From positions 673,935-737,934 of the forward strand of contig JADJBR010000009.1 of assembly GCA_016703645.1 (NCBI GenBank): a DNA stretch of 64,000 nucleotides, given 5' to 3'. Made by a program: the position numbers and the translations under genes. Shown here piece after piece: positions 1 to 64,000 of the stretch. The notes below the pieces were generated by a model, which was not told where the DNA came from, did not search any database, and saw only the letters and a program-made list of their open reading frames with translations. Within the stretch, counting starts at the first letter, position 1. Every line of letters starts with the position of its first letter. This stretch comes from Zoogloea sp. Lineage in GTDB: Bacteria > Pseudomonadota > Gammaproteobacteria > Burkholderiales > Rhodocyclaceae.

Positions 1-190
1 CCACAACGGCCACGTCGGGTCGGAGCAAGCCCTGGGCCTGCGAAAAGTACGCCAGGTACTGGGGAGCACCCTGCCACGGGTCGCCCCCCTCCCCCAGCAG
101 CAGCCGGCGGGTATAGGCCGATGCCTTCAGCCACACCCGCAGGCCGCTCCCGCCCTTGCCGGGCAGGCTGTCGGCGAGGCTCTGGCTCAT
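1..190 (-). CDS. apc5: Acetophenone carboxylase-type subunit 5 (partial)
   Basis: This is the N-terminal 63 codons of a gene that continues past the left edge of the window. It starts with ATG at 190, and that ATG overlaps the TGA of the preceding gene in an ATGA junction, so the two are translationally coupled. The visible protein begins MSQSLADSLPGKGG and has no signal peptide or recognisable motif. Assignment rests on its position as fifth gene after four acetophenone-carboxylase-like genes in the order apc1-2-3-4. In Aromatoleum the fifth subunit (Apc5) is needed in addition to the core complex. The rest of the protein is needed to confirm this. Confidence 0.55.
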   Translation of the reverse strand, partial: MSQSLADSLPGKGGSGLRVWLKASAYTRRLLLGEGGDPWQGAPQYLAYFSQAQGLLRPDVAVV

Positions 191-2463
191 TGCTTTTCAC
201 CTCCCATGGCGCCCAGGGCATGCAGACGGGCCTCCAGCTCGGCGATGCGCACGTCCTTGGGATGCACCATGTAGTTGGGGCGGGGCGTGTTGGCATCGCG
301 GAACTTGTCGGGGCTGCCCATGTAGAGCTTGGCCACATCGTCGCCCCAGCAGCCGAAATACTGCAGGTGGGACGGCGGGGTCGGCTTGTTCCAGGTCTTG
401 ATGAACTCGGCGTAGGGCACGCCCCGGGCAATGCGGTCCTTGCGCTCGGCGTCACGGGCGGCGGCGGTGGCCTCCTGATTGACGGCCAGGGTCGCCGGAT
501 CGAACTTGACCTTGTAGAGGCGCTCGGCCACGCCCGGTGAGATCAGGCCTTCCTCGATGTCTCGGATGACGCCGGCCGGGTCGCGCTCCAGCAAGTCACC
601 GTAGCCGGCCCCGGCCCCCTGGGAGATCATGAACAGCTCGCCACGCTTGGAGATCTCGAAACCCATGCCCATGTGGTGGGTGGTATAGGTGGCTTCCTCG
701 AAGGGCTGCTCGTTCATGATCTCCTCAATGGAGTGCTTGAACTTGTGCGGCTCGTTGAGCAGGATGTCATACACATCAATGCCCTTGACCTTGGAGAGCG
801 GGTAGCAGCCGCAGGCATAGCCGCCGAACAGACCCTGGATCGGGGGGATCTTGGCGCCCTGGCAGGTGGTCATGAAACCCCACTGTTCGGAATCCTTGGT
901 CGCGGCGATCATGGTGTAGCCCTGGCCGCCACGGTACTTGCCCGGGGCGATGGCGTCACGGGTCATCTTCTTGGAGACGAGTTGCAGGAAGGGCACGTCT
1001 TCCTCGTTCAGCTCCTGCTCGCCGATGTCCGCCATGGTGGCGAAGATCGGTGCCAGACCGTGTTCACCGTCCAGGTCGGAGCGCGCACCGGCACCCATGC
1101 CGTTCAAGTCGGCGCACAGGTTGCCCAGGGTTTCGCCGTGCTGGCTGACCCCACCCCAGATGAAGGTGTTGATCATGTTGAAGGTGGGCGCATGCACCTT
1201 GGTGTACTTCTCCGGGCAGCTGTACAGGAACTTGGCGACGGCGTGCTGGCCGGCGGTGAAGCCGGTGAAGATGGACATCAGGCTCTGGGAGTTGGGGGCG
1301 TCGTAGGAGCAATTGACGATGGAGTGCGGATCGGTGATCACCTCGATGGGCGCAAACGCCGCCTGGCCCCGTGGCAGATCGGGCCACACGTAGCACAGGA
1401 AGACCTGCGCCAACATGCCCTTCAGGCCGGCCACGATGGTGTTGGTGGGCCGGTTGGTGAATTCCGGGCTGGAGCCGCGGAAGTCGAAGATCAGGCGGTC
1501 GCCGGTCTTGGTGAGCTTGCAGTTGATCTTCACCACGCAGTTCTCGCGCAGGGTCGAGTCCTGGATGATGTAGGTGCGCACGGTCATGTCGGGCCATTGG
1601 CTGACCCGGCGCTTGACCTCGGCACGCACGTTCTCCATGGTGGTCCGCAGGGTGGAGATCAGTGCTTCGGGGCCGTCGGTGTTCAGCGTCTCTTCGATGC
1701 GCTGCTTGATGCGCAGGCAGGCGAAGAGCTTGACCTTCATGTCTTCGTACTGGAGCTTGGGCTCGCGCACGGAGTTCTGCAGGAAGGTCAGGATGTCGCG
1801 CTTGATCTGGTAGTTCTCGACCACCTTGAACGGGCACATCTTGAGACCTTCGTCGCAGGGGCTCTCGGCCATGGAGGGCATGCCGCCCGGCTCGATGGCG
1901 CCGTTCTCGCCCTCATGCACCGTGGAAGCCACCCAGCACACCAGCTTGCCCTTGTGGAAGATGGGCAGGATCATCGACTGGTCGGTGTTGTGCACGTTGC
2001 CGTAGCGGGAGTCGTTGTGGATGAAGCCATCCCCTTCACGCACGCCCACAGTGGGCTCATTCACCCAGTTCTTGATGATGAACTTGATCGGGTGATGCAC
2101 CAGGGCCGAGAAGATCAGCACACCGCCAGCACTGGCAATGGCCAGGTCACCCGAGGCGGAATACACCCCGGTGATCACGTCGCCCCACTTGGCACCGGGG
2201 GCGGCCCCCATCTGCTCGACCATCTCGTAGCCTTCATCACAGCCGGCCTGGATGCGGTCGCGGATCTTGGCGATGGTGTGGGCGTCGCCCACCTTGCGCA
2301 TGCACTCGTCTTCCATCTCGGTCCGGGGCATCAGATCGTGGTTCTGCATGATCTCCGGATCGGGCCCCAGGAACAGGGTGGTGTCATTGAGGAACTTCTT
2401 GATCAGCGCCACTTCCTCGGGGCTTGGCGTCTTTGCCGTCACCGGCGTATTCATCTCGCTCAT
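187..2463 (-). CDS. apc4: Ketone (acetophenone/acetone) carboxylase, hydantoinase B-type subunit
   Basis: A 758-residue protein of the hydantoinase B / acetone carboxylase alpha superfamily, the subunit thought to bind ketone and carboxyl phosphate during ATP-dependent carboxylation of a methyl ketone to a 3-oxoacid. Family-type segments include FDFRGSSPEFTNRPTNT near the middle and the glycine-rich PGKYRGGQGYTM further on. I prefer the ATG at 2463 (MSEMNTPV) over the upstream in-frame start at 2550, because the upstream start would overlap the preceding gene. It lies 46 bp after the hydantoinase A-type gene and overlaps the next gene by 4 bp. Length and neighbours fit the larger core subunit of acetophenone carboxylase. 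The substrate could equally be acetone or another ketone. Confidence 0.8.
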   Translation of the reverse strand: MSEMNTPVTAKTPSPEEVALIKKFLNDTTLFLGPDPEIMQNHDLMPRTEMEDECMRKVGDAHTIAKIRDRIQAGCDEGYEMVEQMGAAPGAKWGDVITGVYSASGDLAIASAGGVLIFSALVHHPIKFIIKNWVNEPTVGVREGDGFIHNDSRYGNVHNTDQSMILPIFHKGKLVCWVASTVHEGENGAIEPGGMPSMAESPCDEGLKMCPFKVVENYQIKRDILTFLQNSVREPKLQYEDMKVKLFACLRIKQRIEETLNTDGPEALISTLRTTMENVRAEVKRRVSQWPDMTVRTYIIQDSTLRENCVVKINCKLTKTGDRLIFDFRGSSPEFTNRPTNTIVAGLKGMLAQVFLCYVWPDLPRGQAAFAPIEVITDPHSIVNCSYDAPNSQSLMSIFTGFTAGQHAVAKFLYSCPEKYTKVHAPTFNMINTFIWGGVSQHGETLGNLCADLNGMGAGARSDLDGEHGLAPIFATMADIGEQELNEEDVPFLQLVSKKMTRDAIAPGKYRGGQGYTMIAATKDSEQWGFMTTCQGAKIPPIQGLFGGYACGCYPLSKVKGIDVYDILLNEPHKFKHSIEEIMNEQPFEEATYTTHHMGMGFEISKRGELFMISQGAGAGYGDLLERDPAGVIRDIEEGLISPGVAERLYKVKFDPATLAVNQEATAAARDAERKDRIARGVPYAEFIKTWNKPTPPSHLQYFGCWGDDVAKLYMGSPDKFRDANTPRPNYMVHPKDVRIAELEARLHALGAMGGEKQ

Positions 2464-2509
2464 TTTCAATCCTGTCATTTGGTGAGGTTGAATCGGGGGT
2501 CCGCGGCGC

Positions 2510-4645
2510 TCAGGCACGCAGGAACCAGGAAGCACCCTGTTTCGCGGCAACGAAGTTCCAGCCCGGATTCACCAGGAAGGTGGTGACTTCGGAGGCGATG
2601 ATGGCGGGGCCGGGGATCTGCACCCCCGGCTCGATGCTGTCGCGGCTCCACACCGGGGTGTCGAAGGCACCCTCGTGACCGACGAACCAGCACTTGCGGG
2701 TGCTCGCGGGCACCGGCGGGGCCTTGCGCTGCTCGACGGGCACCGGCTTGATGTCCTCGAACTGCACCGTCTCGTGGCGGACGAAGGCGGCCACCCGGAT
2801 GGTGTTGATGCGGATGCCCGCCTCCGGCGCCTGGGAGCCTTCGCCGAAGCGCTTGCCGTAGTCGTTGGAGAACTGGGAGATCATCGCCAGCACGTCGCCC
2901 GGGCCATTCAGCTCGTGCTTGGGGATCACCGCGGTGGTCTGCACCAGCTGGTTGCCGTAGCGCATGTCCAGCTCCAGACTGTGGTGGATATCCTGTTTGG
3001 CAACGCCCTGGCGCAGCAGATCCTGGGTGCCCTGCTCCTTGAGGTCGGCCACGATCGTGTTGAAACGGTCATAGTCGTCGAACAGGTGACGGGTGTTCGA
3101 GTCGTACAGCACCATGTACAGCGACGTCTCGTGGATGTGCAGCTGGTGCATGTTGCCCGCGCCGACCGCGGAGAACACCGAAGACAACGGGGGCGCCAGG
3201 ATCTTGTCGATGTTGAGGTTCTGGGCAATGCCGCAGCAGTGCAGCGGACCGTTGCCACCATAGGCCAGCATGGTGAAGTCCTTGGGGTCGTAACCCCGCG
3301 CCCGCAGTTCGGTGAACAGGCCGTTGGCCATGTTGTCGTCCACCTTCTCGCGGATCAGCAGCGCTGCCTCGATCACGTTGCAGTCCAGGTCGTCGCACAG
3401 GGCATCTTCGACGGCGGCCTTGGCACGGCGCGGATTGAGCGGGATCGAGCCCCCCGCATAGTTGGTGGGGTCCAGGTAGCCCAGCAGCAGGTCCGCATCG
3501 GTGACCGTCGGCTTCATGCCGCCGCGGTCGTAACAGGCCGGGCCGGGGTCGGAGCCGGCCGACTCGGGGCCGCACTTGACCGTGTCGTACATGCGGTCGT
3601 AGCTGGCAATCGAGCCGCCACCCGCACCCAGGGTCACCAGGTGAACCATCGGCACCGACACCAGCCAGCGGTCGATCACCGGGTTGAAGTCGTAGTGCTT
3701 GATGCCCCCTTCCACCACAATCCCGATGTCGTAGCTGGTGCCGCCCATGTCGGTGGCCACCACATTGCCCAGGTCGCACTGCATGGCCAGATGCTCGGAG
3801 GCGCCAATGCCCGAGACCGGACCCGAGTGGATGGTTTGCAGTGCATCGGTGGAGTTGAGCTGCGCCATGCCGCCGGAGTTGTGGATGACCAGCATCGGCT
3901 TTTCATACTTGTGCGCACGCAGGTTCTGCTCCAGCGCCGACAGGGCGTGGTACATGGTGTTGTGCAGGTAGCCATCGACGATGGCCGAGGTTGCACGCAC
4001 ATACTCGCCTTTGCGGCCCGCCACCTGGTGGGACAGGATGATCGGAATGGCGCCGAGCAGGTGGGACGGATATTCCTCGAGCAGAATCTCCTCGATGCGC
4101 TGCTCGTGCGCCGGATTGACCACCGAGTTGACCAGGTTCACCACGATGATTTCCGCGCCACGATCCACCAGCTCGCGGATCTGGGTGCGCACATCGTCCT
4201 CGTCCAGCGCCATGACCAGCTCGCCCTGGAAATCGACCCGCTCGCGCACACCGCGGATCATGTGCGCCAGTACCAGCGGAACCGGGCGCTGGGCATTGGG
4301 CATGTCCTGCTGGCCCAGGTTGTCCAGGCCTTCGCCGTAGCCGCGGGCACGGGACAGGGGCACGGTGGCTTCGTAACCGGCGGTGACCAGCATGCCAATC
4401 TTGGGGCCCTTGTGCTCGATGAGGGCGTTGGTGCCCAGGGTGGTGGCATAACGCACCGAATCCACCTGCGACAGGATCTCCTCAAGCTCCAGCCCCAGTA
4501 CGTGGTAGGCCTTGCTCAGCGCTTCGTTGAAACCGAGCGCCAGGTTGTGGTGGGTGGTCAGCGCCTTGGCTTCAATGTACTTGCCATCCCAGACCACGAA
4601 ACAATCAGTGAACGTGCCACCGATATCTACAGATACGCGCCTCAT
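2510..4645 (-). CDS. apc3: Ketone carboxylase, hydantoinase A-type subunit
   Basis: A 711-residue hydantoinase A / oxoprolinase-like protein with an ASKHA-type ATPase fold. The N-terminal phosphate loop VDIGGTFTDCFV (residues about 5-16) and a second ATPase signature VATDMGGTSYDIG (near residue 300) are intact. This subunit is expected to activate ketone or bicarbonate by phosphorylation for the Apc4-type partner. The start ATG at 4645 is preceded by a good ribosome site (GAGGAGA). It is separated from the upstream small subunit by an 81-bp gap holding a 9-bp inverted repeat. Compared with the paralogous Apc1, this copy keeps the canonical DIGGT loop. Confidence 0.85.
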   Translation of the reverse strand: MRRVSVDIGGTFTDCFVVWDGKYIEAKALTTHHNLALGFNEALSKAYHVLGLELEEILSQVDSVRYATTLGTNALIEHKGPKIGMLVTAGYEATVPLSRARGYGEGLDNLGQQDMPNAQRPVPLVLAHMIRGVRERVDFQGELVMALDEDDVRTQIRELVDRGAEIIVVNLVNSVVNPAHEQRIEEILLEEYPSHLLGAIPIILSHQVAGRKGEYVRATSAIVDGYLHNTMYHALSALEQNLRAHKYEKPMLVIHNSGGMAQLNSTDALQTIHSGPVSGIGASEHLAMQCDLGNVVATDMGGTSYDIGIVVEGGIKHYDFNPVIDRWLVSVPMVHLVTLGAGGGSIASYDRMYDTVKCGPESAGSDPGPACYDRGGMKPTVTDADLLLGYLDPTNYAGGSIPLNPRRAKAAVEDALCDDLDCNVIEAALLIREKVDDNMANGLFTELRARGYDPKDFTMLAYGGNGPLHCCGIAQNLNIDKILAPPLSSVFSAVGAGNMHQLHIHETSLYMVLYDSNTRHLFDDYDRFNTIVADLKEQGTQDLLRQGVAKQDIHHSLELDMRYGNQLVQTTAVIPKHELNGPGDVLAMISQFSNDYGKRFGEGSQAPEAGIRINTIRVAAFVRHETVQFEDIKPVPVEQRKAPPVPASTRKCWFVGHEGAFDTPVWSRDSIEPGVQIPGPAIIASEVTTFLVNPGWNFVAAKQGASWFLRA

Positions 4646-4669
4646 ACTTTTTATCTCCTCGATTCTTTG

Positions 4670-4721
4670 ATACCGGCCCGGTCGCCGCGCACCCGATGCG
4701 CGAAACCTGCGTGGCCGGTAT
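4670..4721. repeat. Inverted repeat between apc2 and apc3
   Basis: ATACCGGCC (4670-4678) is mirrored by GGCCGGTAT (4713-4721), giving a 9-bp perfect stem with a GC-rich 34-nt loop in the only sizeable gap inside the operon. It could be an RNA hairpin that sets the relative levels of the small and large subunits. There is no T tract, so full termination is unlikely. Confidence 0.4.
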
Positions 4722-4726
4722 GTGGA

Positions 4727-5125
4727 TCAGTGGTTGTGGCCTTGGTCGGGGACGACCGCCGGTCCCACCACGGGCTCCTTGACTTCTTCACGCTTGGCCC
4801 ACTGGGCGCGCAGCGCGGGGAGGTCCGGCTCCATGTCATGGAGGGGCGGGTGCCCCGGGATGGCGTACTCGGTCTCAACCATGGTCCCGCAGTGGGGGCA
4901 GTAGTATTCGAGGATGCGCACCCATTCCGGATCGGGGCTGAAGGTGAAGCGGTACTTCTCCGGATCGAGGATGGGTGGGTGGATCTCGCGGGGGTCGCGG
5001 TTGTACACCAGCATCCCTTCCTTGTAGCCCTTGGCTGCTGTGCCGATCGTGTGATCGCAGACCCGGCACTCCCACTGCTCGGTGTCCAGGTCGATGCGCA
5101 GGTATTCGGTCATCAGTACTTTCAT
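4727..5125 (-). CDS. apc2: Ketone carboxylase small zinc-binding subunit
   Basis: A 132-residue protein of the acetone carboxylase gamma family. Two CxxC pairs (C20/C23 and C76/C79) form a likely structural zinc site, as in the small subunits of acetone and acetophenone carboxylases. Its predicted mass of about 15 kDa matches the small acetophenone carboxylase subunit better than the roughly 20 kDa acetone carboxylase gamma subunit. It starts 5 bp after the apc1 stop, so it is co-translated. A second ATG at codon 5 is an alternative start. Confidence 0.8.
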   Translation of the reverse strand: MKVLMTEYLRIDLDTEQWECRVCDHTIGTAAKGYKEGMLVYNRDPREIHPPILDPEKYRFTFSPDPEWVRILEYYCPHCGTMVETEYAIPGHPPLHDMEPDLPALRAQWAKREEVKEPVVGPAVVPDQGHNH

Positions 5126-5130
5126 TTTTC

Positions 5131-7068
5131 TCAGGCCTTTCTGTTGAGCAGGATGTCGCCCGCGTCGCTGATGACGAAACTCCAGCCATCCAGCACCCGG
5201 CAGGTGAAGTAGTCTTCTTCGAGGATCGCCGGGCCGGCGGCGTGGTCACCCGGCTTGAGCTGGGCCAGGCGATACACCGGCACATCGGTGCGCCCCTGGT
5301 CACGGGTCAGCACGTTGCGGGTGCCGTCAGCCTTCGCCGCTTCGCCCTGGACGAAACGGGCGCGCTTGCTGCCTTCACTGCGCAGGGACTTGACCGCGCG
5401 CAGCTCCAGTTCGACGGCCTTGGCCTTGGCCAGGCTGGCGGGAAAGGCCGCCTTGTCGCCAAGCTGGGCGATCAGATCCTCGCCGCCGTCCTGCTCGCCC
5501 ACCAGCCAGGCTTCCACTTCGTACTCGCCCGGGCCGAAGCCTTCGGCAAACATGTCCCGGGAGGCCTTCACCTTGAGGGCCGCCAGGGCATCGGCCACGC
5601 CCTTGTCGCTGCGGTCGTCGAGCACCACCGCGTAACGCTGGGAGATGTCACAGGCGCCGATGCCGAAGGCGCTGAACACCGCCGCCAGCTTGGGCACCGC
5701 CACCCGGTCGATGCCGGCCTTCTCGGCCACACCACAGGCATTGAGGGGGCCGGCGCCGCCGAAGGCGAGCATCACCGTGTCCTTGGAGATCTTGGTGAAG
5801 CGGTGCAGCTCGACGGCAATCTTGTCCTCGTAGGCGTGCTCCATCTGCAGCAGCGCATCGTCCAGGCCGATGCCCAGGGGCTGGGCAATGGACAGGCTGA
5901 CCGCCGTGGCGGCACGGTCCAGATCGAGGCCCATGCCACCGCCGAAGAAGGACTTGGGATCGAACAGGCCCGACAGCAGGCTGGCGTCGGTGATGGTGGC
6001 CTCCTTGCCGCCGCGGCCGAAGCAGGCCGGGCCGGGCACCGCACCGACGCTCTCGGGGCCGATGACGATGCGATTGTTCACCACCTTGAAGATGGAGCTG
6101 CCACCCGCGCCCGCACTCATGATCTCGCACAGGGGGTAGGACACGCTGATGCCCTCCACATGGCCGCGCTGCACCTCCGCGACCTTGCCGTTCAGGCACT
6201 GGCCGATGTCGGTGGTGGTGCCGCCCACGTCGATGGCCACCACGTCCGAGAGGTCGTAAAGGCGGGCAAAGGTCTTCATGCCCTCCATGCCGCCCCGGGG
6301 GCCGGAACTGTAGGTCTTGATGGCCACGGTCTTGGCCACCCGGGAGGCGTCGCCGTCGTTGCGGAAGATCAGCAGCGGGTTCTTGGTGCGGTAGTCGCGC
6401 AGGCGGTTTTCCGCATTGAACAGGAAGGCCTCCATCGCCGGGTGCAGGAAGGAGTTGATCAATGCCGTCCAGGTGCGGCGAACCACATCCCGGTCGGTGG
6501 TGAGATCACTGCCGTAGAGCACCGGCACCGCCCCCAGCAGGTGGCGCGGATACTTGCGCAGCACCACCTTCTTGAAACGGGTCTCCAGATCGAGGAAGCT
6601 CGCCCCGTCAAAGCTCACCACCAGCCGGTTGGCACCGGCCGCCGTGAGCTTGTTGATCGCCTTGACCACCTCAATGTCGGCATCGGCGCCGGTCACGGCC
6701 CCGGTGTCGAGGAAAACCACCCGGTCGCCGACCAGGGCTTCGTAGACTTCAGGATCGTGTTCGGCAAGACGCACCGGCAGATCGCGGCCCTTGGCGTCGA
6801 TGATCAGACCCAGGCGCGGCCCCTTGCGCTCGCAGATGGCGTTGGTGCCCTGGGTGGTCGAATAGCGGATGAGATCCACTTCTTCCAACAGGCGGGCCAC
6901 GTTCTGCTCACCGTAGATGACGCCCGACGCCTTTTGCAGCCCTTCGAAGAAGCATTTGCTCAAATCGTAGGGGGTGGTCAACACCTTCGTCTTCTTGACG
7001 GTGTCGTCCATCATGATGCAGATATCGGTGAGCGTCCCACCGTTATCAATGTTGATTTGCAATGCCAT
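5131..7068 (-). CDS. apc1: Ketone carboxylase, hydantoinase A-type subunit (first gene of operon)
   Basis: A 645-residue hydantoinase A-type protein, paralogous to the product of 2510-4645. The ATPase signatures are NIDNGGTLTDICIM at residues 6-19 and VVAIDVGGTTTDIGQ near residue 270. The first loop has DNGGT where the paralogue has DIGGT, which suggests the two A-type subunits differ in nucleotide handling. Two A-type subunits with one B-type and one small subunit is the acetophenone carboxylase arrangement; three-subunit acetone carboxylases have only one A-type subunit. The start has a strong AGGAGGT ribosome site. It is the promoter-proximal gene, about 110 nt after a sigma-54 promoter. 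Confidence 0.85.
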   Translation of the reverse strand: MALQINIDNGGTLTDICIMMDDTVKKTKVLTTPYDLSKCFFEGLQKASGVIYGEQNVARLLEEVDLIRYSTTQGTNAICERKGPRLGLIIDAKGRDLPVRLAEHDPEVYEALVGDRVVFLDTGAVTGADADIEVVKAINKLTAAGANRLVVSFDGASFLDLETRFKKVVLRKYPRHLLGAVPVLYGSDLTTDRDVVRRTWTALINSFLHPAMEAFLFNAENRLRDYRTKNPLLIFRNDGDASRVAKTVAIKTYSSGPRGGMEGMKTFARLYDLSDVVAIDVGGTTTDIGQCLNGKVAEVQRGHVEGISVSYPLCEIMSAGAGGSSIFKVVNNRIVIGPESVGAVPGPACFGRGGKEATITDASLLSGLFDPKSFFGGGMGLDLDRAATAVSLSIAQPLGIGLDDALLQMEHAYEDKIAVELHRFTKISKDTVMLAFGGAGPLNACGVAEKAGIDRVAVPKLAAVFSAFGIGACDISQRYAVVLDDRSDKGVADALAALKVKASRDMFAEGFGPGEYEVEAWLVGEQDGGEDLIAQLGDKAAFPASLAKAKAVELELRAVKSLRSEGSKRARFVQGEAAKADGTRNVLTRDQGRTDVPVYRLAQLKPGDHAAGPAILEEDYFTCRVLDGWSFVISDAGDILLNRKA

Positions 7069-7187
7069 ACCGCATTACCTCCTGCCATCCTCTTGTGGAT
7101 TGAAAGCGTTTCCAGTTCTTGGCCTGGAAACCGTGCTCTTCGGGGCTCCGGGGATAAAGGCTCCCGGACTGTCCGTACAGGGGTATG

Positions 7188-7202
7188 GCAAGCGGCGTGC
7201 CA
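7188..7202 (-). promoter_or_regulatory. Sigma-54 promoter of the carboxylase operon
   Basis: On the minus strand this reads TGGCACGCCGCTTGC, a perfect TGGCAC-N5-TTGC -24/-12 element. Transcription should start near 7176, leaving about a 108-nt leader before apc1. A dyad-like activator site lies about 105 bp upstream. Confidence 0.85.
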
Positions 7203-7306
7203 GGGGAAACAAGGGATGGAAATTAAAACAAGTCGTTGATTTTATTTGATAAAAAAATCAAATCGTCGAAGCCTGCAATTGATCGCCCGTTTTCCTTCCG
7301 GATACC

Positions 7307-7323
7307 CGTCCGGATTCCGGTTG
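7307..7323. promoter_or_regulatory. Candidate activator site (UAS) for carboxylase operon
   Basis: CGTCCGGATTCCGGTTG matches the dyad CGTYCG-N5-CGRACG seen upstream of the other sigma-54 promoters of this region, with an imperfect right half (CGGTTG). A weaker copy, CGTTTTCCTTCCGGATA, lies beside it at 7288-7304. The distance to the -24 element is usual for an enhancer-binding protein. Confidence 0.6.
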
Positions 7324-7465
7324 AAATAATGCAACGCAACATCGAACGCCCGGAGCGGGCGACGGGTGGACGCTCTTTATTTCCGGATGAAATGGGGTGG
7401 AAATTGCTGCACCCTTCAGATCCGACGTTGCGCCTTCAACGGAGAGGTTTTCCGTCGTCCGAATT

Positions 7466-7517
7466 GAATTGGCCGGGTATTTCCCACCGCAAGCAATGGG
7501 AAATACCCGGCCAATTC
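7466..7517. repeat. Perfect 21-bp inverted repeat after the activator gene
   Basis: Arms 7466-7486 and 7497-7517 are perfectly complementary over 21 bp, with a 10-nt spacer CCGCAAGCAA. It begins 35 bp beyond the activator stop codon and about 290 bp upstream of the carboxylase promoter. There is no T tract on either side. It may be a factor-assisted terminator insulating the two units, or a regulator-binding site. The rest of 7069-7551 holds the sigma-54 promoter, the UAS and an AT-rich stretch near 7220-7270, and no gene. Confidence 0.7.
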
Positions 7518-7551
7518 GACACCGCGGCCCCGAAAAGGCCACTACATGCAA

Positions 7552-9567
7552 TCAGACCCGATAATTGCGCAAGTCGTCCACGTAACTCTCGAGCCCGAAA
7601 CGCTTGAGCTTCACATAGACCGTGCTCTTGGCGATACCCAGCTCCCGGGCCACCGCCGTCATGTTGCCGCGGCAGCCCTTGATGGCGCGCAGGATGGCAT
7701 CCCGTTCGGCGTTCTCGAGGCAGGTCAGGTCACGCTCATCGCCCTGCACATCGAGCGCCGCAGGGCTGTCCCCCGCGAGCGTGGTCACCAGGTCGGCGGG
7801 CAGATCGGCCTCGGTCAGGACATGCCCGCGGGCGGTGAGCAGCATGCTCTCCATGACGTTGCGAAACTCGCGGATGTTCCCCGGCCAGCCGTACTGGCGC
7901 AGCAGCTCGATGGCTCCCGGGGAAAGCACCCGTGGCTCCAGTCCATGTTGCAGGGACAGGCGGCGGAGATAGTAGTCGCCGAGCAGAGGAATATCGGCAG
8001 CCCTTTCACGCAGGGAAGGAATGTTGATGCTGGTGACCGCCACCCGGTAGAACAAGTCCATGCGGAAGCGCCCGGCCTGGATCTCCTTGCGCAGATCCCG
8101 GTTGGTGGCGGCGATCAGGCGGAAATTGACCTTGCGCGGCTTGTTCTCGCCCAGGCGATACACCTCGCCCTCCTCCAGCACCCGCAGAAAGTGGGGCTGC
8201 AGATCGATGGGCATCTCACCGATCTCATCAAGAAACAGGGTGCCGCCATCGGCCGCTTCGATCTTGCCGATCATGCCGCCCGACGAGCGCCGGTGAAGGA
8301 GCCCTCGGTATAGCCGAACAGCTCGCTGGTGAGCAGTTCGCGGGAGAACCCCGCAGTTGAGGGCCACGAAGGGCGCATCCCGGGTTGCCCCGGACTCGTG
8401 GATGCAGCGGGCAAAGACGTCCTTGCCCACTCCGGTCTCGCCCAGCAGCAGCACCGGCACCCGGGACTTGGCCAGTTGCTGGGCACGCCCACCGCCTGCA
8501 GCAGGGCGGGGATTCGCCCACGACACGCTCGAACGCCCCTTTCTCGGCCGCGTCCGGCTGAACACTGCGTTTGATACCCGACCGCTGGCCGCGTTCCGGC
8601 GACCGGGCAGGGTCAGCACGGCGCCGATGTGCTCGCCGTTCTGGATCACCGGCTCCAGCCATTCCTCGCGCATCCATTCGGGCCGCTCATCCGGTGCTCG
8701 CCGCCCCTTCTTCCAGGACAGGGACAGGGAGGCCAGACCGTCGGGGGCCACCGCCAGTTCTCCGATGCCCAGATCGGCCAGCGCCGCGGAGGCCCGGCCA
8801 TTGGCCTTGATGGCCCGACCGCGCCGGTCGAAGACGATGATGCCGTCGGCCGAGGTGCCGGACAGGCGATCCACGCAGCCTTCCAGCAGACGGTAGCGGA
8901 TGCCCAGCTCGATCTTGGCGAGACGGTTCTCGATGCGCCCCGCGGTGGCCACCACCAGGGCCAGACTGTGGCGGCTGTAGGAGGCGCTCAGGCCGGACAC
9001 GTCCACCACGCCGAGGATGGAACCGTCGTAGGGGTCGCGGATCACCGTGGCCGAACAGGACCAGCGCTTGATGCCCGCGCAGTAGTGCTCGGCCGAATGG
9101 ATCTGTACCGGCTGGCCCACCTCCAGGGCCGTGCCAATGGCGTTGGTGCCGCAGGCCAGCTCGCTCCAGTTGGCACCGGAGAGCAGATGGACATTCTCGG
9201 CGGCGCCCCGGGTGGACATATCGCCTTCCAGGTTGAGGATGGTGCCGCTCTGGTCGGTCAGGACCATCACCGTGCCGGTCTCCGACAGGAAGTCCCGGGC
9301 CGAGGCCATGACCGGGGCACTGGCACTGAGCAACTCGCCGCACTCGTCCCGCAAGGTGTGCAGGGAGTTTTCGCCGATCGGCGGGGGTGCCTGATAGCGG
9401 CCCGGGTCGACGCTGGCCACCTGACAGCGCCGCCACGAATCATCGATCAGACGGCGGAGCGCGTCGGAAGCCGCCTCATCCCCGCTGAGAAAGCGCTCCC
9501 ACGAGCTCATGATGTGACCATCGTTCTCCGGTATGGAAAACATCTGGCCGGGAATTGTGGCAGCCAT
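7552..9567 (-). CDS. AcoR-like sigma-54-dependent activator (GAF-PAS-AAA+-Fis), with compensating frameshifts
   Basis: This is an enhancer-binding protein of about 670 residues, the likely activator of the surrounding sigma-54 regulon. In order it has an N-terminal GAF-type sensing region (residues about 75-210), a PAS-like segment, an AAA+ domain with Walker A GETGVGKD and Walker [13 protein letters not shown], and a C-terminal Fis helix-turn-helix ending [22 protein letters not shown] 9567 is chosen because AAAGGAGGG precedes it. Read literally, the linker before the AAA+ domain and the segment after NCG are scrambled. Correcting five single-base indels within about 300 bp restores [15 protein letters not shown] and [19 protein letters not shown], including the sigma-54-contacting GxFTGA loop. 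The indels sum to zero, so the frame stays open. They may be sequencing errors or real damage. Confidence 0.8.
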
Positions 9568-9874
9568 ACCCACCCTCCTTTAAGTGTCTGTCCGACTGCG
9601 TCGCCGACGTGGGCCCAGGCCCTCATCCAGACGCGCAGTTCTGTGGTGTGATGATCTTGTTATGCTCCCGCAGCCCGCATTCGCGTGTTTCTGCCGGAAT
9701 TCGTCTTGCTGCTGCACTGGCAGCCCAATGCTGGCGAGGGCGTGTGTCTCGTCACACCCCCGCATCGACCTGCATGGCGCGCCTCTCGCGGGCAGCGTCC
9801 GATTCTCCATTCTGGACCATACGCGTGCGCATTGCCGCAAACAGAGTTCACGCAGGGATCGACACAGCTACCAA

Positions 9875-9889
9875 GCATGCTTTGTGCCA
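9875..9889 (-). promoter_or_regulatory. Candidate sigma-54 promoter of the activator gene
   Basis: The minus strand reads TGGCACAAAGCATGC. The -24 element is perfect, and the -12 element is ATGC instead of TTGC with the invariant GC kept. It lies about 310 bp upstream of the activator start and about 75-110 bp downstream of two palindromic sites, which suggests positive autoregulation. Confidence 0.55.
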
Positions 9890-9961
9890 AAGGCTTGAAG
9901 CCCGCCGTCGACGGGAATACGGGGTGAAATCGAGTGGAATCCGCGGGGAAAGACAGTTCAG

Positions 9962-10002
9962 CGTCCGATTTCCGGACGCCCGGACCGTTCGAAAAACGGA
10001 CG
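9962..10002. promoter_or_regulatory. Tandem palindromic activator sites
   Basis: Two dyads are present. CGTCCGATTTCCGGACG at 9962-9978 has perfect 6-bp half sites, and CGTTCGAAAAACGGACG at 9986-10002 has one mismatch between halves. Both have N5 spacers, and their centres are 24 bp apart. These are the clearest copies of the motif shared by the sigma-54 promoters of the ketone regulon. Confidence 0.7.
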
Positions 10003-10134
10003 CCCGCAGTGCAGATCAGAAAAAAGATTGGGGGCTTCCAGATAAAGAGGTACCCGAGGAAGGGAGAGGAGGATTCCTCACTGGATACTGCGTGCCCCCG
10101 AAAAGCCGGCGCCCGTCGCACACGGGCATGCCGG

Positions 10135-10770
10135 TTACTGCAACGCCACCACGAAATCGGCTTCGGTGTTGTCACGCACATCATCGAGGGTGGTGTCCGG
10201 CGCCAGATCCACCAGCGCCAGGCCCTCGGGGCGCACTTCGAAGACGCACAGATCGGTCACGATCAGGTTCACCACCCCGGCGCCGGTGAGGGGCAGGGAG
10301 CACTCCCGGACGATCTTGGCTTCACCCTTGGCGGTGTGCTCCATGATCACCACCACCCGGCCGACACCGGCCACCAGATCCATGGCCCCGCCGATACCCT
10401 TGACCATCTTGCCGGGCACCGCCCAATTGGCCAGGTCGCCCTTCTCCGAGACCTGCAGCGCACCCAGCATCGATAGCTGGATGTGACCACCACGGATCAT
10501 CCCGAAGGAGGCCGCGCTGTCGAAGAAGCTCGTCGTCGGCAGGGTGGTGATGGTCTGCTTGCCCGCATTGATGAGGTCGGCATCCTCTTCCCCTTCCCAG
10601 GGAAAGGGGCCCATGCCAAGCATGCCGTTCTCGCTCTGTAGCTGGATCGACATGCCCGCCGGCACATGGTTGGCCACCAGCGTGGGGATGCCGATCCCGA
10701 GGTTCACGTAGTAGCCGTCGCGCAATTCCTGGGCGGCCCGCGCCGCCATCTGATCCCGAGTCCAGGGCAT
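10135..10770 (-). CDS. 3-oxoacid CoA-transferase subunit B
   Basis: A 211-residue beta subunit of a family I CoA-transferase (SCOT/ScoB/AtoA type). The segment SENGMLGMGP (near residue 46) contains the expected catalytic glutamate, and GIGIPTLVA precedes it. With the adjacent alpha subunit it would move CoA from a donor such as succinyl-CoA or acetyl-CoA to the 3-oxoacid made by the carboxylase (acetoacetate, benzoylacetate or similar). It lies 2 bp after the alpha-subunit gene and is co-transcribed with it from a sigma-54 promoter. Confidence 0.88.
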   Translation of the reverse strand: MPWTRDQMAARAAQELRDGYYVNLGIGIPTLVANHVPAGMSIQLQSENGMLGMGPFPWEGEEDADLINAGKQTITTLPTTSFFDSAASFGMIRGGHIQLSMLGALQVSEKGDLANWAVPGKMVKGIGGAMDLVAGVGRVVVIMEHTAKGEAKIVRECSLPLTGAGVVNLIVTDLCVFEVRPEGLALVDLAPDTTLDDVRDNTEADFVVALQ

Positions 10771-10772
10771 GT

Positions 10773-11495
10773 CTATTCCTCCACGGGGGCGGCCCGGCGG
10801 CGCACCGTGCGCTGCTCGATCCGCTTGTCCACCTTGTCCACAACCACGATGCGATCCACAAAGATACCCGGGGTGATGATGTGATCCGGGTCGATCTGGC
10901 CGGGCTCCACCAGGCGCTCCACCTCGGCCACGGTCAGCGCCGCGGCCGAAGCCATCATCGGATTGAAGTTGCGCGCCGTCATGCGATAGACCAGATTGCC
11001 CTCGGTGTCGCCCTTCCAGGCATGCACCAGTGCCAGGTCGGCACGCAGGCCGCGCTCCATCAGATAGGTCTTGCCATCAAACTCGGCCAGGGGCTTGCCC
11101 TCGGCAATCACCGTACCGACGCCGGTGCGGGTATAGAAGGCCGGAATGCCCGCCCCCCCGGCACGGATACGCTCGGCCAGCGTGCCCTGGGGGTTGAACT
11201 CCACCTCCACCTCACCGGCCATGTACTGGCGGGCAAACTGGGCGTTCTCCCCGGCGTAGGAACAGATGAGCTTGTGCACCTGCCGGGTATTGAACAGCTT
11301 GCCAAGGCCCAGCCCTTCCGCCCCCGGGTTGTTGGAGATGATCGTCAGCCCCCGCACCCCCGACGCCAGGACGGCGTCGATCAGCACCGACGGAATGCCG
11401 CACAATCCGAAGCCACCCGACATGATGGTCATGTCATCACGCAATACATCGGCCAGCGCCAGCGCTGCCGTCGAATAGATCTTTCTCACAGACAC
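10773..11495 (-). CDS. 3-oxoacid CoA-transferase subunit A
   Basis: A 240-residue alpha subunit of a family I CoA-transferase. The glycine-rich motif SGGFGLCGIP (residues about 26-35) is the CoA-binding signature, and ISNNPG and the C-terminal GIFVDRIVVVD are typical of ScoA/AtoD. It is the first gene of a two-gene operon behind a sigma-54 promoter at 11587-11601. The true 3-oxoacid cannot be told from sequence. Confidence 0.88.
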   Translation of the reverse strand: MSVRKIYSTAALALADVLRDDMTIMSGGFGLCGIPSVLIDAVLASGVRGLTIISNNPGAEGLGLGKLFNTRQVHKLICSYAGENAQFARQYMAGEVEVEFNPQGTLAERIRAGGAGIPAFYTRTGVGTVIAEGKPLAEFDGKTYLMERGLRADLALVHAWKGDTEGNLVYRMTARNFNPMMASAAALTVAEVERLVEPGQIDPDHIITPGIFVDRIVVVDKVDKRIEQRTVRRRAAPVEE

Positions 11496-11586
11496 CTTGC
11501 GTCCTCTCTATTCAAGAAACCCCGACGCCCTCGGTCAGGCGACCGGGAAACACCGGAAAACTACTTCCCGCATGAAGATCAGTTCA

Positions 11587-11601
11587 GCAAGACGAGTGCC
11601 A
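11587..11601 (-). promoter_or_regulatory. Sigma-54 promoter of the CoA-transferase operon
   Basis: The minus strand reads TGGCACTCGTCTTGC, a perfect TGGCAC-N5-TTGC element about 90 bp before the first gene. Candidate activator sites lie upstream at 11665-11714. Confidence 0.85.
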
Positions 11602-11664
11602 GAAGCTCAACACCATGAATAATAAAGATATTTTATTTTTTCAGAATTGACGGCGAACCATTAC

Positions 11665-11714
11665 CGTCCAGATAGCGGTCAGCGCCAGTGACCATTTCGT
11701 CCGAAATCCGGATG
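11665..11714. promoter_or_regulatory. Candidate activator sites for CoA-transferase operon
   Basis: CGTCCGAAATCCGGATG (11698-11714) and a weaker CGTCCAGATAGCGGTCA (11665-11681) fit the N5-spaced dyad of this regulon. The better copy is 97 bp upstream of the -24 element. Confidence 0.6.
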
Positions 11715-11749
11715 TAATGACAAGCCCATTCAGGCTTGAATTGATGCGC

Positions 11750-13300
11750 TCACACTTCCCGCGGGGACGTATCCGCCTCGAGCATGTCGCGGAGTGCGGT
11801 CTTCAGCACCTTTCCGTAATTGTTCTTTGGCAGGGTATCCACGAAACGGTATTCCTTGGGCCGCTTGAAGCGGGCGATGCGTTCCAGGCAATGGCGGTCG
11901 AGTTCATCCTGCCCCACCCCGCCGGCGGCCGGGTCGAGCACCACGAAGGCCACCACCACCTCGCCCCAATCGGCGTCCCGACGGCCGATCACCGACACTT
12001 CGCGGACCGCGGGATGGGTGATCAGCACCTCCTCCACCTCCCGCGGGTAGATGTTGGACCCGCCGGAGATGATCAAGTCCTTCGAGCGGTCCTTGAGGGT
12101 CACGAAGCCGTGGGAATCCATGCAACCCATGTCGCCGGTCCACAGCCAGCCGTCGCGCAGGGCGGCGGCGCTCGCCTCGGGATTGCGCCAGTAGCCGGAC
12201 ATTACCGTGTCGCCTCGTACCACCACCTCGCCCACTTCATCATTGGGCAGGGTGCGCCCTTCCCGGTCGACGATGCGCACATCCACCAGGGTCTGGGCCA
12301 CGCCGACGGAGGCGGCGCGCTGGGCCCAGGCGGGATCGGTGCGGTCCGCCAGCAGGCCGCGGGAAAGGGCGGTGATGGTCATCGGCGATTCGCCCTGGCC
12401 GTAGATCTGCACGAAGCGCGGCCCCATCACGTCGAGCGCCTCCTGGATGTCATCCCCATACATGGGCCCGCCACCATAGATGATGGTCTGGAAGCCCGCC
12501 GGGTCGGCACCGCTCTGCTTCACCCGGTCCACCAGGCGGCGGACCATGGTCGGCGCGGCAAACAGGGCCAGACGCCCGGGTTTGCGTGACAGGCTGATGA
12601 GTTCGTCCGGATCGAAGCCACCGGACTCGGGGATGACATGCCGGCATCCGCGCACGACGTAGGGAAAACTGTACAGCCCGGCCCCGTGGGAGAGGGGCGC
12701 GGCGTAGACCACCGCATCCCCGGGTGCCACCGGGTCCACGTCCATGAAAAAACACGCGGTCATGGCCTGCAGATTGCGGTGGCTGAGCATCACGCCCTTG
12801 GGCTGGCCGGTGGTCCCCGAGGTGTAGAACAGCCAGGCCAGATCCTCCTGCGCACGCTCCTGCACCGGGATGGCCAGGGCCGACACGGCACGCAGGTAGT
12901 GCCCGTCGCCGGGCATCAGCAGGGGCACGGTGGGGCCGCCCTCTTCCAGCGCCGCGGCCAGCCCCCCGGCCAGCTCGGGCGACACGCACACCAGGCGGGC
13001 CTCGGCGTTGTGGACGATCCACGCCACCTCGCGGGGATGCAGCTTGGCGTTGACGGGCACCACCGCCAGCCCGGCCCACAGCACCCCGAAAAGGCTTTCC
13101 AGGTACTCGGGGCTGTTACCCATGTAGATGGCCACCCGGTCACCGGGTGCGAGGCCCAGGTTCTGGCGCAGGTAACCGGCCAGCCGCGCCGCGCGGGCGG
13201 CGAGCGCGGCATAGGTGAGCACGCACTTCGCCCCGACGAGGAGCGCGGGGCGCTCGGGGAAGGTCCGCGCCGAGCGGGCCAGGATCCGGGCCAGGTTCAT
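11750..13300 (-). CDS. AMP-forming acyl-CoA ligase
   Basis: A 516-residue ANL-family acyl/aryl-CoA ligase. The phosphate loop LFYTSGTTGQPKGVMLSH (near residue 155), YGQGESP, GWLWTGDMG, DRSKDLIISGGSNIYPREVE and the C-terminal catalytic lysine region LPKNNYGKVLKTALRD are all present. It would activate a carboxylic acid with ATP and CoA. Its length excludes the longer acetoacetyl-CoA synthetase type; a benzoylacetate-CoA ligase or a ligase for a longer 3-oxoacid is plausible. Its ATG overlaps the thiolase stop by 4 bp (ATGA), so the pair are coupled. Having both this ligase and a CoA-transferase in one regulon is redundant unless they act on different acids. Confidence 0.82.
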   Translation of the reverse strand: MNLARILARSARTFPERPALLVGAKCVLTYAALAARAARLAGYLRQNLGLAPGDRVAIYMGNSPEYLESLFGVLWAGLAVVPVNAKLHPREVAWIVHNAEARLVCVSPELAGGLAAALEEGGPTVPLLMPGDGHYLRAVSALAIPVQERAQEDLAWLFYTSGTTGQPKGVMLSHRNLQAMTACFFMDVDPVAPGDAVVYAAPLSHGAGLYSFPYVVRGCRHVIPESGGFDPDELISLSRKPGRLALFAAPTMVRRLVDRVKQSGADPAGFQTIIYGGGPMYGDDIQEALDVMGPRFVQIYGQGESPMTITALSRGLLADRTDPAWAQRAASVGVAQTLVDVRIVDREGRTLPNDEVGEVVVRGDTVMSGYWRNPEASAAALRDGWLWTGDMGCMDSHGFVTLKDRSKDLIISGGSNIYPREVEEVLITHPAVREVSVIGRRDADWGEVVVAFVVLDPAAGGVGQDELDRHCLERIARFKRPKEYRFVDTLPKNNYGKVLKTALRDMLEADTSPREV

Positions 13301-14463
13301 TTTTCCCTCTCCAGTACACTCACATAGCTGGCGACCGCCGCGCCGCCCATGTTGAACACCCCGCCCAGCCGGGCATCGGGCACCTGCATGGCGTCCGCCT
13401 CGCCGACGAGCTGCATGGCGGCCAGGACATGCATGGAGACCCCCGTCGCGCCAATGGGATGGCCCTTGGCCTTCAAACCTCCCGAGGGGTTGATGGGCAA
13501 GGTGCCCCCCGGGTAGACCGTGCCATCGGCCAGGCGATCCGCACCCCGCCCGGGCCGGGCCAGCCCCATGGCCTCGTAGCTCAGCAATTCGGCAATGGTG
13601 AAGCAATCGTGGACCTCGGCAAAGGACAGGTCGGTCACCCCGCAGCCGGCTTCCACCAGGGCCCGCGCCCAGGCCAGCCGCGGCCCCTCGAAGCTCAGCA
13701 GATCGCGCCGGGAGATGGGCAGATAGTCATTGACCTGCACCCGTGAGCGGAAGCGCACGGCACGGAGCGCCCCGGCCAGCATCGAGGAATCGGCCAGCAC
13801 CAGCGCCGCGGCACCATCGGACACGAGGGAACAGTCCGTCTTGCGCAAGGGGCCGGCAATGCGCGGGTTGCGCTCGGATTCGGTATTGCAGAAGGCAAAG
13901 CCCAGATCCTTGCGCATGTGCGCCCAGGGGTTGCGGACGCCGTTGGCGTGGTTCTTCTCGGCAATGCGGGCCAGGGTGGCCGAATGATCCCCGTGGCGGC
14001 GGAAATACTCGGTGGCCAGTTCGCCGAACAGGCCGGGAAAGCTCAGGCCCCGGGACGCCTCCTCCCGCACGTAGGACGCGGCGCCCAGGATGCGGGTGAC
14101 CTCGGCGCCGGAGACGGCGGTCATCTTCTCGGCACCCACCACCAGGGCCAGACGCGCGCGCCCGGCCTCAATGGCATCACAGGCCGCATACACCGCCGCG
14201 GCCCCCGACGCGCAGGCATTCTCGACCCGCGTGGCGGGGCACCAGCGCAACTCGGGGTCGGCCTGCAGGACCAGGGACGAGCAGAAGATGTCCGGGACAA
14301 AGCCGCCGTTGAGCTGACCCAGCCAGATTCCGTCCACATCCCGCGCCGCCACCTCCGCGTGGCGCAGCGCATCGCGGCTGACCCCGGCGATCAGGGCCTC
14401 CAGGTCCATGTCATCAAGCCGTCCAAAGGGCGAGTGCGCCCATCCAATGATGCTGACTCCCAT
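13297..14463 (-). CDS. SCP2-type thiolase
   Basis: A 388-residue thiolase of the SCP-x / acetyl-CoA acetyltransferase-like branch. It has the nucleophilic cysteine in ENACASGAAAV (near residue 85), HDCFTIAE and the C-terminal histidine motif GGLKAKGHPIGATG. The C-terminal CxG of classical thiolases is replaced by FNMGGAAV, as usual in this branch. It should cleave the 3-oxoacyl-CoA made from the carboxylated ketone into acetyl-CoA plus a second acyl-CoA. ATG 14463 lies about 66 bp after a minus-strand sigma-54 promoter. Confidence 0.85.
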   Translation of the reverse strand: MGVSIIGWAHSPFGRLDDMDLEALIAGVSRDALRHAEVAARDVDGIWLGQLNGGFVPDIFCSSLVLQADPELRWCPATRVENACASGAAAVYAACDAIEAGRARLALVVGAEKMTAVSGAEVTRILGAASYVREEASRGLSFPGLFGELATEYFRRHGDHSATLARIAEKNHANGVRNPWAHMRKDLGFAFCNTESERNPRIAGPLRKTDCSLVSDGAAALVLADSSMLAGALRAVRFRSRVQVNDYLPISRRDLLSFEGPRLAWARALVEAGCGVTDLSFAEVHDCFTIAELLSYEAMGLARPGRGADRLADGTVYPGGTLPINPSGGLKAKGHPIGATGVSMHVLAAMQLVGEADAMQVPDARLGGVFNMGGAAVASYVSVLEREK

Positions 14464-14528
14464 CGTGTCTCCCTGCCTTGTGAGGATGCGGTGAAGGCCA
14501 CCTGGCCATGCTGCCAGCGGGACACGTG

Positions 14529-14543
14529 GCAAGGGCCATGCCA
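14529..14543 (-). promoter_or_regulatory. Sigma-54 promoter of thiolase-ligase operon
   Basis: The minus strand reads TGGCATGGCCCTTGC, one mismatch from TGGCAC-N5-TTGC. It diverges from another sigma-54 promoter at 14738-14752, and the two share the sites between them. Confidence 0.75.
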
Positions 14544-14635
14544 AGGAGGGGAAAGCACTTGGGCCAGCCAAACCATTGAATTCGCAGATCAAAGGGATAT
14601 ACCCCGGCCCCTGCAGGCGTGCTCCGCCCGAAGAC

Positions 14636-14685
14636 CGACCGTTTTCCGGACGCCCCACCGACCGGCCCAGACCGCTTCCCGGTCG
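14636..14685. promoter_or_regulatory. Shared activator sites in the divergent promoter region
   Basis: CGACCGTTTTCCGGACG (14636-14652) and AGACCGCTTCCCGGTCG (14669-14685) both fit the N5-spaced dyad. They sit nearly midway between the two divergent sigma-54 promoters, 93 bp from the thiolase -24 element and about 53-86 bp from the GTPase promoter. Confidence 0.6.
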
Positions 14686-14737
14686 CGCCGCGGAGCCGCC
14701 AGCAGGCCAATCGGCGCTTTCCACCCGCCCCGGGACT

Positions 14738-14752
14738 TGGCACGCGCCTTGC
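14738..14752 (+). promoter_or_regulatory. Sigma-54 promoter of the COG0523 GTPase gene
   Basis: TGGCACGCGCCTTGC is a perfect -24/-12 element about 43 bp before the ATG at 14795. Confidence 0.85.
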
Positions 14753-14794
14753 CATGACTGCATGACCGAAACCACAACAACACCGGAGACATCC

Positions 14795-16055
14795 ATGCAA
14801 AGATCCCGCAGCACCCCCGTCGACCGCATCCCCGTCAGCCTGCTCACCGGCTTTCTCGGCGCCGGCAAGACAACCCTCCTCAATGCCCTCTCCCAGGGGC
14901 CGGACATGGTGGGCACCGCGCTGCTGATTAACGAGTTCGGCGAGGTCGGCATCGATCACCACCTGGTCGAGAAGATCGACGAGCGCACCGTGCTGCTGGA
15001 CTCGGGTTGCGTGTGCTGCAGCGTGCAGGGCGACCTGGTCCGGGCACTGAAGGAGCTCCACCAGCGCAGTTCCCGCCGGGAGATCGCCCCCATCACCCGG
15101 GTGATCATTGAAACCACCGGCCTGGCCGACCCGGTGCCGGTGATCTACACCCTGATGGAGGAGCGCTTCATCGCCGCCCGCTACGTGTGCGACGGCGTGG
15201 TCACGGTAGTGGATGCCACCCACGGTCTGGCCCAGCTCGACGCCCATCGGGAGGCAGTGCGCCAGGTGGTGATGGCCGACCGCCTGGTCATCACCAAGGG
15301 CGATCTGACCGACACCGCCAGCCGCGCCCGCCTCGACGCCCGCCTCGACAGCCTCAACCCCGGGCGCCCCCCGCCTGGACGTGCGCCACGGGCGTATCGA
15401 GGCGGCCCGCCTCTTCAGCAGCGGCATCTACGCGCCCGCCGACAGGATGCCCGACGTGGCGGCCTGGCTGGGAGAGGAACGCAGCCGCGACGAGCAGGCC
15501 CGCGCCGCGGCCCTCGAAGCACCGGTCCGCTGGTCACGACACCCCAAACCCGCTCATGCAGCCCATGGCGCAGGCCGCCACGAGGACGGCGTCACCAGCT
15601 TCGTGGTGCGCTTCGACACGCCGGTGCCGTGGTTCGGCTTCGCGCTGGCGATGGCGCGCATCCTGCAGGAGCACGGCCCCCGCCTGCTGCGGGTGAAAGG
15701 GCTGATGAACGTGGCCGGCGACACCCTGCCGCGGGTCGTGCAGTGCGTCCAGAACGTGGCCTATCCGGTGGTGCGCCTGCCCCGCTGGCCCGAAGGGGGC
15801 CCCTTTGACGACCAGCGGGGGCGTCTCGTCTTCATCACCCATGATCTCGACGACGACGCCGCCCAGGCCATCCGCGACAGCCTGATGAACCTCCCCGGCG
15901 ATGCGGCGGCCATCCGCATTGCCGCCGCCTCACCCCAGCTCCCCACGCGCTGCTGGCTGAACGAGCGGATCGCACCGAGCACCCCCGGCATGCCCCAGCT
16001 CGATGGCTGGCTTATCCAGCCCCGGCGTCTCCGGCACCGCACGGCCACCCTCTGA
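14795..16055 (+). pseudogene. COG0523 (CobW/ZNG-like) metallochaperone GTPase, frameshifted
   Basis: The gene encodes a CobW-family GTPase of about 420 residues, usually a metal-insertion chaperone. Walker A is GFLGAGKTT (residues 19-27), the metal-binding CVCC is at residues 72-75, and TKGD is the guanine-specificity motif. The C-terminal CobW domain (for example WFGFALAMARI) is in another frame. One extra G in the GGG at 15362-15364 shifts the frame. Removing it joins DSLNPG to APRLDVRHGRIEAARLFSSG and gives an uninterrupted protein to 16055. Location between zinc alcohol dehydrogenase genes suggests zinc delivery. The frameshift may be an assembly error. Confidence 0.75.
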
Positions 16056-16080
16056 TATCCGGACAGGGCGTCCGGATATC
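16054..16080. repeat. 11-bp inverted repeat downstream of the GTPase gene
   Basis: GATATCCGGAC (16054-16064) and GTCCGGATATC (16070-16080) form a perfect stem with loop AGGGC, overlapping the GTPase stop. The arms contain the GTCCG/CGGAC half sites of the regulon motif and lie about 81 bp before a weak sigma-54 promoter. It could therefore be an activator site rather than a terminator. Confidence 0.55.
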
Positions 16081-16160
16081 GTCCATGGCACCCACCCGTC
16101 AGCCAAGGCTTTCCACAAGGAAACAAGGACTTGGCCGTCCGGACCGGGCGGACTCCCGAA

Positions 16161-16175
16161 TGGCATGCGACATGC
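16161..16175 (+). promoter_or_regulatory. Weak candidate sigma-54 promoter of alcohol dehydrogenase 1
   Basis: TGGCATGCGACATGC keeps the invariant GG and GC with correct spacing but has ATGC at -12. It lies 72 bp before the ATG. CGTCCG and CGGACT half sites at 16134-16152, with N7 spacing, lie just upstream. Confidence 0.45.
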
Positions 16176-16246
16176 TCATGGCCTCCTTCCCGTCGCCGCC
16201 GCGCGGTGACGGGCCGACCCACTTCCCATCACTTTGGAGACACCCC

Positions 16247-17284
16247 ATGAAGGCACTTGTTTACGGCGGCCCTGGCAGAAAGACCCTCGAAGAACGCCCC
16301 ATGCCCACACTGAAGGACGCTACCGATGCCCTTGTGCGCATCACCAAGACCACCATCTGCGGCACCGACCTGCACATCCTCAAGGGAGACGTACCCACCG
16401 TCGCCCCCGGCACGGTGCTTGGCCACGAAGGCGTGGGCGTGATCGAATCGGTGGGTGCCGGCGTGACCACCTTCAAGCCGGGCGACCGGGTCTTGATCTC
16501 CTGCATCACCAGCTGCGGCAAATGCGAGTTCTGCCGCAAGGGCATGTACTCCCACTGCACCACCGGCGGCTGGCAGCTCGGCCACCTGATCGACGGTACC
16601 CAGGCCGAATACGTGCGGGTGCCCCACGCCGACACCAGCCTGTACCCGATCCCCGCCGACGCCGACGAGGAAGCCCTGGTCATGCTCAGCGACATCCTGC
16701 CCACCGGCTTCGAGTGCGGCGTGCTCAACGGCAAGGTCCAGCCCGGCAGCACCGTGGCCATCGTGGGGGCCGGCCCGGTGGGCCTTGCCGCCCTGCTGAC
16801 CGCCCAGTTCTACTCCCCGGCCCGCATCATCGTGGTCGATCTGGACGACAACCGCCTTGAAGTCGCCACGCGCTTTGGCGCCACCGACGTGGTGAACAGC
16901 GCAGACGGCAAGGCCGCCGATGCTGTGAAGGCCCTGACCGACGGGCGCGGCGTGGACACGGCCATCGAGGCCGTGGGCATTCCCGCGACCTTCGGCGTGT
17001 GCGAGAACATCGTCGCAGCCGGCGGCACCATCGCCAACGTGGGGGTGCACGGGGCCAAGGTGGATCTGCACCTGGAAACCCTGTGGGCCCACAACATCTC
17101 CATCACCACCCGGCTGGTGGATACCGCCACCACCGGCATGCTGCTGAAGACGGTGCAGTCGAAGAAGCTCGACCCGTCGGTACTGATCACCCACCGCTTC
17201 AGCCTCGGCCAGGCGCTTGACGCCTACGAGACCTTTGCCGCCGCTGCCAGCAGCAAGGCCCTGAAGGTCATCATCTCGGCCTGA
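16247..17284 (+). CDS. Zinc-dependent alcohol dehydrogenase 1
   Basis: A 345-residue medium-chain dehydrogenase/reductase. The catalytic zinc ligands are C38, H60 and E61 (GHEGVG). The structural zinc lobe has C90, C93, C96 and C104. The nucleotide-binding motif is VGAGPVGLAALL. It probably oxidises a primary or secondary alcohol feeding the ketone/acid pathway, or reduces an aldehyde. It follows the GTPase gene on the same strand and has its own candidate sigma-54 promoter. The exact substrate is not visible. Confidence 0.85.
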   Translation: MKALVYGGPGRKTLEERPMPTLKDATDALVRITKTTICGTDLHILKGDVPTVAPGTVLGHEGVGVIESVGAGVTTFKPGDRVLISCITSCGKCEFCRKGMYSHCTTGGWQLGHLIDGTQAEYVRVPHADTSLYPIPADADEEALVMLSDILPTGFECGVLNGKVQPGSTVAIVGAGPVGLAALLTAQFYSPARIIVVDLDDNRLEVATRFGATDVVNSADGKAADAVKALTDGRGVDTAIEAVGIPATFGVCENIVAAGGTIANVGVHGAKVDLHLETLWAHNISITTRLVDTATTGMLLKTVQSKKLDPSVLITHRFSLGQALDAYETFAAAASSKALKVIISA

Positions 17285-17289
17285 TCGAC

Positions 17290-17328
17290 CCGCCCTGGCC
17301 GCCCCCACGGCGGAGGTGGCCAGGGCGG
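17290..17328 (+). terminator. Strong hairpin after alcohol dehydrogenase 1
   Basis: CCGCCCTGGCC (17290-17300) pairs perfectly with GGCCAGGGCGG (17318-17328). There is no clear T tract downstream, so it may attenuate rather than stop transcription into the transducer gene that follows. Confidence 0.5.
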
Positions 17329-17358
17329 AATCCCCTTCTCAAACGGAGACCGACCAAC

Positions 17359-18679
17359 GTGTTTGCCAACCGCAGGTGGCTCGCCCACCTGGGCCACTTT
17401 GCCGACGCCCTGGCGACCGGCAGCCCGCTTCCCACCCCTTTCAAGGGCGCTCGGCACCTGGAAAGCCTTGATGCACGCCTGCACACGGGGCACCAGGAAA
17501 TCCTCGCCCGGGCCGGCCAGACGGCCCGCCGCCTGGCCGAGCTTGAGCAGCAGATCGCCACACTCACCCCGGCCTTCGAAGACGCCACCCGCCGGGCGGA
17601 CGATCTCGCGGAACGCTTCGACCTGATCAGCCGGGCCAGCGGCGAAGGCTTGTGGGACATCAACATCGCCAGCGGCGACCCCACCCACCCGGACAGCGTG
17701 GTGTGGTGGTCGAATCAGCTCCGCGAACTGCTCGGCTTTGACAACCAGCAGGATTTTCCGGACCGCCTCGAGAGTTGGCGCGAACGCCTCCACCCGGAGG
17801 ACCAGCAAGGCACCCTGAACGCCTTTGCCGCCCACCTGGCCGACGCCAGCGGCCGGACGCCCTACGACATCCAGTACCGCCTCGCCCACCGGAACGGAAA
17901 CTACCGCTGGTTCCGCGCCCGCGGCACGACCCTGCGCAATGCCTTCGGAACCCCCTTGCGCGTCGCCGGTTCGCTGCTCGACATCGACGACAGCCTGCAC
18001 CGGGAAACCCTGCTGGCACGCAGCCTGGAACGCTTCGAGCTGGTGCGCGAACTGCTCAGCGATGGCCTGTGGGACATCGAGATCCGCAAGGGCAACGCCC
18101 TCGATCCGGCCAACACGGTGTGGTGGTCACCCCAGTTGCGGCGGATGCTCGGTTTCAGCGACGAGAGCGACTTTCCCAACACCCTTGATGCCTGGGCCTC
18201 GCGCCTTCATCCCGATGACCGGGAGCGGGTTCTGAAAGCCTTCCTGGCGCATCTGGATGATCGCAGCGGGCGCACGCCCTATGACGAGTCCCACCGCCTC
18301 GCCCTGAAGAACGGCGAATACCGCTGGTTCCGGGCCTCGGCCCAGACCCGCCGGGGGGCGGACGGCACGCCCCTGCGAGCCGTGGGCGCCCTCGCCGACA
18401 TCGACACCCAGTTGCGCGAACGGGACGCCCGCAGCGCCCGGGAGAAACAGCAGGCCAAGCTGGAAACCACCCTGCGCCGCATCAACGAACTGGTCGGCAC
18501 CATCAAGGAGATTGCCGACCAGACCAACCTGCTGGCCCTCAATGCCGCCATTGAAGCGGCCCGGGCCGGCGATACAGGGCCGCGGCTTCGCGGTGGTGGC
18601 CGACGAAGTGCGCAAGCTGGCCGAGCGCACCCGCGACACCACCGCGCGCATCGAGAGGATGGCCAGCGAAGAGGCTTGA
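17359..18679 (+). pseudogene. Soluble PAS-PAS methyl-accepting chemotaxis protein, frameshifted near its end
   Basis: A cytoplasmic chemotaxis transducer of about 440 residues with no membrane segments. It has an N-terminal coiled region, then two similar PAS/PAC domains (about residues 90-220 and 225-355; both contain VWW, LRR/LREMLGF-like and YRWFRA segments), then the start of a signalling domain with NLLALNAAIEAARAGD. GTG 17359 follows a CGGAGA ribosome site. An extra A at about 18574 breaks the hairpin tip. Removing it restores QGRGFAVVADEVRKLAERT and an end at 18679. Even corrected, the signalling helix is short. It may sense flavin- or redox-linked energy state during growth on the regulon's substrate. 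Confidence 0.75.
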
Positions 18680-18699
18680 CCACCGTTGGCCTTCCCCGT

Positions 18700-18727
18700 G
18701 TTGGCCTGCCCCGGGGGGCAGGCCAAC
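18700..18727. terminator. Bidirectional hairpin terminator
   Basis: GTTGGCCTGCC (18700-18710) and GGCAGGCCAAC (18717-18727) form a perfect 11-bp stem between two converging genes, the transducer and the porin. Confidence 0.7.
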
Positions 18728-18732
18728 CAGGC

Positions 18733-19917
18733 TCAGAACGAGTGGCTGATGCCGAAATCGAAGCCCGTCGTGCCATAGCCCCCCGCGGGGGAGCCCACGC
18801 CACCGGAATCCACCGCCGTGCGGGCCGGGTTGGGCTGGATCGAGCAGATGCCGTTGGCACTGTTGTTGATCTTCGCCACGTCGGCATACACGTAGGTGCT
18901 GCGCTCCGCCAGGTAATACACCCCGCCCAGGCCCCACTTGCGGCAGCTCGCATCCAGCGAGGTCTTGTCATCCAGGGCCACGTAGGAAGCGCGCAGCCTG
19001 GCCTTGTCGCCCAGCACCGGGGCCGACAGGCCGAGCATCCAGCTACGGTGGTTCAGCAGGGCGCTGTAGGTGGCGAAGGTGCCATCGAAGACCTCCTTGT
19101 AGTTGTCGGTCTTGATGCTCTCCCAGTAGGCATGCACTTTCACCGGCCCGAAGTCATAGGCGCCGCCCGCCACCAGGATGTTGAGCTTGTGCTCCTCGCT
19201 GCCCTTGGCCTGGAGCTGCTCGATGTCCAGGGTCAGGTCCAGCCCGCCCTTCGAGTAGGACGGGATGAAGGCCCACAGGCGCCCGTCGCCCTTGTTGCCC
19301 GGGCTCTCCTGCCCCACCAGGCTGGTGGTGTAGGCCGCCAGGAAGGACAGGCCGTTCCAGGAGGGGGAGATGTAGGCGACGGCATTGTCGGCACGGGTAC
19401 CGTGCACCTGGATGGAGGCCATGTTGGCCACCGTGCCGTTGGCGAAGGGGTCGTACTTGCCGGCCACGCTGTAGCGCCCGCCGTCGATCCGCCCGAAGAC
19501 CACGGTGCCCATGCTGCCGGCCAGGCCGACGAAGGACTTGCGCCGGAAGACGCTGTTGCCCTCGGCATCGCTGAGGGTGGATTTGCCATCGTCGATGGCG
19601 ATGCCGGCTTCGAGCTGAAAGAGGGCGGTAAGCCCGTTGCGCAGGTCGCGGCTGCCCTTCAGGCCGATGCGGCTCTCCGACTCCAGACCGCTGGCCAGCT
19701 CCGACTTGTGGCCGGCAAAGCGCGTGCCGGCCTGGGCCGCGTAGGCACCGTTTTCGCCGCTGCGGCTGAGGAGGCCACCGTCCAGGGTGCCGTAGATGGA
19801 CAGGCTGCCCTTGTCGCCATCCACAAGCGTGAAACCGCCTTCGGCGGCAGCGACAGAAGAAAGGCAGGCAAGCAGGGCCGCGCCTGCACGGAGGGGTGCG
19901 TGAAATGTGATGTTCAT
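18733..19917 (-). CDS. Outer-membrane porin (Porin_4 family)
   Basis: A 394-residue betaproteobacterial general porin. The signal peptide is MNITFHAPLRAGAALLACLS with cleavage after AAA. The mature start GGFTLVDGDKGSLSIYGTLD, the alternating beta strands and the C-terminal phenylalanine (GFDFGISHSF) are typical of 16-strand trimeric porins. ATG 19917 is chosen over the upstream extension for the signal peptide. It lies 105 bp downstream of alcohol dehydrogenase 2 on the same strand with no clear promoter between, so it is probably co-expressed for uptake of the substrate. Confidence 0.88.
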   Translation of the reverse strand: MNITFHAPLRAGAALLACLSSVAAAEGGFTLVDGDKGSLSIYGTLDGGLLSRSGENGAYAAQAGTRFAGHKSELASGLESESRIGLKGSRDLRNGLTALFQLEAGIAIDDGKSTLSDAEGNSVFRRKSFVGLAGSMGTVVFGRIDGGRYSVAGKYDPFANGTVANMASIQVHGTRADNAVAYISPSWNGLSFLAAYTTSLVGQESPGNKGDGRLWAFIPSYSKGGLDLTLDIEQLQAKGSEEHKLNILVAGGAYDFGPVKVHAYWESIKTDNYKEVFDGTFATYSALLNHRSWMLGLSAPVLGDKARLRASYVALDDKTSLDASCRKWGLGGVYYLAERSTYVYADVAKINNSANGICSIQPNPARTAVDSGGVGSPAGGYGTTGFDFGISHSF

Positions 19918-20022
19918 GGATATTCCTGTTTCCGGATGCGCGGCAGCCGCATGCCCGGCCGTCCCGCGAGGGATGCCGTCGTGCCGCCGCATGCGGCCGC
20001 GCTGGATCTGAGCGTCGGCGGA

Positions 20023-21087
20023 TCAGCCGAAGTGAATGACTGGCTTGATGATGCCGTCGGCCTTGGTGGTCATCATGTCCAGGGCCTTCTCGATCTCCGA
20101 GAACTGGAAGTGATGCGTGGTAAGCCGGGTCGGATCGACGCGGCCGCTTTCGATCAGGCGCATCAGGCGGCCCATGCGCTCGCTGCCGCCCGGGCACAGC
20201 AGGGTGGTGATGGTCTTCTCGCCCATGCCCACACCCCACTCGGCGCGGGGGATGTTGACGGTGTCGCCGTGGCCGAAATAGCCGATGTTGGAGATCACGC
20301 CCCCGGCACGGGTGGCCTTCACGCAGTTCTCGAAGGTGGCCTGGGAACCCAGCGCATCCATGGCCGCGTCGGCACCGTGGCCACGGGTCAGGCGCATGAT
20401 CTCGGCGATGGGGTCCTGCTCCTTGAAGTTGATCACCACATCCGCCCCGTACTGGCGGGCCAGTTCCAGGCGCGAGGGCACGCAGTCCACGGCGATCACC
20501 AGCCCGGCGCCAAGCAGGCGGGTGCCGGCCACGGCCATCAGCCCCACCGGCCCCATACCGAACACCACGCCCGAACCACCCAGCGGAATGCGGGCGTTTT
20601 CGGCCCCCTTGAAACCGGTGGACATCATGTCGGTGGTGTAACAGGCGGCCTCGTCCGACACCCCGTCGGGGATCAGCGCCAGGTTGGCCTCGGCGTCATT
20701 CACATGGAAGTACTCGGCCATGTTGCCGTCCTTCTGGGCGGTGAACTTGTAGCCCCCGAGCATCACCTGACACTGGGAGGTGAAGCCGCGCTGGCAGTTC
20801 TCGCACTTGTAGCAGGGCGTGATGGCATTCACCGCCACCCGCTGCCCGACGCGGAAGCCCTTCACCGCGCTGCCCAACTCGTGGATCACCCCCACGGCCT
20901 CGTGGCCCAGCACCCGGTCCTTCAGCTCGCCGAGCCCACCCTCGATGGTGTGGCAATCGGAAGTACACACCATCGCCACCGTCGTCCTGACGATGGCATC
21001 GTTCGGCCCCGCCACCGGAATGGGTCTTTCCATTACGGCCACATCATGCAGACCGCGCATCACCAGTGCCTTCATCGTCTTCGCCAT
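20023..21087 (-). CDS. Secondary (2-propanol-type) zinc alcohol dehydrogenase
   Basis: A 354-residue medium-chain dehydrogenase. It resembles Clostridium/Thermoanaerobacter NADP-dependent 2-propanol dehydrogenases along its length, for example GEYFHVNDA-like AEYFHVNDAEANLALIPDG, TDMMSTGFKGAE, VGLMAVAG and GGVISNIGYFGHGD. Catalytic ligands are C41, H62 and E63. Unlike the clostridial enzyme, it keeps a four-cysteine structural lobe (C92, C95, C98, C106). It likely oxidises 2-propanol, 2-butanol or an aryl secondary alcohol to the ketone that is then carboxylated. The start ATG 21087 lies about 100 nt downstream of a sigma-54 promoter. Confidence 0.85.
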   Translation of the reverse strand: MAKTMKALVMRGLHDVAVMERPIPVAGPNDAIVRTTVAMVCTSDCHTIEGGLGELKDRVLGHEAVGVIHELGSAVKGFRVGQRVAVNAITPCYKCENCQRGFTSQCQVMLGGYKFTAQKDGNMAEYFHVNDAEANLALIPDGVSDEAACYTTDMMSTGFKGAENARIPLGGSGVVFGMGPVGLMAVAGTRLLGAGLVIAVDCVPSRLELARQYGADVVINFKEQDPIAEIMRLTRGHGADAAMDALGSQATFENCVKATRAGGVISNIGYFGHGDTVNIPRAEWGVGMGEKTITTLLCPGGSERMGRLMRLIESGRVDPTRLTTHHFQFSEIEKALDMMTTKADGIIKPVIHFG

Positions 21088-21201
21088 ATCACGCCTCCGT
21101 ATGTCTTGAAGCGGGATGGCGCACGACACGGCCCCCTCCCGCCAAGCAGTTGTTATTGGACTCAACGACTTTCCACAGGACGGAAAGCCGCAGGGCGAAC
21201 C

Positions 21202-21216
21202 GCAAACAACGTGCCA
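21202..21216 (-). promoter_or_regulatory. Sigma-54 promoter of alcohol dehydrogenase 2-porin unit
   Basis: The minus strand reads TGGCACGTTGTTTGC, a perfect TGGCAC-N5-TTGC element. Confidence 0.85.
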
Positions 21217-21325
21217 ACGGGATATGCAGAACAAGAAACACAAGCCCCACAAGGGCTATGGAGGGAGGAGGATGGACAAGTACCCGGGGTCAGGCATCCG
21301 ATATTGCAACGCTGGAGTCCGGCAG

Positions 21326-21342
21326 CGTTCGGCTTTCGAACT
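21326..21342. promoter_or_regulatory. Candidate activator site for alcohol dehydrogenase 2
   Basis: CGTTCGGCTTTCGAACT is an N5-spaced dyad (CGTTCG/CGAACT) 110 bp upstream of the sigma-54 element and fits CGTYCG-N5-CGRACG at 11 of 12 positions. The rest of 21088-21452 shows no gene. Confidence 0.55.
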
Positions 21343-21452
21343 GCAGACGTCACAGGCGGCAGGCCCGATCCAGGGGACCGGGCCTGCCAAGCACAAGGCG
21401 AACGAGGCCCTGACGGCGCTCGAGCGGCTCGCCTTGCCGAGCCGCGATCTGG

Positions 21453-22814
21453 TCAGGACAGGCGGCGCATCAGCAAGGCCAGCAAGCCGACGCCGGCCAA
21501 CAGCAGCGTGTAGGGTTCGGGGATGGGGCTACCGTCGGTCCGGGCAGTGAGGGAAAGCACCCCGTTCAAGTCCGACACGCCATACGAGAAGCCCGCCATG
21601 AGGCCTTCCACCTCATAGCTCACATCGTCCAGACTCAGGCTGGCCCCCTTCAGGAAATCAAAGGCGGCACCTGTCGACGGTCCAAAACCGCCCGTGAACA
21701 CAAAGCGGATCAGGACGTTGTCGAGCATGACGGCGTTGGTCACGTCGAGTATGTCGAAGGCAGAGGGGCCGGCGATCTCGATCACGATCAGGCCACCGTC
21801 CTGGCTGTAATCCCCTGCCACGTGCAGCGTGCCCGGGCTGTTGCCCGGCTTCACCGTGCCCCCCAGATTGGTCACGTTACCCGTGATCAGTCCGTTCCCG
21901 GTGAGGGTTCCGCCGCTGCCCACATAGACCGTCCCCTTGACCTCCCCGCCGTTTCGGACGTCAAGTACGGCCGTTCCGTGGTTCGGATCGTTGGTCTTGC
22001 TATTGGCGATACCGACCAGGATGTCATGGCTGCCCGCATCCAGCATGGACCCCGACCCATCCACCCGCACGGTGGCGCTGCCAGCGCTGGAGATCGTGGA
22101 CAGGAAGACGGTGTTCCCGACCGCAACGACACCACCCGCCTGCACGTTGAGCGTGCCGTTGCCTTCCCGGGCCAGGCTCATCATCCCGACGGATGCTTCG
22201 AGCCGCGATCCGGCCCCCGATACGTTGATCGTGCCCACACTGCCCAGGCCACGGCCAATGCTGATCGCGGGAAAGCCGGGCAGGGGCCCCGTCGCACTGC
22301 TGTCAAGGGTGGCATTGAACTGGCCGCCCGCCGTGATATTGACCGTACCGGTGGAAGGCCGAAGCCCGTCCGCCTGCCCGACAAACAGCATGGGCGCACT
22401 TACCGCGCCACCACTCACGTTGAGGGTTCCGGTCGTGCCGAGTGAGTTGCCCACCACCACGCTGTTGTCCAGGGGACGGAAGACCGGCGCCCCGATCGTG
22501 CCGGGAAGGTAGTTCAGATTGAGCGTGGCGCCGACGCCCACCTCGAGTGTGCCCACCGGATTACCCGCAAACGGTGCATGGCCGGTGAGTTGCGGGTCGG
22601 TACTGCGTACACCAATGCCGACGAAATCGTAGGTCGCGGTACCACTCACGGATGCCGCCCCCACGCCATCCACCCCCACATAGAGGGAATTGAACTCATT
22701 GACCACCGTCGGCAGCGCAAGGGCGCCGGTGGCGGGAAGGGCGATGGCTGCGGCCAGCACAATGCTGGCCATCCGCGGCATCAGGCGGGGGACTCGGGAA
22801 GGCAGGCTCATCAT
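21453..22814 (-). CDS. PEP-CTERM-anchored secreted beta-repeat protein
   Basis: A 453-residue exported protein. After an N-terminal signal peptide (ending near ALALPT), it has many short glycine- and threonine-rich beta repeats of autotransporter-passenger type (GGTLTGNGLITGNVTNLGG, GNSPGTLHVAGDYSQDGG). It ends with a PEP-CTERM sorting signal: PIPEPYTLLLAGVGLLALL followed by MRR. Such proteins are processed by exosortase and linked to exopolysaccharide or floc formation. ATG 22814 follows AGGAG by 8 nt; an upstream GTG abuts the ribosome site and is unlikely. A sigma-54 promoter lies about 100 bp upstream. Confidence 0.88.
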   Translation of the reverse strand: MMSLPSRVPRLMPRMASIVLAAAIALPATGALALPTVVNEFNSLYVGVDGVGAASVSGTATYDFVGIGVRSTDPQLTGHAPFAGNPVGTLEVGVGATLNLNYLPGTIGAPVFRPLDNSVVVGNSLGTTGTLNVSGGAVSAPMLFVGQADGLRPSTGTVNITAGGQFNATLDSSATGPLPGFPAISIGRGLGSVGTINVSGAGSRLEASVGMMSLAREGNGTLNVQAGGVVAVGNTVFLSTISSAGSATVRVDGSGSMLDAGSHDILVGIANSKTNDPNHGTAVLDVRNGGEVKGTVYVGSGGTLTGNGLITGNVTNLGGTVKPGNSPGTLHVAGDYSQDGGLIVIEIAGPSAFDILDVTNAVMLDNVLIRFVFTGGFGPSTGAAFDFLKGASLSLDDVSYEVEGLMAGFSYGVSDLNGVLSLTARTDGSPIPEPYTLLLAGVGLLALLMRRLS

Positions 22815-22916
22815 GTTCGGCACTCCTGAAAGTTCGTCAATCGGGGCCGGAACCGTGAGGGCGAAAACGCCTGGCCTCCGGTCCCTTCAGTCAGATGAAG
22901 TTGCAGAAGAGCCGGA

Positions 22917-22931
22917 GCAAGAAGAGTGCCT
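22917..22931 (-). promoter_or_regulatory. Sigma-54 promoter of the PEP-CTERM gene
   Basis: The minus strand reads AGGCACTCTTCTTGC, one mismatch from TGGCAC-N5-TTGC. A TATTTACA octamer lies upstream (23038-23045, minus strand) and recurs upstream of the second PEP-CTERM gene. The rest of 22932-23104 shows no gene. Confidence 0.7.
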
Positions 22932-23104
22932 AATTCATCAAAATTATTTGTTTCGCCATAAACACATTATTGGCATTGGTGCTCCACCCGGCACCCAATC
23001 CAATGACATATGCGCCAATCGAGGCAAAGTTACATGGTGTAAATAAAACCGACACAGCACCGGGTCTGCGGCAACCGGCAGAGCCCACACACGGGAAGTC
23101 CGCC

Positions 23105-24172
<1,068 letters not shown>

Positions 24173-24186
24173 TTAGATGCCAAATC

Positions 24187-24213
24187 AAAAAGGGCGCAGC
24201 CGAAGCCGCGCCC
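24187..24213 (-). terminator. Rho-independent terminator after the BMP-family gene
   Basis: The minus strand has GGGCGC paired with GCGCCC (24192-24213) around GGCTTCGGCT, followed by five Ts at 24191-24187. It is a canonical intrinsic terminator. Confidence 0.85.
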
Positions 24214-24243
24214 AAATACCACTTTGCGAGGAGAAACCGGGTA

Positions 24244-25323
24244 TTACTTGGGAATGGCGCCTTCGACGCCTTCCACGTAGAAATTCATCTTGCGCAGCTC
24301 CGGGTCGCCCATGGTCTTGGCGGCGGCCAGCACTTCCTTGCCGTCCTGGGCCTTCAGCGGGCCGGTGAAGGGGTGCAGCTTGCCGGCCTTGATGGCGTCG
24401 CGGCGCTCTTCGGCAAGCTTCTTCACGTCGGCCGGCACGGCCGGGCCGAAGGCTTCGATATTCACCGCGCCCTCCTTCACGCCCCACCAGATGTCGCCGG
24501 TCTTCCAGGTGCCATCCAGCACTTCGCCGACGACCTTGTTGTAGATCACGCCCCAGTGCAGCACCGAGGCCGCCAGGTGGGCCTTGCCGCCGAACTTGCT
24601 CATGTCCGAATCCCAGCCGAAGGCCAGCACGCCCTTCTCCTGGGCGGCCTGGACCACGGCGGGCGAGTCGGTGTTCTGCATCAGCACGTCGGAGCCCTGG
24701 GCGATCAGGGTGAGGGCCGCTTCGCGCTCCTTGCCCGGGTCAAACCAGCTATTCACCCAGATGGCGCGGGTGGTGGCCTTGGGATTGACGCTGCGGGCGC
24801 CGAGGGTGAAGGCGTTGATATTGCGGATCACCTCGGGGATGGGGATGGACGCCACCACACCGAGCTTGCCGCTCTTGCTCATCTTGCCGGCCACCACGCC
24901 GAGCATGTAGGCCCCTTCGTAGGTGCGCACGTCGTAGAGGCCCAGGTTGGGGGCGCTCTTGTAGCCGGTGGCGTGCATGAACTTGGTGTTGGGGAAGGCC
25001 TTGGCCACCTTGAGCTGCTGGTTCATGTAGCCGAAGGAGGTGGCAAAGATCATCTTGTAGCCCTGCTGGGCCAGGTCGCGGAAGACGCGCTCGGCATCCG
25101 CCGTCTCGGGCACGTTCTCGACAAAGGTGGTCTTCACCTTGTCGCCGAACTTGGCCTCGACCGCCTTGCGGCCCTGGTCGTGGGCGTAGGTCCAGCCATG
25201 GTCACCGGTCGGGCCGATGTACACAAAGCCGATCTTGGCGGGGTCGGCAGCCACAGCCTGGCTGGCGAGCCCCAGGGTCACCAGGACAGCGGCAGCGGCG
25301 CTCTTGAAACGGGACAGGGACAT
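24244..25323 (-). CDS. BMP-family nucleoside/purine-binding protein
   Basis: A 359-residue periplasmic substrate-binding protein of the BMP/PnrA-Med family. It has an N-terminal signal peptide (MSLSRFKSAAAAVLVTLGLA, cleavage after AVAA) and no lipobox. Motifs include GFVYIGPTGDHGWTYAHDQG and the NTDSPAVVQAA region. It probably delivers nucleosides or purine bases to the ABC transporter encoded at 35350-38955, which has no binding protein beside it. An intrinsic terminator follows. Confidence 0.85.
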   Translation of the reverse strand: MSLSRFKSAAAAVLVTLGLASQAVAADPAKIGFVYIGPTGDHGWTYAHDQGRKAVEAKFGDKVKTTFVENVPETADAERVFRDLAQQGYKMIFATSFGYMNQQLKVAKAFPNTKFMHATGYKSAPNLGLYDVRTYEGAYMLGVVAGKMSKSGKLGVVASIPIPEVIRNINAFTLGARSVNPKATTRAIWVNSWFDPGKEREAALTLIAQGSDVLMQNTDSPAVVQAAQEKGVLAFGWDSDMSKFGGKAHLAASVLHWGVIYNKVVGEVLDGTWKTGDIWWGVKEGAVNIEAFGPAVPADVKKLAEERRDAIKAGKLHPFTGPLKAQDGKEVLAAAKTMGDPELRKMNFYVEGVEGAIPK

Positions 25324-25484
25324 GGGGTTCTCCGTGGTTCACAGGTTGAAGTGCATGGCCCCACTGTAACGGCAAGCTCCGCCGCAACCCATCCCGGTTC
25401 CGTTATGAAGGGTATATGGTTCGGGGCACAAGTTGGGCCGCGGAGAGCCGCGATAATTCCCCATCGCCACTTTGAGACGTCGCC

Positions 25485-25976
25485 ATGCCCCAGCCCAGCC
25501 CCCGGGACGAGCACTTTCTGCGCCACGCCATCGCCCTGTCCCACCAGGTGCGGCGCCAGGGCAAGCACCCCTTCGCCGCCCTGGTGGTGGATGCCGCCGG
25601 GCAGATCGTGGCCGAGGCGGGCAACGACTCTCTTCCGCCGGAGGGCGACCCCACCCGCCATGCGGAGCTGGTGGCCGCCGCCCTCGCCGCCCGTCACCTG
25701 CCACCGGAAGTGCTGGCCGGCGCCACCCTCTACAGCAGCGCCGAACCCTGCGCCATGTGCGCCGGGGCGATCTACTGGTGCGGCATCGGGCGGGTGGTGT
25801 ATGCCTTGTCGGAGCACGCGCTGCTGGGCCTCACCGGCGATCACCCGGAGAACCCCACCTTCTCCCTGCCCTGCCGGGAGGTGTTCTCCCGCGGTCAACG
25901 CCACATCGAGGTGGTCGGGCCGGCCCTGGAGGCCGAGGCCGCCGCCGCCCATGCAGGCTTCTGGACGCCCCGCTGA
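25485..25976 (+). CDS. Nucleoside/guanine deaminase, cytidine deaminase fold
   Basis: A 163-residue deaminase of the CMP/dCMP zinc family. The zinc ligands lie in HAE (TRHAELVAA) and PCAMC (SSAEPCAMCAGAIYWCG). Related enzymes include GuaD-type guanine deaminases and nucleoside deaminases. tRNA-specific TadA is less likely, given the purine-utilisation neighbours and the different N-terminus. It is divergent from the BMP-family gene. Confidence 0.78.
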   Translation: MPQPSPRDEHFLRHAIALSHQVRRQGKHPFAALVVDAAGQIVAEAGNDSLPPEGDPTRHAELVAAALAARHLPPEVLAGATLYSSAEPCAMCAGAIYWCGIGRVVYALSEHALLGLTGDHPENPTFSLPCREVFSRGQRHIEVVGPALEAEAAAAHAGFWTPR

Positions 25977-26070
25977 GCCGGCGACCCGGAAGCCACCGGA
26001 CAACAGGCTGGGCTAGTAGAATCACGGCTCCATTTTCTGTACAGCGGGGCCGCCCCGCCCCCAGCCTCCC

Positions 26071-27393
26071 ATGACCAGCCTGAGCTCCCTGACGCAACTC
26101 CCGCAGACCCACATCTTCCGCAAAGGCGACGTGTTCGTGCTGTTCGGCGAACTTTTCGGGCGGGGCTACGCCAGCGGCCTCGTCAATGAAGCCCGCCAGG
26201 CGGGCATGGAGATCATCGGCATCACGGTGGGCCGGCGCGACGAGAACAACGCCCTGCGCCCCCTCAACGACGAAGAGCTGGCCGCCGCCGAGGCCGGGCT
26301 GGGTGGCACGATCATCAACGTGCCCCTGATGGCCGGCTTCGACCTCGACGCCCCCGCCGGCGAGCCCACCCCCACCGAACTCCTCGGCGCCCTGACCCTC
26401 AAGACCTGGACCGAGGACAAGCTCGACTGGGCGCACATCGAGAAATGCCGCCAGATCGGCATCCAGCGCTTCAAGGACGCCGTGGCCCAGGTCATGGCCC
26501 GGCTGGAAGGCATGATCGCCGACGGGCGCAACGTCTACTTCGCCCACACCATGGCCGGCGGCATCCCCAAGGCCAAGGTCTTCCTGGCCATCGCCAACCG
26601 CGTGTACAAGGGCAAGGGCGAGCGCTTCCTGTCCTCCCAGGTGCTCCTCGACAGCGACCTGGGCAAGCTGATCCTGCAGAACTTCGACGAAGTCTCGGCC
26701 AACAGCTTCCAGTACCTCATCGAAGGCAGCGCCGCCCTGCGTGCCCGCATCGAAGCCAGCGGCGGCCAGGTGCGCTACTCGGCCTACGGCTACCACGGCA
26801 CCGAGATCCTCATCGACGGCCGCTACCAGTGGCAGACCTACACCAGCTACACCCAGGGCAAGGCCAAGATGCGCCTGGAAGACATCGCCCGGGACGCCTG
26901 GGCGCAGGGCATCAAGGCCACGGTGTATAACTGCCCGGAGATCCGCACCAACTCCTCCGACATCTTCGTCGGCGTCGAGCTGCCGCTGATCTCCCTGCTC
27001 TACGCCCTCAAAAAGGAAAACGGCGGCGCCTGGGCCGAGGCCCAGTGGCAGGCCTGCAATGCCCTGCTGGCCGACGGCCACACCGTGGAAGAGGTGCTGG
27101 CCAAGGTGGACGCCTTCCATGGCAGCGAGGTGATGCAGGGCTTCCGCGACTTCCCCGCCTGGCCCATGCCCAACAGCCAGGCCCTGGCCGACCTGATGAT
27201 CGGTACCTCCGACGAGATCGTGCAGATGCACACCGACCGCAAGGCCCTGATCACCGACCTGCTCAGCAGCCTGGTGCTCGAAGCCACCGGCCCGCTGATG
27301 CTGCGCGAGACCTCCGCCCCGGCCGGCCCGGTGCTGTGGCTCAACCACGACATCATCGCCCGCCAACTCAACGAGCTCCACGCCGGGGCCTGA
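26071..27393 (+). CDS. Conserved protein, possible FabMG-type enoyl-ACP reductase
   Basis: A 440-residue soluble protein. The N-terminal KGDVFVLFGELFGRGYASGL looks like a Rossmann-type glycine-rich loop, and a later YTSYTQGKAKM contains a Y-x3-K-like pair. Overall it recalls proteins annotated as FabMG-family enoyl-ACP reductases, but I recognise this only tentatively and cannot confirm catalytic residues. It begins 94 bp after the deaminase gene and may be independent of it. There are no membrane segments or signal peptide. Confidence 0.5.
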   Translation: MTSLSSLTQLPQTHIFRKGDVFVLFGELFGRGYASGLVNEARQAGMEIIGITVGRRDENNALRPLNDEELAAAEAGLGGTIINVPLMAGFDLDAPAGEPTPTELLGALTLKTWTEDKLDWAHIEKCRQIGIQRFKDAVAQVMARLEGMIADGRNVYFAHTMAGGIPKAKVFLAIANRVYKGKGERFLSSQVLLDSDLGKLILQNFDEVSANSFQYLIEGSAALRARIEASGGQVRYSAYGYHGTEILIDGRYQWQTYTSYTQGKAKMRLEDIARDAWAQGIKATVYNCPEIRTNSSDIFVGVELPLISLLYALKKENGGAWAEAQWQACNALLADGHTVEEVLAKVDAFHGSEVMQGFRDFPAWPMPNSQALADLMIGTSDEIVQMHTDRKALITDLLSSLVLEATGPLMLRETSAPAGPVLWLNHDIIARQLNELHAGA

Positions 27394-27556
27394 CCGCCGG
27401 CTTCACAGGGGCGCGGTCGGCTCGACCGCCCCCGCTTGGAGGGTGTGAAGAAATCGGGCCGCGCCGCAGATTTATCCACGCCCACTCAGTCCATTGTCAG
27501 CACCGCCGCCGGCCCCGCGCGCCGGCGGGCAGGGACAGGGGCAGACAGGGCAGTCC

Positions 27557-30247
27557 TCACGGTTTCGGGATCGCCAGACGGCGGCGCGCCAGGAGCTTGC
27601 GCAGCTCTTCCAGGGCGATCATTCCAAGGGCCCAGGGCAGCAGGAACAACCACACGGCCACGGGCAGCGGCGCGGTGCCGAGGAGCAGGTTGCCCCAGGG
27701 CGTGTAGGTGATGAGAAGGATCAGGCTCACCTCCAGCAGCACCCCCCAGAGAATCAGGGAATTGCCGCCAAGGCCGGTGGTGAAGGCCGAACGCACGGCG
27801 CTGCGGCACAGGAAGACATTGACGATCTGCAGGAGCACGATGGCGGCGAGACAGGCCGTGGTGGCCTGGCGGTAGAGAGGGTCGGACGAGGCCATGTCCG
27901 TCCCATACTGCCATCCGCCGCTGTGGAGCACGAAGAAGAACGCCGCCAGGGCCGCGGCAGCCTCGTAGAGACCGAGAAAGAGATAGGCCCGCAGCGCCAC
28001 CGCCCCATTCAGAAGGTGCGCCCCCCGCGGCCGTGGTGCCTGCTGCATGGCCTTCGGGTTGCCACGTTCGACACCAAGACCGAGTGCCGTAAGGGAATCG
28101 GTGCCCATGTCGATGCTCAGGGCCTGCACGGGCGTGAGGGGCAGGGGTATGGCGAACAGGGCGAAGGCCAGGGAGGGCACCAGCTCGGCCACGTTGTGCG
28201 TGAACACGTAGGTGATGAACTTGCGGATGTTCTGGAAGACGGCCCGCCCTTCTTCGATGGCCACCACGATGCTGGCGAAGTTGTCATCCAGCAGCACCAT
28301 GTCGGCCACTTCCTTGGCGACGTCCGTTCCGGTGAGACCCATGGCGATGCCGATGTGGGCGCTGCGCAGGGCAGGGGCATCGTTCACCCCGTCTCCGGTC
28401 ACGGCAACAATGTGCCCCTTGCTCTTGAGCGCCTCGACGATGCGCATCTTCTGGTCGGCGGCGACCCGCGCAAAGACGATCTCGGGCGCATCAAGGGCCA
28501 GTTGCAGCTGGGCCACGGACAGCCGGGCCAACTGATCGCCGCAGATCACCTCCGCGGTATCACTGCGGACCAGGCCGATCTGCCGGGCAATTGCCAGCGC
28601 CGTCCGGGGATGGTCGCCGGTGACCATGATCACCTTGATGCCGGCCCCGTGGCAGGTGTCGACAGCCTTGTCCACGCCTTCACGGGGCGGGTCGACAATG
28701 CCCACCAGACCGCAGAAACCCAGTGCCTGCTCCTGGGCTTCCCGGGGGCAGCCTTGGGGCAGCGGACGGGCCGCCAGGGCGATGACGCGCAGGCCCTGCG
28801 CCGCCATCTCGTCCTGGGCCTGCAGGATGCTGTCGCGGGTGGCGGCATCCAGTTCGCGGACAGCGCCCGCGAGATGGATCGAAGTACACAGCGGCAGCAC
28901 GCGCTCAAGCGCCCCTTTGCAGTAGAGGACGGCGCCCGCCTCCGTCGGGAAGATCACCGACTGGCGCATGCGCTCCGAGTCGAAGGGCTGCTCGTCACAA
29001 CGCGGCGGCATGGCCGGCAAGACCAGGACCCGCTCGCTCATCTCGGCCAGTGCCACTTCCAGGGGGTCGCCATCAAAGCTTCGCTGCCCGTCACGCCAGA
29101 CCTCGGCGAGATCCTGACAGTAGCGGGCAATCCGGAAGAAGAGTTCGTGCTGGTGGACCACTGCAGGGTCCTGCCCCAATTCGGCCACACCGACGGACCG
29201 CAGATCGAGGAACACACGTTCGGCCCGCATCCGGTTCTCGGTCAGGGTGCCCGTCTTGTCCGTGCAAATGACCGTCACCGAGCCAAGCGTTTCGACGGAG
29301 GGCAGATGGCGGATCAACACATTGCGGCGGGCCAGGCGCTGGGACGCCAGCACCAGGGACAAGGTGAGGGTGGGCAGCAACCCCTCGGGAACCAGCGCGA
29401 TCAGGATGCCCAGGGAGAGCGTGACGTCCCGCCAGAAGGGCACGCCAATGGCGGTACCGATGGCGAAGAACACCACCCCGATGGCCAGCGCCACGTAGGC
29501 GATGCTGCGGCTCAGATGGGCGATCTCCCGGCGCAGGGGCGAGTCCATGACCGTGCCGGCCTGGGTGAGTCGCGCAATCTTGCCGAACTCGGTATGGGCA
29601 CCGGTGGCAAATACCAGCCCCCGCCCGCGTCCGGCCATGAGGGACGTTCCGGCCAGCAGGATGTTCTCGCTGTCCAGATGGCTTTCGAGCATTGACGCCC
29701 GCGCGTGGCAGCTCTGCGGATGGGACTCGCCGGTGACCGTGGCACGATTGACGCGGACCCCGAAGGCCTCGATGAGGCGGCAATCCGCGGGTATGTTGTC
29801 CCCCTGCTTGAGGAGGATCACATCGCCGGGTACCAGCGCCTCGGCAGGCAGGGTCTGAACCGACGTGTCGCGAAGCACCTCCACCTGCCGGGGCAGCAGG
29901 TTCTGCAGGGCGGCCAGGGTGCGCTCGATGCGGGCCTCCTGCCAGAACGAGAAGATACCGCTGAGCACGATCACCAGGATCACCGCCACACCGACCCGCG
30001 CCATCCCCTGGTCCGGGTCATACCAATCGGCCAGGAAGGCCAGCCCGGCCGCCACCCACAGGATCAGCGAGAAGAGGTGGGTGAATTCCTTGAGCAGGCG
30101 CAGCAACCAGTGCTCGCGAGCCAGGGGCTCGACCCGGTTCGGGCCATATTCGGCGAGCCGTGCCGCCGCAACCGATGATGCCAGACCCTGTTCCGAACTG
30201 AACACGCTGGCAAGGGCGGCACTGACAGAAAGCTGATGGATCTTCAT
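27557..30247 (-). CDS. P-type cation ATPase (type II, Na+/K+-ATPase-like)
   Basis: An 896-residue P2-type ATPase with about ten membrane segments. It has a cytoplasmic actuator domain (TVTGESHPQ), phosphorylation motif CTDKTGTLT, a nucleotide-binding domain with YCKGALERV, and the hinge [12 protein letters not shown]. Ion-site features are [11 protein letters not shown] in M4 and [17 protein letters not shown] in M6. These look more like type IIC Na+/K+-ATPases than SERCA-type calcium pumps. ATG 30247 (MKIHQLS) is chosen over an upstream start. No other gene appears to be in its operon. Confidence 0.85.
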
Positions 30248-30484
30248 GGCGGCCTCGCCAGCGAAGGTATGGCTGTGCAAGGCAAGACGTGCACGGGACG
30301 ATGGCACTTACACCTACAGCTTAGGCCAGGAAAGACCCTGACCCTAGAAAGGAATTCCGTCGACCGGATCAGGCCCTCATAAGGCTTTCCCCATATCGCG
30401 TATACGCCGTCACCGGCAGCAGGAGTCCACACCATGTGTTAACTTGAAACCATCCCGACACGTCGGCGCCAACGAACCCGAACC

Positions 30485-31975
30485 ATGAGCGAACGCCCCA
30501 TCCATTTCCATTTCCGCGGCGCCATCCGGCAACTGGACGGCGTGGCGCCGACCCGCACGGTGCTCCAGTACCTGCGCGAGGACGTTCATGCCTGCGGCAC
30601 CAAGGAGGGCTGTGCCGAAGGCGACTGCGGTGCCTGCACCGTGGTTCTCGGAGAAAAGGTGGACGGTCAGCTCCGCTTGCGGGCGGTGAACGCCTGCATT
30701 CAGTTCGTGCCCAGCCTGGACGGCAAGGCGCTGTTCACGGTTGAAGACCTGGACGGCCTGGGTGGGCTGGGTCTGACCGGCCTGCTGCACCCGGTGCAGC
30801 AGGCCCTGGTGGACCGCCACGCCTCCCAGTGCGGTTTTTGCACGCCGGGCTTCGCCATGTCCCTGTTCGCCCTCTACGAGAACCATGCGGAGTGCCCGTC
30901 GCGCAGGGTCATCGGCGACAGCCTGTCGGGCAACCTGTGCCGGTGCACCGGCTACCGGCCCATTGTCGATGCCGTGCCCCTCGCCTACGCCCAGCCGCGG
31001 GTCAGCGTGGATAGGGATGCGGTGCTCGCCGCCCTGGACGAGCTGGCCGCCCTGCCCGCCCTGGAGTATGTCGGGGCCGGGCGTCGCTTCAGCGCGCCGC
31101 GCACGCTGCCGGAGCTGGCCGCGGCCCGCCTGGCCGCACCCGATGCGCGCCTGCTGGCCGGCTGCACCGACGTGGGCCTGTGGGTCACCAAACAACTGAA
31201 GGACCCGGGCGATCTGATCTACCTGGGCGCCGTGGAGGAACTGAAGGCCATCCGTGCCGACGCGGCCGGGCTGTTCATTGGCGCTGGCGCCAGCCTCACG
31301 GATGCCTTCGATGCCCTCACCGCCTTCGAACCGGCGTGGACCGAACTGGCCCGGCGCTTCGCGTCCCTGCCGGTGCGCAACGCCGGCACCCTGGGCGGCA
31401 ACGTGGCCAACGGCTCGCCCATCGGCGATTCCATGCCCGGCCTGATCGCCATGGGCGCCGAGATCCTGCTGCAACGGGGCGAGCGCCTGCGCCGGCTGCC
31501 CCTGGAGGACTTCTACCTCGCCTACCAGAAGACGGCCCTCGAAGCCGGCGAGTTCGTGCTCGGGCTGCACCTCCCGCCACCGCCCGCCGATCGCCATTTC
31601 CGCACCTGGAAGGTCTCCAAGCGCGAAGACCAGGACATCTCGGCGGTGTGCGGCGCCTTTGCCCTGGACATCCGTGACGGGCACATCCAGGGCGCCCGCA
31701 TCGCCTTCGGCGGCATGGCCGCCACCCCCCTGCGGGCGCGCGCCACCGAGGCCTTCCTGCTCACCCGACCGTGGAGCCAGGCCACCGTGATCGCCGCGGC
31801 GCAGGTGCTGGCCCGGGAATACACCCCCCTCTCCGACATGCGTGCTTCGTCTGCCTACCGCAGCCGGGTGGCCGCCGGACTGCTGCAGCGCCTGTGGCTG
31901 GAGCACCGCGAAGATGACGAAAGCGGCGACGGCGCCGTGCCGGTCCGCCTCGCCGACCTGGAGGACACCCTGTGA
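30485..31975 (+). CDS. xdhA: Xanthine dehydrogenase small subunit
   Basis: A 496-residue FAD/[2Fe-2S] subunit. The plant-type ferredoxin cluster ligands lie in CGTKEGCAEGDCGAC, and the second cluster is in QCGFCTPGF and GNLCRCTGYRP. The FAD domain follows, with LLAGCTDVGLWVTKQ and NAGTLGGNVANGSPIGD. It passes electrons from the molybdenum subunit to NAD+ during oxidation of hypoxanthine to xanthine and urate. Its TGA overlaps the GTG start of xdhB (GTGA). Confidence 0.95.
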   Translation: MSERPIHFHFRGAIRQLDGVAPTRTVLQYLREDVHACGTKEGCAEGDCGACTVVLGEKVDGQLRLRAVNACIQFVPSLDGKALFTVEDLDGLGGLGLTGLLHPVQQALVDRHASQCGFCTPGFAMSLFALYENHAECPSRRVIGDSLSGNLCRCTGYRPIVDAVPLAYAQPRVSVDRDAVLAALDELAALPALEYVGAGRRFSAPRTLPELAAARLAAPDARLLAGCTDVGLWVTKQLKDPGDLIYLGAVEELKAIRADAAGLFIGAGASLTDAFDALTAFEPAWTELARRFASLPVRNAGTLGGNVANGSPIGDSMPGLIAMGAEILLQRGERLRRLPLEDFYLAYQKTALEAGEFVLGLHLPPPPADRHFRTWKVSKREDQDISAVCGAFALDIRDGHIQGARIAFGGMAATPLRARATEAFLLTRPWSQATVIAAAQVLAREYTPLSDMRASSAYRSRVAAGLLQRLWLEHREDDESGDGAVPVRLADLEDTL

Positions 31976-34287
31976 ACGCCCCCGACCCCAAGCCCCTGCC
32001 CGGCGTGGGCGCCGGTCTGCCCCACGAGAGCGCCCACCTGCATGTGACCGGGCGGGCCACCTATGTGGATGACATTGCCGTGCCCGCCGGCACCCTGCAT
32101 GCCGCCCTGGGGCTGTCCAGCGTGGCCCACGGACGCATCCGCGTGCTCGACCTGTCCGCCGTGCGGGCGGCCCCGGGGGTGCGTGACGTGATCGTCGCCG
32201 CCGACATCCCGGGCATCAACGACTGCGGGCCGGTGAAGCACGACGACCCCATCCTGTGCGCCGGCGAGATCCTCTTCCACGGCCAGCCCCTGTTTGCCGT
32301 GGCGGCCGACAGCCACGACGCCGCCCGCCGCGCCGCGCGCCTGGCCCGGGTGGAGGTGGAGCCGCTGCCCGCCATCCTCACCGCCGCCGCCGCCGCCGAG
32401 GCCGAATCCTGGGTGCTGCCCCCCGTCGAGGTGAGCCGCGGCGACACCCCTGCCGCCCTGGCGGAGGCCCCCCACCGCCTGCGGGGCGAGATCCAGCTGG
32501 GCGGCCAGGAGCACTTCTACCTGGAAGGCCAGATCGCCTGCGCCATCCCCGGCGAAGACCACACCCTGCGCCTCCTCACCTCCACCCAGCACCCCACCGA
32601 GATGCAGCACATGGTGGCCCACGCCCTGGGCTGGCGGGTGCATCAGGTGATCGCCGAATGCCGGCGCATGGGCGGCGGCTTTGGCGGCAAGGAGAGCCAG
32701 TCCGCCCAGATCGCCTGCATCGCCGCGGTGCTGGCCGTGCGCAGCGGCAAGGCCGTCAAGCTGCGCCTGGACCGGGATGACGACATGCGCATCACCGGCA
32801 AGCGCCATGATTTCCACATCGAGTACGAGGCGGGGTTTGATGATCGCGGGCAGATCCTCGGGCTGCGCCTGCTGCTGGCCTCCCGCTGCGGCTTCTCCAC
32901 CGACCTGTCCGGGCCGGTGAACGACCGGGCCATCTTCCACGCCGACAATGCCTACTATCTGGACGCGGTGGATATCCTGAGCCTGCGCGGGCTCACCCAT
33001 ACGGTGTCCAACACCGCCTTCCGCGGTTTCGGCGGCCCCCAGGGCATGTTCGCCATCGAATCGGTGATCGACGACATCGCCCGCCACCTGGGCCTGGATG
33101 CCCTGGCCGTGCGCCAGGTCAACTTCTACGGCGACAACGCCGGTGACAGCCGCAACCTCACCCACTACGGCATGAAGGTGGAGGACAACGTGATCGGTCC
33201 GCTGGTGGCCCAGCTTGCCTCCAGCAGCGACTACGCCGCACGCCGTGCCGCCATCGACGCCTTCAACGCCACCAGCCCCATCATCAAGAAGGGGCTGGCC
33301 CTGACCCCGGTGAAATTCGGCATCTCCTTCACCGCCACCTTCTACAACCAGGCCGGGGCGCTGGTGCATGTGTACAACGATGGCACCGTGCTGGTCAGCC
33401 ATGGCGGCACCGAGATGGGCCAGGGCCTGTACACCAAGATCCGCCAGATCGTCGCCCAGGAATTCGGTCTGCCCGTGGAGGACGTGCGCCTGTCGGCCAC
33501 CGACACCAGCCGCGTGCCCAACACCTCGGCCACCGCCGCCTCGTCGGGCAGCGACCTCAACGGCAAGGCCGCCCAGGCCGCCTGTCAGGCCATTCGCGGA
33601 CGCATCGCCGGCTTTGTGGCCGAACGCCTGGGCGTCAGCCAGGATGCAGTGCTGTTTGCCGCCGGCCAGGTCAGCGCACCGGGCTTCGATGCCCCCTTCG
33701 CCGCGGTGGTGGCCGACGCCTACCGGGCGCGGGTGCAGTTGTGGGATGCGGGCTTCTACAAGACGCCCAAGATCCACTATGACCCCGTCACCATGCAGGG
33801 GCGGCCCTTCTATTACTTCTCGTATGGCGCCTCGGTGAGCGAAGTGGCCATCGACACCCTGACCGGTGAATCGAAGGTGCTGCGGGTGGACATCCTCCAC
33901 GACGTGGGCCGCTCCATCAATCCGGCCCTGGACATCGGCCAGATCGAGGGCGGCTTCATCCAGGGCATGGGCTGGCTGACCACCGAGGAGCTGGTCTATG
34001 CCAGCGACGGCCGCCTCGCCACCCACGCCCCCTCCACCTACAAGATCCCGGCCGTCTCCGACCTGCCGCGGGATTTCCGGGTGGCCCTGTTCGACAACGA
34101 GAACGTGGAAGACAGCATCCACCGCTCCAAGGCCGTCGGCGAACCGCCGCTGATGCTGGCCTTCTCGGTGTTCTTCGCCCTGCGTGACGCGGTGGCTGCC
34201 GCCCTCGGCCCCGGTGCCCGACCCCGGCTCGACGCACCGGCCACGCCGGAAGCCATTCTCAAGGCCCTGAACGGAGGCGCGCTGTGA
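31972..34287 (+). CDS. xdhB: Xanthine dehydrogenase large (molybdopterin) subunit
   Basis: A 771-residue molybdenum hydroxylase subunit. Residues aligned to bovine Glu802, Arg880 and Phe914 are present (E241 in GGGFGGKES, R319 in VNDRAIFH, F353 in FRGFGG). The catalytic glutamate is in AVGEPPLM near the C-terminus. This combination indicates xanthine/hypoxanthine specificity rather than an aldehyde oxidase. GTG start at 31972, coupled to xdhA. Confidence 0.95.
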   Translation: MNAPDPKPLPGVGAGLPHESAHLHVTGRATYVDDIAVPAGTLHAALGLSSVAHGRIRVLDLSAVRAAPGVRDVIVAADIPGINDCGPVKHDDPILCAGEILFHGQPLFAVAADSHDAARRAARLARVEVEPLPAILTAAAAAEAESWVLPPVEVSRGDTPAALAEAPHRLRGEIQLGGQEHFYLEGQIACAIPGEDHTLRLLTSTQHPTEMQHMVAHALGWRVHQVIAECRRMGGGFGGKESQSAQIACIAAVLAVRSGKAVKLRLDRDDDMRITGKRHDFHIEYEAGFDDRGQILGLRLLLASRCGFSTDLSGPVNDRAIFHADNAYYLDAVDILSLRGLTHTVSNTAFRGFGGPQGMFAIESVIDDIARHLGLDALAVRQVNFYGDNAGDSRNLTHYGMKVEDNVIGPLVAQLASSSDYAARRAAIDAFNATSPIIKKGLALTPVKFGISFTATFYNQAGALVHVYNDGTVLVSHGGTEMGQGLYTKIRQIVAQEFGLPVEDVRLSATDTSRVPNTSATAASSGSDLNGKAAQAACQAIRGRIAGFVAERLGVSQDAVLFAAGQVSAPGFDAPFAAVVADAYRARVQLWDAGFYKTPKIHYDPVTMQGRPFYYFSYGASVSEVAIDTLTGESKVLRVDILHDVGRSINPALDIGQIEGGFIQGMGWLTTEELVYASDGRLATHAPSTYKIPAVSDLPRDFRVALFDNENVEDSIHRSKAVGEPPLMLAFSVFFALRDAVAAALGPGARPRLDAPATPEAILKALNGGAL

Positions 34288-34336
34288 TCTCGACCCCACG
34301 ACTCAGGGCTCACGCCACTCAACAGGAGGTGTCACC

Positions 34337-35349
34337 ATGAACGACTGGCTCCACACCCTGGCCAACTGGCTGGAAGCCGGCCAGCCTGCGGTGCTTGTCA
34401 CCGTGGTGCGTACCGATGGCTCGACCCCCCGGGAGGCCGGCGCCACCATGCTGGTGGGCCGCGCCAGCACCGCCGACACCATCGGCGGCGGTCACCTGGA
34501 ATGGCTGGCCAGCACCACCGCCCGGGAGCTGCTGGTGGAGGGCGGCCCGCCGCGCCTGATGCGCTTTGCCCTCGGTGCCTCCCTGGGGCAATGCTGCGGC
34601 GGCGTGGTGTGGCTGGCGCTGGAGCGCATCGACGTGCGTGACGCCGCCATCTGGCGCACCCGCGCCGAAGCCGTGGCCGGCGGTGACACCCTGCAGCGCC
34701 GGCTGGTGTCGGGGGACGAAGGCAGCCTGTGGTCCGTGGCCGACCGGGATCCGGGCAAGGGCGACCCGGCCCATTTCTGGTCCGATGGCGGGCACTGGCA
34801 GTTCGAGCAGCAGGTGGCCACCACCCGCTTCCCCGTGGTGCTGTTCGGTGCCGGGCACGTGGGTGAAGCCATCGTCCGCAGTCTGGCCCCCCTGGGCGCC
34901 CAGATCACCTGGGTGGATACCCGGGATGACATCTTCCCGGAGACGATCCCCGAAGGGGTGTTCACCGTCGCGACCGACATCCCCGCCACCGAGGTCTACG
35001 ACGCGCCCCCGGGCTGCTATTTCCTGGTCCTGACCCACGACCACAGCCTGGACTTCAGCCTGTGCGAGGCCATCCTCACCCGTCGCGATTTCGCCTTCTT
35101 CGGCCTCATCGGCTCGGCCACCAAGCGGGCCAGCTTCGAGCACCGCCTCATCGCCCGTGGTCTTGAACCCCCGCGCCTCCTCGACATGACCTGCCCCATC
35201 GGCATCCCGGGCATCGACAGCAAGCAGCCGGCAGTCATCGCCGCCTCGGTCACGGCCCAACTGCTGCAGGTGCGCGAAGCCCGCCAGGCCGTGGCCCGGG
35301 CCGTGCGGCCCGTGGCGATCACCCCCTTTCTCCTTTCGGGAGCCCGCCC

Positions 35350-35353
<4 letters not shown>
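34337..35353 (+). CDS. xdhC: Xanthine dehydrogenase accessory protein
   Basis: A 338-residue XdhC-family protein that binds and sulfurates molybdenum cofactor for XdhB. It has an N-terminal XdhC/CoxI domain with GQCCGGVVWLALE and a C-terminal Rossmann domain with VVLFGAGHVGEAIV. AGGAGG precedes the ATG. The stop overlaps the GTG of the transporter ATPase (GTGA), linking catabolism and uptake in one operon. Confidence 0.92.
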
Positions 35354-36907
<1,554 letters not shown>

Positions 36908-36921
<14 letters not shown>

Positions 36922-37978
36922 AGCCCGCCCGACACCGTCGGCCCGCATGCGCCTGCTGGCGCCCCTCATCGCCATCGGCCTGACCCTGGCCGTCGGCTCC
37001 CTGCTCTTTCTGTCCCTGGGCAAGAACCCCGTCGAGGCCTTTGGCGTGTTCTTCATCCAGCCCCTCTCGTCGGGCAATGGCTGGAGCGAGCTGATGGTCA
37101 AGGCCGGGCCGCTGATTCTCATCGCCCAGGGCCTGGCCATCGGCTTCCGGGCGCGCATCTACAACATCGGCGCCGAGGGCCAGCTCATCATGGGCGCCCT
37201 GGCCGGCGGCGGCGTGGCCATCGCCTTCGACGGGGTGGACGCCTGGTGGGTGCTGCCCCTGATGGTCATCGCCGGAGCCATCGGCGGCGCCCTGTGGGGG
37301 GCCATCCCGGCCCTGCTGCGCACCCGCTTCAATGCCCAGGAAACCCTCACCACCCTGATGCTCGCCTACGTGGCCACCTTTGCCCTGTCCTACATGGTGA
37401 ACGGCCCCTGGCGCGACCCGGAGGGGATGAACTTTCCCCAGTCCATCATGTTCGGCGACCCGGCCCTGTTCGCCCCCTGGTTCGAGGGCATGCGGGTCAA
37501 CGCCGCCATCCTGATCGCCGCCGTCGCCTCCCTGGCCTTCTGGATCTTCACCTCGCGCAGCTTCCTGGCCTACCAGCTCACCGTTGGTGGCCTGGCGCCG
37601 GCAGCCGCCCGCTACGCCGGCTTCTCGGCCAATCGCACGGTGTGGGTGAGCCTGGTGCTGTCCGGCCTCACCGCCGGCCTCGCCGGCGTGGGCGAAGTGG
37701 CCGGCCCGGTGGGCCAGCTCAACCTCAACATCTCGCCGGGCTACGGCTTCGCCGCCATCATCGTGGCCTACCTGGGGCGTCTCAACGCCATCGGCATCGT
37801 GCTGGCCGGCCTGCTGATGGCCCTGCTCTATCTGGGCGGCGAGGCCGCGCAGGTGGCCCTGCAGCTACCCGCCGCCATCACCGGGCTGTTCCAGGGGATG
37901 CTGCTGTTCTTCCTGCTGGGGGCCGATGTGTTCGTCGATTACCGCCTCAAGCCCCGGCCCCGGCCGGCCTACGCATGA
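36908..37978 (+). CDS. Nucleoside/purine ABC transporter permease 1
   Basis: A 356-residue permease of the BPD_transp_2 (YufP/NupB) family with about 8-10 hydrophobic segments and the conserved cytoplasmic loop around VGGLAPAAARYAGFS. It overlaps the ATPase gene by 14 bp. Confidence 0.9.
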
Positions 37979-38034
37979 AGGGCCGGCACGGCGCCCCCCC
38001 GCAGAGCCCGACACCCGTATCCCCAGGAGGCTTC

Positions 38035-38955
38035 ATGATCGAACACCTGATTCCCGTCCTCGCCGGCACCCTGGCCGCCGCCACGCCGCTGATCTTTGCC
38101 GGGCTCGGCGAGCTGGTGGCCGAGCGCACCGGCGTCATCAACCTGGGCGTCGAGGGCATGATGCTGATCGGCGCCGTCGCCGGCTTTGCCGCGGCCGCCC
38201 ACTCCGATGGTGGCGCCCTCGCCGGGCTGCCCGCCGGCGCCGTGGCCGGCATGCTGGCGGCGCTGATCTTCGCCATCCTGTCCCTGTCCATGGCCGCCAA
38301 CCAGGCGGCCTGCGGCCTGGCCCTGACCATCTTCGGCATCGGCCTGTCGGCCTTCATCGGCCAGCACTACGTCAGCTACAGCCTGCCCGGCCTGCCGCCC
38401 CTGGACATCCCCGGCCTGTCGGAGATCCCGGTGATCGGCCGCATCCTCTTCCACCAGGACGCCGTCACCTACCTGGGCCTCGTCACCTTCGTCGGCGTGT
38501 GGTGGGTACTCAAGAAGACCCGCCTGGGCCTGGTGCTGAAGGCCGTCGGCGAAGCCCCGGACGCCGCCCATGCCATCGGCTATCCGGTCATCGCCATCCG
38601 CTACGGGGCCACGCTCTTTGGCGGCGCCATGGCGGGCATCGCCGGCGCCTACCTGTCCACGGTGTATACGCCCCTGTGGGTGCAGAACATGGTCGCCGGC
38701 CGCGGCTGGATCGCCATCGCCCTGGTGGTCTTCGCCGCCTGGAACCCCACCCGCCTGCTGCTGGGCGCCTGGCTCTTCGGCGGCGTCACCATCCTGCAGT
38801 TCCACGCCCAGGGCCTGGGCATCGCCCTGCCGGTCCAGTTCCTCGCCGCCCTGCCCTACCTGGCCACGGTGGTGGTGCTGGTGCTGATCTCGCGGGACAA
38901 GCGGCTGTTGCAGCTGAATCTGCCGGCTTCGCTGGGGAAGCCGTGGATGCCGTGA
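38035..38955 (+). CDS. Nucleoside/purine ABC transporter permease 2
   Basis: A 306-residue permease of the YufQ/NupC-type group, with the conserved segment GELVAERTGVINLGVEGMM near the N-terminus and LVLKAVGEAPDAAHAIGYP in the coupling loop. ATG 38035 follows a strong CAGGAGG site; longer upstream starts would run through permease 1. Confidence 0.9.
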   Translation: MIEHLIPVLAGTLAAATPLIFAGLGELVAERTGVINLGVEGMMLIGAVAGFAAAAHSDGGALAGLPAGAVAGMLAALIFAILSLSMAANQAACGLALTIFGIGLSAFIGQHYVSYSLPGLPPLDIPGLSEIPVIGRILFHQDAVTYLGLVTFVGVWWVLKKTRLGLVLKAVGEAPDAAHAIGYPVIAIRYGATLFGGAMAGIAGAYLSTVYTPLWVQNMVAGRGWIAIALVVFAAWNPTRLLLGAWLFGGVTILQFHAQGLGIALPVQFLAALPYLATVVVLVLISRDKRLLQLNLPASLGKPWMP

Positions 38956-39034
38956 AGATGGGGTGGACCGTGGGGGTCGAGTTCGTTCGACCTGGGTGCG
39001 ATGTGCCGTTACTGGTCGGCTTTCCGGTGATTTG

Positions 39035-39536
39035 CGTATCGTTGGCCGGGTCTCGGCCCGGCGGCCGACCGACTTCTTTGTTGTACGACAAAGAAGTAGG
39101 CAAAGAAAGCGACCCGGCTGTCCCGCTCCCTTCGGGGGTGCCCTCCTTCCGGGCCCGTCAGGCGGGTCTGCGCAAACTCGCCCTGCGGGCTCAAACATGC
39201 GCAGCCCTTTCCCCGCCTGCTGGAACCCTCCAGTCGGCACCAGAGGGGACCGGGCTTTGCAGGTGATCAACGAGCCCCAGTGCCCGGACTCAAGTTCGGC
39301 AGGGCCGGTGCATCCGGAAAGCCCGTTCCCTGGTCCGCCGAGCAGCGCCCAGCAGGCGGGAAGTCCGGCGCGGCTGTTTGAGCCCGAAGGGCGAGTTCCG
39401 CGCCAGCCGCCTGCGGACCGGAGGGAGAGTCATTCGCCGGGGGAGCCGGGTCGCTTCTTTGCTGACTTTCTTGGCGACAGCAAGAAAGAAGGGGTCGGGC
39501 TGCCGCCGTAGCCGGCGAGACCCGGCCAACGTTACG
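39035..39536. repeat. 502-bp imperfect palindromic element
   Basis: The left part (39035 to about 39240) is mirrored by the right part (about 39330-39536). The ends are CGTATCGTTGGCCGGGTCTC and the complement of CGAGACCCGGCCAACGTTACG's start. Internal blocks such as ACTCGCCCT-CGGGCTCAAACA and CCCGCCTGCTGG also recur inverted. No protein-coding capacity is convincing. It lies between the transporter and deaminase genes, within 38956-39580, and resembles dispersed intergenic repeats of GC-rich proteobacteria. Confidence 0.75.
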
Positions 39537-39580
39537 TAATCGACGGGGAAAGCCCCCCAGCAAACACGACCATAAGAAAC

Positions 39581-40945
39581 ATGAACACCAAAACCCTCCT
39601 CCTTCACCACGCCGACGTCCTCGTCACCATGGACACCCAGCGCCGCGAGATCCCCGACGGCGCCGTGTTCATCCGCAACGGCATCATCGAAGCCGTCGGC
39701 CCCACCGCCGAGCTCCCTGATACCGCCAACGAGATCATCGACCTGCGCGGCCGTATCGTGCTGCCCGGCCTGGTGAACACCCACCACCACATGTACCAGA
39801 GCCTGACCCGCGCCGTGCCCGGCGCCCAGGATGCCGAGCTGTTCGGCTGGCTGCAGACCCTCTACCCCCTGTGGGGCGGGCTGACGCCCGAGATGATCCG
39901 CGCGTCCACCCTCACTGCGATGGCCGAGCTGATCCTGTCGGGGTGCACCACCTCTTCCGACCACCTCTACATCTATCCCAACGGCAGCCGGCTGGACGAC
40001 AGCATCGAGGCGGCCCGGGAGATCGGCATGCGCTTCCATGCCTGCCGGGGCAGCATGAGCGTGGGGCGCTCGGCGGGTGGCCTGCCGCCGGATCACCTGG
40101 TGGAAGACGAAGCCGCCATCCTGTCCGACAGCCGCCGCCTCATCGAGACCTGGCACGACCCGGCCCGCCACGCCATGCTGCGGGTGGCCCTGGCGCCCTG
40201 TTCGCCCTTCTCGGTGAGCACCGACCTGATGCGCGAATCGGCCGTGCTGGCGCGCAGCTATGGGGTGTCGCTGCACACCCACCTGGCCGAGAACGACAAC
40301 GACGTGGCCTACAGCCGCGCGCGCTTCGGCATGACCCCCGCCGAGTACGCCGAGAGCCTGGGCTGGGTGGGGCCCGATGTGTGGCATGCCCACTGTGTGA
40401 AGCTGGACGACGCCGGCATCGCCCTGTTTGCCCGCACCGGCACCGGTGTGGCCCACTGCCCCTGCTCCAACATGCGCCTGGCCTCGGGCATCGCCCCCAT
40501 TCCGGCCATGCGGGCGGCCGGTGTGGCGGTGGGCCTGGGGGTGGACGGCTCCGCCTCCAACGACGGCGCGGACCTGCTCGGCGAAGCCCGCCAGGCCATG
40601 CTGCTGGCCCGGGTCGGCCACGGCCCGGCGGCCATGAACGCCCGTCAGGCCCTGGAGCTGGCCACCCTGGGCGGCGCCAAGGTGCTGGGCCGGGACGACA
40701 TCGGCGCCCTGGCCCCGGGCATGAGTGCGGATCTGATCGCCTTCCGCACCGATACCCTGGCCCTGTCCGGTGGCGCGGTGCACGACCCGGTGGCCGCCCT
40801 GATGTTCTGTACCCCGGAGCGCGTGGACATGAGCCTCATCAATGGCCGCCCGGTGGTGATGGACGGCATCCTGCAGACAGTGGACCTGGGGCGCGTGGTC
40901 CATCACCATAACCGCCTCGCCCGCCAGCTGGCCGAAGCCCTGTGA
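39581..40945 (+). CDS. 8-oxoguanine deaminase-like amidohydrolase
   Basis: A 454-residue amidohydrolase of the AtzA/TrzN-like subtype. Metal-site residues lie in LVNTHHHMYQS (residues about 64-74), LHTHLAEN, HAHCVKLDD and GVDGSASND. Full-length resemblance is to Pseudomonas 8-oxoguanine deaminase (PA0142 type), which deaminates 8-oxoguanine to urate. That fits the xanthine dehydrogenase neighbours. Its stop overlaps the guanine deaminase start. Confidence 0.82.
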   Translation: MNTKTLLLHHADVLVTMDTQRREIPDGAVFIRNGIIEAVGPTAELPDTANEIIDLRGRIVLPGLVNTHHHMYQSLTRAVPGAQDAELFGWLQTLYPLWGGLTPEMIRASTLTAMAELILSGCTTSSDHLYIYPNGSRLDDSIEAAREIGMRFHACRGSMSVGRSAGGLPPDHLVEDEAAILSDSRRLIETWHDPARHAMLRVALAPCSPFSVSTDLMRESAVLARSYGVSLHTHLAENDNDVAYSRARFGMTPAEYAESLGWVGPDVWHAHCVKLDDAGIALFARTGTGVAHCPCSNMRLASGIAPIPAMRAAGVAVGLGVDGSASNDGADLLGEARQAMLLARVGHGPAAMNARQALELATLGGAKVLGRDDIGALAPGMSADLIAFRTDTLALSGGAVHDPVAALMFCTPERVDMSLINGRPVVMDGILQTVDLGRVVHHHNRLARQLAEAL

Positions 40946-42267
40946 TGCCCATGTCCGACACCCACGTCCTGATCCGCGGCCAGATCCTCCACTACCTGAA
41001 TGACCCCGGCCCGGCGGACGACCCGAGCGCCTGGGAGTTCTTTGACGACGGCGCCCTGTGGATCACCAACGGCCACATCCGCGCCGCCGGCCCCTGGGCC
41101 GCCATCCGCGCCAACATGCCCCCGGCCATCCGCGACGCCGCCACCTTCCACGACCACCGCGGCAAGCTGGTGCTGCCCGGCCTGGTGGACACCCACATCC
41201 ACTATCCCCAGGCCGGGGTGATCGGCTCCTATGGGCGGCAGCTGCTGGACTGGCTCAACGACTACACCTTCCCCGCCGAAGCCCGCTTTGCCGACTACGC
41301 TGTGGCCGAGAAGACCGCCACCTTCGTGGTGGACCGCCTGCTCGCCCACGGCACCACCACCGCCTCGGTGTTCGCCACCGTGCATGCCCACTCGGTGGAC
41401 GCCTTCTTCCGGGCCGCCGAGGCCAAGAAGCTGCGCATGCTGTGCGGCAAGGTGCTGATGGACCGCCACTGCCCCGACACCCTGAGTGACACGGCCGAAT
41501 CGGGCCGCGCCGACAGCCAGGCCCTGATCGAGCGCTGGCACGGCAAGGGCCGCCTGGGCTACACCCTGACCCCGCGCTTCGCCCCCACCTCCACCCGCGA
41601 GCAGTTGCAAGCCACCGGCGAACTATTCGCCTCCCGCCCCGACCTGCACCTGCAGACCCACCTGGCCGAAAACCGCGCCGAGATCGACTGGGTAAGGCAG
41701 CTCTTCCCCGAGCGCAGCAGCTACCTGGACGTCTACGCCCACTACGGCCTGCTCGCCCCGCGGACGATCTACGGCCACTGCATCCACCTCTCCGACGCCG
41801 AGCGCCACGAGATGACCGCCAGCGGCGCCGCCGCCGCCTTCTGCCCCACCTCCAACTTCTTCCTCGGCAGCGGCGCCTTCGACTACGCCGCCAGCACCGC
41901 CGCCGGCCTGCGCGTGGGCCTCGCCACCGACGTGGGCGGCGGCACCGGCTTCAGCCTGATCCGGACCCTCGGCCAGGCCTACGAGGCCAGCCAGATCCAC
42001 GGCACGCCCCTCTCCGCCATGCGCGGCTGGTATCTCGCCACCCTGGGCGGCGCCCGCGCCCTCTACCTGGACGACCACATCGGCAACTTCCAGCCCGGCC
42101 ACGAAGCCGACTTCACCGTCCTCGACTGGACCGCCACCCCCGAACTCGCCTGGCGCATGGACAACACCCACAGCCTGGCGGAAAGGCTGTTCGCGCTGAT
42201 GATTCTGGGGGACGAGAGATGCGTGGTGGCGACGCATGTGATGGGGGAGCGGGCTTCGCCAGGCTGA
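40945..42267 (+). CDS. guaD: Guanine deaminase
   Basis: A 440-residue amidohydrolase. It has VDTHIHYPQAGVIGSYG, LQTHLAENRAEI, YGHCIHLSD and ATDVGGGTGFS, the typical guanine deaminase set. It converts guanine to xanthine for XdhAB. ATG 40945 overlaps the previous TGA (TGATG); ATG 40951 is possible. It is the last gene of the purine run. Confidence 0.9.
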   Translation: MPMSDTHVLIRGQILHYLNDPGPADDPSAWEFFDDGALWITNGHIRAAGPWAAIRANMPPAIRDAATFHDHRGKLVLPGLVDTHIHYPQAGVIGSYGRQLLDWLNDYTFPAEARFADYAVAEKTATFVVDRLLAHGTTTASVFATVHAHSVDAFFRAAEAKKLRMLCGKVLMDRHCPDTLSDTAESGRADSQALIERWHGKGRLGYTLTPRFAPTSTREQLQATGELFASRPDLHLQTHLAENRAEIDWVRQLFPERSSYLDVYAHYGLLAPRTIYGHCIHLSDAERHEMTASGAAAAFCPTSNFFLGSGAFDYAASTAAGLRVGLATDVGGGTGFSLIRTLGQAYEASQIHGTPLSAMRGWYLATLGGARALYLDDHIGNFQPGHEADFTVLDWTATPELAWRMDNTHSLAERLFALMILGDERCVVATHVMGERASPG

Positions 42268-42532
42268 GGTCCTGACCTTGTTGAACATACAACGGCCCTA
42301 CCTTAGCCATGGATTTCCATGACAGGACGTTCACCCGCAAGCGTGGTGGGGATACCAGCGCAAGTGCTGCGAGACTCAGATTGATCTCTCTTCCATGGCT
42401 ACCTCTTGGCTCAAGCAAACCTGGGGAGCCAAAGAAAAAACAATTTCCCAACAAGGGGTTATCCGAAGCCCCATTCGGTTTGGTGCGTAGCTTTGATGCA
42501 ATCTTGGCAGATAGCCACCGTTTTGAGCCAAG

Positions 42533-44167
42533 TCAGGGCAGCCGGTAGCGTGTGCCGCTGCGCACCCCCTCCTGCAACAACCCGCCGTCTTTCACCAACT
42601 GTTCAACAGCACGGCGCAGACGCGAACGCGGGATCTCAAGCCCGACCCGCTGGTGAATGTCGCCAATTCTGGTGCCGGGATAGCGGCCAACGTCCTCAAT
42701 GATCAAGGCCGACAAGCGATGTGGCTCGATGCGCTTGAGCGTGGTTCCAGCAGCGAAGTTAAGGCTGCGCAGCAGGCCCGGATCAACAAAATAGCGCGTG
42801 GCCTGGGTGCGCCCGGTGCTCTGCACCAAGTTCCAGTCGAGCAGGCGTTTGAGCCAGGGCTGAAGTGCCTCGACGCTGGGCAGCTCCAGTGTGCCGGCAA
42901 GTTCGCGGGCGGTCAGCGCGTCATGCTGAGCCAACAGGCCCAGTACGATCCGCTCGCGCTGGGTGAGCTGATAGGTCTGATCCGCCTTGGCAATGAAGTC
43001 GATCACTTCCGGCTTGAGGATGCGGCGGCGCACCGTGACCTGAACGCGGTCGTGGGTCTCGATCAACTCCGGCGCGGGGCGGCCTTGCGAGAGCAGCACC
43101 TCGAAGATCTTGTCGAAGCCGCTGCCTTCCCGCTCCATCAGCTTCAGGTCGTGAAAGAGGCGGGCCATATGCTCGTTGCGGCGCACGGTGGTGTGCAGCA
43201 CGTTCTGTGGCGTGACACCCAGGGGCAACAGACCGGGGTTGACCATCTCCAGCCGGTCCGGATGCAGGTTCAGGAAGATGTCGCCGCGCTGGGTATAGGG
43301 GCGGTGCACCAGCGCGTTGACCAGCAGTTCGCGCACCACGATCTCGTCGAAGGCGGGCATGTTCTGGCGGTACAGGCCATCGGGCAGTTCGTAACGCTCG
43401 CGGAAGTCGGGCACCTCCAGCCAGACCGCCTCGATCAGCTCCATCGGGCTTTGGGTGTGGTCGTCCCACACCAGCTTGTTGACCTTCTGGCCGTGCTCGT
43501 CGTACTTGATGAACTGGATGACCGGCGCCGTGGTCAGTTGAGCGCGATGATGCTGGCGACCCAGGCAGAGCACGCCCAAGTGGGTGAGGACCTGCCCTTG
43601 TGCGAGCTGATAGTGATCGAGCAGTTCATCGTCGGACTTTTCCTTGACGGAGGCCTTGACCCGGTCGGATACGCGCAGGGCCGCCAGCAGCTTGTCGCGT
43701 TTGACCGCATCGCTCTCGGCGCGAGGAACATGCAGGGTGATCTGCGTTTCCCACGGCAGGGCGGAGCGTTCGCTGGCCAGCCGCATCACGTCATCACCTG
43801 TAACGGGCTTGCTCTGGTCTGCCACACGCAGGAAATAACGGCCGTCCGTGGTAGAGGCAACGGCCATGGCGCGCGGGATGCGCAATTCGATGTACTAGCC
43901 GCCATTCGGGGCGGTGACGACGTCCGGCAGTACAGCGAGGTTTACTGTGCGCTCAGCCAGCTTGCGCCGTAGCGTGTCGGGCAGGTCGCTGGGGATTTGT
44001 TAACCGGCAGGCGGCAGGTCCTGGCCATCCTCGATGCCCAGCAGCAGACGACCGCCGCTTGCATTGGCAAAAGCAATGCAATCCTTGGCAATTTCGTTCC
44101 AGTCAGCCGTCTTGCCAAGCACAGCCCGCAAGGACTTCTGGTCGAGGAGTTGTCCTTCCAGGCTCAC
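42533..44167 (-). pseudogene. AlbA/HATPase-type ATP-binding regulator, two nonsense codons
   Basis: Read from GTG 44167 the frame encodes a protein of about 544 residues. It has an N-terminal AlbA_2 domain (SLRAVLGKTADWNEIAKDC, SGGRLLLGIEDG), an HATPase_c_4-like domain (ELLVNALVHRPYTQRGDI, GSGFDKIFE) and two C-terminal winged-helix segments. In-frame TAA at 44002-44000 (codon 56) and TAG at 43897-43895 (codon 91) interrupt it. The frame is otherwise intact and the reading resumes cleanly, so both stops look like point mutations, probably of Gln codons. The downstream part (42533-43885) could be translated as an N-truncated protein. This family is often horizontally mobile. Confidence 0.8.
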
Positions 44168-44301
44168 ACACTATCTTCCACGAATGCGTTCATTCTGGTG
44201 CGTGCCCGCTCTCCGACTCGGCATCGGCGCCGGCCACGCGCACCCATTCACCCTCGGAGAACGGGAATACCCACGATCTGCCGAAAAGCGGCCGCAGTCT
44301 A

Positions 44302-44661
44302 TCAAACGGCGAGTGCCTTCGGATTCGGCCCGTACTCGTTGCTCCCCTCCTGGCTGTCCTGCACCGCAAAGTAGATCAGCACCAGCGCGCCGATGATGGG
44401 GATGATCATCAGCAGGGCCCACCAGCCGGATTTGCCGATGTCGTGGAGGCGGCGCACCGTGACGCCGACGCTGGGCAGCAGCACGCCGAGGCTGTAGATG
44501 CCCGACAGCACGTCGCCCATGCCGCCCTCACCACCGCCGCCAACCAGCTGCAGCACGACCATGATGATCAGGTTGAAGAGGGTGAACATCCAGTATTCCT
44601 TGCGCTGGGCACGCCCCTTGAAATCGGCGTACTGCTTGAGTGCTTTCAGATACCACTGCAT
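44302..44661 (-). CDS. DUF805 membrane protein
   Basis: A 119-residue inner-membrane protein with about four hydrophobic segments and the family signature VRRLHDIGKSGWWALL. The N-terminal YADFKGRAQRKEYWMFTLFN is also typical. AGGGAG precedes ATG 44661. Function unknown. Confidence 0.88.
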   Translation of the reverse strand: MQWYLKALKQYADFKGRAQRKEYWMFTLFNLIIMVVLQLVGGGGEGGMGDVLSGIYSLGVLLPSVGVTVRRLHDIGKSGWWALLMIIPIIGALVLIYFAVQDSQEGSNEYGPNPKALAV

Positions 44662-44802
44662 GGAGATCTCCCTGTGCATGTCAAAAGGATGGGCCTGGGG
44701 GAAAGATAGCATGCCCCGGATGACGGGTTGCCGGGGCGGATGGGCTTTCCTTCGTCCGCCAGCCGGGCTACCTTCGGGCACCACCCCGTTCTGCCGCCTT
44801 CC

Positions 44803-45999
44803 ATGCCGCCCATCCTCCGTGCCCTTGAATCCCGCAATTACCGCATCTACTTTGCCGGCCAGCTGATTTCCCTGGCGGGCACCTGGATGCAGCAGGTGGC
44901 CATGGTGTGGCTGGCCTACCGCCTCACCGGGTCGGCGCTGGTGCTGGGTGTGGTGGGTTTTGCGAGCCAGATCCCCATCCTGGTGTTCAGCGCCATCGGT
45001 GGCGTGATCACCGACCGCTTCGACAAGCGGCGCCTGCTGCTGGCCACCCAGGCCCTGTCCATGGTGCAGGCCCTCGGGCTGGCGGCGCTGGCGTCGCAGG
45101 GCAGCGCCACCCCGGCGCACCTGATTGCGCTGGCCTTCGGGCTGGGCCTGATCAATGCGCTGGACGTGCCGACCCGCCAGGCCATCGCGGTGCAACTGGT
45201 GGACAACAAGGCCGACCTGCCCAACGCCATCGCCCTGAACTCCTTTCTGATGAACGCGGCGCGCTTTGTCGGCCCGAGCCTGGCCGGCTTTGTGGTGGCG
45301 CTGGCCGGCGAGGCGGTGTGCTTCCTGCTCAACGGGCTGTCCTACCTGGCGGTGCTGCTTGCGCTGCTGGCCATCCGCCTGCCGGCCGGCGAGGCACGCA
45401 AGCCCCCTGCGCCGCCCCTCCAGGCCCTGCGCGAGGGCCTGGCCTACGCTGCCGGGCAGGCGGAGATCCGCGCCTCGCTGCTGCTGGTGGCCACCACCAG
45501 CTTTCTGGCCGCGCCCTACGTGGTGCTGATGCCGCTGTTCGCCCGGGAGATCTTCGGCGGCGACGCCCGCCTGTACGGGCTGCTGCTGGGCTGCTCGGGG
45601 GCCGGCTCCCTGCTCGGCAGCGCCTACCTGGCCAGCCGCCAGGACACCACCGGCCTGACCCGCAAGGTGGCCCTGGCGGCCCCGGCGGTGGGTGTCTGCG
45701 TGGCCCTGTTCGCCCTGTCCCCGGCCCTGTGGATGGCTGTGCCGGTACTGCTGGCCCTGGGCCTGACTATCATCGTCACCGTGGCGGGCAGCAATACGCT
45801 GATCCAGACCCGGGTGGACAATGCCTTCCGGGGCCGGGTGATGGCCTTGTTCACCATGGCCTTTCTGGGCGTGGCGCCCCTGGGCAGCTTTGTGGTGGGC
45901 AGCCTGGCCCATGCCGCCGGCGTGCGCCCGACCCTGGTGCTGTGCGGCCTGCTGACCGTGGCGGCGGGCCTGGCCTACCGGCGCCGCACGGCGGACTGA
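44803..45999 (+). CDS. MFS exporter (EntS-like)
   Basis: A 398-residue major facilitator with about 12 membrane segments. The 2-3 loop GGVITDRFDKRRLL and GTWMQQVAMVWLAYRLT resemble EntS-type and other MFS_3 exporters. It diverges from the DUF805 gene, and its substrate is unknown. The chosen ATG 44803 has no strong ribosome site, so the start is less sure. Confidence 0.8.
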   Translation: MPPILRALESRNYRIYFAGQLISLAGTWMQQVAMVWLAYRLTGSALVLGVVGFASQIPILVFSAIGGVITDRFDKRRLLLATQALSMVQALGLAALASQGSATPAHLIALAFGLGLINALDVPTRQAIAVQLVDNKADLPNAIALNSFLMNAARFVGPSLAGFVVALAGEAVCFLLNGLSYLAVLLALLAIRLPAGEARKPPAPPLQALREGLAYAAGQAEIRASLLLVATTSFLAAPYVVLMPLFAREIFGGDARLYGLLLGCSGAGSLLGSAYLASRQDTTGLTRKVALAAPAVGVCVALFALSPALWMAVPVLLALGLTIIVTVAGSNTLIQTRVDNAFRGRVMALFTMAFLGVAPLGSFVVGSLAHAAGVRPTLVLCGLLTVAAGLAYRRRTAD

Positions 46000-46082
46000 C
46001 AAGCGCAGGGACTCGGCCCGGCGGGCCATCCCCGCTATCATTCCGGCCTCACCCCTGCAGGCCCGCGGGCCGGACACCCACC

Positions 46083-48011
46083 ATGACCGAAACCACCGGC
46101 GCCCCGGCGACACCCCGGGCCGCCCTGCGCGTGCTGTCGCTCATCCCGCCGATGACGCAGCTCAACACGCCCTACCCGTCCACCGCCTATCTCACCGGCT
46201 TCCTGCGCAGCCGCGGCGTGGACGCGGTGCAGGACGACCTGGCCCTGAAACTGGTGCTGGCCCTGTTCTCCCCGGCCGGCCTCGATGCCCTGCGCGAAGG
46301 GATGCAGGCCCTGCCGGGCAGGAAGCGCTCGGCCACCCTGGCCACCTTCGACGCCGCCTTTGCCCGCTACCGGGCCACGGTGGGGCCGGTGATCGCCTTC
46401 CTGCAGGGCCGCGACCCGACCCTGGCCCACCGCATCGCCAGCCGCAGTTTTCTGCCCGAAGGGCCGCGCTTCGCCTCCCTGGATGCCTACTACGATCCGG
46501 ACGGCGGCGACCCCCTGGCCTGGGCCTTCGGCGCCCTCGGCGTGCAGGACAAGGCACGCCATCTGGCCACCCTCTACCTCAACGACCTGGCCGACGTGCT
46601 GCGCGAAGCCGGCGACCCGCGCTTCGAGTTCGTGCGCTACGCCGAATCCCTGGCCATGGCCCAGCCCACCTTCGGCCCCCTGGCCGCAGCCCTGGCCGCC
46701 CCGCCGACCCTGGTGGATGCGCAGTTGAAGGCCCTCACCCTGGAGACCATCGCCCGCCACCAGCCCCAGGTCGTGCTGCTGTCGGTGCCCTTCCCGGGCT
46801 CGGTGTACGCCGCCTTCCGCATCGCCCAGACCCTCAAGGCCGCCCACCCGGCCATCGTCACCGTGCTGGGCGGGGGCTTCGTCAATACCGAGCTGCGCGA
46901 GCTCAGCGAGCCCCGCGTCTTCGACTACTTCGACTACGTCACCCTGGACGACGGCGAGCGCCCCCTGCTGGCCCTGCTGGAGCACCTGGACGGCAGGCGC
47001 GGGCGTTCACGCCTGGTGCGCACCTATGTGCGCGAGGAGGGTGTGGTGCGCTACATCAACCTGGTGGAACCGGACGTGCCCTTTGCCGAGGTCGGCACCC
47101 CCACCTGGGACGGCCTGCCCCTGGACGGCTACCTGTCCATCCTCGACATGCTCAACCCCATGCACCGCATGTGGTCGGACGGGCGCTGGAACAAGCTCAC
47201 CGTGGCCCACGGCTGCTACTGGAAGAAGTGCAGTTTCTGTGACGTGAGCCTGGACTACATCGGCCGCTACGACGGAGCCAGCGCCGAGCTGCTGGTGGAC
47301 CGCATCGAGGCCATCGTCGCCGAAACCGGCCAGACCGGCTTCCACTTCGTGGACGAGGCCGCCCCACCCAAGGCCCTGAAAGCCCTGGCCGAGGAGCTGC
47401 AACGGCGCAATCAGTCGATCTCCTGGTGGGGCAACATCCGCTTCGAGAAATCCTTCACCCCCCAGCTCTGCCAGCAGCTCGCCGACAGCGGCTGCATCGC
47501 CATCTCGGGTGGGCTGGAGGTGGCCTCCGACCGGCTGCTGACGCTGATGAAGAAGGGTGTCTCGGTGGATCAGGTGGCCCGGGTCACCAAGGGCTTCAGC
47601 GACGCCGGCATCCTCGTCCACGCCTACCTGATGTACGGCTTCCCCACCCAGACCGTGCAGGACACCGTGGATGCGCTGGAATACGTGCGCCAGCTCTTCG
47701 ACGCCGGCTGCATCCAGTCGGGCTTCTTTCACCGCTTCGTATGCACCGTGCACTCACCCGTGGGCCAGAACCCCGACGAATACGGCGTGAAGCTCAAGCC
47801 CCTGCCGCCGATCAGCTTCGCCAAGAACGACGTGGGCTTCATCGACCCCACCGGGGTGGACCACGACGCCCTCGGCGTGGCCCTCAACAAGGCCCTCTAC
47901 AACTACATGCACGGCATCGGCCTGGACGAGGATGTGCGTAGCTGGTTCGGCATGAAGGTGCCCAAGGCCCGCGTGCCGAAGAACTTCATCGGGCGGGCGC
48001 TGGGGTATTGA
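46083..48011 (+). CDS. B12-binding-domain radical SAM protein
   Basis: A 642-residue enzyme with an N-terminal cobalamin-binding-like Rossmann region (VVLLSVPFPGSVYAAF, TVLGGGFVNTE) and a radical SAM barrel. The cluster motif is C378-x4-C383-x2-C386 (GCYWKKCSFCD), with one residue more than the canonical Cx3Cx2C in the first gap. Later strands include HFVDEAAPPKAL and LEVASDRLLTLMKKG. The substrate cannot be inferred, and no biosynthetic cluster surrounds it. It lies 83 bp after the MFS gene on the same strand. Confidence 0.8.
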   Translation: MTETTGAPATPRAALRVLSLIPPMTQLNTPYPSTAYLTGFLRSRGVDAVQDDLALKLVLALFSPAGLDALREGMQALPGRKRSATLATFDAAFARYRATVGPVIAFLQGRDPTLAHRIASRSFLPEGPRFASLDAYYDPDGGDPLAWAFGALGVQDKARHLATLYLNDLADVLREAGDPRFEFVRYAESLAMAQPTFGPLAAALAAPPTLVDAQLKALTLETIARHQPQVVLLSVPFPGSVYAAFRIAQTLKAAHPAIVTVLGGGFVNTELRELSEPRVFDYFDYVTLDDGERPLLALLEHLDGRRGRSRLVRTYVREEGVVRYINLVEPDVPFAEVGTPTWDGLPLDGYLSILDMLNPMHRMWSDGRWNKLTVAHGCYWKKCSFCDVSLDYIGRYDGASAELLVDRIEAIVAETGQTGFHFVDEAAPPKALKALAEELQRRNQSISWWGNIRFEKSFTPQLCQQLADSGCIAISGGLEVASDRLLTLMKKGVSVDQVARVTKGFSDAGILVHAYLMYGFPTQTVQDTVDALEYVRQLFDAGCIQSGFFHRFVCTVHSPVGQNPDEYGVKLKPLPPISFAKNDVGFIDPTGVDHDALGVALNKALYNYMHGIGLDEDVRSWFGMKVPKARVPKNFIGRALGY

Positions 48012-48061
48012 ACCCCCTGCAGGCACCGGAATCCCGCCCTCCTTGACCCACGGCCCCACCC

Positions 48062-48370
48062 ATGAAGATCAATCTCCTCCCCATCGGCGCCCGCTTCGAA
48101 TACGACGGCCAGATCTACACCAAGACCGGCCCCATCACCGCAACCGCCGAAAGGGGCGGCCAGCGCATGATCCCGCGCCATGTGACGCTGCGCCCAGTGG
48201 ATGGCTGCCCCCCGCCCCCGCCGGACACGGGTGGCAGTAAGCTCGACGAAAAAAGCGTGCTCGAAGCCTTCGAGGCCTACCATGCCATCGCCTTGCGGCT
48301 GACGGAGGGGCTGGGCAAGGCAGAGCTGGAGCTGGCGAGGGCGCGATTCCTGGCGACGCTGGCGGGCTGA
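48062..48370 (+). CDS. Small hypothetical protein
   Basis: A 102-residue basic protein beginning MKINLLPIGARFEYDGQIYTK. The N-terminal half looks like a small beta fold (EYDGQIYTKTGPITA), followed by a proline-rich linker and a predicted helix. There are no cysteines beyond one and no signal peptide. It is 50 bp after the radical SAM gene and may be co-transcribed. I do not recognise a function. Confidence 0.6.
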   Translation: MKINLLPIGARFEYDGQIYTKTGPITATAERGGQRMIPRHVTLRPVDGCPPPPPDTGGSKLDEKSVLEAFEAYHAIALRLTEGLGKAELELARARFLATLAG

Positions 48371-48460
48371 CGCGCGGTCCTGTCGGGAATATTTACAAGG
48401 GCCTAGTCAAGCAGCCGAATTGCAAATTCAAGTTATTGATTAATCGATAATATATATATA

Positions 48461-48475
48461 TGGCACATATCTTGC
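48461..48475 (+). promoter_or_regulatory. Sigma-54 promoter of the second PEP-CTERM gene
   Basis: TGGCACATATCTTGC is a perfect -24/-12 element in an AT-rich stretch, with about a 150-nt leader. A TATTTACA octamer lies 64 bp upstream at 48390-48397. The rest of 48371-48638 shows no gene. Confidence 0.82.
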
Positions 48476-48638
48476 GCCTCGGCAGGCGTCTATCTTCGTT
48501 CTCAAAGATCACCAGGCTCTAGTTCATCAGCTCTCCGTCACAGTGCCTGATTGATCGTTTTTTTCATTCCCTGCATACAGCGGGGGCGTGAAACAAGCCT
48601 GCTGGCCCAGGCAACTGATTCCCTTCGCGGAGGAAGCC

Positions 48639-49604
48639 ATGATTAATCGCACACTATCAGGTATCTGGTTCAGTCGGCTGATCGCCCCCGTTCTTGCCCT
48701 TGCAGCACTCAGCACCCCGAGCCACACGGCGCAGGCAGGTGTTCAGGCCTACACCGAGACTAACGCCTATATCCACTCTCCAAACCAGACCAATCCAAAT
48801 GAGTACTTCCTGAGTGCCCGCGATTTCAAGTACGGCACCAATCCAGGTGCTTCGAGCAGCAGCATCGCCGAGTCAGGAACGTGGGGAAGCCTGAGTTCAA
48901 ACGGCTACGCCAACCTCGCCACCGGCGTGCTCAAATCACAAACCACACTCGACAATATTGGCGCCAGTGATCTGTACGTTCAATCAAACGCCTACTTCGG
49001 TGACGGCTTCCGCACAAGCAACCCAGATGGGTCGCCCTACACCTGGGGTCCAAGCTCGTCCGGCGTCTTCACCCTCAACCTGAGCGGCAGCATCGCGGCC
49101 TTTCCGTCCCTGCCGACGCTTAATGCCGGGGCCTTCGTCGTCCTTTCGATCTTCCGTCCCGGCACGCTCGACCCCAACGGCGCCATCGCCGGAATCCCCG
49201 ATGTCATCCAATACTTCTACTGGCAGCTGGGGAACCCCACCCTCGACCTGTATTCCTGCGACTACGTCGGCCACTGCACCCAGCTCCTCCCAACGGGCTT
49301 TCTGGCCGCCTTTCCCCAGACCATCACCCAGCAGATCAACCCGGGCAGCGATTTCGACTGGACACTCCTGATCGGCTCCTATGGCGCCCCTGGCTCCGCC
49401 ACGGGTAGCTTCGACATGGACTTCTCGCATACCCTTACCGCGCAATACAGCGGCCCCACGGGCACCACGACCCACTCCCAGTCAGGCGTATTTCCCGGCA
49501 CCCTGGCCCTCGTCGGAACTATCCCCGAACCCGGCTCCCTTGTCCTGTCCGGCCTGGGAGTCGCTGCAGTATGTGCGTTACGCCGCCGGCGCACGGCCGA
49601 CTGA
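48639..49604 (+). CDS. PEP-CTERM-anchored secreted protein
   Basis: A 321-residue exported protein with a signal peptide ending near HTAQAG, a beta-rich Ser/Asn/Gly-rich body, and a C-terminal PEP-CTERM signal TIPEPGSLVLSGLGVAAVCA followed by LRRRR. ATG 48639 follows GGAGGAA; the earlier in-frame ATG at 48588 has no ribosome site. It would be cleaved by exosortase and associate with the extracellular matrix. No homologue with known function is recognised. Confidence 0.85.
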   Translation: MINRTLSGIWFSRLIAPVLALAALSTPSHTAQAGVQAYTETNAYIHSPNQTNPNEYFLSARDFKYGTNPGASSSSIAESGTWGSLSSNGYANLATGVLKSQTTLDNIGASDLYVQSNAYFGDGFRTSNPDGSPYTWGPSSSGVFTLNLSGSIAAFPSLPTLNAGAFVVLSIFRPGTLDPNGAIAGIPDVIQYFYWQLGNPTLDLYSCDYVGHCTQLLPTGFLAAFPQTITQQINPGSDFDWTLLIGSYGAPGSATGSFDMDFSHTLTAQYSGPTGTTTHSQSGVFPGTLALVGTIPEPGSLVLSGLGVAAVCALRRRRTAD

Positions 49605-49620
49605 AGCACACTACAGACGC

Positions 49621-49662
49621 AAAAAAGGCCGGAACCCTCGATTTCTCTGGGCTTGCCGGCCT
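49621..49662 (-). terminator. Terminator of the tRNA-Leu gene
   Basis: AGGCCGG (49626-49632) pairs with CCGGCCT (49656-49662). On the minus strand the stem is followed by a run of Ts (49626-49621), so it ends the tRNA transcript. It may also slow transcription from the PEP-CTERM gene. Confidence 0.7.
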
Positions 49663-49699
49663 GCTTTGATACTGCATCGGACTACTTCGAAACAGCTAT

Positions 49700-49784
49700 T
49701 GGTGCCTTGGGCGAGACTCGAACTCGCACGACTTGCGTCACTACCCCCTCAAGATAGCGTGTCTACCAATTTCACCACCAAGGC
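49700..49784 (-). tRNA. tRNA-Leu (anticodon GAG)
   Basis: The minus strand starts GCCTTGGTGGTGAAATTGGT and ends with encoded CCA. The acceptor stem is GCCTTGG/CCAAGGC, the anticodon loop is TTGAGGG with GAG in the middle, there is a long variable arm as expected for a class II tRNA, and the T arm contains GTTCGAGTC. All features fit tRNA-Leu. Confidence 0.95.
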
Positions 49785-49971
49785 ATCCCTGCGTGGGCGG
49801 CTTCCTGGCTGGAAGGCCGCGTTTCCCTGAAATCCAGGGCGCAGAAGGGGGCGGATTATAGCCGAGTCAGTGGAGAGGTCAACCCGCTGCGCGCGCCGCC
49901 GGGGGCAGCGGCACGCATTCTGCTTGATTTGCCGGCATTTCCCTCTCCCTGTCGCCTTTGCGACACACACC

Positions 49972-50526
49972 ATGAAAACCATCGGCATTTTCTTCGGCAC
50001 CGAAACCGGTACCACCCGCCTGATCGCCAAGAAGATCCAGCGCAAGCTTGGCGACGAGATCGCCGCCAAGCCCCTTAACGTGAATCGCATCAGCGTGGAC
50101 GACATGCTGCAGTACGACGCGCTGATTCTCGGCACCCCGAGCTATGGCGTGGGCGCCATCCCGGGGCGCAGTGCCGGCTGCCAGGAAGCGAGCTGGGAGG
50201 AATTCCTGGCCAAGGCGGGCACGCCGGACTTCTCGGGCAAGCGGATCGCCTTTTTCGGACTGGGTGCCCAGGAGCGTTACGCCGAGCGCTTCGCCAACTC
50301 CCTGTTCCGCCTGTATGAGGTCTTCAAGGGCTTCGGCGCAGAGATTGTCGGGAACTGGAGCACCGAAGGCTACACCTTCGAGCACTCCGCCTCGGTCGAG
50401 GATGGCCGCTTCGTCGGCCTGGTGATCGACGAACGCACCCAGGGCATGCTGACCAATGAGCGGCTGGATGCGTGGCTGGCAGAGATCACCCCCCTGCTGC
50501 GGGAGAAGCTCGGCGCGCCGGCCTGA
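49972..50526 (+). CDS. Long-chain flavodoxin, NifF-like
   Basis: A 184-residue flavodoxin. The FMN phosphate loop is GTETGTTR (residues 9-16). LNVNRIS, LILGTPSYG, SWEEFLAKAG and VGNWSTEGYTFEHS closely resemble Azotobacter NifF, the electron donor to nitrogenase. No nif genes lie in the window, so it may serve other low-potential reactions. ATG 49972 is chosen since upstream residues are not flavodoxin-like. A short CCGGG/CCCGG hairpin follows the stop. Confidence 0.85.
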   Translation: MKTIGIFFGTETGTTRLIAKKIQRKLGDEIAAKPLNVNRISVDDMLQYDALILGTPSYGVGAIPGRSAGCQEASWEEFLAKAGTPDFSGKRIAFFGLGAQERYAERFANSLFRLYEVFKGFGAEIVGNWSTEGYTFEHSASVEDGRFVGLVIDERTQGMLTNERLDAWLAEITPLLREKLGAPA

Positions 50527-50546
50527 CCGGGCCTCTCCCGGCTGCG

Positions 50547-51314
50547 TCACGCGGCGCCGTCGGGCTTGCGATGCGCCCAGCTCGTCATGCGCTTCTCGAC
50601 GAAGGCGAACAGTTCGTACATCACCACCCCCATCACGCCGATCACAATCAGGCCGGCGAAGACCAGGGGCATGTTCATGGACGAGCTGGCCGACATCATC
50701 AGGTAGCCGATGCCCAGGTTGGAGGCCACCGTTTCCGCGATCACCGAGCCGACGAAGGCCAGGGTGATGGCCACCTTGAGGGACGCGAAGAAGTAGGGCA
50801 TGGCCCGCGGCAGGCCAACCTTGCCGAGGATGTCGATGCGCGAAGCGCCAAGGGAACGCAGCACGTCTTCCAGCTCCGGCTCCAGGGTGGCCAGGCCGGT
50901 GGCCACGTTGACCACCACCGGGAAGAAGGAGATCAGGAAGGCGGTGAGGATGGCCGGCACGGTGCCAATGCCGAACCACACCACCAGCACCGGCACAAAG
51001 GCCACCTTGGGGATGGAGTTGAAGCCCACCAGCAGCGGGTACATGGCCCGATAGAGCAGCGGCGAGGAGCCCACCGCCATGCCGATCAGCAGCCCCACCG
51101 CCACGGCGATGGCAAAACCGGCCAGGGTGGTGATGAAGGTCTGGGTGGCGTGCATCATGATGGGTTCGAACTGTTCGACGCCCACCTTCCACACGGCGCT
51201 GGGTGCGGGCAGCAGGAACTCGGGCACCTCGAAGCCCACGCAGATCAGCTCCCACAGCAGGAACATGCCGGCCACCACCAGCCAGGGGGCGGCCTTCACG
51301 AGATTCACTTTCAT
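50547..51314 (-). CDS. ABC importer permease (SsuC/TauC-like)
   Basis: A 255-residue permease of the BPD_transp_1 family with about six membrane segments and the ATPase-docking EAA-type loop (RSLGASRIDILGKVGLPRA). ATG 51314 begins MKVNLVKAAPWLV. It is last in a three-gene operon: binding protein, ATPase, permease. Confidence 0.88.
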   Translation of the reverse strand: MKVNLVKAAPWLVVAGMFLLWELICVGFEVPEFLLPAPSAVWKVGVEQFEPIMMHATQTFITTLAGFAIAVAVGLLIGMAVGSSPLLYRAMYPLLVGFNSIPKVAFVPVLVVWFGIGTVPAILTAFLISFFPVVVNVATGLATLEPELEDVLRSLGASRIDILGKVGLPRAMPYFFASLKVAITLAFVGSVIAETVASNLGIGYLMMSASSSMNMPLVFAGLIVIGVMGVVMYELFAFVEKRMTSWAHRKPDGAA

Positions 51315-51327
51315 GCTCTGATTCCTT

Positions 51328-52107
51328 TCAGGACGCGCGCACGCGGCCGATGTGCTCGCGCAGTTCGTGCACATAGCCGGCAAAGCTGTCGGTGTAGGTC
51401 ACGTCCAGGTCACGGGGGCGCGGCAGGTCGATCTCGCGGCGCACCAGGATGCGCCCGGGGCGCTTGCTCATCACGTACACGGTGTCGGCCAGGAAGACCG
51501 CCTCGCGCAGGTCGTGGGTGACGAGGATGACGGTGAAGGGCTGCTGCTGCCACAGGTCACGCAACATGCACCACAGCTCCTCCCGGGTGAAGGCGTCGAG
51601 GGCACCGAAGGGCTCGTCGAGCATCAGCAGGCGGGGCTGGTGGATGAGTGCCCGGCAGATGGAGGCACGCTGCTGCATGCCGCCGGAGAGCTCCCAGGGG
51701 AATTTGTCCTCGAAACCGGCCAGCCCCACCTTGGCGAGCAACTGGCGGGCCTCGGCCTCGTAGCGGACACGCTCCTTTTTGAGGGTGGAGCGGTAGGGCT
51801 CGACGATCTCCAGGGGCAGCATCACATTGTCCAGGGTGGTGCGCCAGGGCAGCAGATTGGAGTTCTGGAAGGCCATGCCAACGATCTTCAGGGGCCCGCC
51901 CACCTGGCGGCCGTCCACATAAACATAGCCGCCAGAGGGCATGCGCAGGCCGGAGATGAGCTTCATGAGGGTGGATTTTCCGCAGCCGGAGGGGCCGACC
52001 ACGGCGACGAACTCACCCTCCTTCACCTCCAGGCTGACATCCTGGATGGCAAGGGCACCGCCCGGTGCATAGGCGAGATCGACGTTCTCGAATTTGACGA
52101 AAGACAT
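51328..52107 (-). CDS. ABC importer ATPase (SsuB/TauB-like)
   Basis: A 259-residue ATPase. Walker A is GPSGCGKST, the Q loop is NSNLLPW, the signature is LSGGMQQR, Walker B is LLMLDEPFGALD, and the H loop is THDLREA. It pairs with the permease 13 bp downstream and with the COG0715-type binding protein upstream. Confidence 0.9.
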   Translation of the reverse strand: MSFVKFENVDLAYAPGGALAIQDVSLEVKEGEFVAVVGPSGCGKSTLMKLISGLRMPSGGYVYVDGRQVGGPLKIVGMAFQNSNLLPWRTTLDNVMLPLEIVEPYRSTLKKERVRYEAEARQLLAKVGLAGFEDKFPWELSGGMQQRASICRALIHQPRLLMLDEPFGALDAFTREELWCMLRDLWQQQPFTVILVTHDLREAVFLADTVYVMSKRPGRILVRREIDLPRPRDLDVTYTDSFAGYVHELREHIGRVRAS

Positions 52108-52179
52108 GGGGGACTTTCCGGATAGGGAAGCAGCGACCGCGGGGGCAAATTGGCATCCGACCCCGCGGGACACGCTGCC

Positions 52180-53211
52180 TTACAGGCTGCGGTCGGCCCG
52201 GGCGGGCAGGAAGGCGGGGTTGAAAAGCTCGGCGGCGGTGGGCACCTTGGGCAGGGCGTAGGCCTCGGCGGTCTCGGCGATGGAGCGCTTTAGACGATCG
52301 GCGGTGACGGCACCCAGGCCGTTCTGCTTGACTTCGGCCGTCACCACGCTGGTATCGAGGGCCAGCTTGAGGCGGCGGGTTTCGAGGGCCAGATCGATCA
52401 ACGGGTCGCGCTCCTTGACGGCCGGAATGGCGGCGTCGGGCTTGGCGATGGTCTCCTTGAGCGCCTTGTTGAAGGCGCGCAGGAACGCTTCGATGGCCTT
52501 GGGCTTCTCGGCGATCAGCTTGGGACTGGCGATGATGGCGTTGCCGTAGAGCTCCACGCCGAAGTCGGGGTAGCGCAGGGCCACGATGTCGGCCGGCTTG
52601 ACGCCGCGGGCCTCCAGGTTGAGCAGGCTGGTGAAGTAGAAGCCGGTGATGCCGTCCACATCGCCCCGGGCCAGCAGGGTTTCGCGGATGGCCGGGTCCA
52701 CCGACTGCCACTTGACCGCATCCACCGCCAGGCCGTTGGACTTGGCAAAAGCCGGCCAGGCCTTGCGGCCGGCATCGAAGATCGGCGCCGCCAGGGTCTT
52801 GCCGGCCAGGTCGGCGGGTTTGCTGACGCCGCTCTTCTTCAGGGTAAAGACCGCCGCCGGGGTGGCGTTATAGACCATGTACACCGCCTGGATCTTGGAA
52901 CCCGGCGTCTTGGCGTCGTACTCGACCAGGGCATTGAAGTCGGCAAAACCCATCTCGTAGGCGCCGGTGGCAACGCGAGTCACCGCCCCCGCCGAGCCGT
53001 TGCCGGCGTCGATGGTCACGTCCAGGCCTGCGGCTGCGAAGTAGCCTTTGCTCTTGGCCAGCAGGAAGGGTGCCGAGGGGCCTTCGAAGCGCCAGTCGAG
53101 GGTGAACTTCAGCTTGACCGGCTCGTCCGCGAGGGCCGGGGCGGCAATCAGGGGGGCAACAAGGGCGGCAGCAAGCAGCAGGCGACGGGACGCGCTGAAA
53201 GGGTGCGACAT
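52180..53211 (-). CDS. ABC importer periplasmic binding protein (NMT1/THI5-like)
   Basis: A 343-residue binding protein of COG0715. It has a cleavable signal peptide (MSHPFSASRRLLLAAALVAP, cleavage after ALA) and a mature start with KLKFTLDWRFEGPSAPFLLAKSKG-like features: LDWRF, AAGLDVTIDAG and GADFN-like FADFNALVEYD. Family members bind sulfonates, pyrimidine precursors or other nitrogen/sulfur compounds. A sigma-54 promoter upstream suggests nitrogen-limitation control. The ligand is unknown; a purine or pyrimidine compound is possible from the wider context. Confidence 0.85.
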   Translation of the reverse strand: MSHPFSASRRLLLAAALVAPLIAAPALADEPVKLKFTLDWRFEGPSAPFLLAKSKGYFAAAGLDVTIDAGNGSAGAVTRVATGAYEMGFADFNALVEYDAKTPGSKIQAVYMVYNATPAAVFTLKKSGVSKPADLAGKTLAAPIFDAGRKAWPAFAKSNGLAVDAVKWQSVDPAIRETLLARGDVDGITGFYFTSLLNLEARGVKPADIVALRYPDFGVELYGNAIIASPKLIAEKPKAIEAFLRAFNKALKETIAKPDAAIPAVKERDPLIDLALETRRLKLALDTSVVTAEVKQNGLGAVTADRLKRSIAETAEAYALPKVPTAAELFNPAFLPARADRSL

Positions 53212-53273
53212 GGCGGACAACTCCAGGAAGTGAAAGGCGGGAGAAAGCGGGGGCGACATACCCGGCTCACTCC

Positions 53274-53288
53274 GCAACCTCCGTGCCA
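53274..53288 (-). promoter_or_regulatory. Sigma-54 promoter of the COG0715 ABC importer
   Basis: The minus strand reads TGGCACGGAGGTTGC, a perfect TGGCAC-N5-TTGC element 62 bp before the binding-protein start. No copy of the ketone-regulon dyad is seen upstream, so a different activator such as NtrC is expected. Confidence 0.8.
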
Positions 53289-53474
53289 TCTCGTAAGGTC
53301 ATGATTTCAATGACAGTTTTTTTACAGGCCGGACACACACCCGAAAAAGGGCCGGTTCAGCCCACGGAATGGGGCTCAAACCACGCCCCGGCGTGGTGCA
53401 AGAGGCCATTTCATGCACCCGTCGCGTGCATGCCAAAACCATATACGGATACGTAAAGAGTGTTTATTTTCAAA

Positions 53475-53501
53475 TGGATATAGTGATGTGAAGTATATCC
53501 A
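53475..53501. promoter_or_regulatory. Palindrome upstream of the Tsx-like gene
   Basis: TGGATATA (53475-53482) and TATATCCA (53494-53501) form an 8-bp perfect dyad with an 11-bp spacer. It lies in an AT-rich patch in 53289-53626, where no gene is seen, about 125 bp before the channel gene. It is a possible operator. Confidence 0.4.
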
Positions 53502-53626
53502 TCGGGTGATGAAGGATATCGCCAAGGCAGCCCTGCTCCCCTGCTAGATTCAGTCCCAGGACTTGCCCGTCCCTTGCTGGGCGGGTCAACCGACCGATCC
53601 TTGCCAACATGAATCAGGAGCTCACC

Positions 53627-54490
53627 ATGAAGTTCTCGAAGAAGAAGTGCCTTGCCGCAACCCTGCTGGCCGCCTGCGCCGGCACCGCCAGTGCCGCCAA
53701 CTGGAGCGACACCTATGTCGGCTATCGCTGGGGCGCCAACTTTGCCGAGCCCTTCGGCAAGACCGACATCTCCAAGAGCATCGTCAATCTGGCGCATGTG
53801 AGCGGCTACAAGTACGGCACCAACTTCTTCAACGCCGACCTTCTGATGTCCGACAGCAAGGATCCGTCGGCCCCGGGCTCCAAGTCCGGCGCGCAAGAGA
53901 TCTACATCGTCTATCGCCACACCCTGGACCTGGGCAAGGTCACCGGTAGCGACTTCAAGTTCGGGCCGATCCGCGGCTTCGGCCTCACCGGTGGTTTCGA
54001 CGTGAACACCAAGAACGATGCCGGCTACAACTCCAAGAAGCGCATGATCGTGGCCGGCCCCACGCTGATGATGGACGTGCCCGGCTTCCTCAACGTGAGC
54101 CTGCTCTACCTGTGGGAGAGCAACGCTCCCTACAGCAAGTTCAGCCACACCCAGACCGACCGCTACAGCTACGACGTGCACCCCATGCTCAACCTGGCCT
54201 GGGGCATCCCCTTCAATCTGGGCCCGGTGCCCCTGTCCTTCGAGGGCTTTGCCAACTTCATTGCCGCCAAGGGCAAGAACGAGTTTGGCGCCAACACCGC
54301 CGCCGAGACCAACATCGACATGCAGGTCATGTATGACGTGAGCCCGCACATCGGTGCCGCCGCCAAGACCTTCAAGGTCGGCCTGGAATACCAGTACTGG
54401 CGCAACAAGTTCGGCAACAACCACAACGGCCCGGCCGGCGATGGCGCCTTCGCCAAGACCACCATGATCCGCGCCGAATACCACTTCTGA
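53627..54490 (+). CDS. Tsx/OmpK-like nucleoside channel
   Basis: A 287-residue outer-membrane barrel. It has a signal peptide (MKFSKKKCLAATLLAACAGT, cleavage after ASA), then NWSDTYVGYRWGANFAEPFG, multiple amphipathic strands and a terminal phenylalanine (RAEYHF). The fold and motifs resemble the nucleoside-specific channel family. It could supply nucleosides to the BMP-dependent transporter. ATG 53627 follows CAGGAG by 6 nt. An intrinsic terminator follows. Confidence 0.78.
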   Translation: MKFSKKKCLAATLLAACAGTASAANWSDTYVGYRWGANFAEPFGKTDISKSIVNLAHVSGYKYGTNFFNADLLMSDSKDPSAPGSKSGAQEIYIVYRHTLDLGKVTGSDFKFGPIRGFGLTGGFDVNTKNDAGYNSKKRMIVAGPTLMMDVPGFLNVSLLYLWESNAPYSKFSHTQTDRYSYDVHPMLNLAWGIPFNLGPVPLSFEGFANFIAAKGKNEFGANTAAETNIDMQVMYDVSPHIGAAAKTFKVGLEYQYWRNKFGNNHNGPAGDGAFAKTTMIRAEYHF

Positions 54491-54508
54491 GCGCACGCTG
54501 ACGACGAG

Positions 54509-54538
54509 AGGCCGGCCCGGCGGGTGTCCGGCCTTTGA
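54509..54538 (+). terminator. Terminator after the Tsx-like gene
   Basis: AGGCCGG (54509-54515) pairs with CCGGCCT (54528-54534), followed by a short TT run. It separates two converging genes. Confidence 0.6.
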
Positions 54539-54543
54539 CCCCC

Positions 54544-55263
54544 TCAACCCGGCCTGGAAGGGAGCTCTACGCCAAGCCGGCGCACCATTTCGATACCCCT
54601 GAGATCCATGCGGGCACCCAGCGCCAGGACCTCCACCCCGGCAGCCAGGGCCGCCCGCAAGGCCCGGCCGTAGTCCGGATCAATGTGATCGGCCGGACGC
54701 ACGGCATCTACATCCTCCCGCTGCACACAGAACACCAATACGGCCCTGTGCCCCGCCACCACCATGGCCGACATCTCGCGCAGGTGACGGGCACCACGGG
54801 TGGTCACCGCATCGGGGAAGTAGCCAATGCGCCCCTCCACGGCAGCGGTGACGTTCTTCACCTCCACGTAGCAGTCGGGCCGCCCGGGCCCCTGCAACAG
54901 AAAGTCGATGCGACTGCCCTCGCCGTATTTCACCTCCGGCCTGATCGCGTCATAGCCCTTCAGCTCAGGCACCCGGCCCAGCTCAATGGCCTCGCGGACC
55001 AGGGGGTTGCTGCGCCCGGTGTGCACACCCACGAGCACCCCCGGTGCGGTTTCCACCAGCTCCCAGGTCCAGGCCAGCTTGCGGGCCGGATTGCTGGCCG
55101 GCGACAGCCATACCCGGCTGCCCGGCTCCTTGCAGCCTTGCATGGACCCGGTGTTGGGGCAGTGGGCCGTGATCACCCGCCCGTCGGCGGTCTCCACATC
55201 TGCCAGAAAGCGCTGATAGCGGCGCAACAGACGCGCCTCGAGAAGGGGGGTGGAGAAGTGCAT
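54544..55263 (-). CDS. sfsA: SfsA family protein
   Basis: A 239-residue SfsA-type protein. The N-terminal OB-like part has RYQRFLADVE, and HCPNTGSMQGC and the nuclease-fold-like RIDFLLQGPGRPDCYVEVKN with VTAAVEGRIGYFPDAVT are conserved. ATG 55263 matches the family start (MHFSTPL); a TTG at 55272 is an alternative. The biochemical role of SfsA is poorly defined. Confidence 0.9.
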   Translation of the reverse strand: MHFSTPLLEARLLRRYQRFLADVETADGRVITAHCPNTGSMQGCKEPGSRVWLSPASNPARKLAWTWELVETAPGVLVGVHTGRSNPLVREAIELGRVPELKGYDAIRPEVKYGEGSRIDFLLQGPGRPDCYVEVKNVTAAVEGRIGYFPDAVTTRGARHLREMSAMVVAGHRAVLVFCVQREDVDAVRPADHIDPDYGRALRAALAAGVEVLALGARMDLRGIEMVRRLGVELPSRPG

Positions 55264-55338
55264 GGCGAGCAAGCCGGTCGGGGGAAGCTGCCATGATGGC
55301 AGGGCCGGCCGGTAGCCGGCCAGCCCGGAACTGCCGCC

Positions 55339-57933
55339 TTATTCTGCCGTGACGCTGCTTGTGTCGCCGAGCCGCGCCGACAGCTTGTCGGCCGATAGCA
55401 GCAACAGGAGCTCGCCACCCTGGCCCCCGTCGGTCTTGACGATGCTATCCACCAGGCTGGCGCTGCCCTGGAACAGGCCAGCCACCGGCTGGATCAGGGA
55501 CACCGGGACTTCAGGAATCTCGCCCAGCTCATCCACCAGCAGGCCGAGGCGCTGCCCGTTGGTGGCACCGCGGACGATGACGATCTGGCTGGGCGTACCC
55601 GCACGCTCGCCATGTACGTAGTCACGCAGATCCACCACCATGATGGGATCCCCCTCATACATCACGCAGCCGCGCACATGGGCCGGAAGCCCGGGCAGCG
55701 AGGTGACGCGCTGGACATCGATCGACTCAACGATATCGCTGGAGTGCATGCCGTACCAGCTGCCACCGATGTGGAAGGTGGCAAGCTCCACCCTCACCTC
55801 GCCCGGCGCGCCCTCCAGGTGGCGAACCACGCCACTGCGGACAGGCGTGGGTTCGCGCTCGATGGTGTCATCGCCGGCGTCGGTGAGTGGCACGAGGACC
55901 AACGCAAGCACGTCGTTGCGATAGGCATCGCCAGGCCCCTTGTATTCCCGATAGCCGGCCGACATGCAGGCCGCCGCGGCATGCAGGCGCCCGGCGTGGG
56001 CCACGATGCCGCTACAGGAAGCGCCGGGGGCCAGATCGAAGTACTCGGTGGGCAGCTCAAGCCGGCTGCCCACGGCAGGGGCATCTGCGCCGGCGCTGGC
56101 GATGACCAGTCCATCCGGCCCGACGAATACGGCGACGCCCTCATGGGGAGCGCCGGCTGTGGTCTCGGGCAGGCAGTCGGCCAGCATGGTGGCCAGTTGG
56201 GGGGCCGAATCGAAGACGATGGCGATGCCACCGACCACCCGATGGCTGCGCACAGGATCACGCACTGCGGCACAGTAGATGTAGGTTGGACGCCCTCCAT
56301 ACAGGGGCGTGGGCATGAAGGGCGAAACGCAGTAGGCCTGGGGGCCGTCCAGAGCCAGCGTGCGGGCCACCCACTCGTCGCCAAGCACACGGCCGACCAG
56401 TGAGGTATCCCCCGCGGCGGACACCGCCACCACCTGACCGGTTGCATCGAACAGGATGAGGTTGGAGTACACCGTGTATAGCCCGTTGATTGTGCTCAGG
56501 ATGGGCGTAAGACGGGCCGCGGCCTCGGCCGGTGATTGGGTCAGGACAGTCTGGATGGCCGTGCTCAATGCCCACCAGCGGCAGTCGTTGGCGCGCTCGT
56601 AGAGATTGCGGTCCATGATGTCGATGGCCAGTCCGGCGCGGGCGGCGCAGTCACGCAGGATGGTGGAGACCACGGTTTCATGCAGATTGGCGATGGAGCG
56701 CTCGAAGATGTCCTTGGTGCGGACGCCGGTGTTGCTGATTTCCCACAACAGGGTCTTCGAGAAGGATGCGTTGACCCCCTGGGCCGCCCGCCGCTGACCG
56801 CAGCTCTGGCGCACATTGCCGTTCCACACGGCGCGGTTGAGCTCGCGCTGGATGGCTTCGGCCTGACGGGGAATGAGCTGCAGGGCTTCGGAGAAGAGGG
56901 CGGGGCTGTCCATCACCCGGCCGAGCAACGTCGGCGGGATGTTCTCGAGGGCCCGTGCCGTCGGTGTCTCGAAGGCGTACTCGATGGGAATCATGACGTG
57001 CCCCTTCCAGCCCGGCCCGAAATAGCCCTGGTAACCCCGGGTCGCACGGGTTGCCGCCAGGTATTCCCGACCGGCAAAGCGCAGCAGCCGCGACGGGGCG
57101 GCGGCATCGGCATCCAGGGGCGCACCAACCGGCACTTGCCACGGATCGCTGGAGGCCATCACGACACCCTCGGCATCCAGCAAGGTGATGACGGCCCAGT
57201 CATCATCGGAACAAAGGTTGCGGAAAATGCGCTCACACTCGTTCTGGAAGCGGAAAACCAGACACAGCACGCCCACCGCTTCACTCCGGTCAGCAGGACA
57301 AACCCGCCAGGCGTAGATCAGGGCCGGCCCGCCAGGCCGCAGATCTGTCGGCCCGAAATACTCCACATAGGCACCCTCACTGCTCAGGGCATCGTGCAGC
57401 AGGGGATCGGCCGAATGTGCCACGGGATGGGTCTCATCCAGCTGACACAGAACCTTGCCACACCGGTCAAGCAGCAGGATGTCGGCATAGACCGAGTACT
57501 TTGCGACGTATTCCCTGAAACGGTCGACGATGCGCCGGTGCTCCCCCTCGTCCTGGGCGCCGCCCCTGCTGGCCGCCTCCGCATACGCGCACAGGTCACT
57601 GTCGGTGGCCAGGAAGCCGATGTCGGCGGTACGTTCGAAGAGGTTGCGCACCAGGATGTCGATGCTCACCTGGGCACGGGCCGACAGGTCTTCGGCCACC
57701 TTCCGTCGTGACTCGGTGGCCAGGCTGTTGAGCAAGGTGCCGGTGAGCTGGGCGAACGCGGCACGCATGCCAGTGATTTCCGTGCCGGTACCCGACATTT
57801 GGCCCAGCACGGTGAGGTTATCCCAGACGGCCTGGAGCGTCTGGAGGGATTCCCGATAGGTCTCAACCTCCGGCATGTGGCGCACCACACGCGCCAGATC
57901 ACCCGCGAAATCAATGCCTTTCCAGTTCGCCAT
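55339..57933 (-). CDS. Large chemotaxis scaffold with duplicated sensor modules and C-terminal CheW domain
   Basis: An 864-residue protein. Two similar sensor modules are present: one around residues 85-330 (SIDILVRNLFERTADIGFLA, YSVYADILLLD) and one around residues 410-650 (AIDIMDRNLYERANDCRWWA, YTVYSNLILFD), each followed by a cache-like domain. The last ~170 residues form a CheW domain (VRGCVMYEGDPIMVVDLRDYV, GLLVDELGEI). I see no transmembrane segment or signal peptide and no methyl-accepting hairpin. It may couple a cytoplasmic ligand or redox signal to CheA. ATG 57933 follows GAGG. Confidence 0.75.
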   Translation of the reverse strand: MANWKGIDFAGDLARVVRHMPEVETYRESLQTLQAVWDNLTVLGQMSGTGTEITGMRAAFAQLTGTLLNSLATESRRKVAEDLSARAQVSIDILVRNLFERTADIGFLATDSDLCAYAEAASRGGAQDEGEHRRIVDRFREYVAKYSVYADILLLDRCGKVLCQLDETHPVAHSADPLLHDALSSEGAYVEYFGPTDLRPGGPALIYAWRVCPADRSEAVGVLCLVFRFQNECERIFRNLCSDDDWAVITLLDAEGVVMASSDPWQVPVGAPLDADAAAPSRLLRFAGREYLAATRATRGYQGYFGPGWKGHVMIPIEYAFETPTARALENIPPTLLGRVMDSPALFSEALQLIPRQAEAIQRELNRAVWNGNVRQSCGQRRAAQGVNASFSKTLLWEISNTGVRTKDIFERSIANLHETVVSTILRDCAARAGLAIDIMDRNLYERANDCRWWALSTAIQTVLTQSPAEAAARLTPILSTINGLYTVYSNLILFDATGQVVAVSAAGDTSLVGRVLGDEWVARTLALDGPQAYCVSPFMPTPLYGGRPTYIYCAAVRDPVRSHRVVGGIAIVFDSAPQLATMLADCLPETTAGAPHEGVAVFVGPDGLVIASAGADAPAVGSRLELPTEYFDLAPGASCSGIVAHAGRLHAAAACMSAGYREYKGPGDAYRNDVLALVLVPLTDAGDDTIEREPTPVRSGVVRHLEGAPGEVRVELATFHIGGSWYGMHSSDIVESIDVQRVTSLPGLPAHVRGCVMYEGDPIMVVDLRDYVHGERAGTPSQIVIVRGATNGQRLGLLVDELGEIPEVPVSLIQPVAGLFQGSASLVDSIVKTDGGQGGELLLLLSADKLSARLGDTSSVTAE

Positions 57934-58157
57934 GTCTTGCCTCATCGTTCAGGTTTGCCGGGACAGCCCATCATTACGGCCCGGGTCCGGACGGGTTGAG
58001 GCTGGGGAGGAAATATTTCCGCGACGCAACAATTTTGCGCGGAAGACCTCCCCGCCGGGCGCTCATCGCCGTATCATCTGGTCGAGAAGCAGACCGGACG
58101 CGGCTTTCGGGCCTCCAACCGGCACTGCGGCAGATCCGACTTCAGCCAGGCCAAGCC

Positions 58158-58844
58158 ATGCGTGAATCCACCTCTGCGGTCCCCCGCGAATTGCCGGATT
58201 ACCTCCGGGATACCTACACCTGGGCCTATCTCGATCACCGCACCCTCCCCTGGCTGGATCGACCGGTGGTGGTATCGGCGATCCTGTGGGGCAATGCCGA
58301 TCGGCTGATGAGTCGGGCGGTAAGTGAGTTCAAGCCCGGTCAGCAGGTGCTGCAGGCGGCCGCCGTGTATGGCGACTTCTCACCCCGTCTGGCCCGCCAA
58401 CTGGGCGAGGGCGGAGAACTGCTGGTTCTCGATGTCGCCCCCATCCAGATCGCCAACACCCGCCGCAAGCTGGCCCGCTGGCCCCTCACCACCCACGCCC
58501 AGGTGGCGGATCTCACCGAGCCGGTGGGGCGCCGCTTTGACGGCGTGTGTTGTTTCTTCCTGCTCCACGAGGTTCCGTCCACCGCCCGTCGCTGCATCGT
58601 GGCCAACCTTCTCAATGCCGTGGAGCCGGGCGGCAAGATCGTCTTCGTGGACTATCACAAGCCGCGCTGGTGGCATCCCATGGGGCCGGTGATGGCCTTG
58701 GTGTTTCGCTACCTGGAGCCGTTTGCCAACTCCCTGCTGGATGAGTCCATCGAAACCCTGGTGCCGGAAACGGCCGATTTCGAGTGGCGCAAGGAAACCT
58801 TCTTCGGCGGGCTATACCAGAAGGTGGTGGGAATCCGCCGCTGA
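58158..58844 (+). CDS. rquA: Rhodoquinone biosynthesis enzyme RquA-like
   Basis: A 228-residue class I methyltransferase-fold protein. The N-terminal YLRDTYTWAYLDHRTLPWLD and ILWGNADRLM, and the atypical motif VYGDF (residues 70-74) where methyltransferases have a GxGxG loop, resemble RquA. RquA converts ubiquinone to rhodoquinone using S-adenosylmethionine as amino donor. FFLLHEVPSTARR and VFVDYHKPRWWHP also fit. Rhodoquinone allows fumarate reduction at low oxygen. ATG 58158 is chosen because similarity starts just after it. Confidence 0.78.
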   Translation: MRESTSAVPRELPDYLRDTYTWAYLDHRTLPWLDRPVVVSAILWGNADRLMSRAVSEFKPGQQVLQAAAVYGDFSPRLARQLGEGGELLVLDVAPIQIANTRRKLARWPLTTHAQVADLTEPVGRRFDGVCCFFLLHEVPSTARRCIVANLLNAVEPGGKIVFVDYHKPRWWHPMGPVMALVFRYLEPFANSLLDESIETLVPETADFEWRKETFFGGLYQKVVGIRR

Positions 58845-58868
58845 AGCCGCCACCAGGCCCACCCCGGA

Positions 58869-59672
58869 TCAGCCTGCCAGCCTGTCCAGGCATGCCGCGA
58901 TGGCGGGCAGGCCTTCACGGATGGCTGCCGGGCCGGGGGCCAGCAGGATGGCCGACTTGATTTCATGCACCTGCCCGTTGCGCACCGCCGGGATAGCATC
59001 CCAGCCGGGCCGGGAGCTCACGTGGCCGGGCTGGAAGTGCTTGCCGCACCACGACCCGATGATGAGGTCCGGCGCCCGTGGAATGACCACCGATGCATCC
59101 GCGAGGATGCGTTCCTTGGCATTGGGATGCACCGACAGCTCCCCGAAACAGTCCTCACCACCGGCGATGCCGATCAGCTCCGACACCCAGCGGATACCGG
59201 TGATCAGCGGGTCGTTCCACTCCTCGAAGTAGACCCTGGGCCGCCGACCCAGCCGCGCTGCGCGGGCGTCGCCCGCAGCACGCATGGCCGCGATGCTCTG
59301 CTCCAGTTCGGCCACCAGCGCCAGGGCACGGGCCTCGGCCCCCACCAGGCGACCCACCGTCTCGATCATCGCCAGGATGCCGTCCACGCTGCGGTGATTG
59401 AACACATGCACCGCCACGCCGGCCTTCACCAGGTCACGGGCGATCTCGCCCTGCAGATCGGAAAAGGCCAGCACCAGATCGGGCTCCACCGCCAGGATGC
59501 GTTCGATCTTGGCGCTGGAGAAACCGCTGACCTTGGGCTTTTCCTTGCGCGCCCGGGGCGGATGGGTGGTGAAGCCGGAGATACCGGCGATGCGGGCTTC
59601 CTCACCCAGCAAGTAGAGCACCTCGACGGTTTCGGTGGACAGGCAGACGATGTGCTGGGGCAGACGGGACAT
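58869..59672 (-). CDS. BtuF-like protein without signal peptide
   Basis: A 267-residue helical-backbone metal/cobalamin-binding protein (Peripla_BP_2). VCLSTETVEVLYLLGEEARIAGISG and EPDLVLAFSDLQ are typical of BtuF-like folds. It starts directly at MSRLPQHIV with no export signal, so it may act in the cytoplasm or be mis-started, but no signal is visible upstream in frame. It is last in a cobalamin gene run. Confidence 0.78.
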   Translation of the reverse strand: MSRLPQHIVCLSTETVEVLYLLGEEARIAGISGFTTHPPRARKEKPKVSGFSSAKIERILAVEPDLVLAFSDLQGEIARDLVKAGVAVHVFNHRSVDGILAMIETVGRLVGAEARALALVAELEQSIAAMRAAGDARAARLGRRPRVYFEEWNDPLITGIRWVSELIGIAGGEDCFGELSVHPNAKERILADASVVIPRAPDLIIGSWCGKHFQPGHVSSRPGWDAIPAVRNGQVHEIKSAILLAPGPAAIREGLPAIAACLDRLAG

Positions 59673-59701
59673 GGGCGTTTCCGGGAAGTGAACGGCGGTG
59701 T

Positions 59702-60727
59702 TCAGCGGGGAAAGGGGGACGGGCAGGCCTGGCGGTCCCGGGCCGGATTGCATAGCTGCACTGCGTCCAGGAAGGCCTCGGCTGCAAGCCTGGGCTCCCG
59801 CGCAGCCGCCAGCACGGTATCCGCATCCCCGGCCGGCAGGCGCCAGGCGCGCTGCACCACGTAGAGCCAGTCCGGCCCTTCGATGGCCTTCACCACGGCC
59901 AGCTCGGCATAGTTGGTGTCGAGTACCCGGGGACACACCAGGAAAGTCTGGGCCACCACACCATGGGGGGCGTTGGCACCCGGCGGCAGCAGGCTCACCT
60001 CGCCGGCGGGCACGCCACAGCGTGTCGCCCGGCTGCGCTGCATGCCCTCCAGGAGCATCAGGGCCTGACCACTCGACTTGCTGCGCGGCAGGCCCTGCAC
60101 GGAGACGAGCTGAGTCCAATCCCGGAGTGTCTCGCCCAGGGGAACAAAGTCGGCACTCCAGCCCCTGGGAGAGCTTTCATTCGCCGCAGGCAAGGTGTCA
60201 GGGGGCAAGGGCAGATTGAGCCAGCGCACGCCACCGGCAGCCTCCTCCTGGCGGCGTGCGGCGGCCAATTCGCGCAGACGACGGTAAGGTGGGTCGAGTT
60301 CGCTCTGGAAGTCGGCCCCCGCTTCATCGGCCACGATAACCCGTGATGCGCCCTTCTCGAAGCGATACCACACGTCGTATTGGCGTAACGCCCCGCAGGC
60401 ACGCACCGTCCATCGCTCAAGGGCATGGTGCACCTTGGCGGAACGGGTTTCGAGGAGGTCGGGCGCGGCCTGCACCGTATCGGTGACAGTGACGTCCCGG
60501 CACGGGGGTTTGGCGCGGGCCTCCTGGGCGCGGATGGCGTCGAGCACCTGGCGCTGCGCTGCGGCCATGCGCCAGGCACCGGCATGGCCCGGCACCACAC
60601 GCTCGTCCGCCGGAATGGCTGCCACCTGGCCGATGCGGGTGACGATCTCACCGGGGAGGGGCCCGGGCTCGGCGGCCCGGACCATCACGGTCGAAAGGGC
60701 AAGCACGACTGCAAACAGGGGTTTCAT
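59702..60727 (-). CDS. Exported hypothetical protein
   Basis: A 341-residue protein with a signal peptide (MKPLFAVVLALSTVMVRA) and no membrane segment after it. Several paired cysteines (C77, C111 region, C238, C265 region) suggest disulphides. No known domain is recognised. It overlaps btuF by 4 bp and is followed 29 bp later by the second BtuF-like gene, so it probably has a role linked to cobalamin uptake or shares only expression. Confidence 0.65.
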   Translation of the reverse strand: MKPLFAVVLALSTVMVRAAEPGPLPGEIVTRIGQVAAIPADERVVPGHAGAWRMAAAQRQVLDAIRAQEARAKPPCRDVTVTDTVQAAPDLLETRSAKVHHALERWTVRACGALRQYDVWYRFEKGASRVIVADEAGADFQSELDPPYRRLRELAAARRQEEAAGGVRWLNLPLPPDTLPAANESSPRGWSADFVPLGETLRDWTQLVSVQGLPRSKSSGQALMLLEGMQRSRATRCGVPAGEVSLLPPGANAPHGVVAQTFLVCPRVLDTNYAELAVVKAIEGPDWLYVVQRAWRLPAGDADTVLAAAREPRLAAEAFLDAVQLCNPARDRQACPSPFPR

Positions 60728-61608
60728 CGCCGTGACCGGGCCTCTTCAAGCTGGCCGCACAGGCGCTCGGCGCCGTCGAGGATGCGTGGCGTGTGGCGCT
60801 GGATCTGGTCCGGCGGGATGAAGAACAGGTTGCCGCGGCTGACCGCCTGCAGCTTGGTCCATTGGCGCCAGTCGTCCAGCCATTCGGGCCGGGCCTCGCC
60901 CATGCCGCTGGCGACGATCACCTCCGGCGCGGCGGCCAGCACGGCCTCGGTATCGATGGTGGGGGCCAGCACCGGCAGACGGGCAAAGACATTCTCGCCG
61001 CCACACAGGCGGATCACGTCGGAGATCAGGTGTTCGCCGTTGATGGTCATCAGGGGGCGGTTCCAGATCTCGTAGAAGGTACGCACCCTGGGCCGGGTGG
61101 AATAGCGGGCCTGCAAAGCCGCATGGCGCTCACGGAAGGCCTTGGCCGCAGCTTCCGCCACCGCTTCGGTGCCAGCCAGCTTGCCCAACTGAGACAGGCT
61201 GCGGGCCACATCCTCGATTTTGCGCGGCTCGTTGATGAACACCGGGATGCCCAGCCCGCGCAACTTGTCCAGGTGGGCATCACGATTTCCGCTCTTCCAG
61301 GCCAGTACCAGGTCAGGCTTGAGGGCCACCACCTTTTCCATATCCACCGAGGTGTATCCGCCCACACGAGCCACCTTCTTTGCCGCCTCCGGGTAGTCGC
61401 TGTACTGCACGACGCCCACCACCTTGTCGCCGGCCCCGGCGGCATACAGCAGCTCGGTCACGTGGGGCGCCAGGCTGACGATGCGGCGGGCGGGCTGGGC
61501 CAGGCGGATGTTCTGCCCCTGGTCGTCGGTGACATCAACGGCGGCGCCGGCAGCGCCGATCAGGCCGGCTGCCAACATGAGGCCAAAGGCCAGAAGGGTT
61601 TGCTGCAT
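60724..61608 (-). CDS. btuF: Cobalamin-binding periplasmic protein
   Basis: A 294-residue BtuF-type protein with a signal peptide (MQQTLLAFGLMLAAGLIGAA). RRIVSLAPHVTELLYAAGAG, VGGYTSVDMEKVVALKPDLV and a C-terminal FFIPPDQIQRHTPRILDG are typical. It should deliver cobalamin or cobinamide to an inner-membrane transporter not present here. It lies 21 bp after the aminotransferase-like gene. Confidence 0.85.
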   Translation of the reverse strand: MQQTLLAFGLMLAAGLIGAAGAAVDVTDDQGQNIRLAQPARRIVSLAPHVTELLYAAGAGDKVVGVVQYSDYPEAAKKVARVGGYTSVDMEKVVALKPDLVLAWKSGNRDAHLDKLRGLGIPVFINEPRKIEDVARSLSQLGKLAGTEAVAEAAAKAFRERHAALQARYSTRPRVRTFYEIWNRPLMTINGEHLISDVIRLCGGENVFARLPVLAPTIDTEAVLAAAPEVIVASGMGEARPEWLDDWRQWTKLQAVSRGNLFFIPPDQIQRHTPRILDGAERLCGQLEEARSRR

Positions 61609-61629
61609 GGGGCGGATCTCCCGGTGGAA

Positions 61630-62601
61630 TCAGGTTTCGGCGAGGGCTGCGGCGAGGCGGGCCCATTGGGATTCGGACGCCGGCAGGCCGAAGCGCAAGC
61701 CGGTTGGTGCCTCGAACAGGCGGGTCAGGATGCCCTTTGCAGCAAGGGCCTCGTGGATGGCCCGCGCGCGAGGAGTCGGACGCCACTGGAACAGCGCAGT
61801 TCCCGCGCCACCGACCAGACCGTTCTCATCAAGGAGACGGGCAAGCCGGCGACTGTCGCGGGCCAGGCTGCGCCGTGCTTCGGCCTGCCAGGCCGTGTCC
61901 GCCAACGCCGCCGCCGTCACCTGACGGGCCGGGCCCGACACAGCCCACGGTCCGAGCCGTTCCGCCAGCGCATCCAGCACGGCGGTCTCGGCAAAGACAA
62001 AGCCCACGCGCGCCCCGGCCAGACCGAAAAACTTGCCCACCGAGCGCAGCACCACCAGGCCGGGCAGGCCGGCGAGGGGCACCAGGCTGTCAGCCGGGTC
62101 CACATCAATGAAGGCTTCGTCGACGATCAGACAGCCACCTCGGGCCGCCAGCTCGGCGTGCCAGGCGAGTAGCCGGGCGCGGGGGAAACGCTGACCATCC
62201 GGATTGTTGGGCTGGACGAGCAGCAGGATGTCGGCCTCAGCCAGTGCGGCGGCGATCTCTTCGGCGGAGACGGCCCGGAGCTGATGGCCACGCCAGGCAT
62301 GGGGATGTTCCGCATAAGTCGGTGCCAGGGTGAGTACCCGCCCCGGTGCAAAGCAGGCCGGCAGCGCCTGGATGGCGGCCTGGGAGCCCGCCACCGGCAG
62401 CAGATGGGGGCTACCGTAATACGCAGCGGCGGCAGCCTCCAGTCCGTCGTCCGTCTCGGGCAGACGCTGCCATACCTCCGGTGCCAGCAGCGGCACAGGG
62501 TAGGCATGCGGATTGATACCGGTGGACAGATCCACCCACTCCGCCAGCGGGATGCCATGGCGCCGGGCGGCCTGGCGCAGACGCCCGCCGTGTTCAAGCA
62601 T
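61630..62601 (-). CDS. Threonine-phosphate decarboxylase (cobalamin synthesis)
   Basis: A 323-residue PLP-dependent aminotransferase-fold enzyme (CobD/CobC type). WVDLSTGINPHAYP at the start, LLVQPNNPDG, VDEAFIDV and the PLP-lysine segment SVGKFFGLAGARVGF are conserved. It makes (R)-1-amino-2-propanol phosphate, the linker of the cobalamin nucleotide loop. It overlaps the end of the cbiB gene by 8 bp. Confidence 0.88.
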   Translation of the reverse strand: MLEHGGRLRQAARRHGIPLAEWVDLSTGINPHAYPVPLLAPEVWQRLPETDDGLEAAAAAYYGSPHLLPVAGSQAAIQALPACFAPGRVLTLAPTYAEHPHAWRGHQLRAVSAEEIAAALAEADILLLVQPNNPDGQRFPRARLLAWHAELAARGGCLIVDEAFIDVDPADSLVPLAGLPGLVVLRSVGKFFGLAGARVGFVFAETAVLDALAERLGPWAVSGPARQVTAAALADTAWQAEARRSLARDSRRLARLLDENGLVGGAGTALFQWRPTPRARAIHEALAAKGILTRLFEAPTGLRFGLPASESQWARLAAALAET

Positions 62602-63532
62602 GGATCAGGGCACTCACTCCCGCCACGGCCAGTACCCACAACCACACACTGTTGTTGACCAGGGCCAGGGCCTTGTCGATGTCGGCGCCCCGGGCCGGTG
62701 CGCCGACCCCCAGGGGCGGACGGCTTTCGAGCTGGCCATGGTAGATCGCCGGACCGCCAAGGCACAGGTCCAGGGCACCGGCACCCGCCGCCATCACCGG
62801 GCCGGCATTGGGGCTGTCCCAGGCCGGCGCCTGGGTACGCCAGCAGCGCAGGGCATTGGCAGTGTGCCCGAGCAGGGCGTAGCTCAGGGCCGTGAGCCGG
62901 GCCGGGATGAAGTTGAGCACATCGTCGATACGCGCGGCGGCCCAACCGAAGCGCAGGTAGCGCTCGGTGCGGTAGCCCCACATGGCATCCAGAGTATTGG
63001 CCAGACGGAACATCAAGGCGCCCGGCCCGCCCAGCAGGGCAAACCAGAACAGGGCACCGAAGACCGCGTCATTGCCATTCTCGAGCACGGACTCCACAGT
63101 CGCCTTGGCCACGCCGGACTCATCCAGCTCCGCCGTATCGCGGGAGACGATCCAGGACAGGCGCTGGCGGGCTCCCGCCAGATCGCCCTGCGCCAGGGGC
63201 GCCGCCACCGCCCGCGCATGCTCGGCCAGGCTTCGCCCCCCCAACGCAAAGTAGAGCAAGCCGATGTCGAGGGCCAATCCCAACCACGCATCCGCCTCCC
63301 GCAATGAACCCGCGAGGGCCACCCAGGGCAGCACGGCTGCGCTCCAGGCCAACAGACCAACACCCCGGTGATTGCCTAACCGGCGCAGGAGGCGCTCGAC
63401 GGCCGCTGCGTAGCGCCCGAACCCGACAAGGGGATGGAAGCGACGCGCCTCCCCCAGGAGACGGTCGAGCAGAAGGCCCAGCAGCATGGGCAGGACAACG
63501 GGAAACAGGGCGGCGAGGAGCAGGGCGAGCAT
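62594..63532 (-). CDS. cbiB: Adenosylcobinamide-phosphate synthase
   Basis: A 312-residue membrane protein of the CbiB family (CobD in Pseudomonas naming). LLLDRLLGEARRFHPLVGFG at the N-terminus and FRLANTLDAMWGYRTERY are hallmark segments. It attaches the aminopropanol linker to adenosylcobyric acid. It is divergent from cobQ with only about 40 bp between, which is too short for a riboswitch. Confidence 0.92.
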   Translation of the reverse strand: MLALLLAALFPVVLPMLLGLLLDRLLGEARRFHPLVGFGRYAAAVERLLRRLGNHRGVGLLAWSAAVLPWVALAGSLREADAWLGLALDIGLLYFALGGRSLAEHARAVAAPLAQGDLAGARQRLSWIVSRDTAELDESGVAKATVESVLENGNDAVFGALFWFALLGGPGALMFRLANTLDAMWGYRTERYLRFGWAAARIDDVLNFIPARLTALSYALLGHTANALRCWRTQAPAWDSPNAGPVMAAGAGALDLCLGGPAIYHGQLESRPPLGVGAPARGADIDKALALVNNSVWLWVLAVAGVSALIHA

Positions 63533-63571
63533 GGGATAATCAAGGGCTTATTGCACCCTGGATTGTAAGTC

Positions 63572-64000
<429 letters not shown>

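Follow-up and report, generated by a model that had tools for sequence, protein, structure and literature searches.

The gene cluster examined here is most probably (probability about 0.8) a ketone-responsive sigma-54 regulon comprising an AcxR-type activator, an Apc-like carboxylase and seven transcription units. The window is the whole 64-kb stretch of DNA that was analysed. A sequence-only reading of this DNA had proposed a self-contained RpoN regulon that makes and cleaves a 3-oxoacid. The regulon itself fits the sigma-54 sites, the AcxR-type activator homologues, a common palindrome and a gene content suited to the sequence secondary alcohol, ketone, 3-oxoacid, CoA ester and thiolysis. 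"Self-contained" does not describe it, because this palindrome, together with a sigma-54-like site, also occurs at an acx cluster elsewhere in the genome, and because the carboxylase operon extends beyond the edge of the window into the gene of a fifth subunit.

Sigma-54 sites of the cluster

All seven -24/-12 sites named in the sequence-only reading were recovered at their positions, and the GG/GC core is kept in 7/7. The four sites described as perfect matches to TGGCAC-N5-TTGC are indeed perfect; they precede the carboxylase operon (7188..7202, minus strand), the CoA-transferase operon (11587..11601, minus), the GTPase gene (14738..14752, plus) and the ADH2-porin unit (21202..21216, minus). 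One mismatch each occurs in the site of the thiolase-ligase operon (14529..14543, minus; TGGCAT..TTGC) and in the sigma-54-like site of the activator gene (9875..9889, minus; TGGCAC..ATGC). The sigma-54-like site of ADH1 (16161..16175, plus; TGGCAT..ATGC) had been credited with a variant -12 box only, but carries two mismatches, one each in the -24 and -12 boxes. The distance from the 3' end of the motif to the start codon is 119 bp for the carboxylase, 301 bp for the activator, 91 bp for the CoA-transferase, 65 bp for the thiolase, 42 bp for the GTPase, 71 bp for ADH1 and 126 bp for ADH2, the last four starts being taken from family alignments and sequence and not from the longest open reading frame.

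Six perfect sites were observed in the window against 0.16 expected, and none of 100 shuffles reached six. The scan of the whole genome that had been suggested earlier gave 36 perfect sites versus 4 with the reversed pattern. Only this span of the genome holds four perfect sites within 14 kb (P = 0.0047 that some 14,029-bp span would contain 4 out of 36 sites placed uniformly). With up to two mismatches allowed, the motif shows no excess in the window (101 observed, 91 expected), and the case for the site at 16161 therefore lies in its position, its relatives and a two-mismatch box. A single rpoN match was found in the genome (474 bits, above the cut-off), and Rfam at the gathering threshold gave zero matches across the window.

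Three further sites, unnamed in the earlier reading, are present in the window at 22917 (minus, one mismatch), 48461 (plus, perfect) and 53274 (minus, perfect). PEP-CTERM genes lie downstream of the sites at 22917 and 48461, and according to excerpts of PMC9850573 the PEP-CTERM class has an RpoN-dependent member in another species. The PEP-CTERM RpoN regulon (PrsK/PrsR), which resembles the ketone cluster in its sigma-54 promoters but consists of different genes, probably accounts for these two sites. Upstream of 48461 the best match to the palindrome described below has 4 mismatches, and the whole-window scan (≤ 1 mismatch) gave none at 22917.

Across 33 related loci the same genes are preceded by sigma-54 sites, despite differing gene order. 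Upstream of apcA a perfect site was found in 20/32 loci and a site with at most one mismatch in 27/32 (reversed control 0/32 in both cases); the remaining 5/32 gave no match at this limit. With at most one mismatch, sites also precede the activator gene (11/26; reversed 1/26), the CoA-transferase operon (6/11, of which 5 perfect; reversed 0/11), the thiolase-ligase operon (7/11; reversed 0/11), the GTPase gene (12/26, of which 9 perfect; reversed 0/26) and adh1 (5/9; reversed 0/9). The single apcC row with a perfect site in this count (L031) is a misassigned apcA. The ADH2 site is perfect in 7/7 copies of the same genus, the window included, and such a site is missing upstream of a homologue with 45% identity (L086).

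Conserved palindrome upstream of the promoters

A 15-bp palindrome, about GTYCGRWWWYCGRAC, occurs in most cases 80-130 bp ahead of the -24 box. An exact-dyad search of the seven upstream regions with arms of 4-6 found nothing common to more than three promoters; the box was spotted by eye among the output of this search and tested afterwards. With at most one mismatch, all eight matches in the window fall in promoters of the cluster (2.2 expected), at six of seven promoters, of which those of the thiolase and the GTPase have one region in common. The carboxylase promoter has one box (7308..7322, one mismatch, at -120 from the -24 box), the activator promoter two boxes without mismatch (9963..9977 and 9987..10001), the CoA-transferase promoter two with one mismatch each (11666-11680 and 11699-11713) and the ADH2 promoter one (21327..21341, one mismatch). 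The divergent thiolase and GTPase promoters have two boxes between them, one without mismatch at 14637-14651 and one with a single mismatch at 14670-14684. The ADH1 promoter has a weak box (16070..16084) whose two mismatches place it above the one-mismatch limit.

The pattern GTCCG-N5-CGGAC was taken from the window first, and the relatives were scanned only afterwards. It matched, with at most one mismatch, 41/85 promoters (38/79 without the window's own six), against 11/85, 0/85, 11/85 and 3/85 for four control patterns. A degenerate form, partly fitted to the loci counted and applied to related and thus not independent sequences, matched 70/90 promoters (200 shuffles: mean 1.8, maximum 7), or 64/83 promoters of relatives when the window rows were excluded; a near copy of the window (L044) was left out of the counts with the degenerate form. 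The box counts omit promoters whose upstream sequence was too short or which had no sigma-54 match even with two mismatches allowed. The ADH2 box was found with at most one mismatch in 6/7 copies of the same genus, including the window. The adh1 box is weak (≤ 1 mismatch at 3/8 promoters, including the window), and two Geobacter loci (L052, L055) have no box at apcA (4 mismatches).

Within the genome, the box has 0-1 mismatches at the four perfect promoters of the cluster versus 2-4 at 25 other sigma-54 sites, a comparison that omits 6 of the 36 perfect sites and keeps separate a near-copy of the apcA site on another contig (L001 on C2; box with 2 mismatches). Upstream of acetone carboxylase operons the box was present in 29/30 genomes (47 minus 17 without the locus) versus 3/30 for the control; these promoters are independent of pattern building except for this genome's own, and four of the 29 (L147-L150) have one poor site in common, three of them making up all three control matches. 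Raw counts gave a different picture. With up to two mismatches, GTCCG-N5-CGGAC showed no excess in the window (68 observed, 73 expected), and with one mismatch both forms fell below their reversed controls in the whole genome (294 versus 1138 and 147 versus 289); the degenerate form without mismatch occurred at 9 places versus 6 in the reversed control. The box alone is thus not specific, and the evidence for it comes from position and conservation and not from raw counts.

Activator and carboxylase

The sequence-only reading had placed a sigma-54 activator gene within the cluster. This gene (7552..9573, minus) encodes the enhancer-binding architecture of a sensor domain, an AAA+ core and a Fis-type HTH (GAF, PF00158, PF02954; HTH_8) of the AcxR/DhaR type, and an AcxR-type homologue accompanies the carboxylase in 27/33 loci, a count that includes four homologues of only 29-42% identity, which may be different activators. 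In this assembly two stretches of the open reading frame are out of register, and the G[AS]FTGA sigma-54 contact loop is missing from the frame as assembled. The loop is present in 23/23 relatives examined, including the near copy of the window (the 27 homologues minus the four with 29-42% identity, which fail the E-value limit), and its absence here is probably an assembly error. The pair of boxes in the activator's own promoter and the weak -12 element there suggest that the activator is autoregulated.

The carboxylase operon encodes an ApcA-like subunit (second HyuA; 5131..7068, minus; NF042960, E 5.2e-104, 349 bits, cut-off 1250), an ApcB-like small subunit (Acetone_carb_G; 4727..5125, minus; PF08882, E 4.6e-40; NF042974, 125 bits, cut-off 250), an ApcC-like subunit of the HyuA family (2510..4645, minus; NF042975, E 2.6e-173, 578 bits, cut-off 1500) and an ApcD-like subunit of the HyuB family (187..2550, minus; NF042976, E 1.3e-93, 315 bits, cut-off 1500; PF02538). 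None of the four reaches the NCBIfam equivalog cut-offs for ApcA-D. The best PDB match of the ApcA-like subunit is the alpha subunit of acetophenone carboxylase (5l9w); the ApcC-like subunit matches best the gamma subunit of the same structure, followed by the beta subunit of acetone carboxylase.

At the window edge, the 5' end of a 287-aa gene (1..190, minus; full gene C9:673261-674124) overlaps the apcD stop with its ATG, and the remainder lies beyond the edge. A homologue directly follows apcD in 30/33 loci; in the other three (L031, L056, L060) the contigs end earlier. The protein has zero Pfam or NCBIfam matches, and two proteins in the ApcE position share no significant sequence homology with it (hhalign probability 0.9%, HMMER 3 bits). 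Its AlphaFold model (pLDDT 93.6) gave ApcE (9fou) as the best Foldseek match (E 7e-8, TM 0.60, 16% identity); uroporphyrinogen decarboxylases came next, their TM reaching 0.68. The assignment as an ApcE-like epsilon subunit thus follows from position and fold, not from sequence.

Subunit make-up and the order A-B-C-D-E, with two HyuA-type subunits, HyuB, a small subunit and an ApcE fold, match acetophenone carboxylase (ApcABCDE) of Aromatoleum aromaticum and differ from the AcxABC layout of three subunits with one HyuA type. The window sequences are, however, below the family cut-offs and share only 29-47% identity with the subunits encoded at two Apc loci (one locus scoring above, the other just below the NCBIfam ApcD cut-off), and the window has a CoA-transferase. 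The 600 bp upstream of apcA in these two loci contain no sigma-54 match with fewer than 4 mismatches and no box with fewer than 2. The activator differs as well: it is of the GAF type in the window, whereas for A. aromaticum the two-component system AdiRS was predicted to mediate induction by acetophenone, according to the accessible part of PMC4729919.

Catabolic genes and the GTPase

The first zinc alcohol dehydrogenase (ADH1; 16247..17284, plus) has 5yln as best PDB match (E 7e-142). The second (ADH2; 20023..21075, minus; best PDB matches 2nvb, 7f3p and 1bxz) is nearest to NADP-dependent isopropanol or secondary-alcohol dehydrogenases, and on account of this likeness the substrate is likely to be aliphatic, e.g. 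2-propanol/acetone or 2-butanol/butanone. A search for butanone carboxylation found nothing relevant in the literature, as far as it was covered. A porin gene (18733..19992, minus; PF13609) follows ADH2. Both subunits of a 3-oxoacid CoA-transferase (A, 10773..11495, minus, TIGR02429; B, 10135..10770, minus, TIGR02428) score above the cut-offs, and the thiolase (13297..14463, minus) belongs to the PRK07516 family (NF005704, 651 bits, cut-off 412). The AMP-forming acyl-CoA ligase (PF00501, PF13193) spans 11750..13303 (minus; start approximate). About 75 bp past ADH1 lies the gene of a PAS-PAS methyl-accepting chemotaxis protein (17359..18679, plus; PF08447 in two stretches, PF00015), the frame of which breaks near 18575 as assembled; in another locus of the same genus (L121) the chemotaxis gene likewise adjoins adh1.

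The COG0523 (CobW-type) GTPase (14795..16055, plus; PF02492, PF07683), the frame of which is broken near 15375 in this assembly, has homologues in 26/33 loci (57-87% identical), and the CxCC motif occurs in 27/27 sequences listed, the window's included. As a G3E GTPase with CxCC it resembles the metal-chaperone GTPases of COG0523 (CobW, nitrile hydratase activator, YciC). Nitrile hydratase activators adjoin their client metalloenzyme, according to parts of PMC2770081, just as the window GTPase adjoins the ketone carboxylase, which sets it apart from these known systems. A word search of the main text of that paper, as far as available, gave no "carboxylase", "acetone", "hydantoin" or "ketone"; a literature search for COG0523 with hydantoinase found nothing, and one for acetone carboxylase with CobW gave, in the text accessible, a single match concerning chloromethane. 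A role in metal loading is made less likely by a report, consulted in extracts, that two acetone carboxylases produced in E. coli acquired and selected their metal without chaperones (PMC10865871).

Proposed regulation and alternative explanations

In the proposed regulon, the linked GAF-AAA+-HTH_8 activator would sense a ketone or its alcohol via the GAF domain, would bind the observed palindrome upstream of the -24/-12 sites and would thereby open the sigma-54 promoters of the seven transcription units. The two alcohol dehydrogenases would convert the secondary alcohol to the ketone, which the ApcABCD-type enzyme with its fifth, ApcE-fold subunit would carboxylate with bicarbonate and ATP to a 3-oxoacid. 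CoA-transferase and ligase would yield the 3-oxoacyl-CoA that the thiolase is predicted to cleave. The porin and the chemoreceptor would be further products of the regulon, and the GTPase may supply the carboxylase with metal.

This arrangement resembles the AcxR-acxABC operons of Xanthobacter autotrophicus Py2 and Cupriavidus metallidurans CH34, in which, in the sources as far as accessible, a sigma-54 activator likewise adjoins a ketone carboxylase; for C. metallidurans a sigma-54 promoter TGGCATGNNNNTTGC and induction by acetone or 2-propanol are given in the consulted part of PMC2864759. The palindrome is also found upstream of acx operons in genomes of the same family. The window differs in its ApcABCD(E)-type carboxylase and in its seven transcription units over 14 kb with two alcohol dehydrogenases, a thiolase and a COG0523 GTPase. 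The same genome contains a second cluster with acxABC (acxABC-like start at C9:800287), a CoA-transferase and an activator. In its acx promoter the box is perfect and the sigma-54 site has one mismatch, which makes cross-regulation between the two clusters plausible. The promoters might thus be real and yet be driven mainly by the paralogous acx activator, or by both activators in cross-talk. The acx promoter just described, the 40% identity of the two activators over residues 17-656, including the HTH region, and the lack of the contact loop in the window activator as assembled speak for this. We consider it unlikely, although it deserves attention, as an activator homologue stands alongside the carboxylase in 27 of the 33 loci and the contact loop is intact in all 23 relatives.

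An aromatic substrate, with 1-phenylethanol and acetophenone degraded by a true acetophenone carboxylase pathway, would agree with the likeness of the subunits to ApcA-D, the ApcE fold of the fifth subunit and the CoA ligase in the cluster. It is nevertheless rather improbable, given the low identity to the two Apc loci and the scores below all four NCBIfam cut-offs, the 3-oxoacid CoA-transferase, the closeness of ADH2 to isopropanol dehydrogenases and a promoter box common to acetone carboxylase operons; neither the upstream regions of the two Apc loci nor the AdiRS system predicted for A. aromaticum resembles what is found here. Chance occurrence of the motifs in GC-rich DNA is hardly credible as an explanation. 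The window shows no excess at two mismatches, and the site at 16161 would not stand alone, but the perfect sites exceed both shuffles and reversed control, recur across genera and have the box in common, and conservation contradicts chance for six of the seven sites.

Significance of the ketone box

Sigma-54 control of acetone carboxylase was previously known or predicted; new is the palindrome upstream of the promoters of the cluster, as no description of an operator for a sigma-54-controlled acetone carboxylase was found in the parts of the literature surveyed. As a broader proposal, which we put forward tentatively and at somewhat less than even odds, one 15-bp "ketone box", recognised by AcxR-type activators, might control both three-subunit Acx and five-subunit Apc-like carboxylases across proteobacteria, and the Apc-like enzyme might be an aliphatic-ketone carboxylase in its own right that has spread horizontally and depends for metal loading on a COG0523 GTPase of its own under sigma-54 control. 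If the link to the GTPase is real, it would name a client for this subfamily of metal chaperones, and the supply of metal would be a regulated step of ketone carboxylation. With the box the regulon can be defined in testable terms, and ketone-carboxylase systems can be sought in genomes. Judged from sequence, a single conserved switch, common to this cluster and the classic acetone-using genes, seems to govern the use of ketones.

Sigma-54 sites of the cluster and their conservation

The seven sigma-54 sites that the sequence-only reading had placed in the carboxylase cluster were all found, at 7188(-), 9875(-), 11587(-), 14529(-), 14738(+), 16161(+) and 21202(-), and this observation is confirmed. 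The genome scan proposed there yielded 36 perfect motifs (TGGCAC-N5-TTGC) in 4.99 Mb, versus 4 in the reversed control; the window occupies C9:673935-737934 of this genome. The four perfect sites of the cluster are far above chance, and their occurrence within one 14-kb span is unique in the genome (probability 0.0047 if sites were placed uniformly). With two mismatches allowed, the frequency of the motif in the window is that of background, and therefore 16161, the weakest of the seven, depends on support from elsewhere.

With the ApcA-like protein as query, 33 related loci were collected, with names including Zoogloea, Aromatoleum, Azoarcus, Methyloversatilis, Cupriavidus, Xanthobacter, Acidocella, Gemmobacter, Novosphingobium, Acinetobacter and Geobacter. 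Sigma-54 matches with at most one mismatch were counted in the 400 bp upstream of each gene, and the same regions read backwards served as control. Sites were present upstream of apcA (27/32; reversed 0), the activator gene (11/26; reversed 1), and the genes of the CoA-transferase (6/11), the thiolase (7/11), the COG0523 GTPase (12/26) and ADH1 (5/9; reversed 0 for all four). Genes without an expected promoter gave 1/6 (ligase), 0/2 (chemoreceptor) and 1/33 (apcC, the single match being a misassigned apcA). For ADH2, all seven same-genus copies, including that of the window, possess a perfect site, and the gene of an ADH2-like protein with 45% identical amino acids has no sigma-54 site upstream. 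The thiolase gene is divergent from the GTPase gene in the window and the closest loci, and from ADH1 in the Xanthobacter loci. Judged from these comparisons, the sigma-54 sites evidently travel with their genes, whose order is variable.

Further sigma-54 sites were detected outside the cluster. Two PEP-CTERM genes, 21453-22823(-) and 48588-49604(+), are preceded by sigma-54-like sites at 22917(-) and 48461(+), which would fit the RpoN-dependent PEP-CTERM regulon reported for a floc-forming bacterium. A further perfect site, 53274-53288(-), coincides with the beginning of a gene for an NMT1-type substrate-binding protein of an ABC transporter; the true start of this gene may be downstream. On another contig (C7:1139129-1147257), three perfect sites share a stretch of 8 kb, with two activator genes nearby.

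A shared upstream box

In the regions upstream of the seven sites, a dyad, GTCCG-N5-CGGAC, was spotted by eye. With at most one mismatch it occurred in 41 of 85 promoters (38/79 without the window's own rows); four control patterns scored 11, 0, 11 and 3 among the same 85. The A+T-centred form, GWYCGNWWWNCGRWC, matched 70 of 90 promoters (200 shuffles: mean 1.8, maximum 7), 64/83 once the window's own seven rows were removed, and 41/59 when the window was set aside together with the six loci nearest to it. In 58 of the 70 matching promoters, this putative activator site lies 80-130 bp upstream. All eight matches in the 64-kb window are inside cluster promoters (2.2 expected; eight reached in 0 of 100 shuffles). 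The four perfect cluster promoters carry the box with 0-1 mismatch; 25 other perfect sites fetched from the same genome showed 2-4, one alone having 2. In the whole genome, 147 matches at one mismatch were counted, fewer than in the reversed control, so that the meaning is carried by box and promoter together.

Assembly of the region

The activator ORF has two stretches out of register and lacks the sigma-54 contact loop G[AS]FTGA, which is present in 23 of 23 relatives examined, including the Zoogloea MAG locus L044. The reading frames of the GTPase and the MCP are also broken. A 20.6-kb contig (C2, locus L076) represents an indel-rich near-copy, about 95% identical, of window 3646-20671, and its copy of the apcA site shows the box with two mismatches. 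The frame defects and the near-copy are probably assembly errors. Between the ligase and CoA-transferase genes, C2 carries about 3.3 kb of additional DNA. L044 likewise has additional DNA in the ligase/CoA-transferase and activator/apcA intervals (163-3465 and 7464-9652), and L121:14051-17684, again between ligase and CoA-transferase, carries genes for an FAD/NAD oxidoreductase and for a regulator of the GntR-aminotransferase type.

Carboxylase, substrate and accessory genes

The ApcA-D-like subunits are nearest to acetophenone carboxylase, yet score under every equivalog cut-off. A gene 3' of apcD, encoding 287 amino acids, is kept in every locus with enough contig sequence to tell (30 of 30). 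Its product had no match in Pfam or NCBIfam, and ApcE was the top structural match by E-value of its confident structure model; PMC5214803 describes the fifth subunit as the most divergent one. Because ADH2 is nearest to isopropanol dehydrogenases, an aliphatic substrate is favoured. A PAS-PAS chemoreceptor encoded after ADH1 (17359-18679(+)) suggests that taxis may be linked to the substrate. The ApcE-like gene is followed by a ZIP metal transporter gene (L078:12298-13122(-), C9:672297-673121), as in 6 of the 33 related loci (L032-L035, L044, L059).

The COG0523 gene is linked in 26/33 loci (19/23 among those with long flanks), and CxCC occurs in all 27 GTPase rows printed, including that of the window. 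A 30-kb stretch surrounding the acx cluster revealed no COG0523 gene. The GTPase may deliver metal. Speaking against this role, acetone carboxylases produced in E. coli acquired their metal with no chaperone (PMC10865871), although these enzymes are of the Acx type. At L120, an Apc locus just under the NCBIfam ApcD cut-off, a COG0523 gene 42% identical to that of the window (3912-4985(-)) lies about 2 kb past the ORF in the apcE position.

L044 is the nearest record bearing a name: its ApcA-like protein is 100% identical to that of the window, and the DNA 98% over 7.4 kb, so that the organism is probably a Zoogloea. Of 300 genomes sampled in the order, 2 had a strong ApcA-like match, the own genome counted; of 296 sampled in the family, 24 had ApcD-like matches of 300-400 bits. 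This patchy distribution, together with an ApcA identity of 66-93% across classes, suggests horizontal spread.

Relation to acetone carboxylase

The box recurs at C9:800070, where an acxABC-like operon lies on one side and a second activator gene, whose product is 40% identical to that of the window, on the other; the CoA-transferase encoded next shows 59-68% identity to that of the window. Thirty of 47 same-family genomes, own genome included, yielded an acxA locus, a set independent of the box definition except for the own genome's copy. With at most one mismatch, the box was present in 29/30 (control 3/30) and a sigma-54 site in 28/30 (control 1/30). Four of the 29 box-positive loci (L147-L150) have one poor site in common, and three of these give all three control matches.

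For C. metallidurans, PMC2864759 already describes sigma-54 promoters and AcxR of acx and refers to Xanthobacter, and in P. phymatum a sigma-54 regulator adjoining acx rises together with acx (PMC8305402). In the portions consulted of the literature on acetone carboxylase with sigma-54, rpoN or acxR, no operator was found described; a Xanthobacter study from 2002 may bear on this. The proposal of a self-contained RpoN regulon is supported in substance as a regulon, but "self-contained" is not borne out. The cluster represents a variant of AcxR/sigma-54 ketone carboxylation, a kind of system already known.
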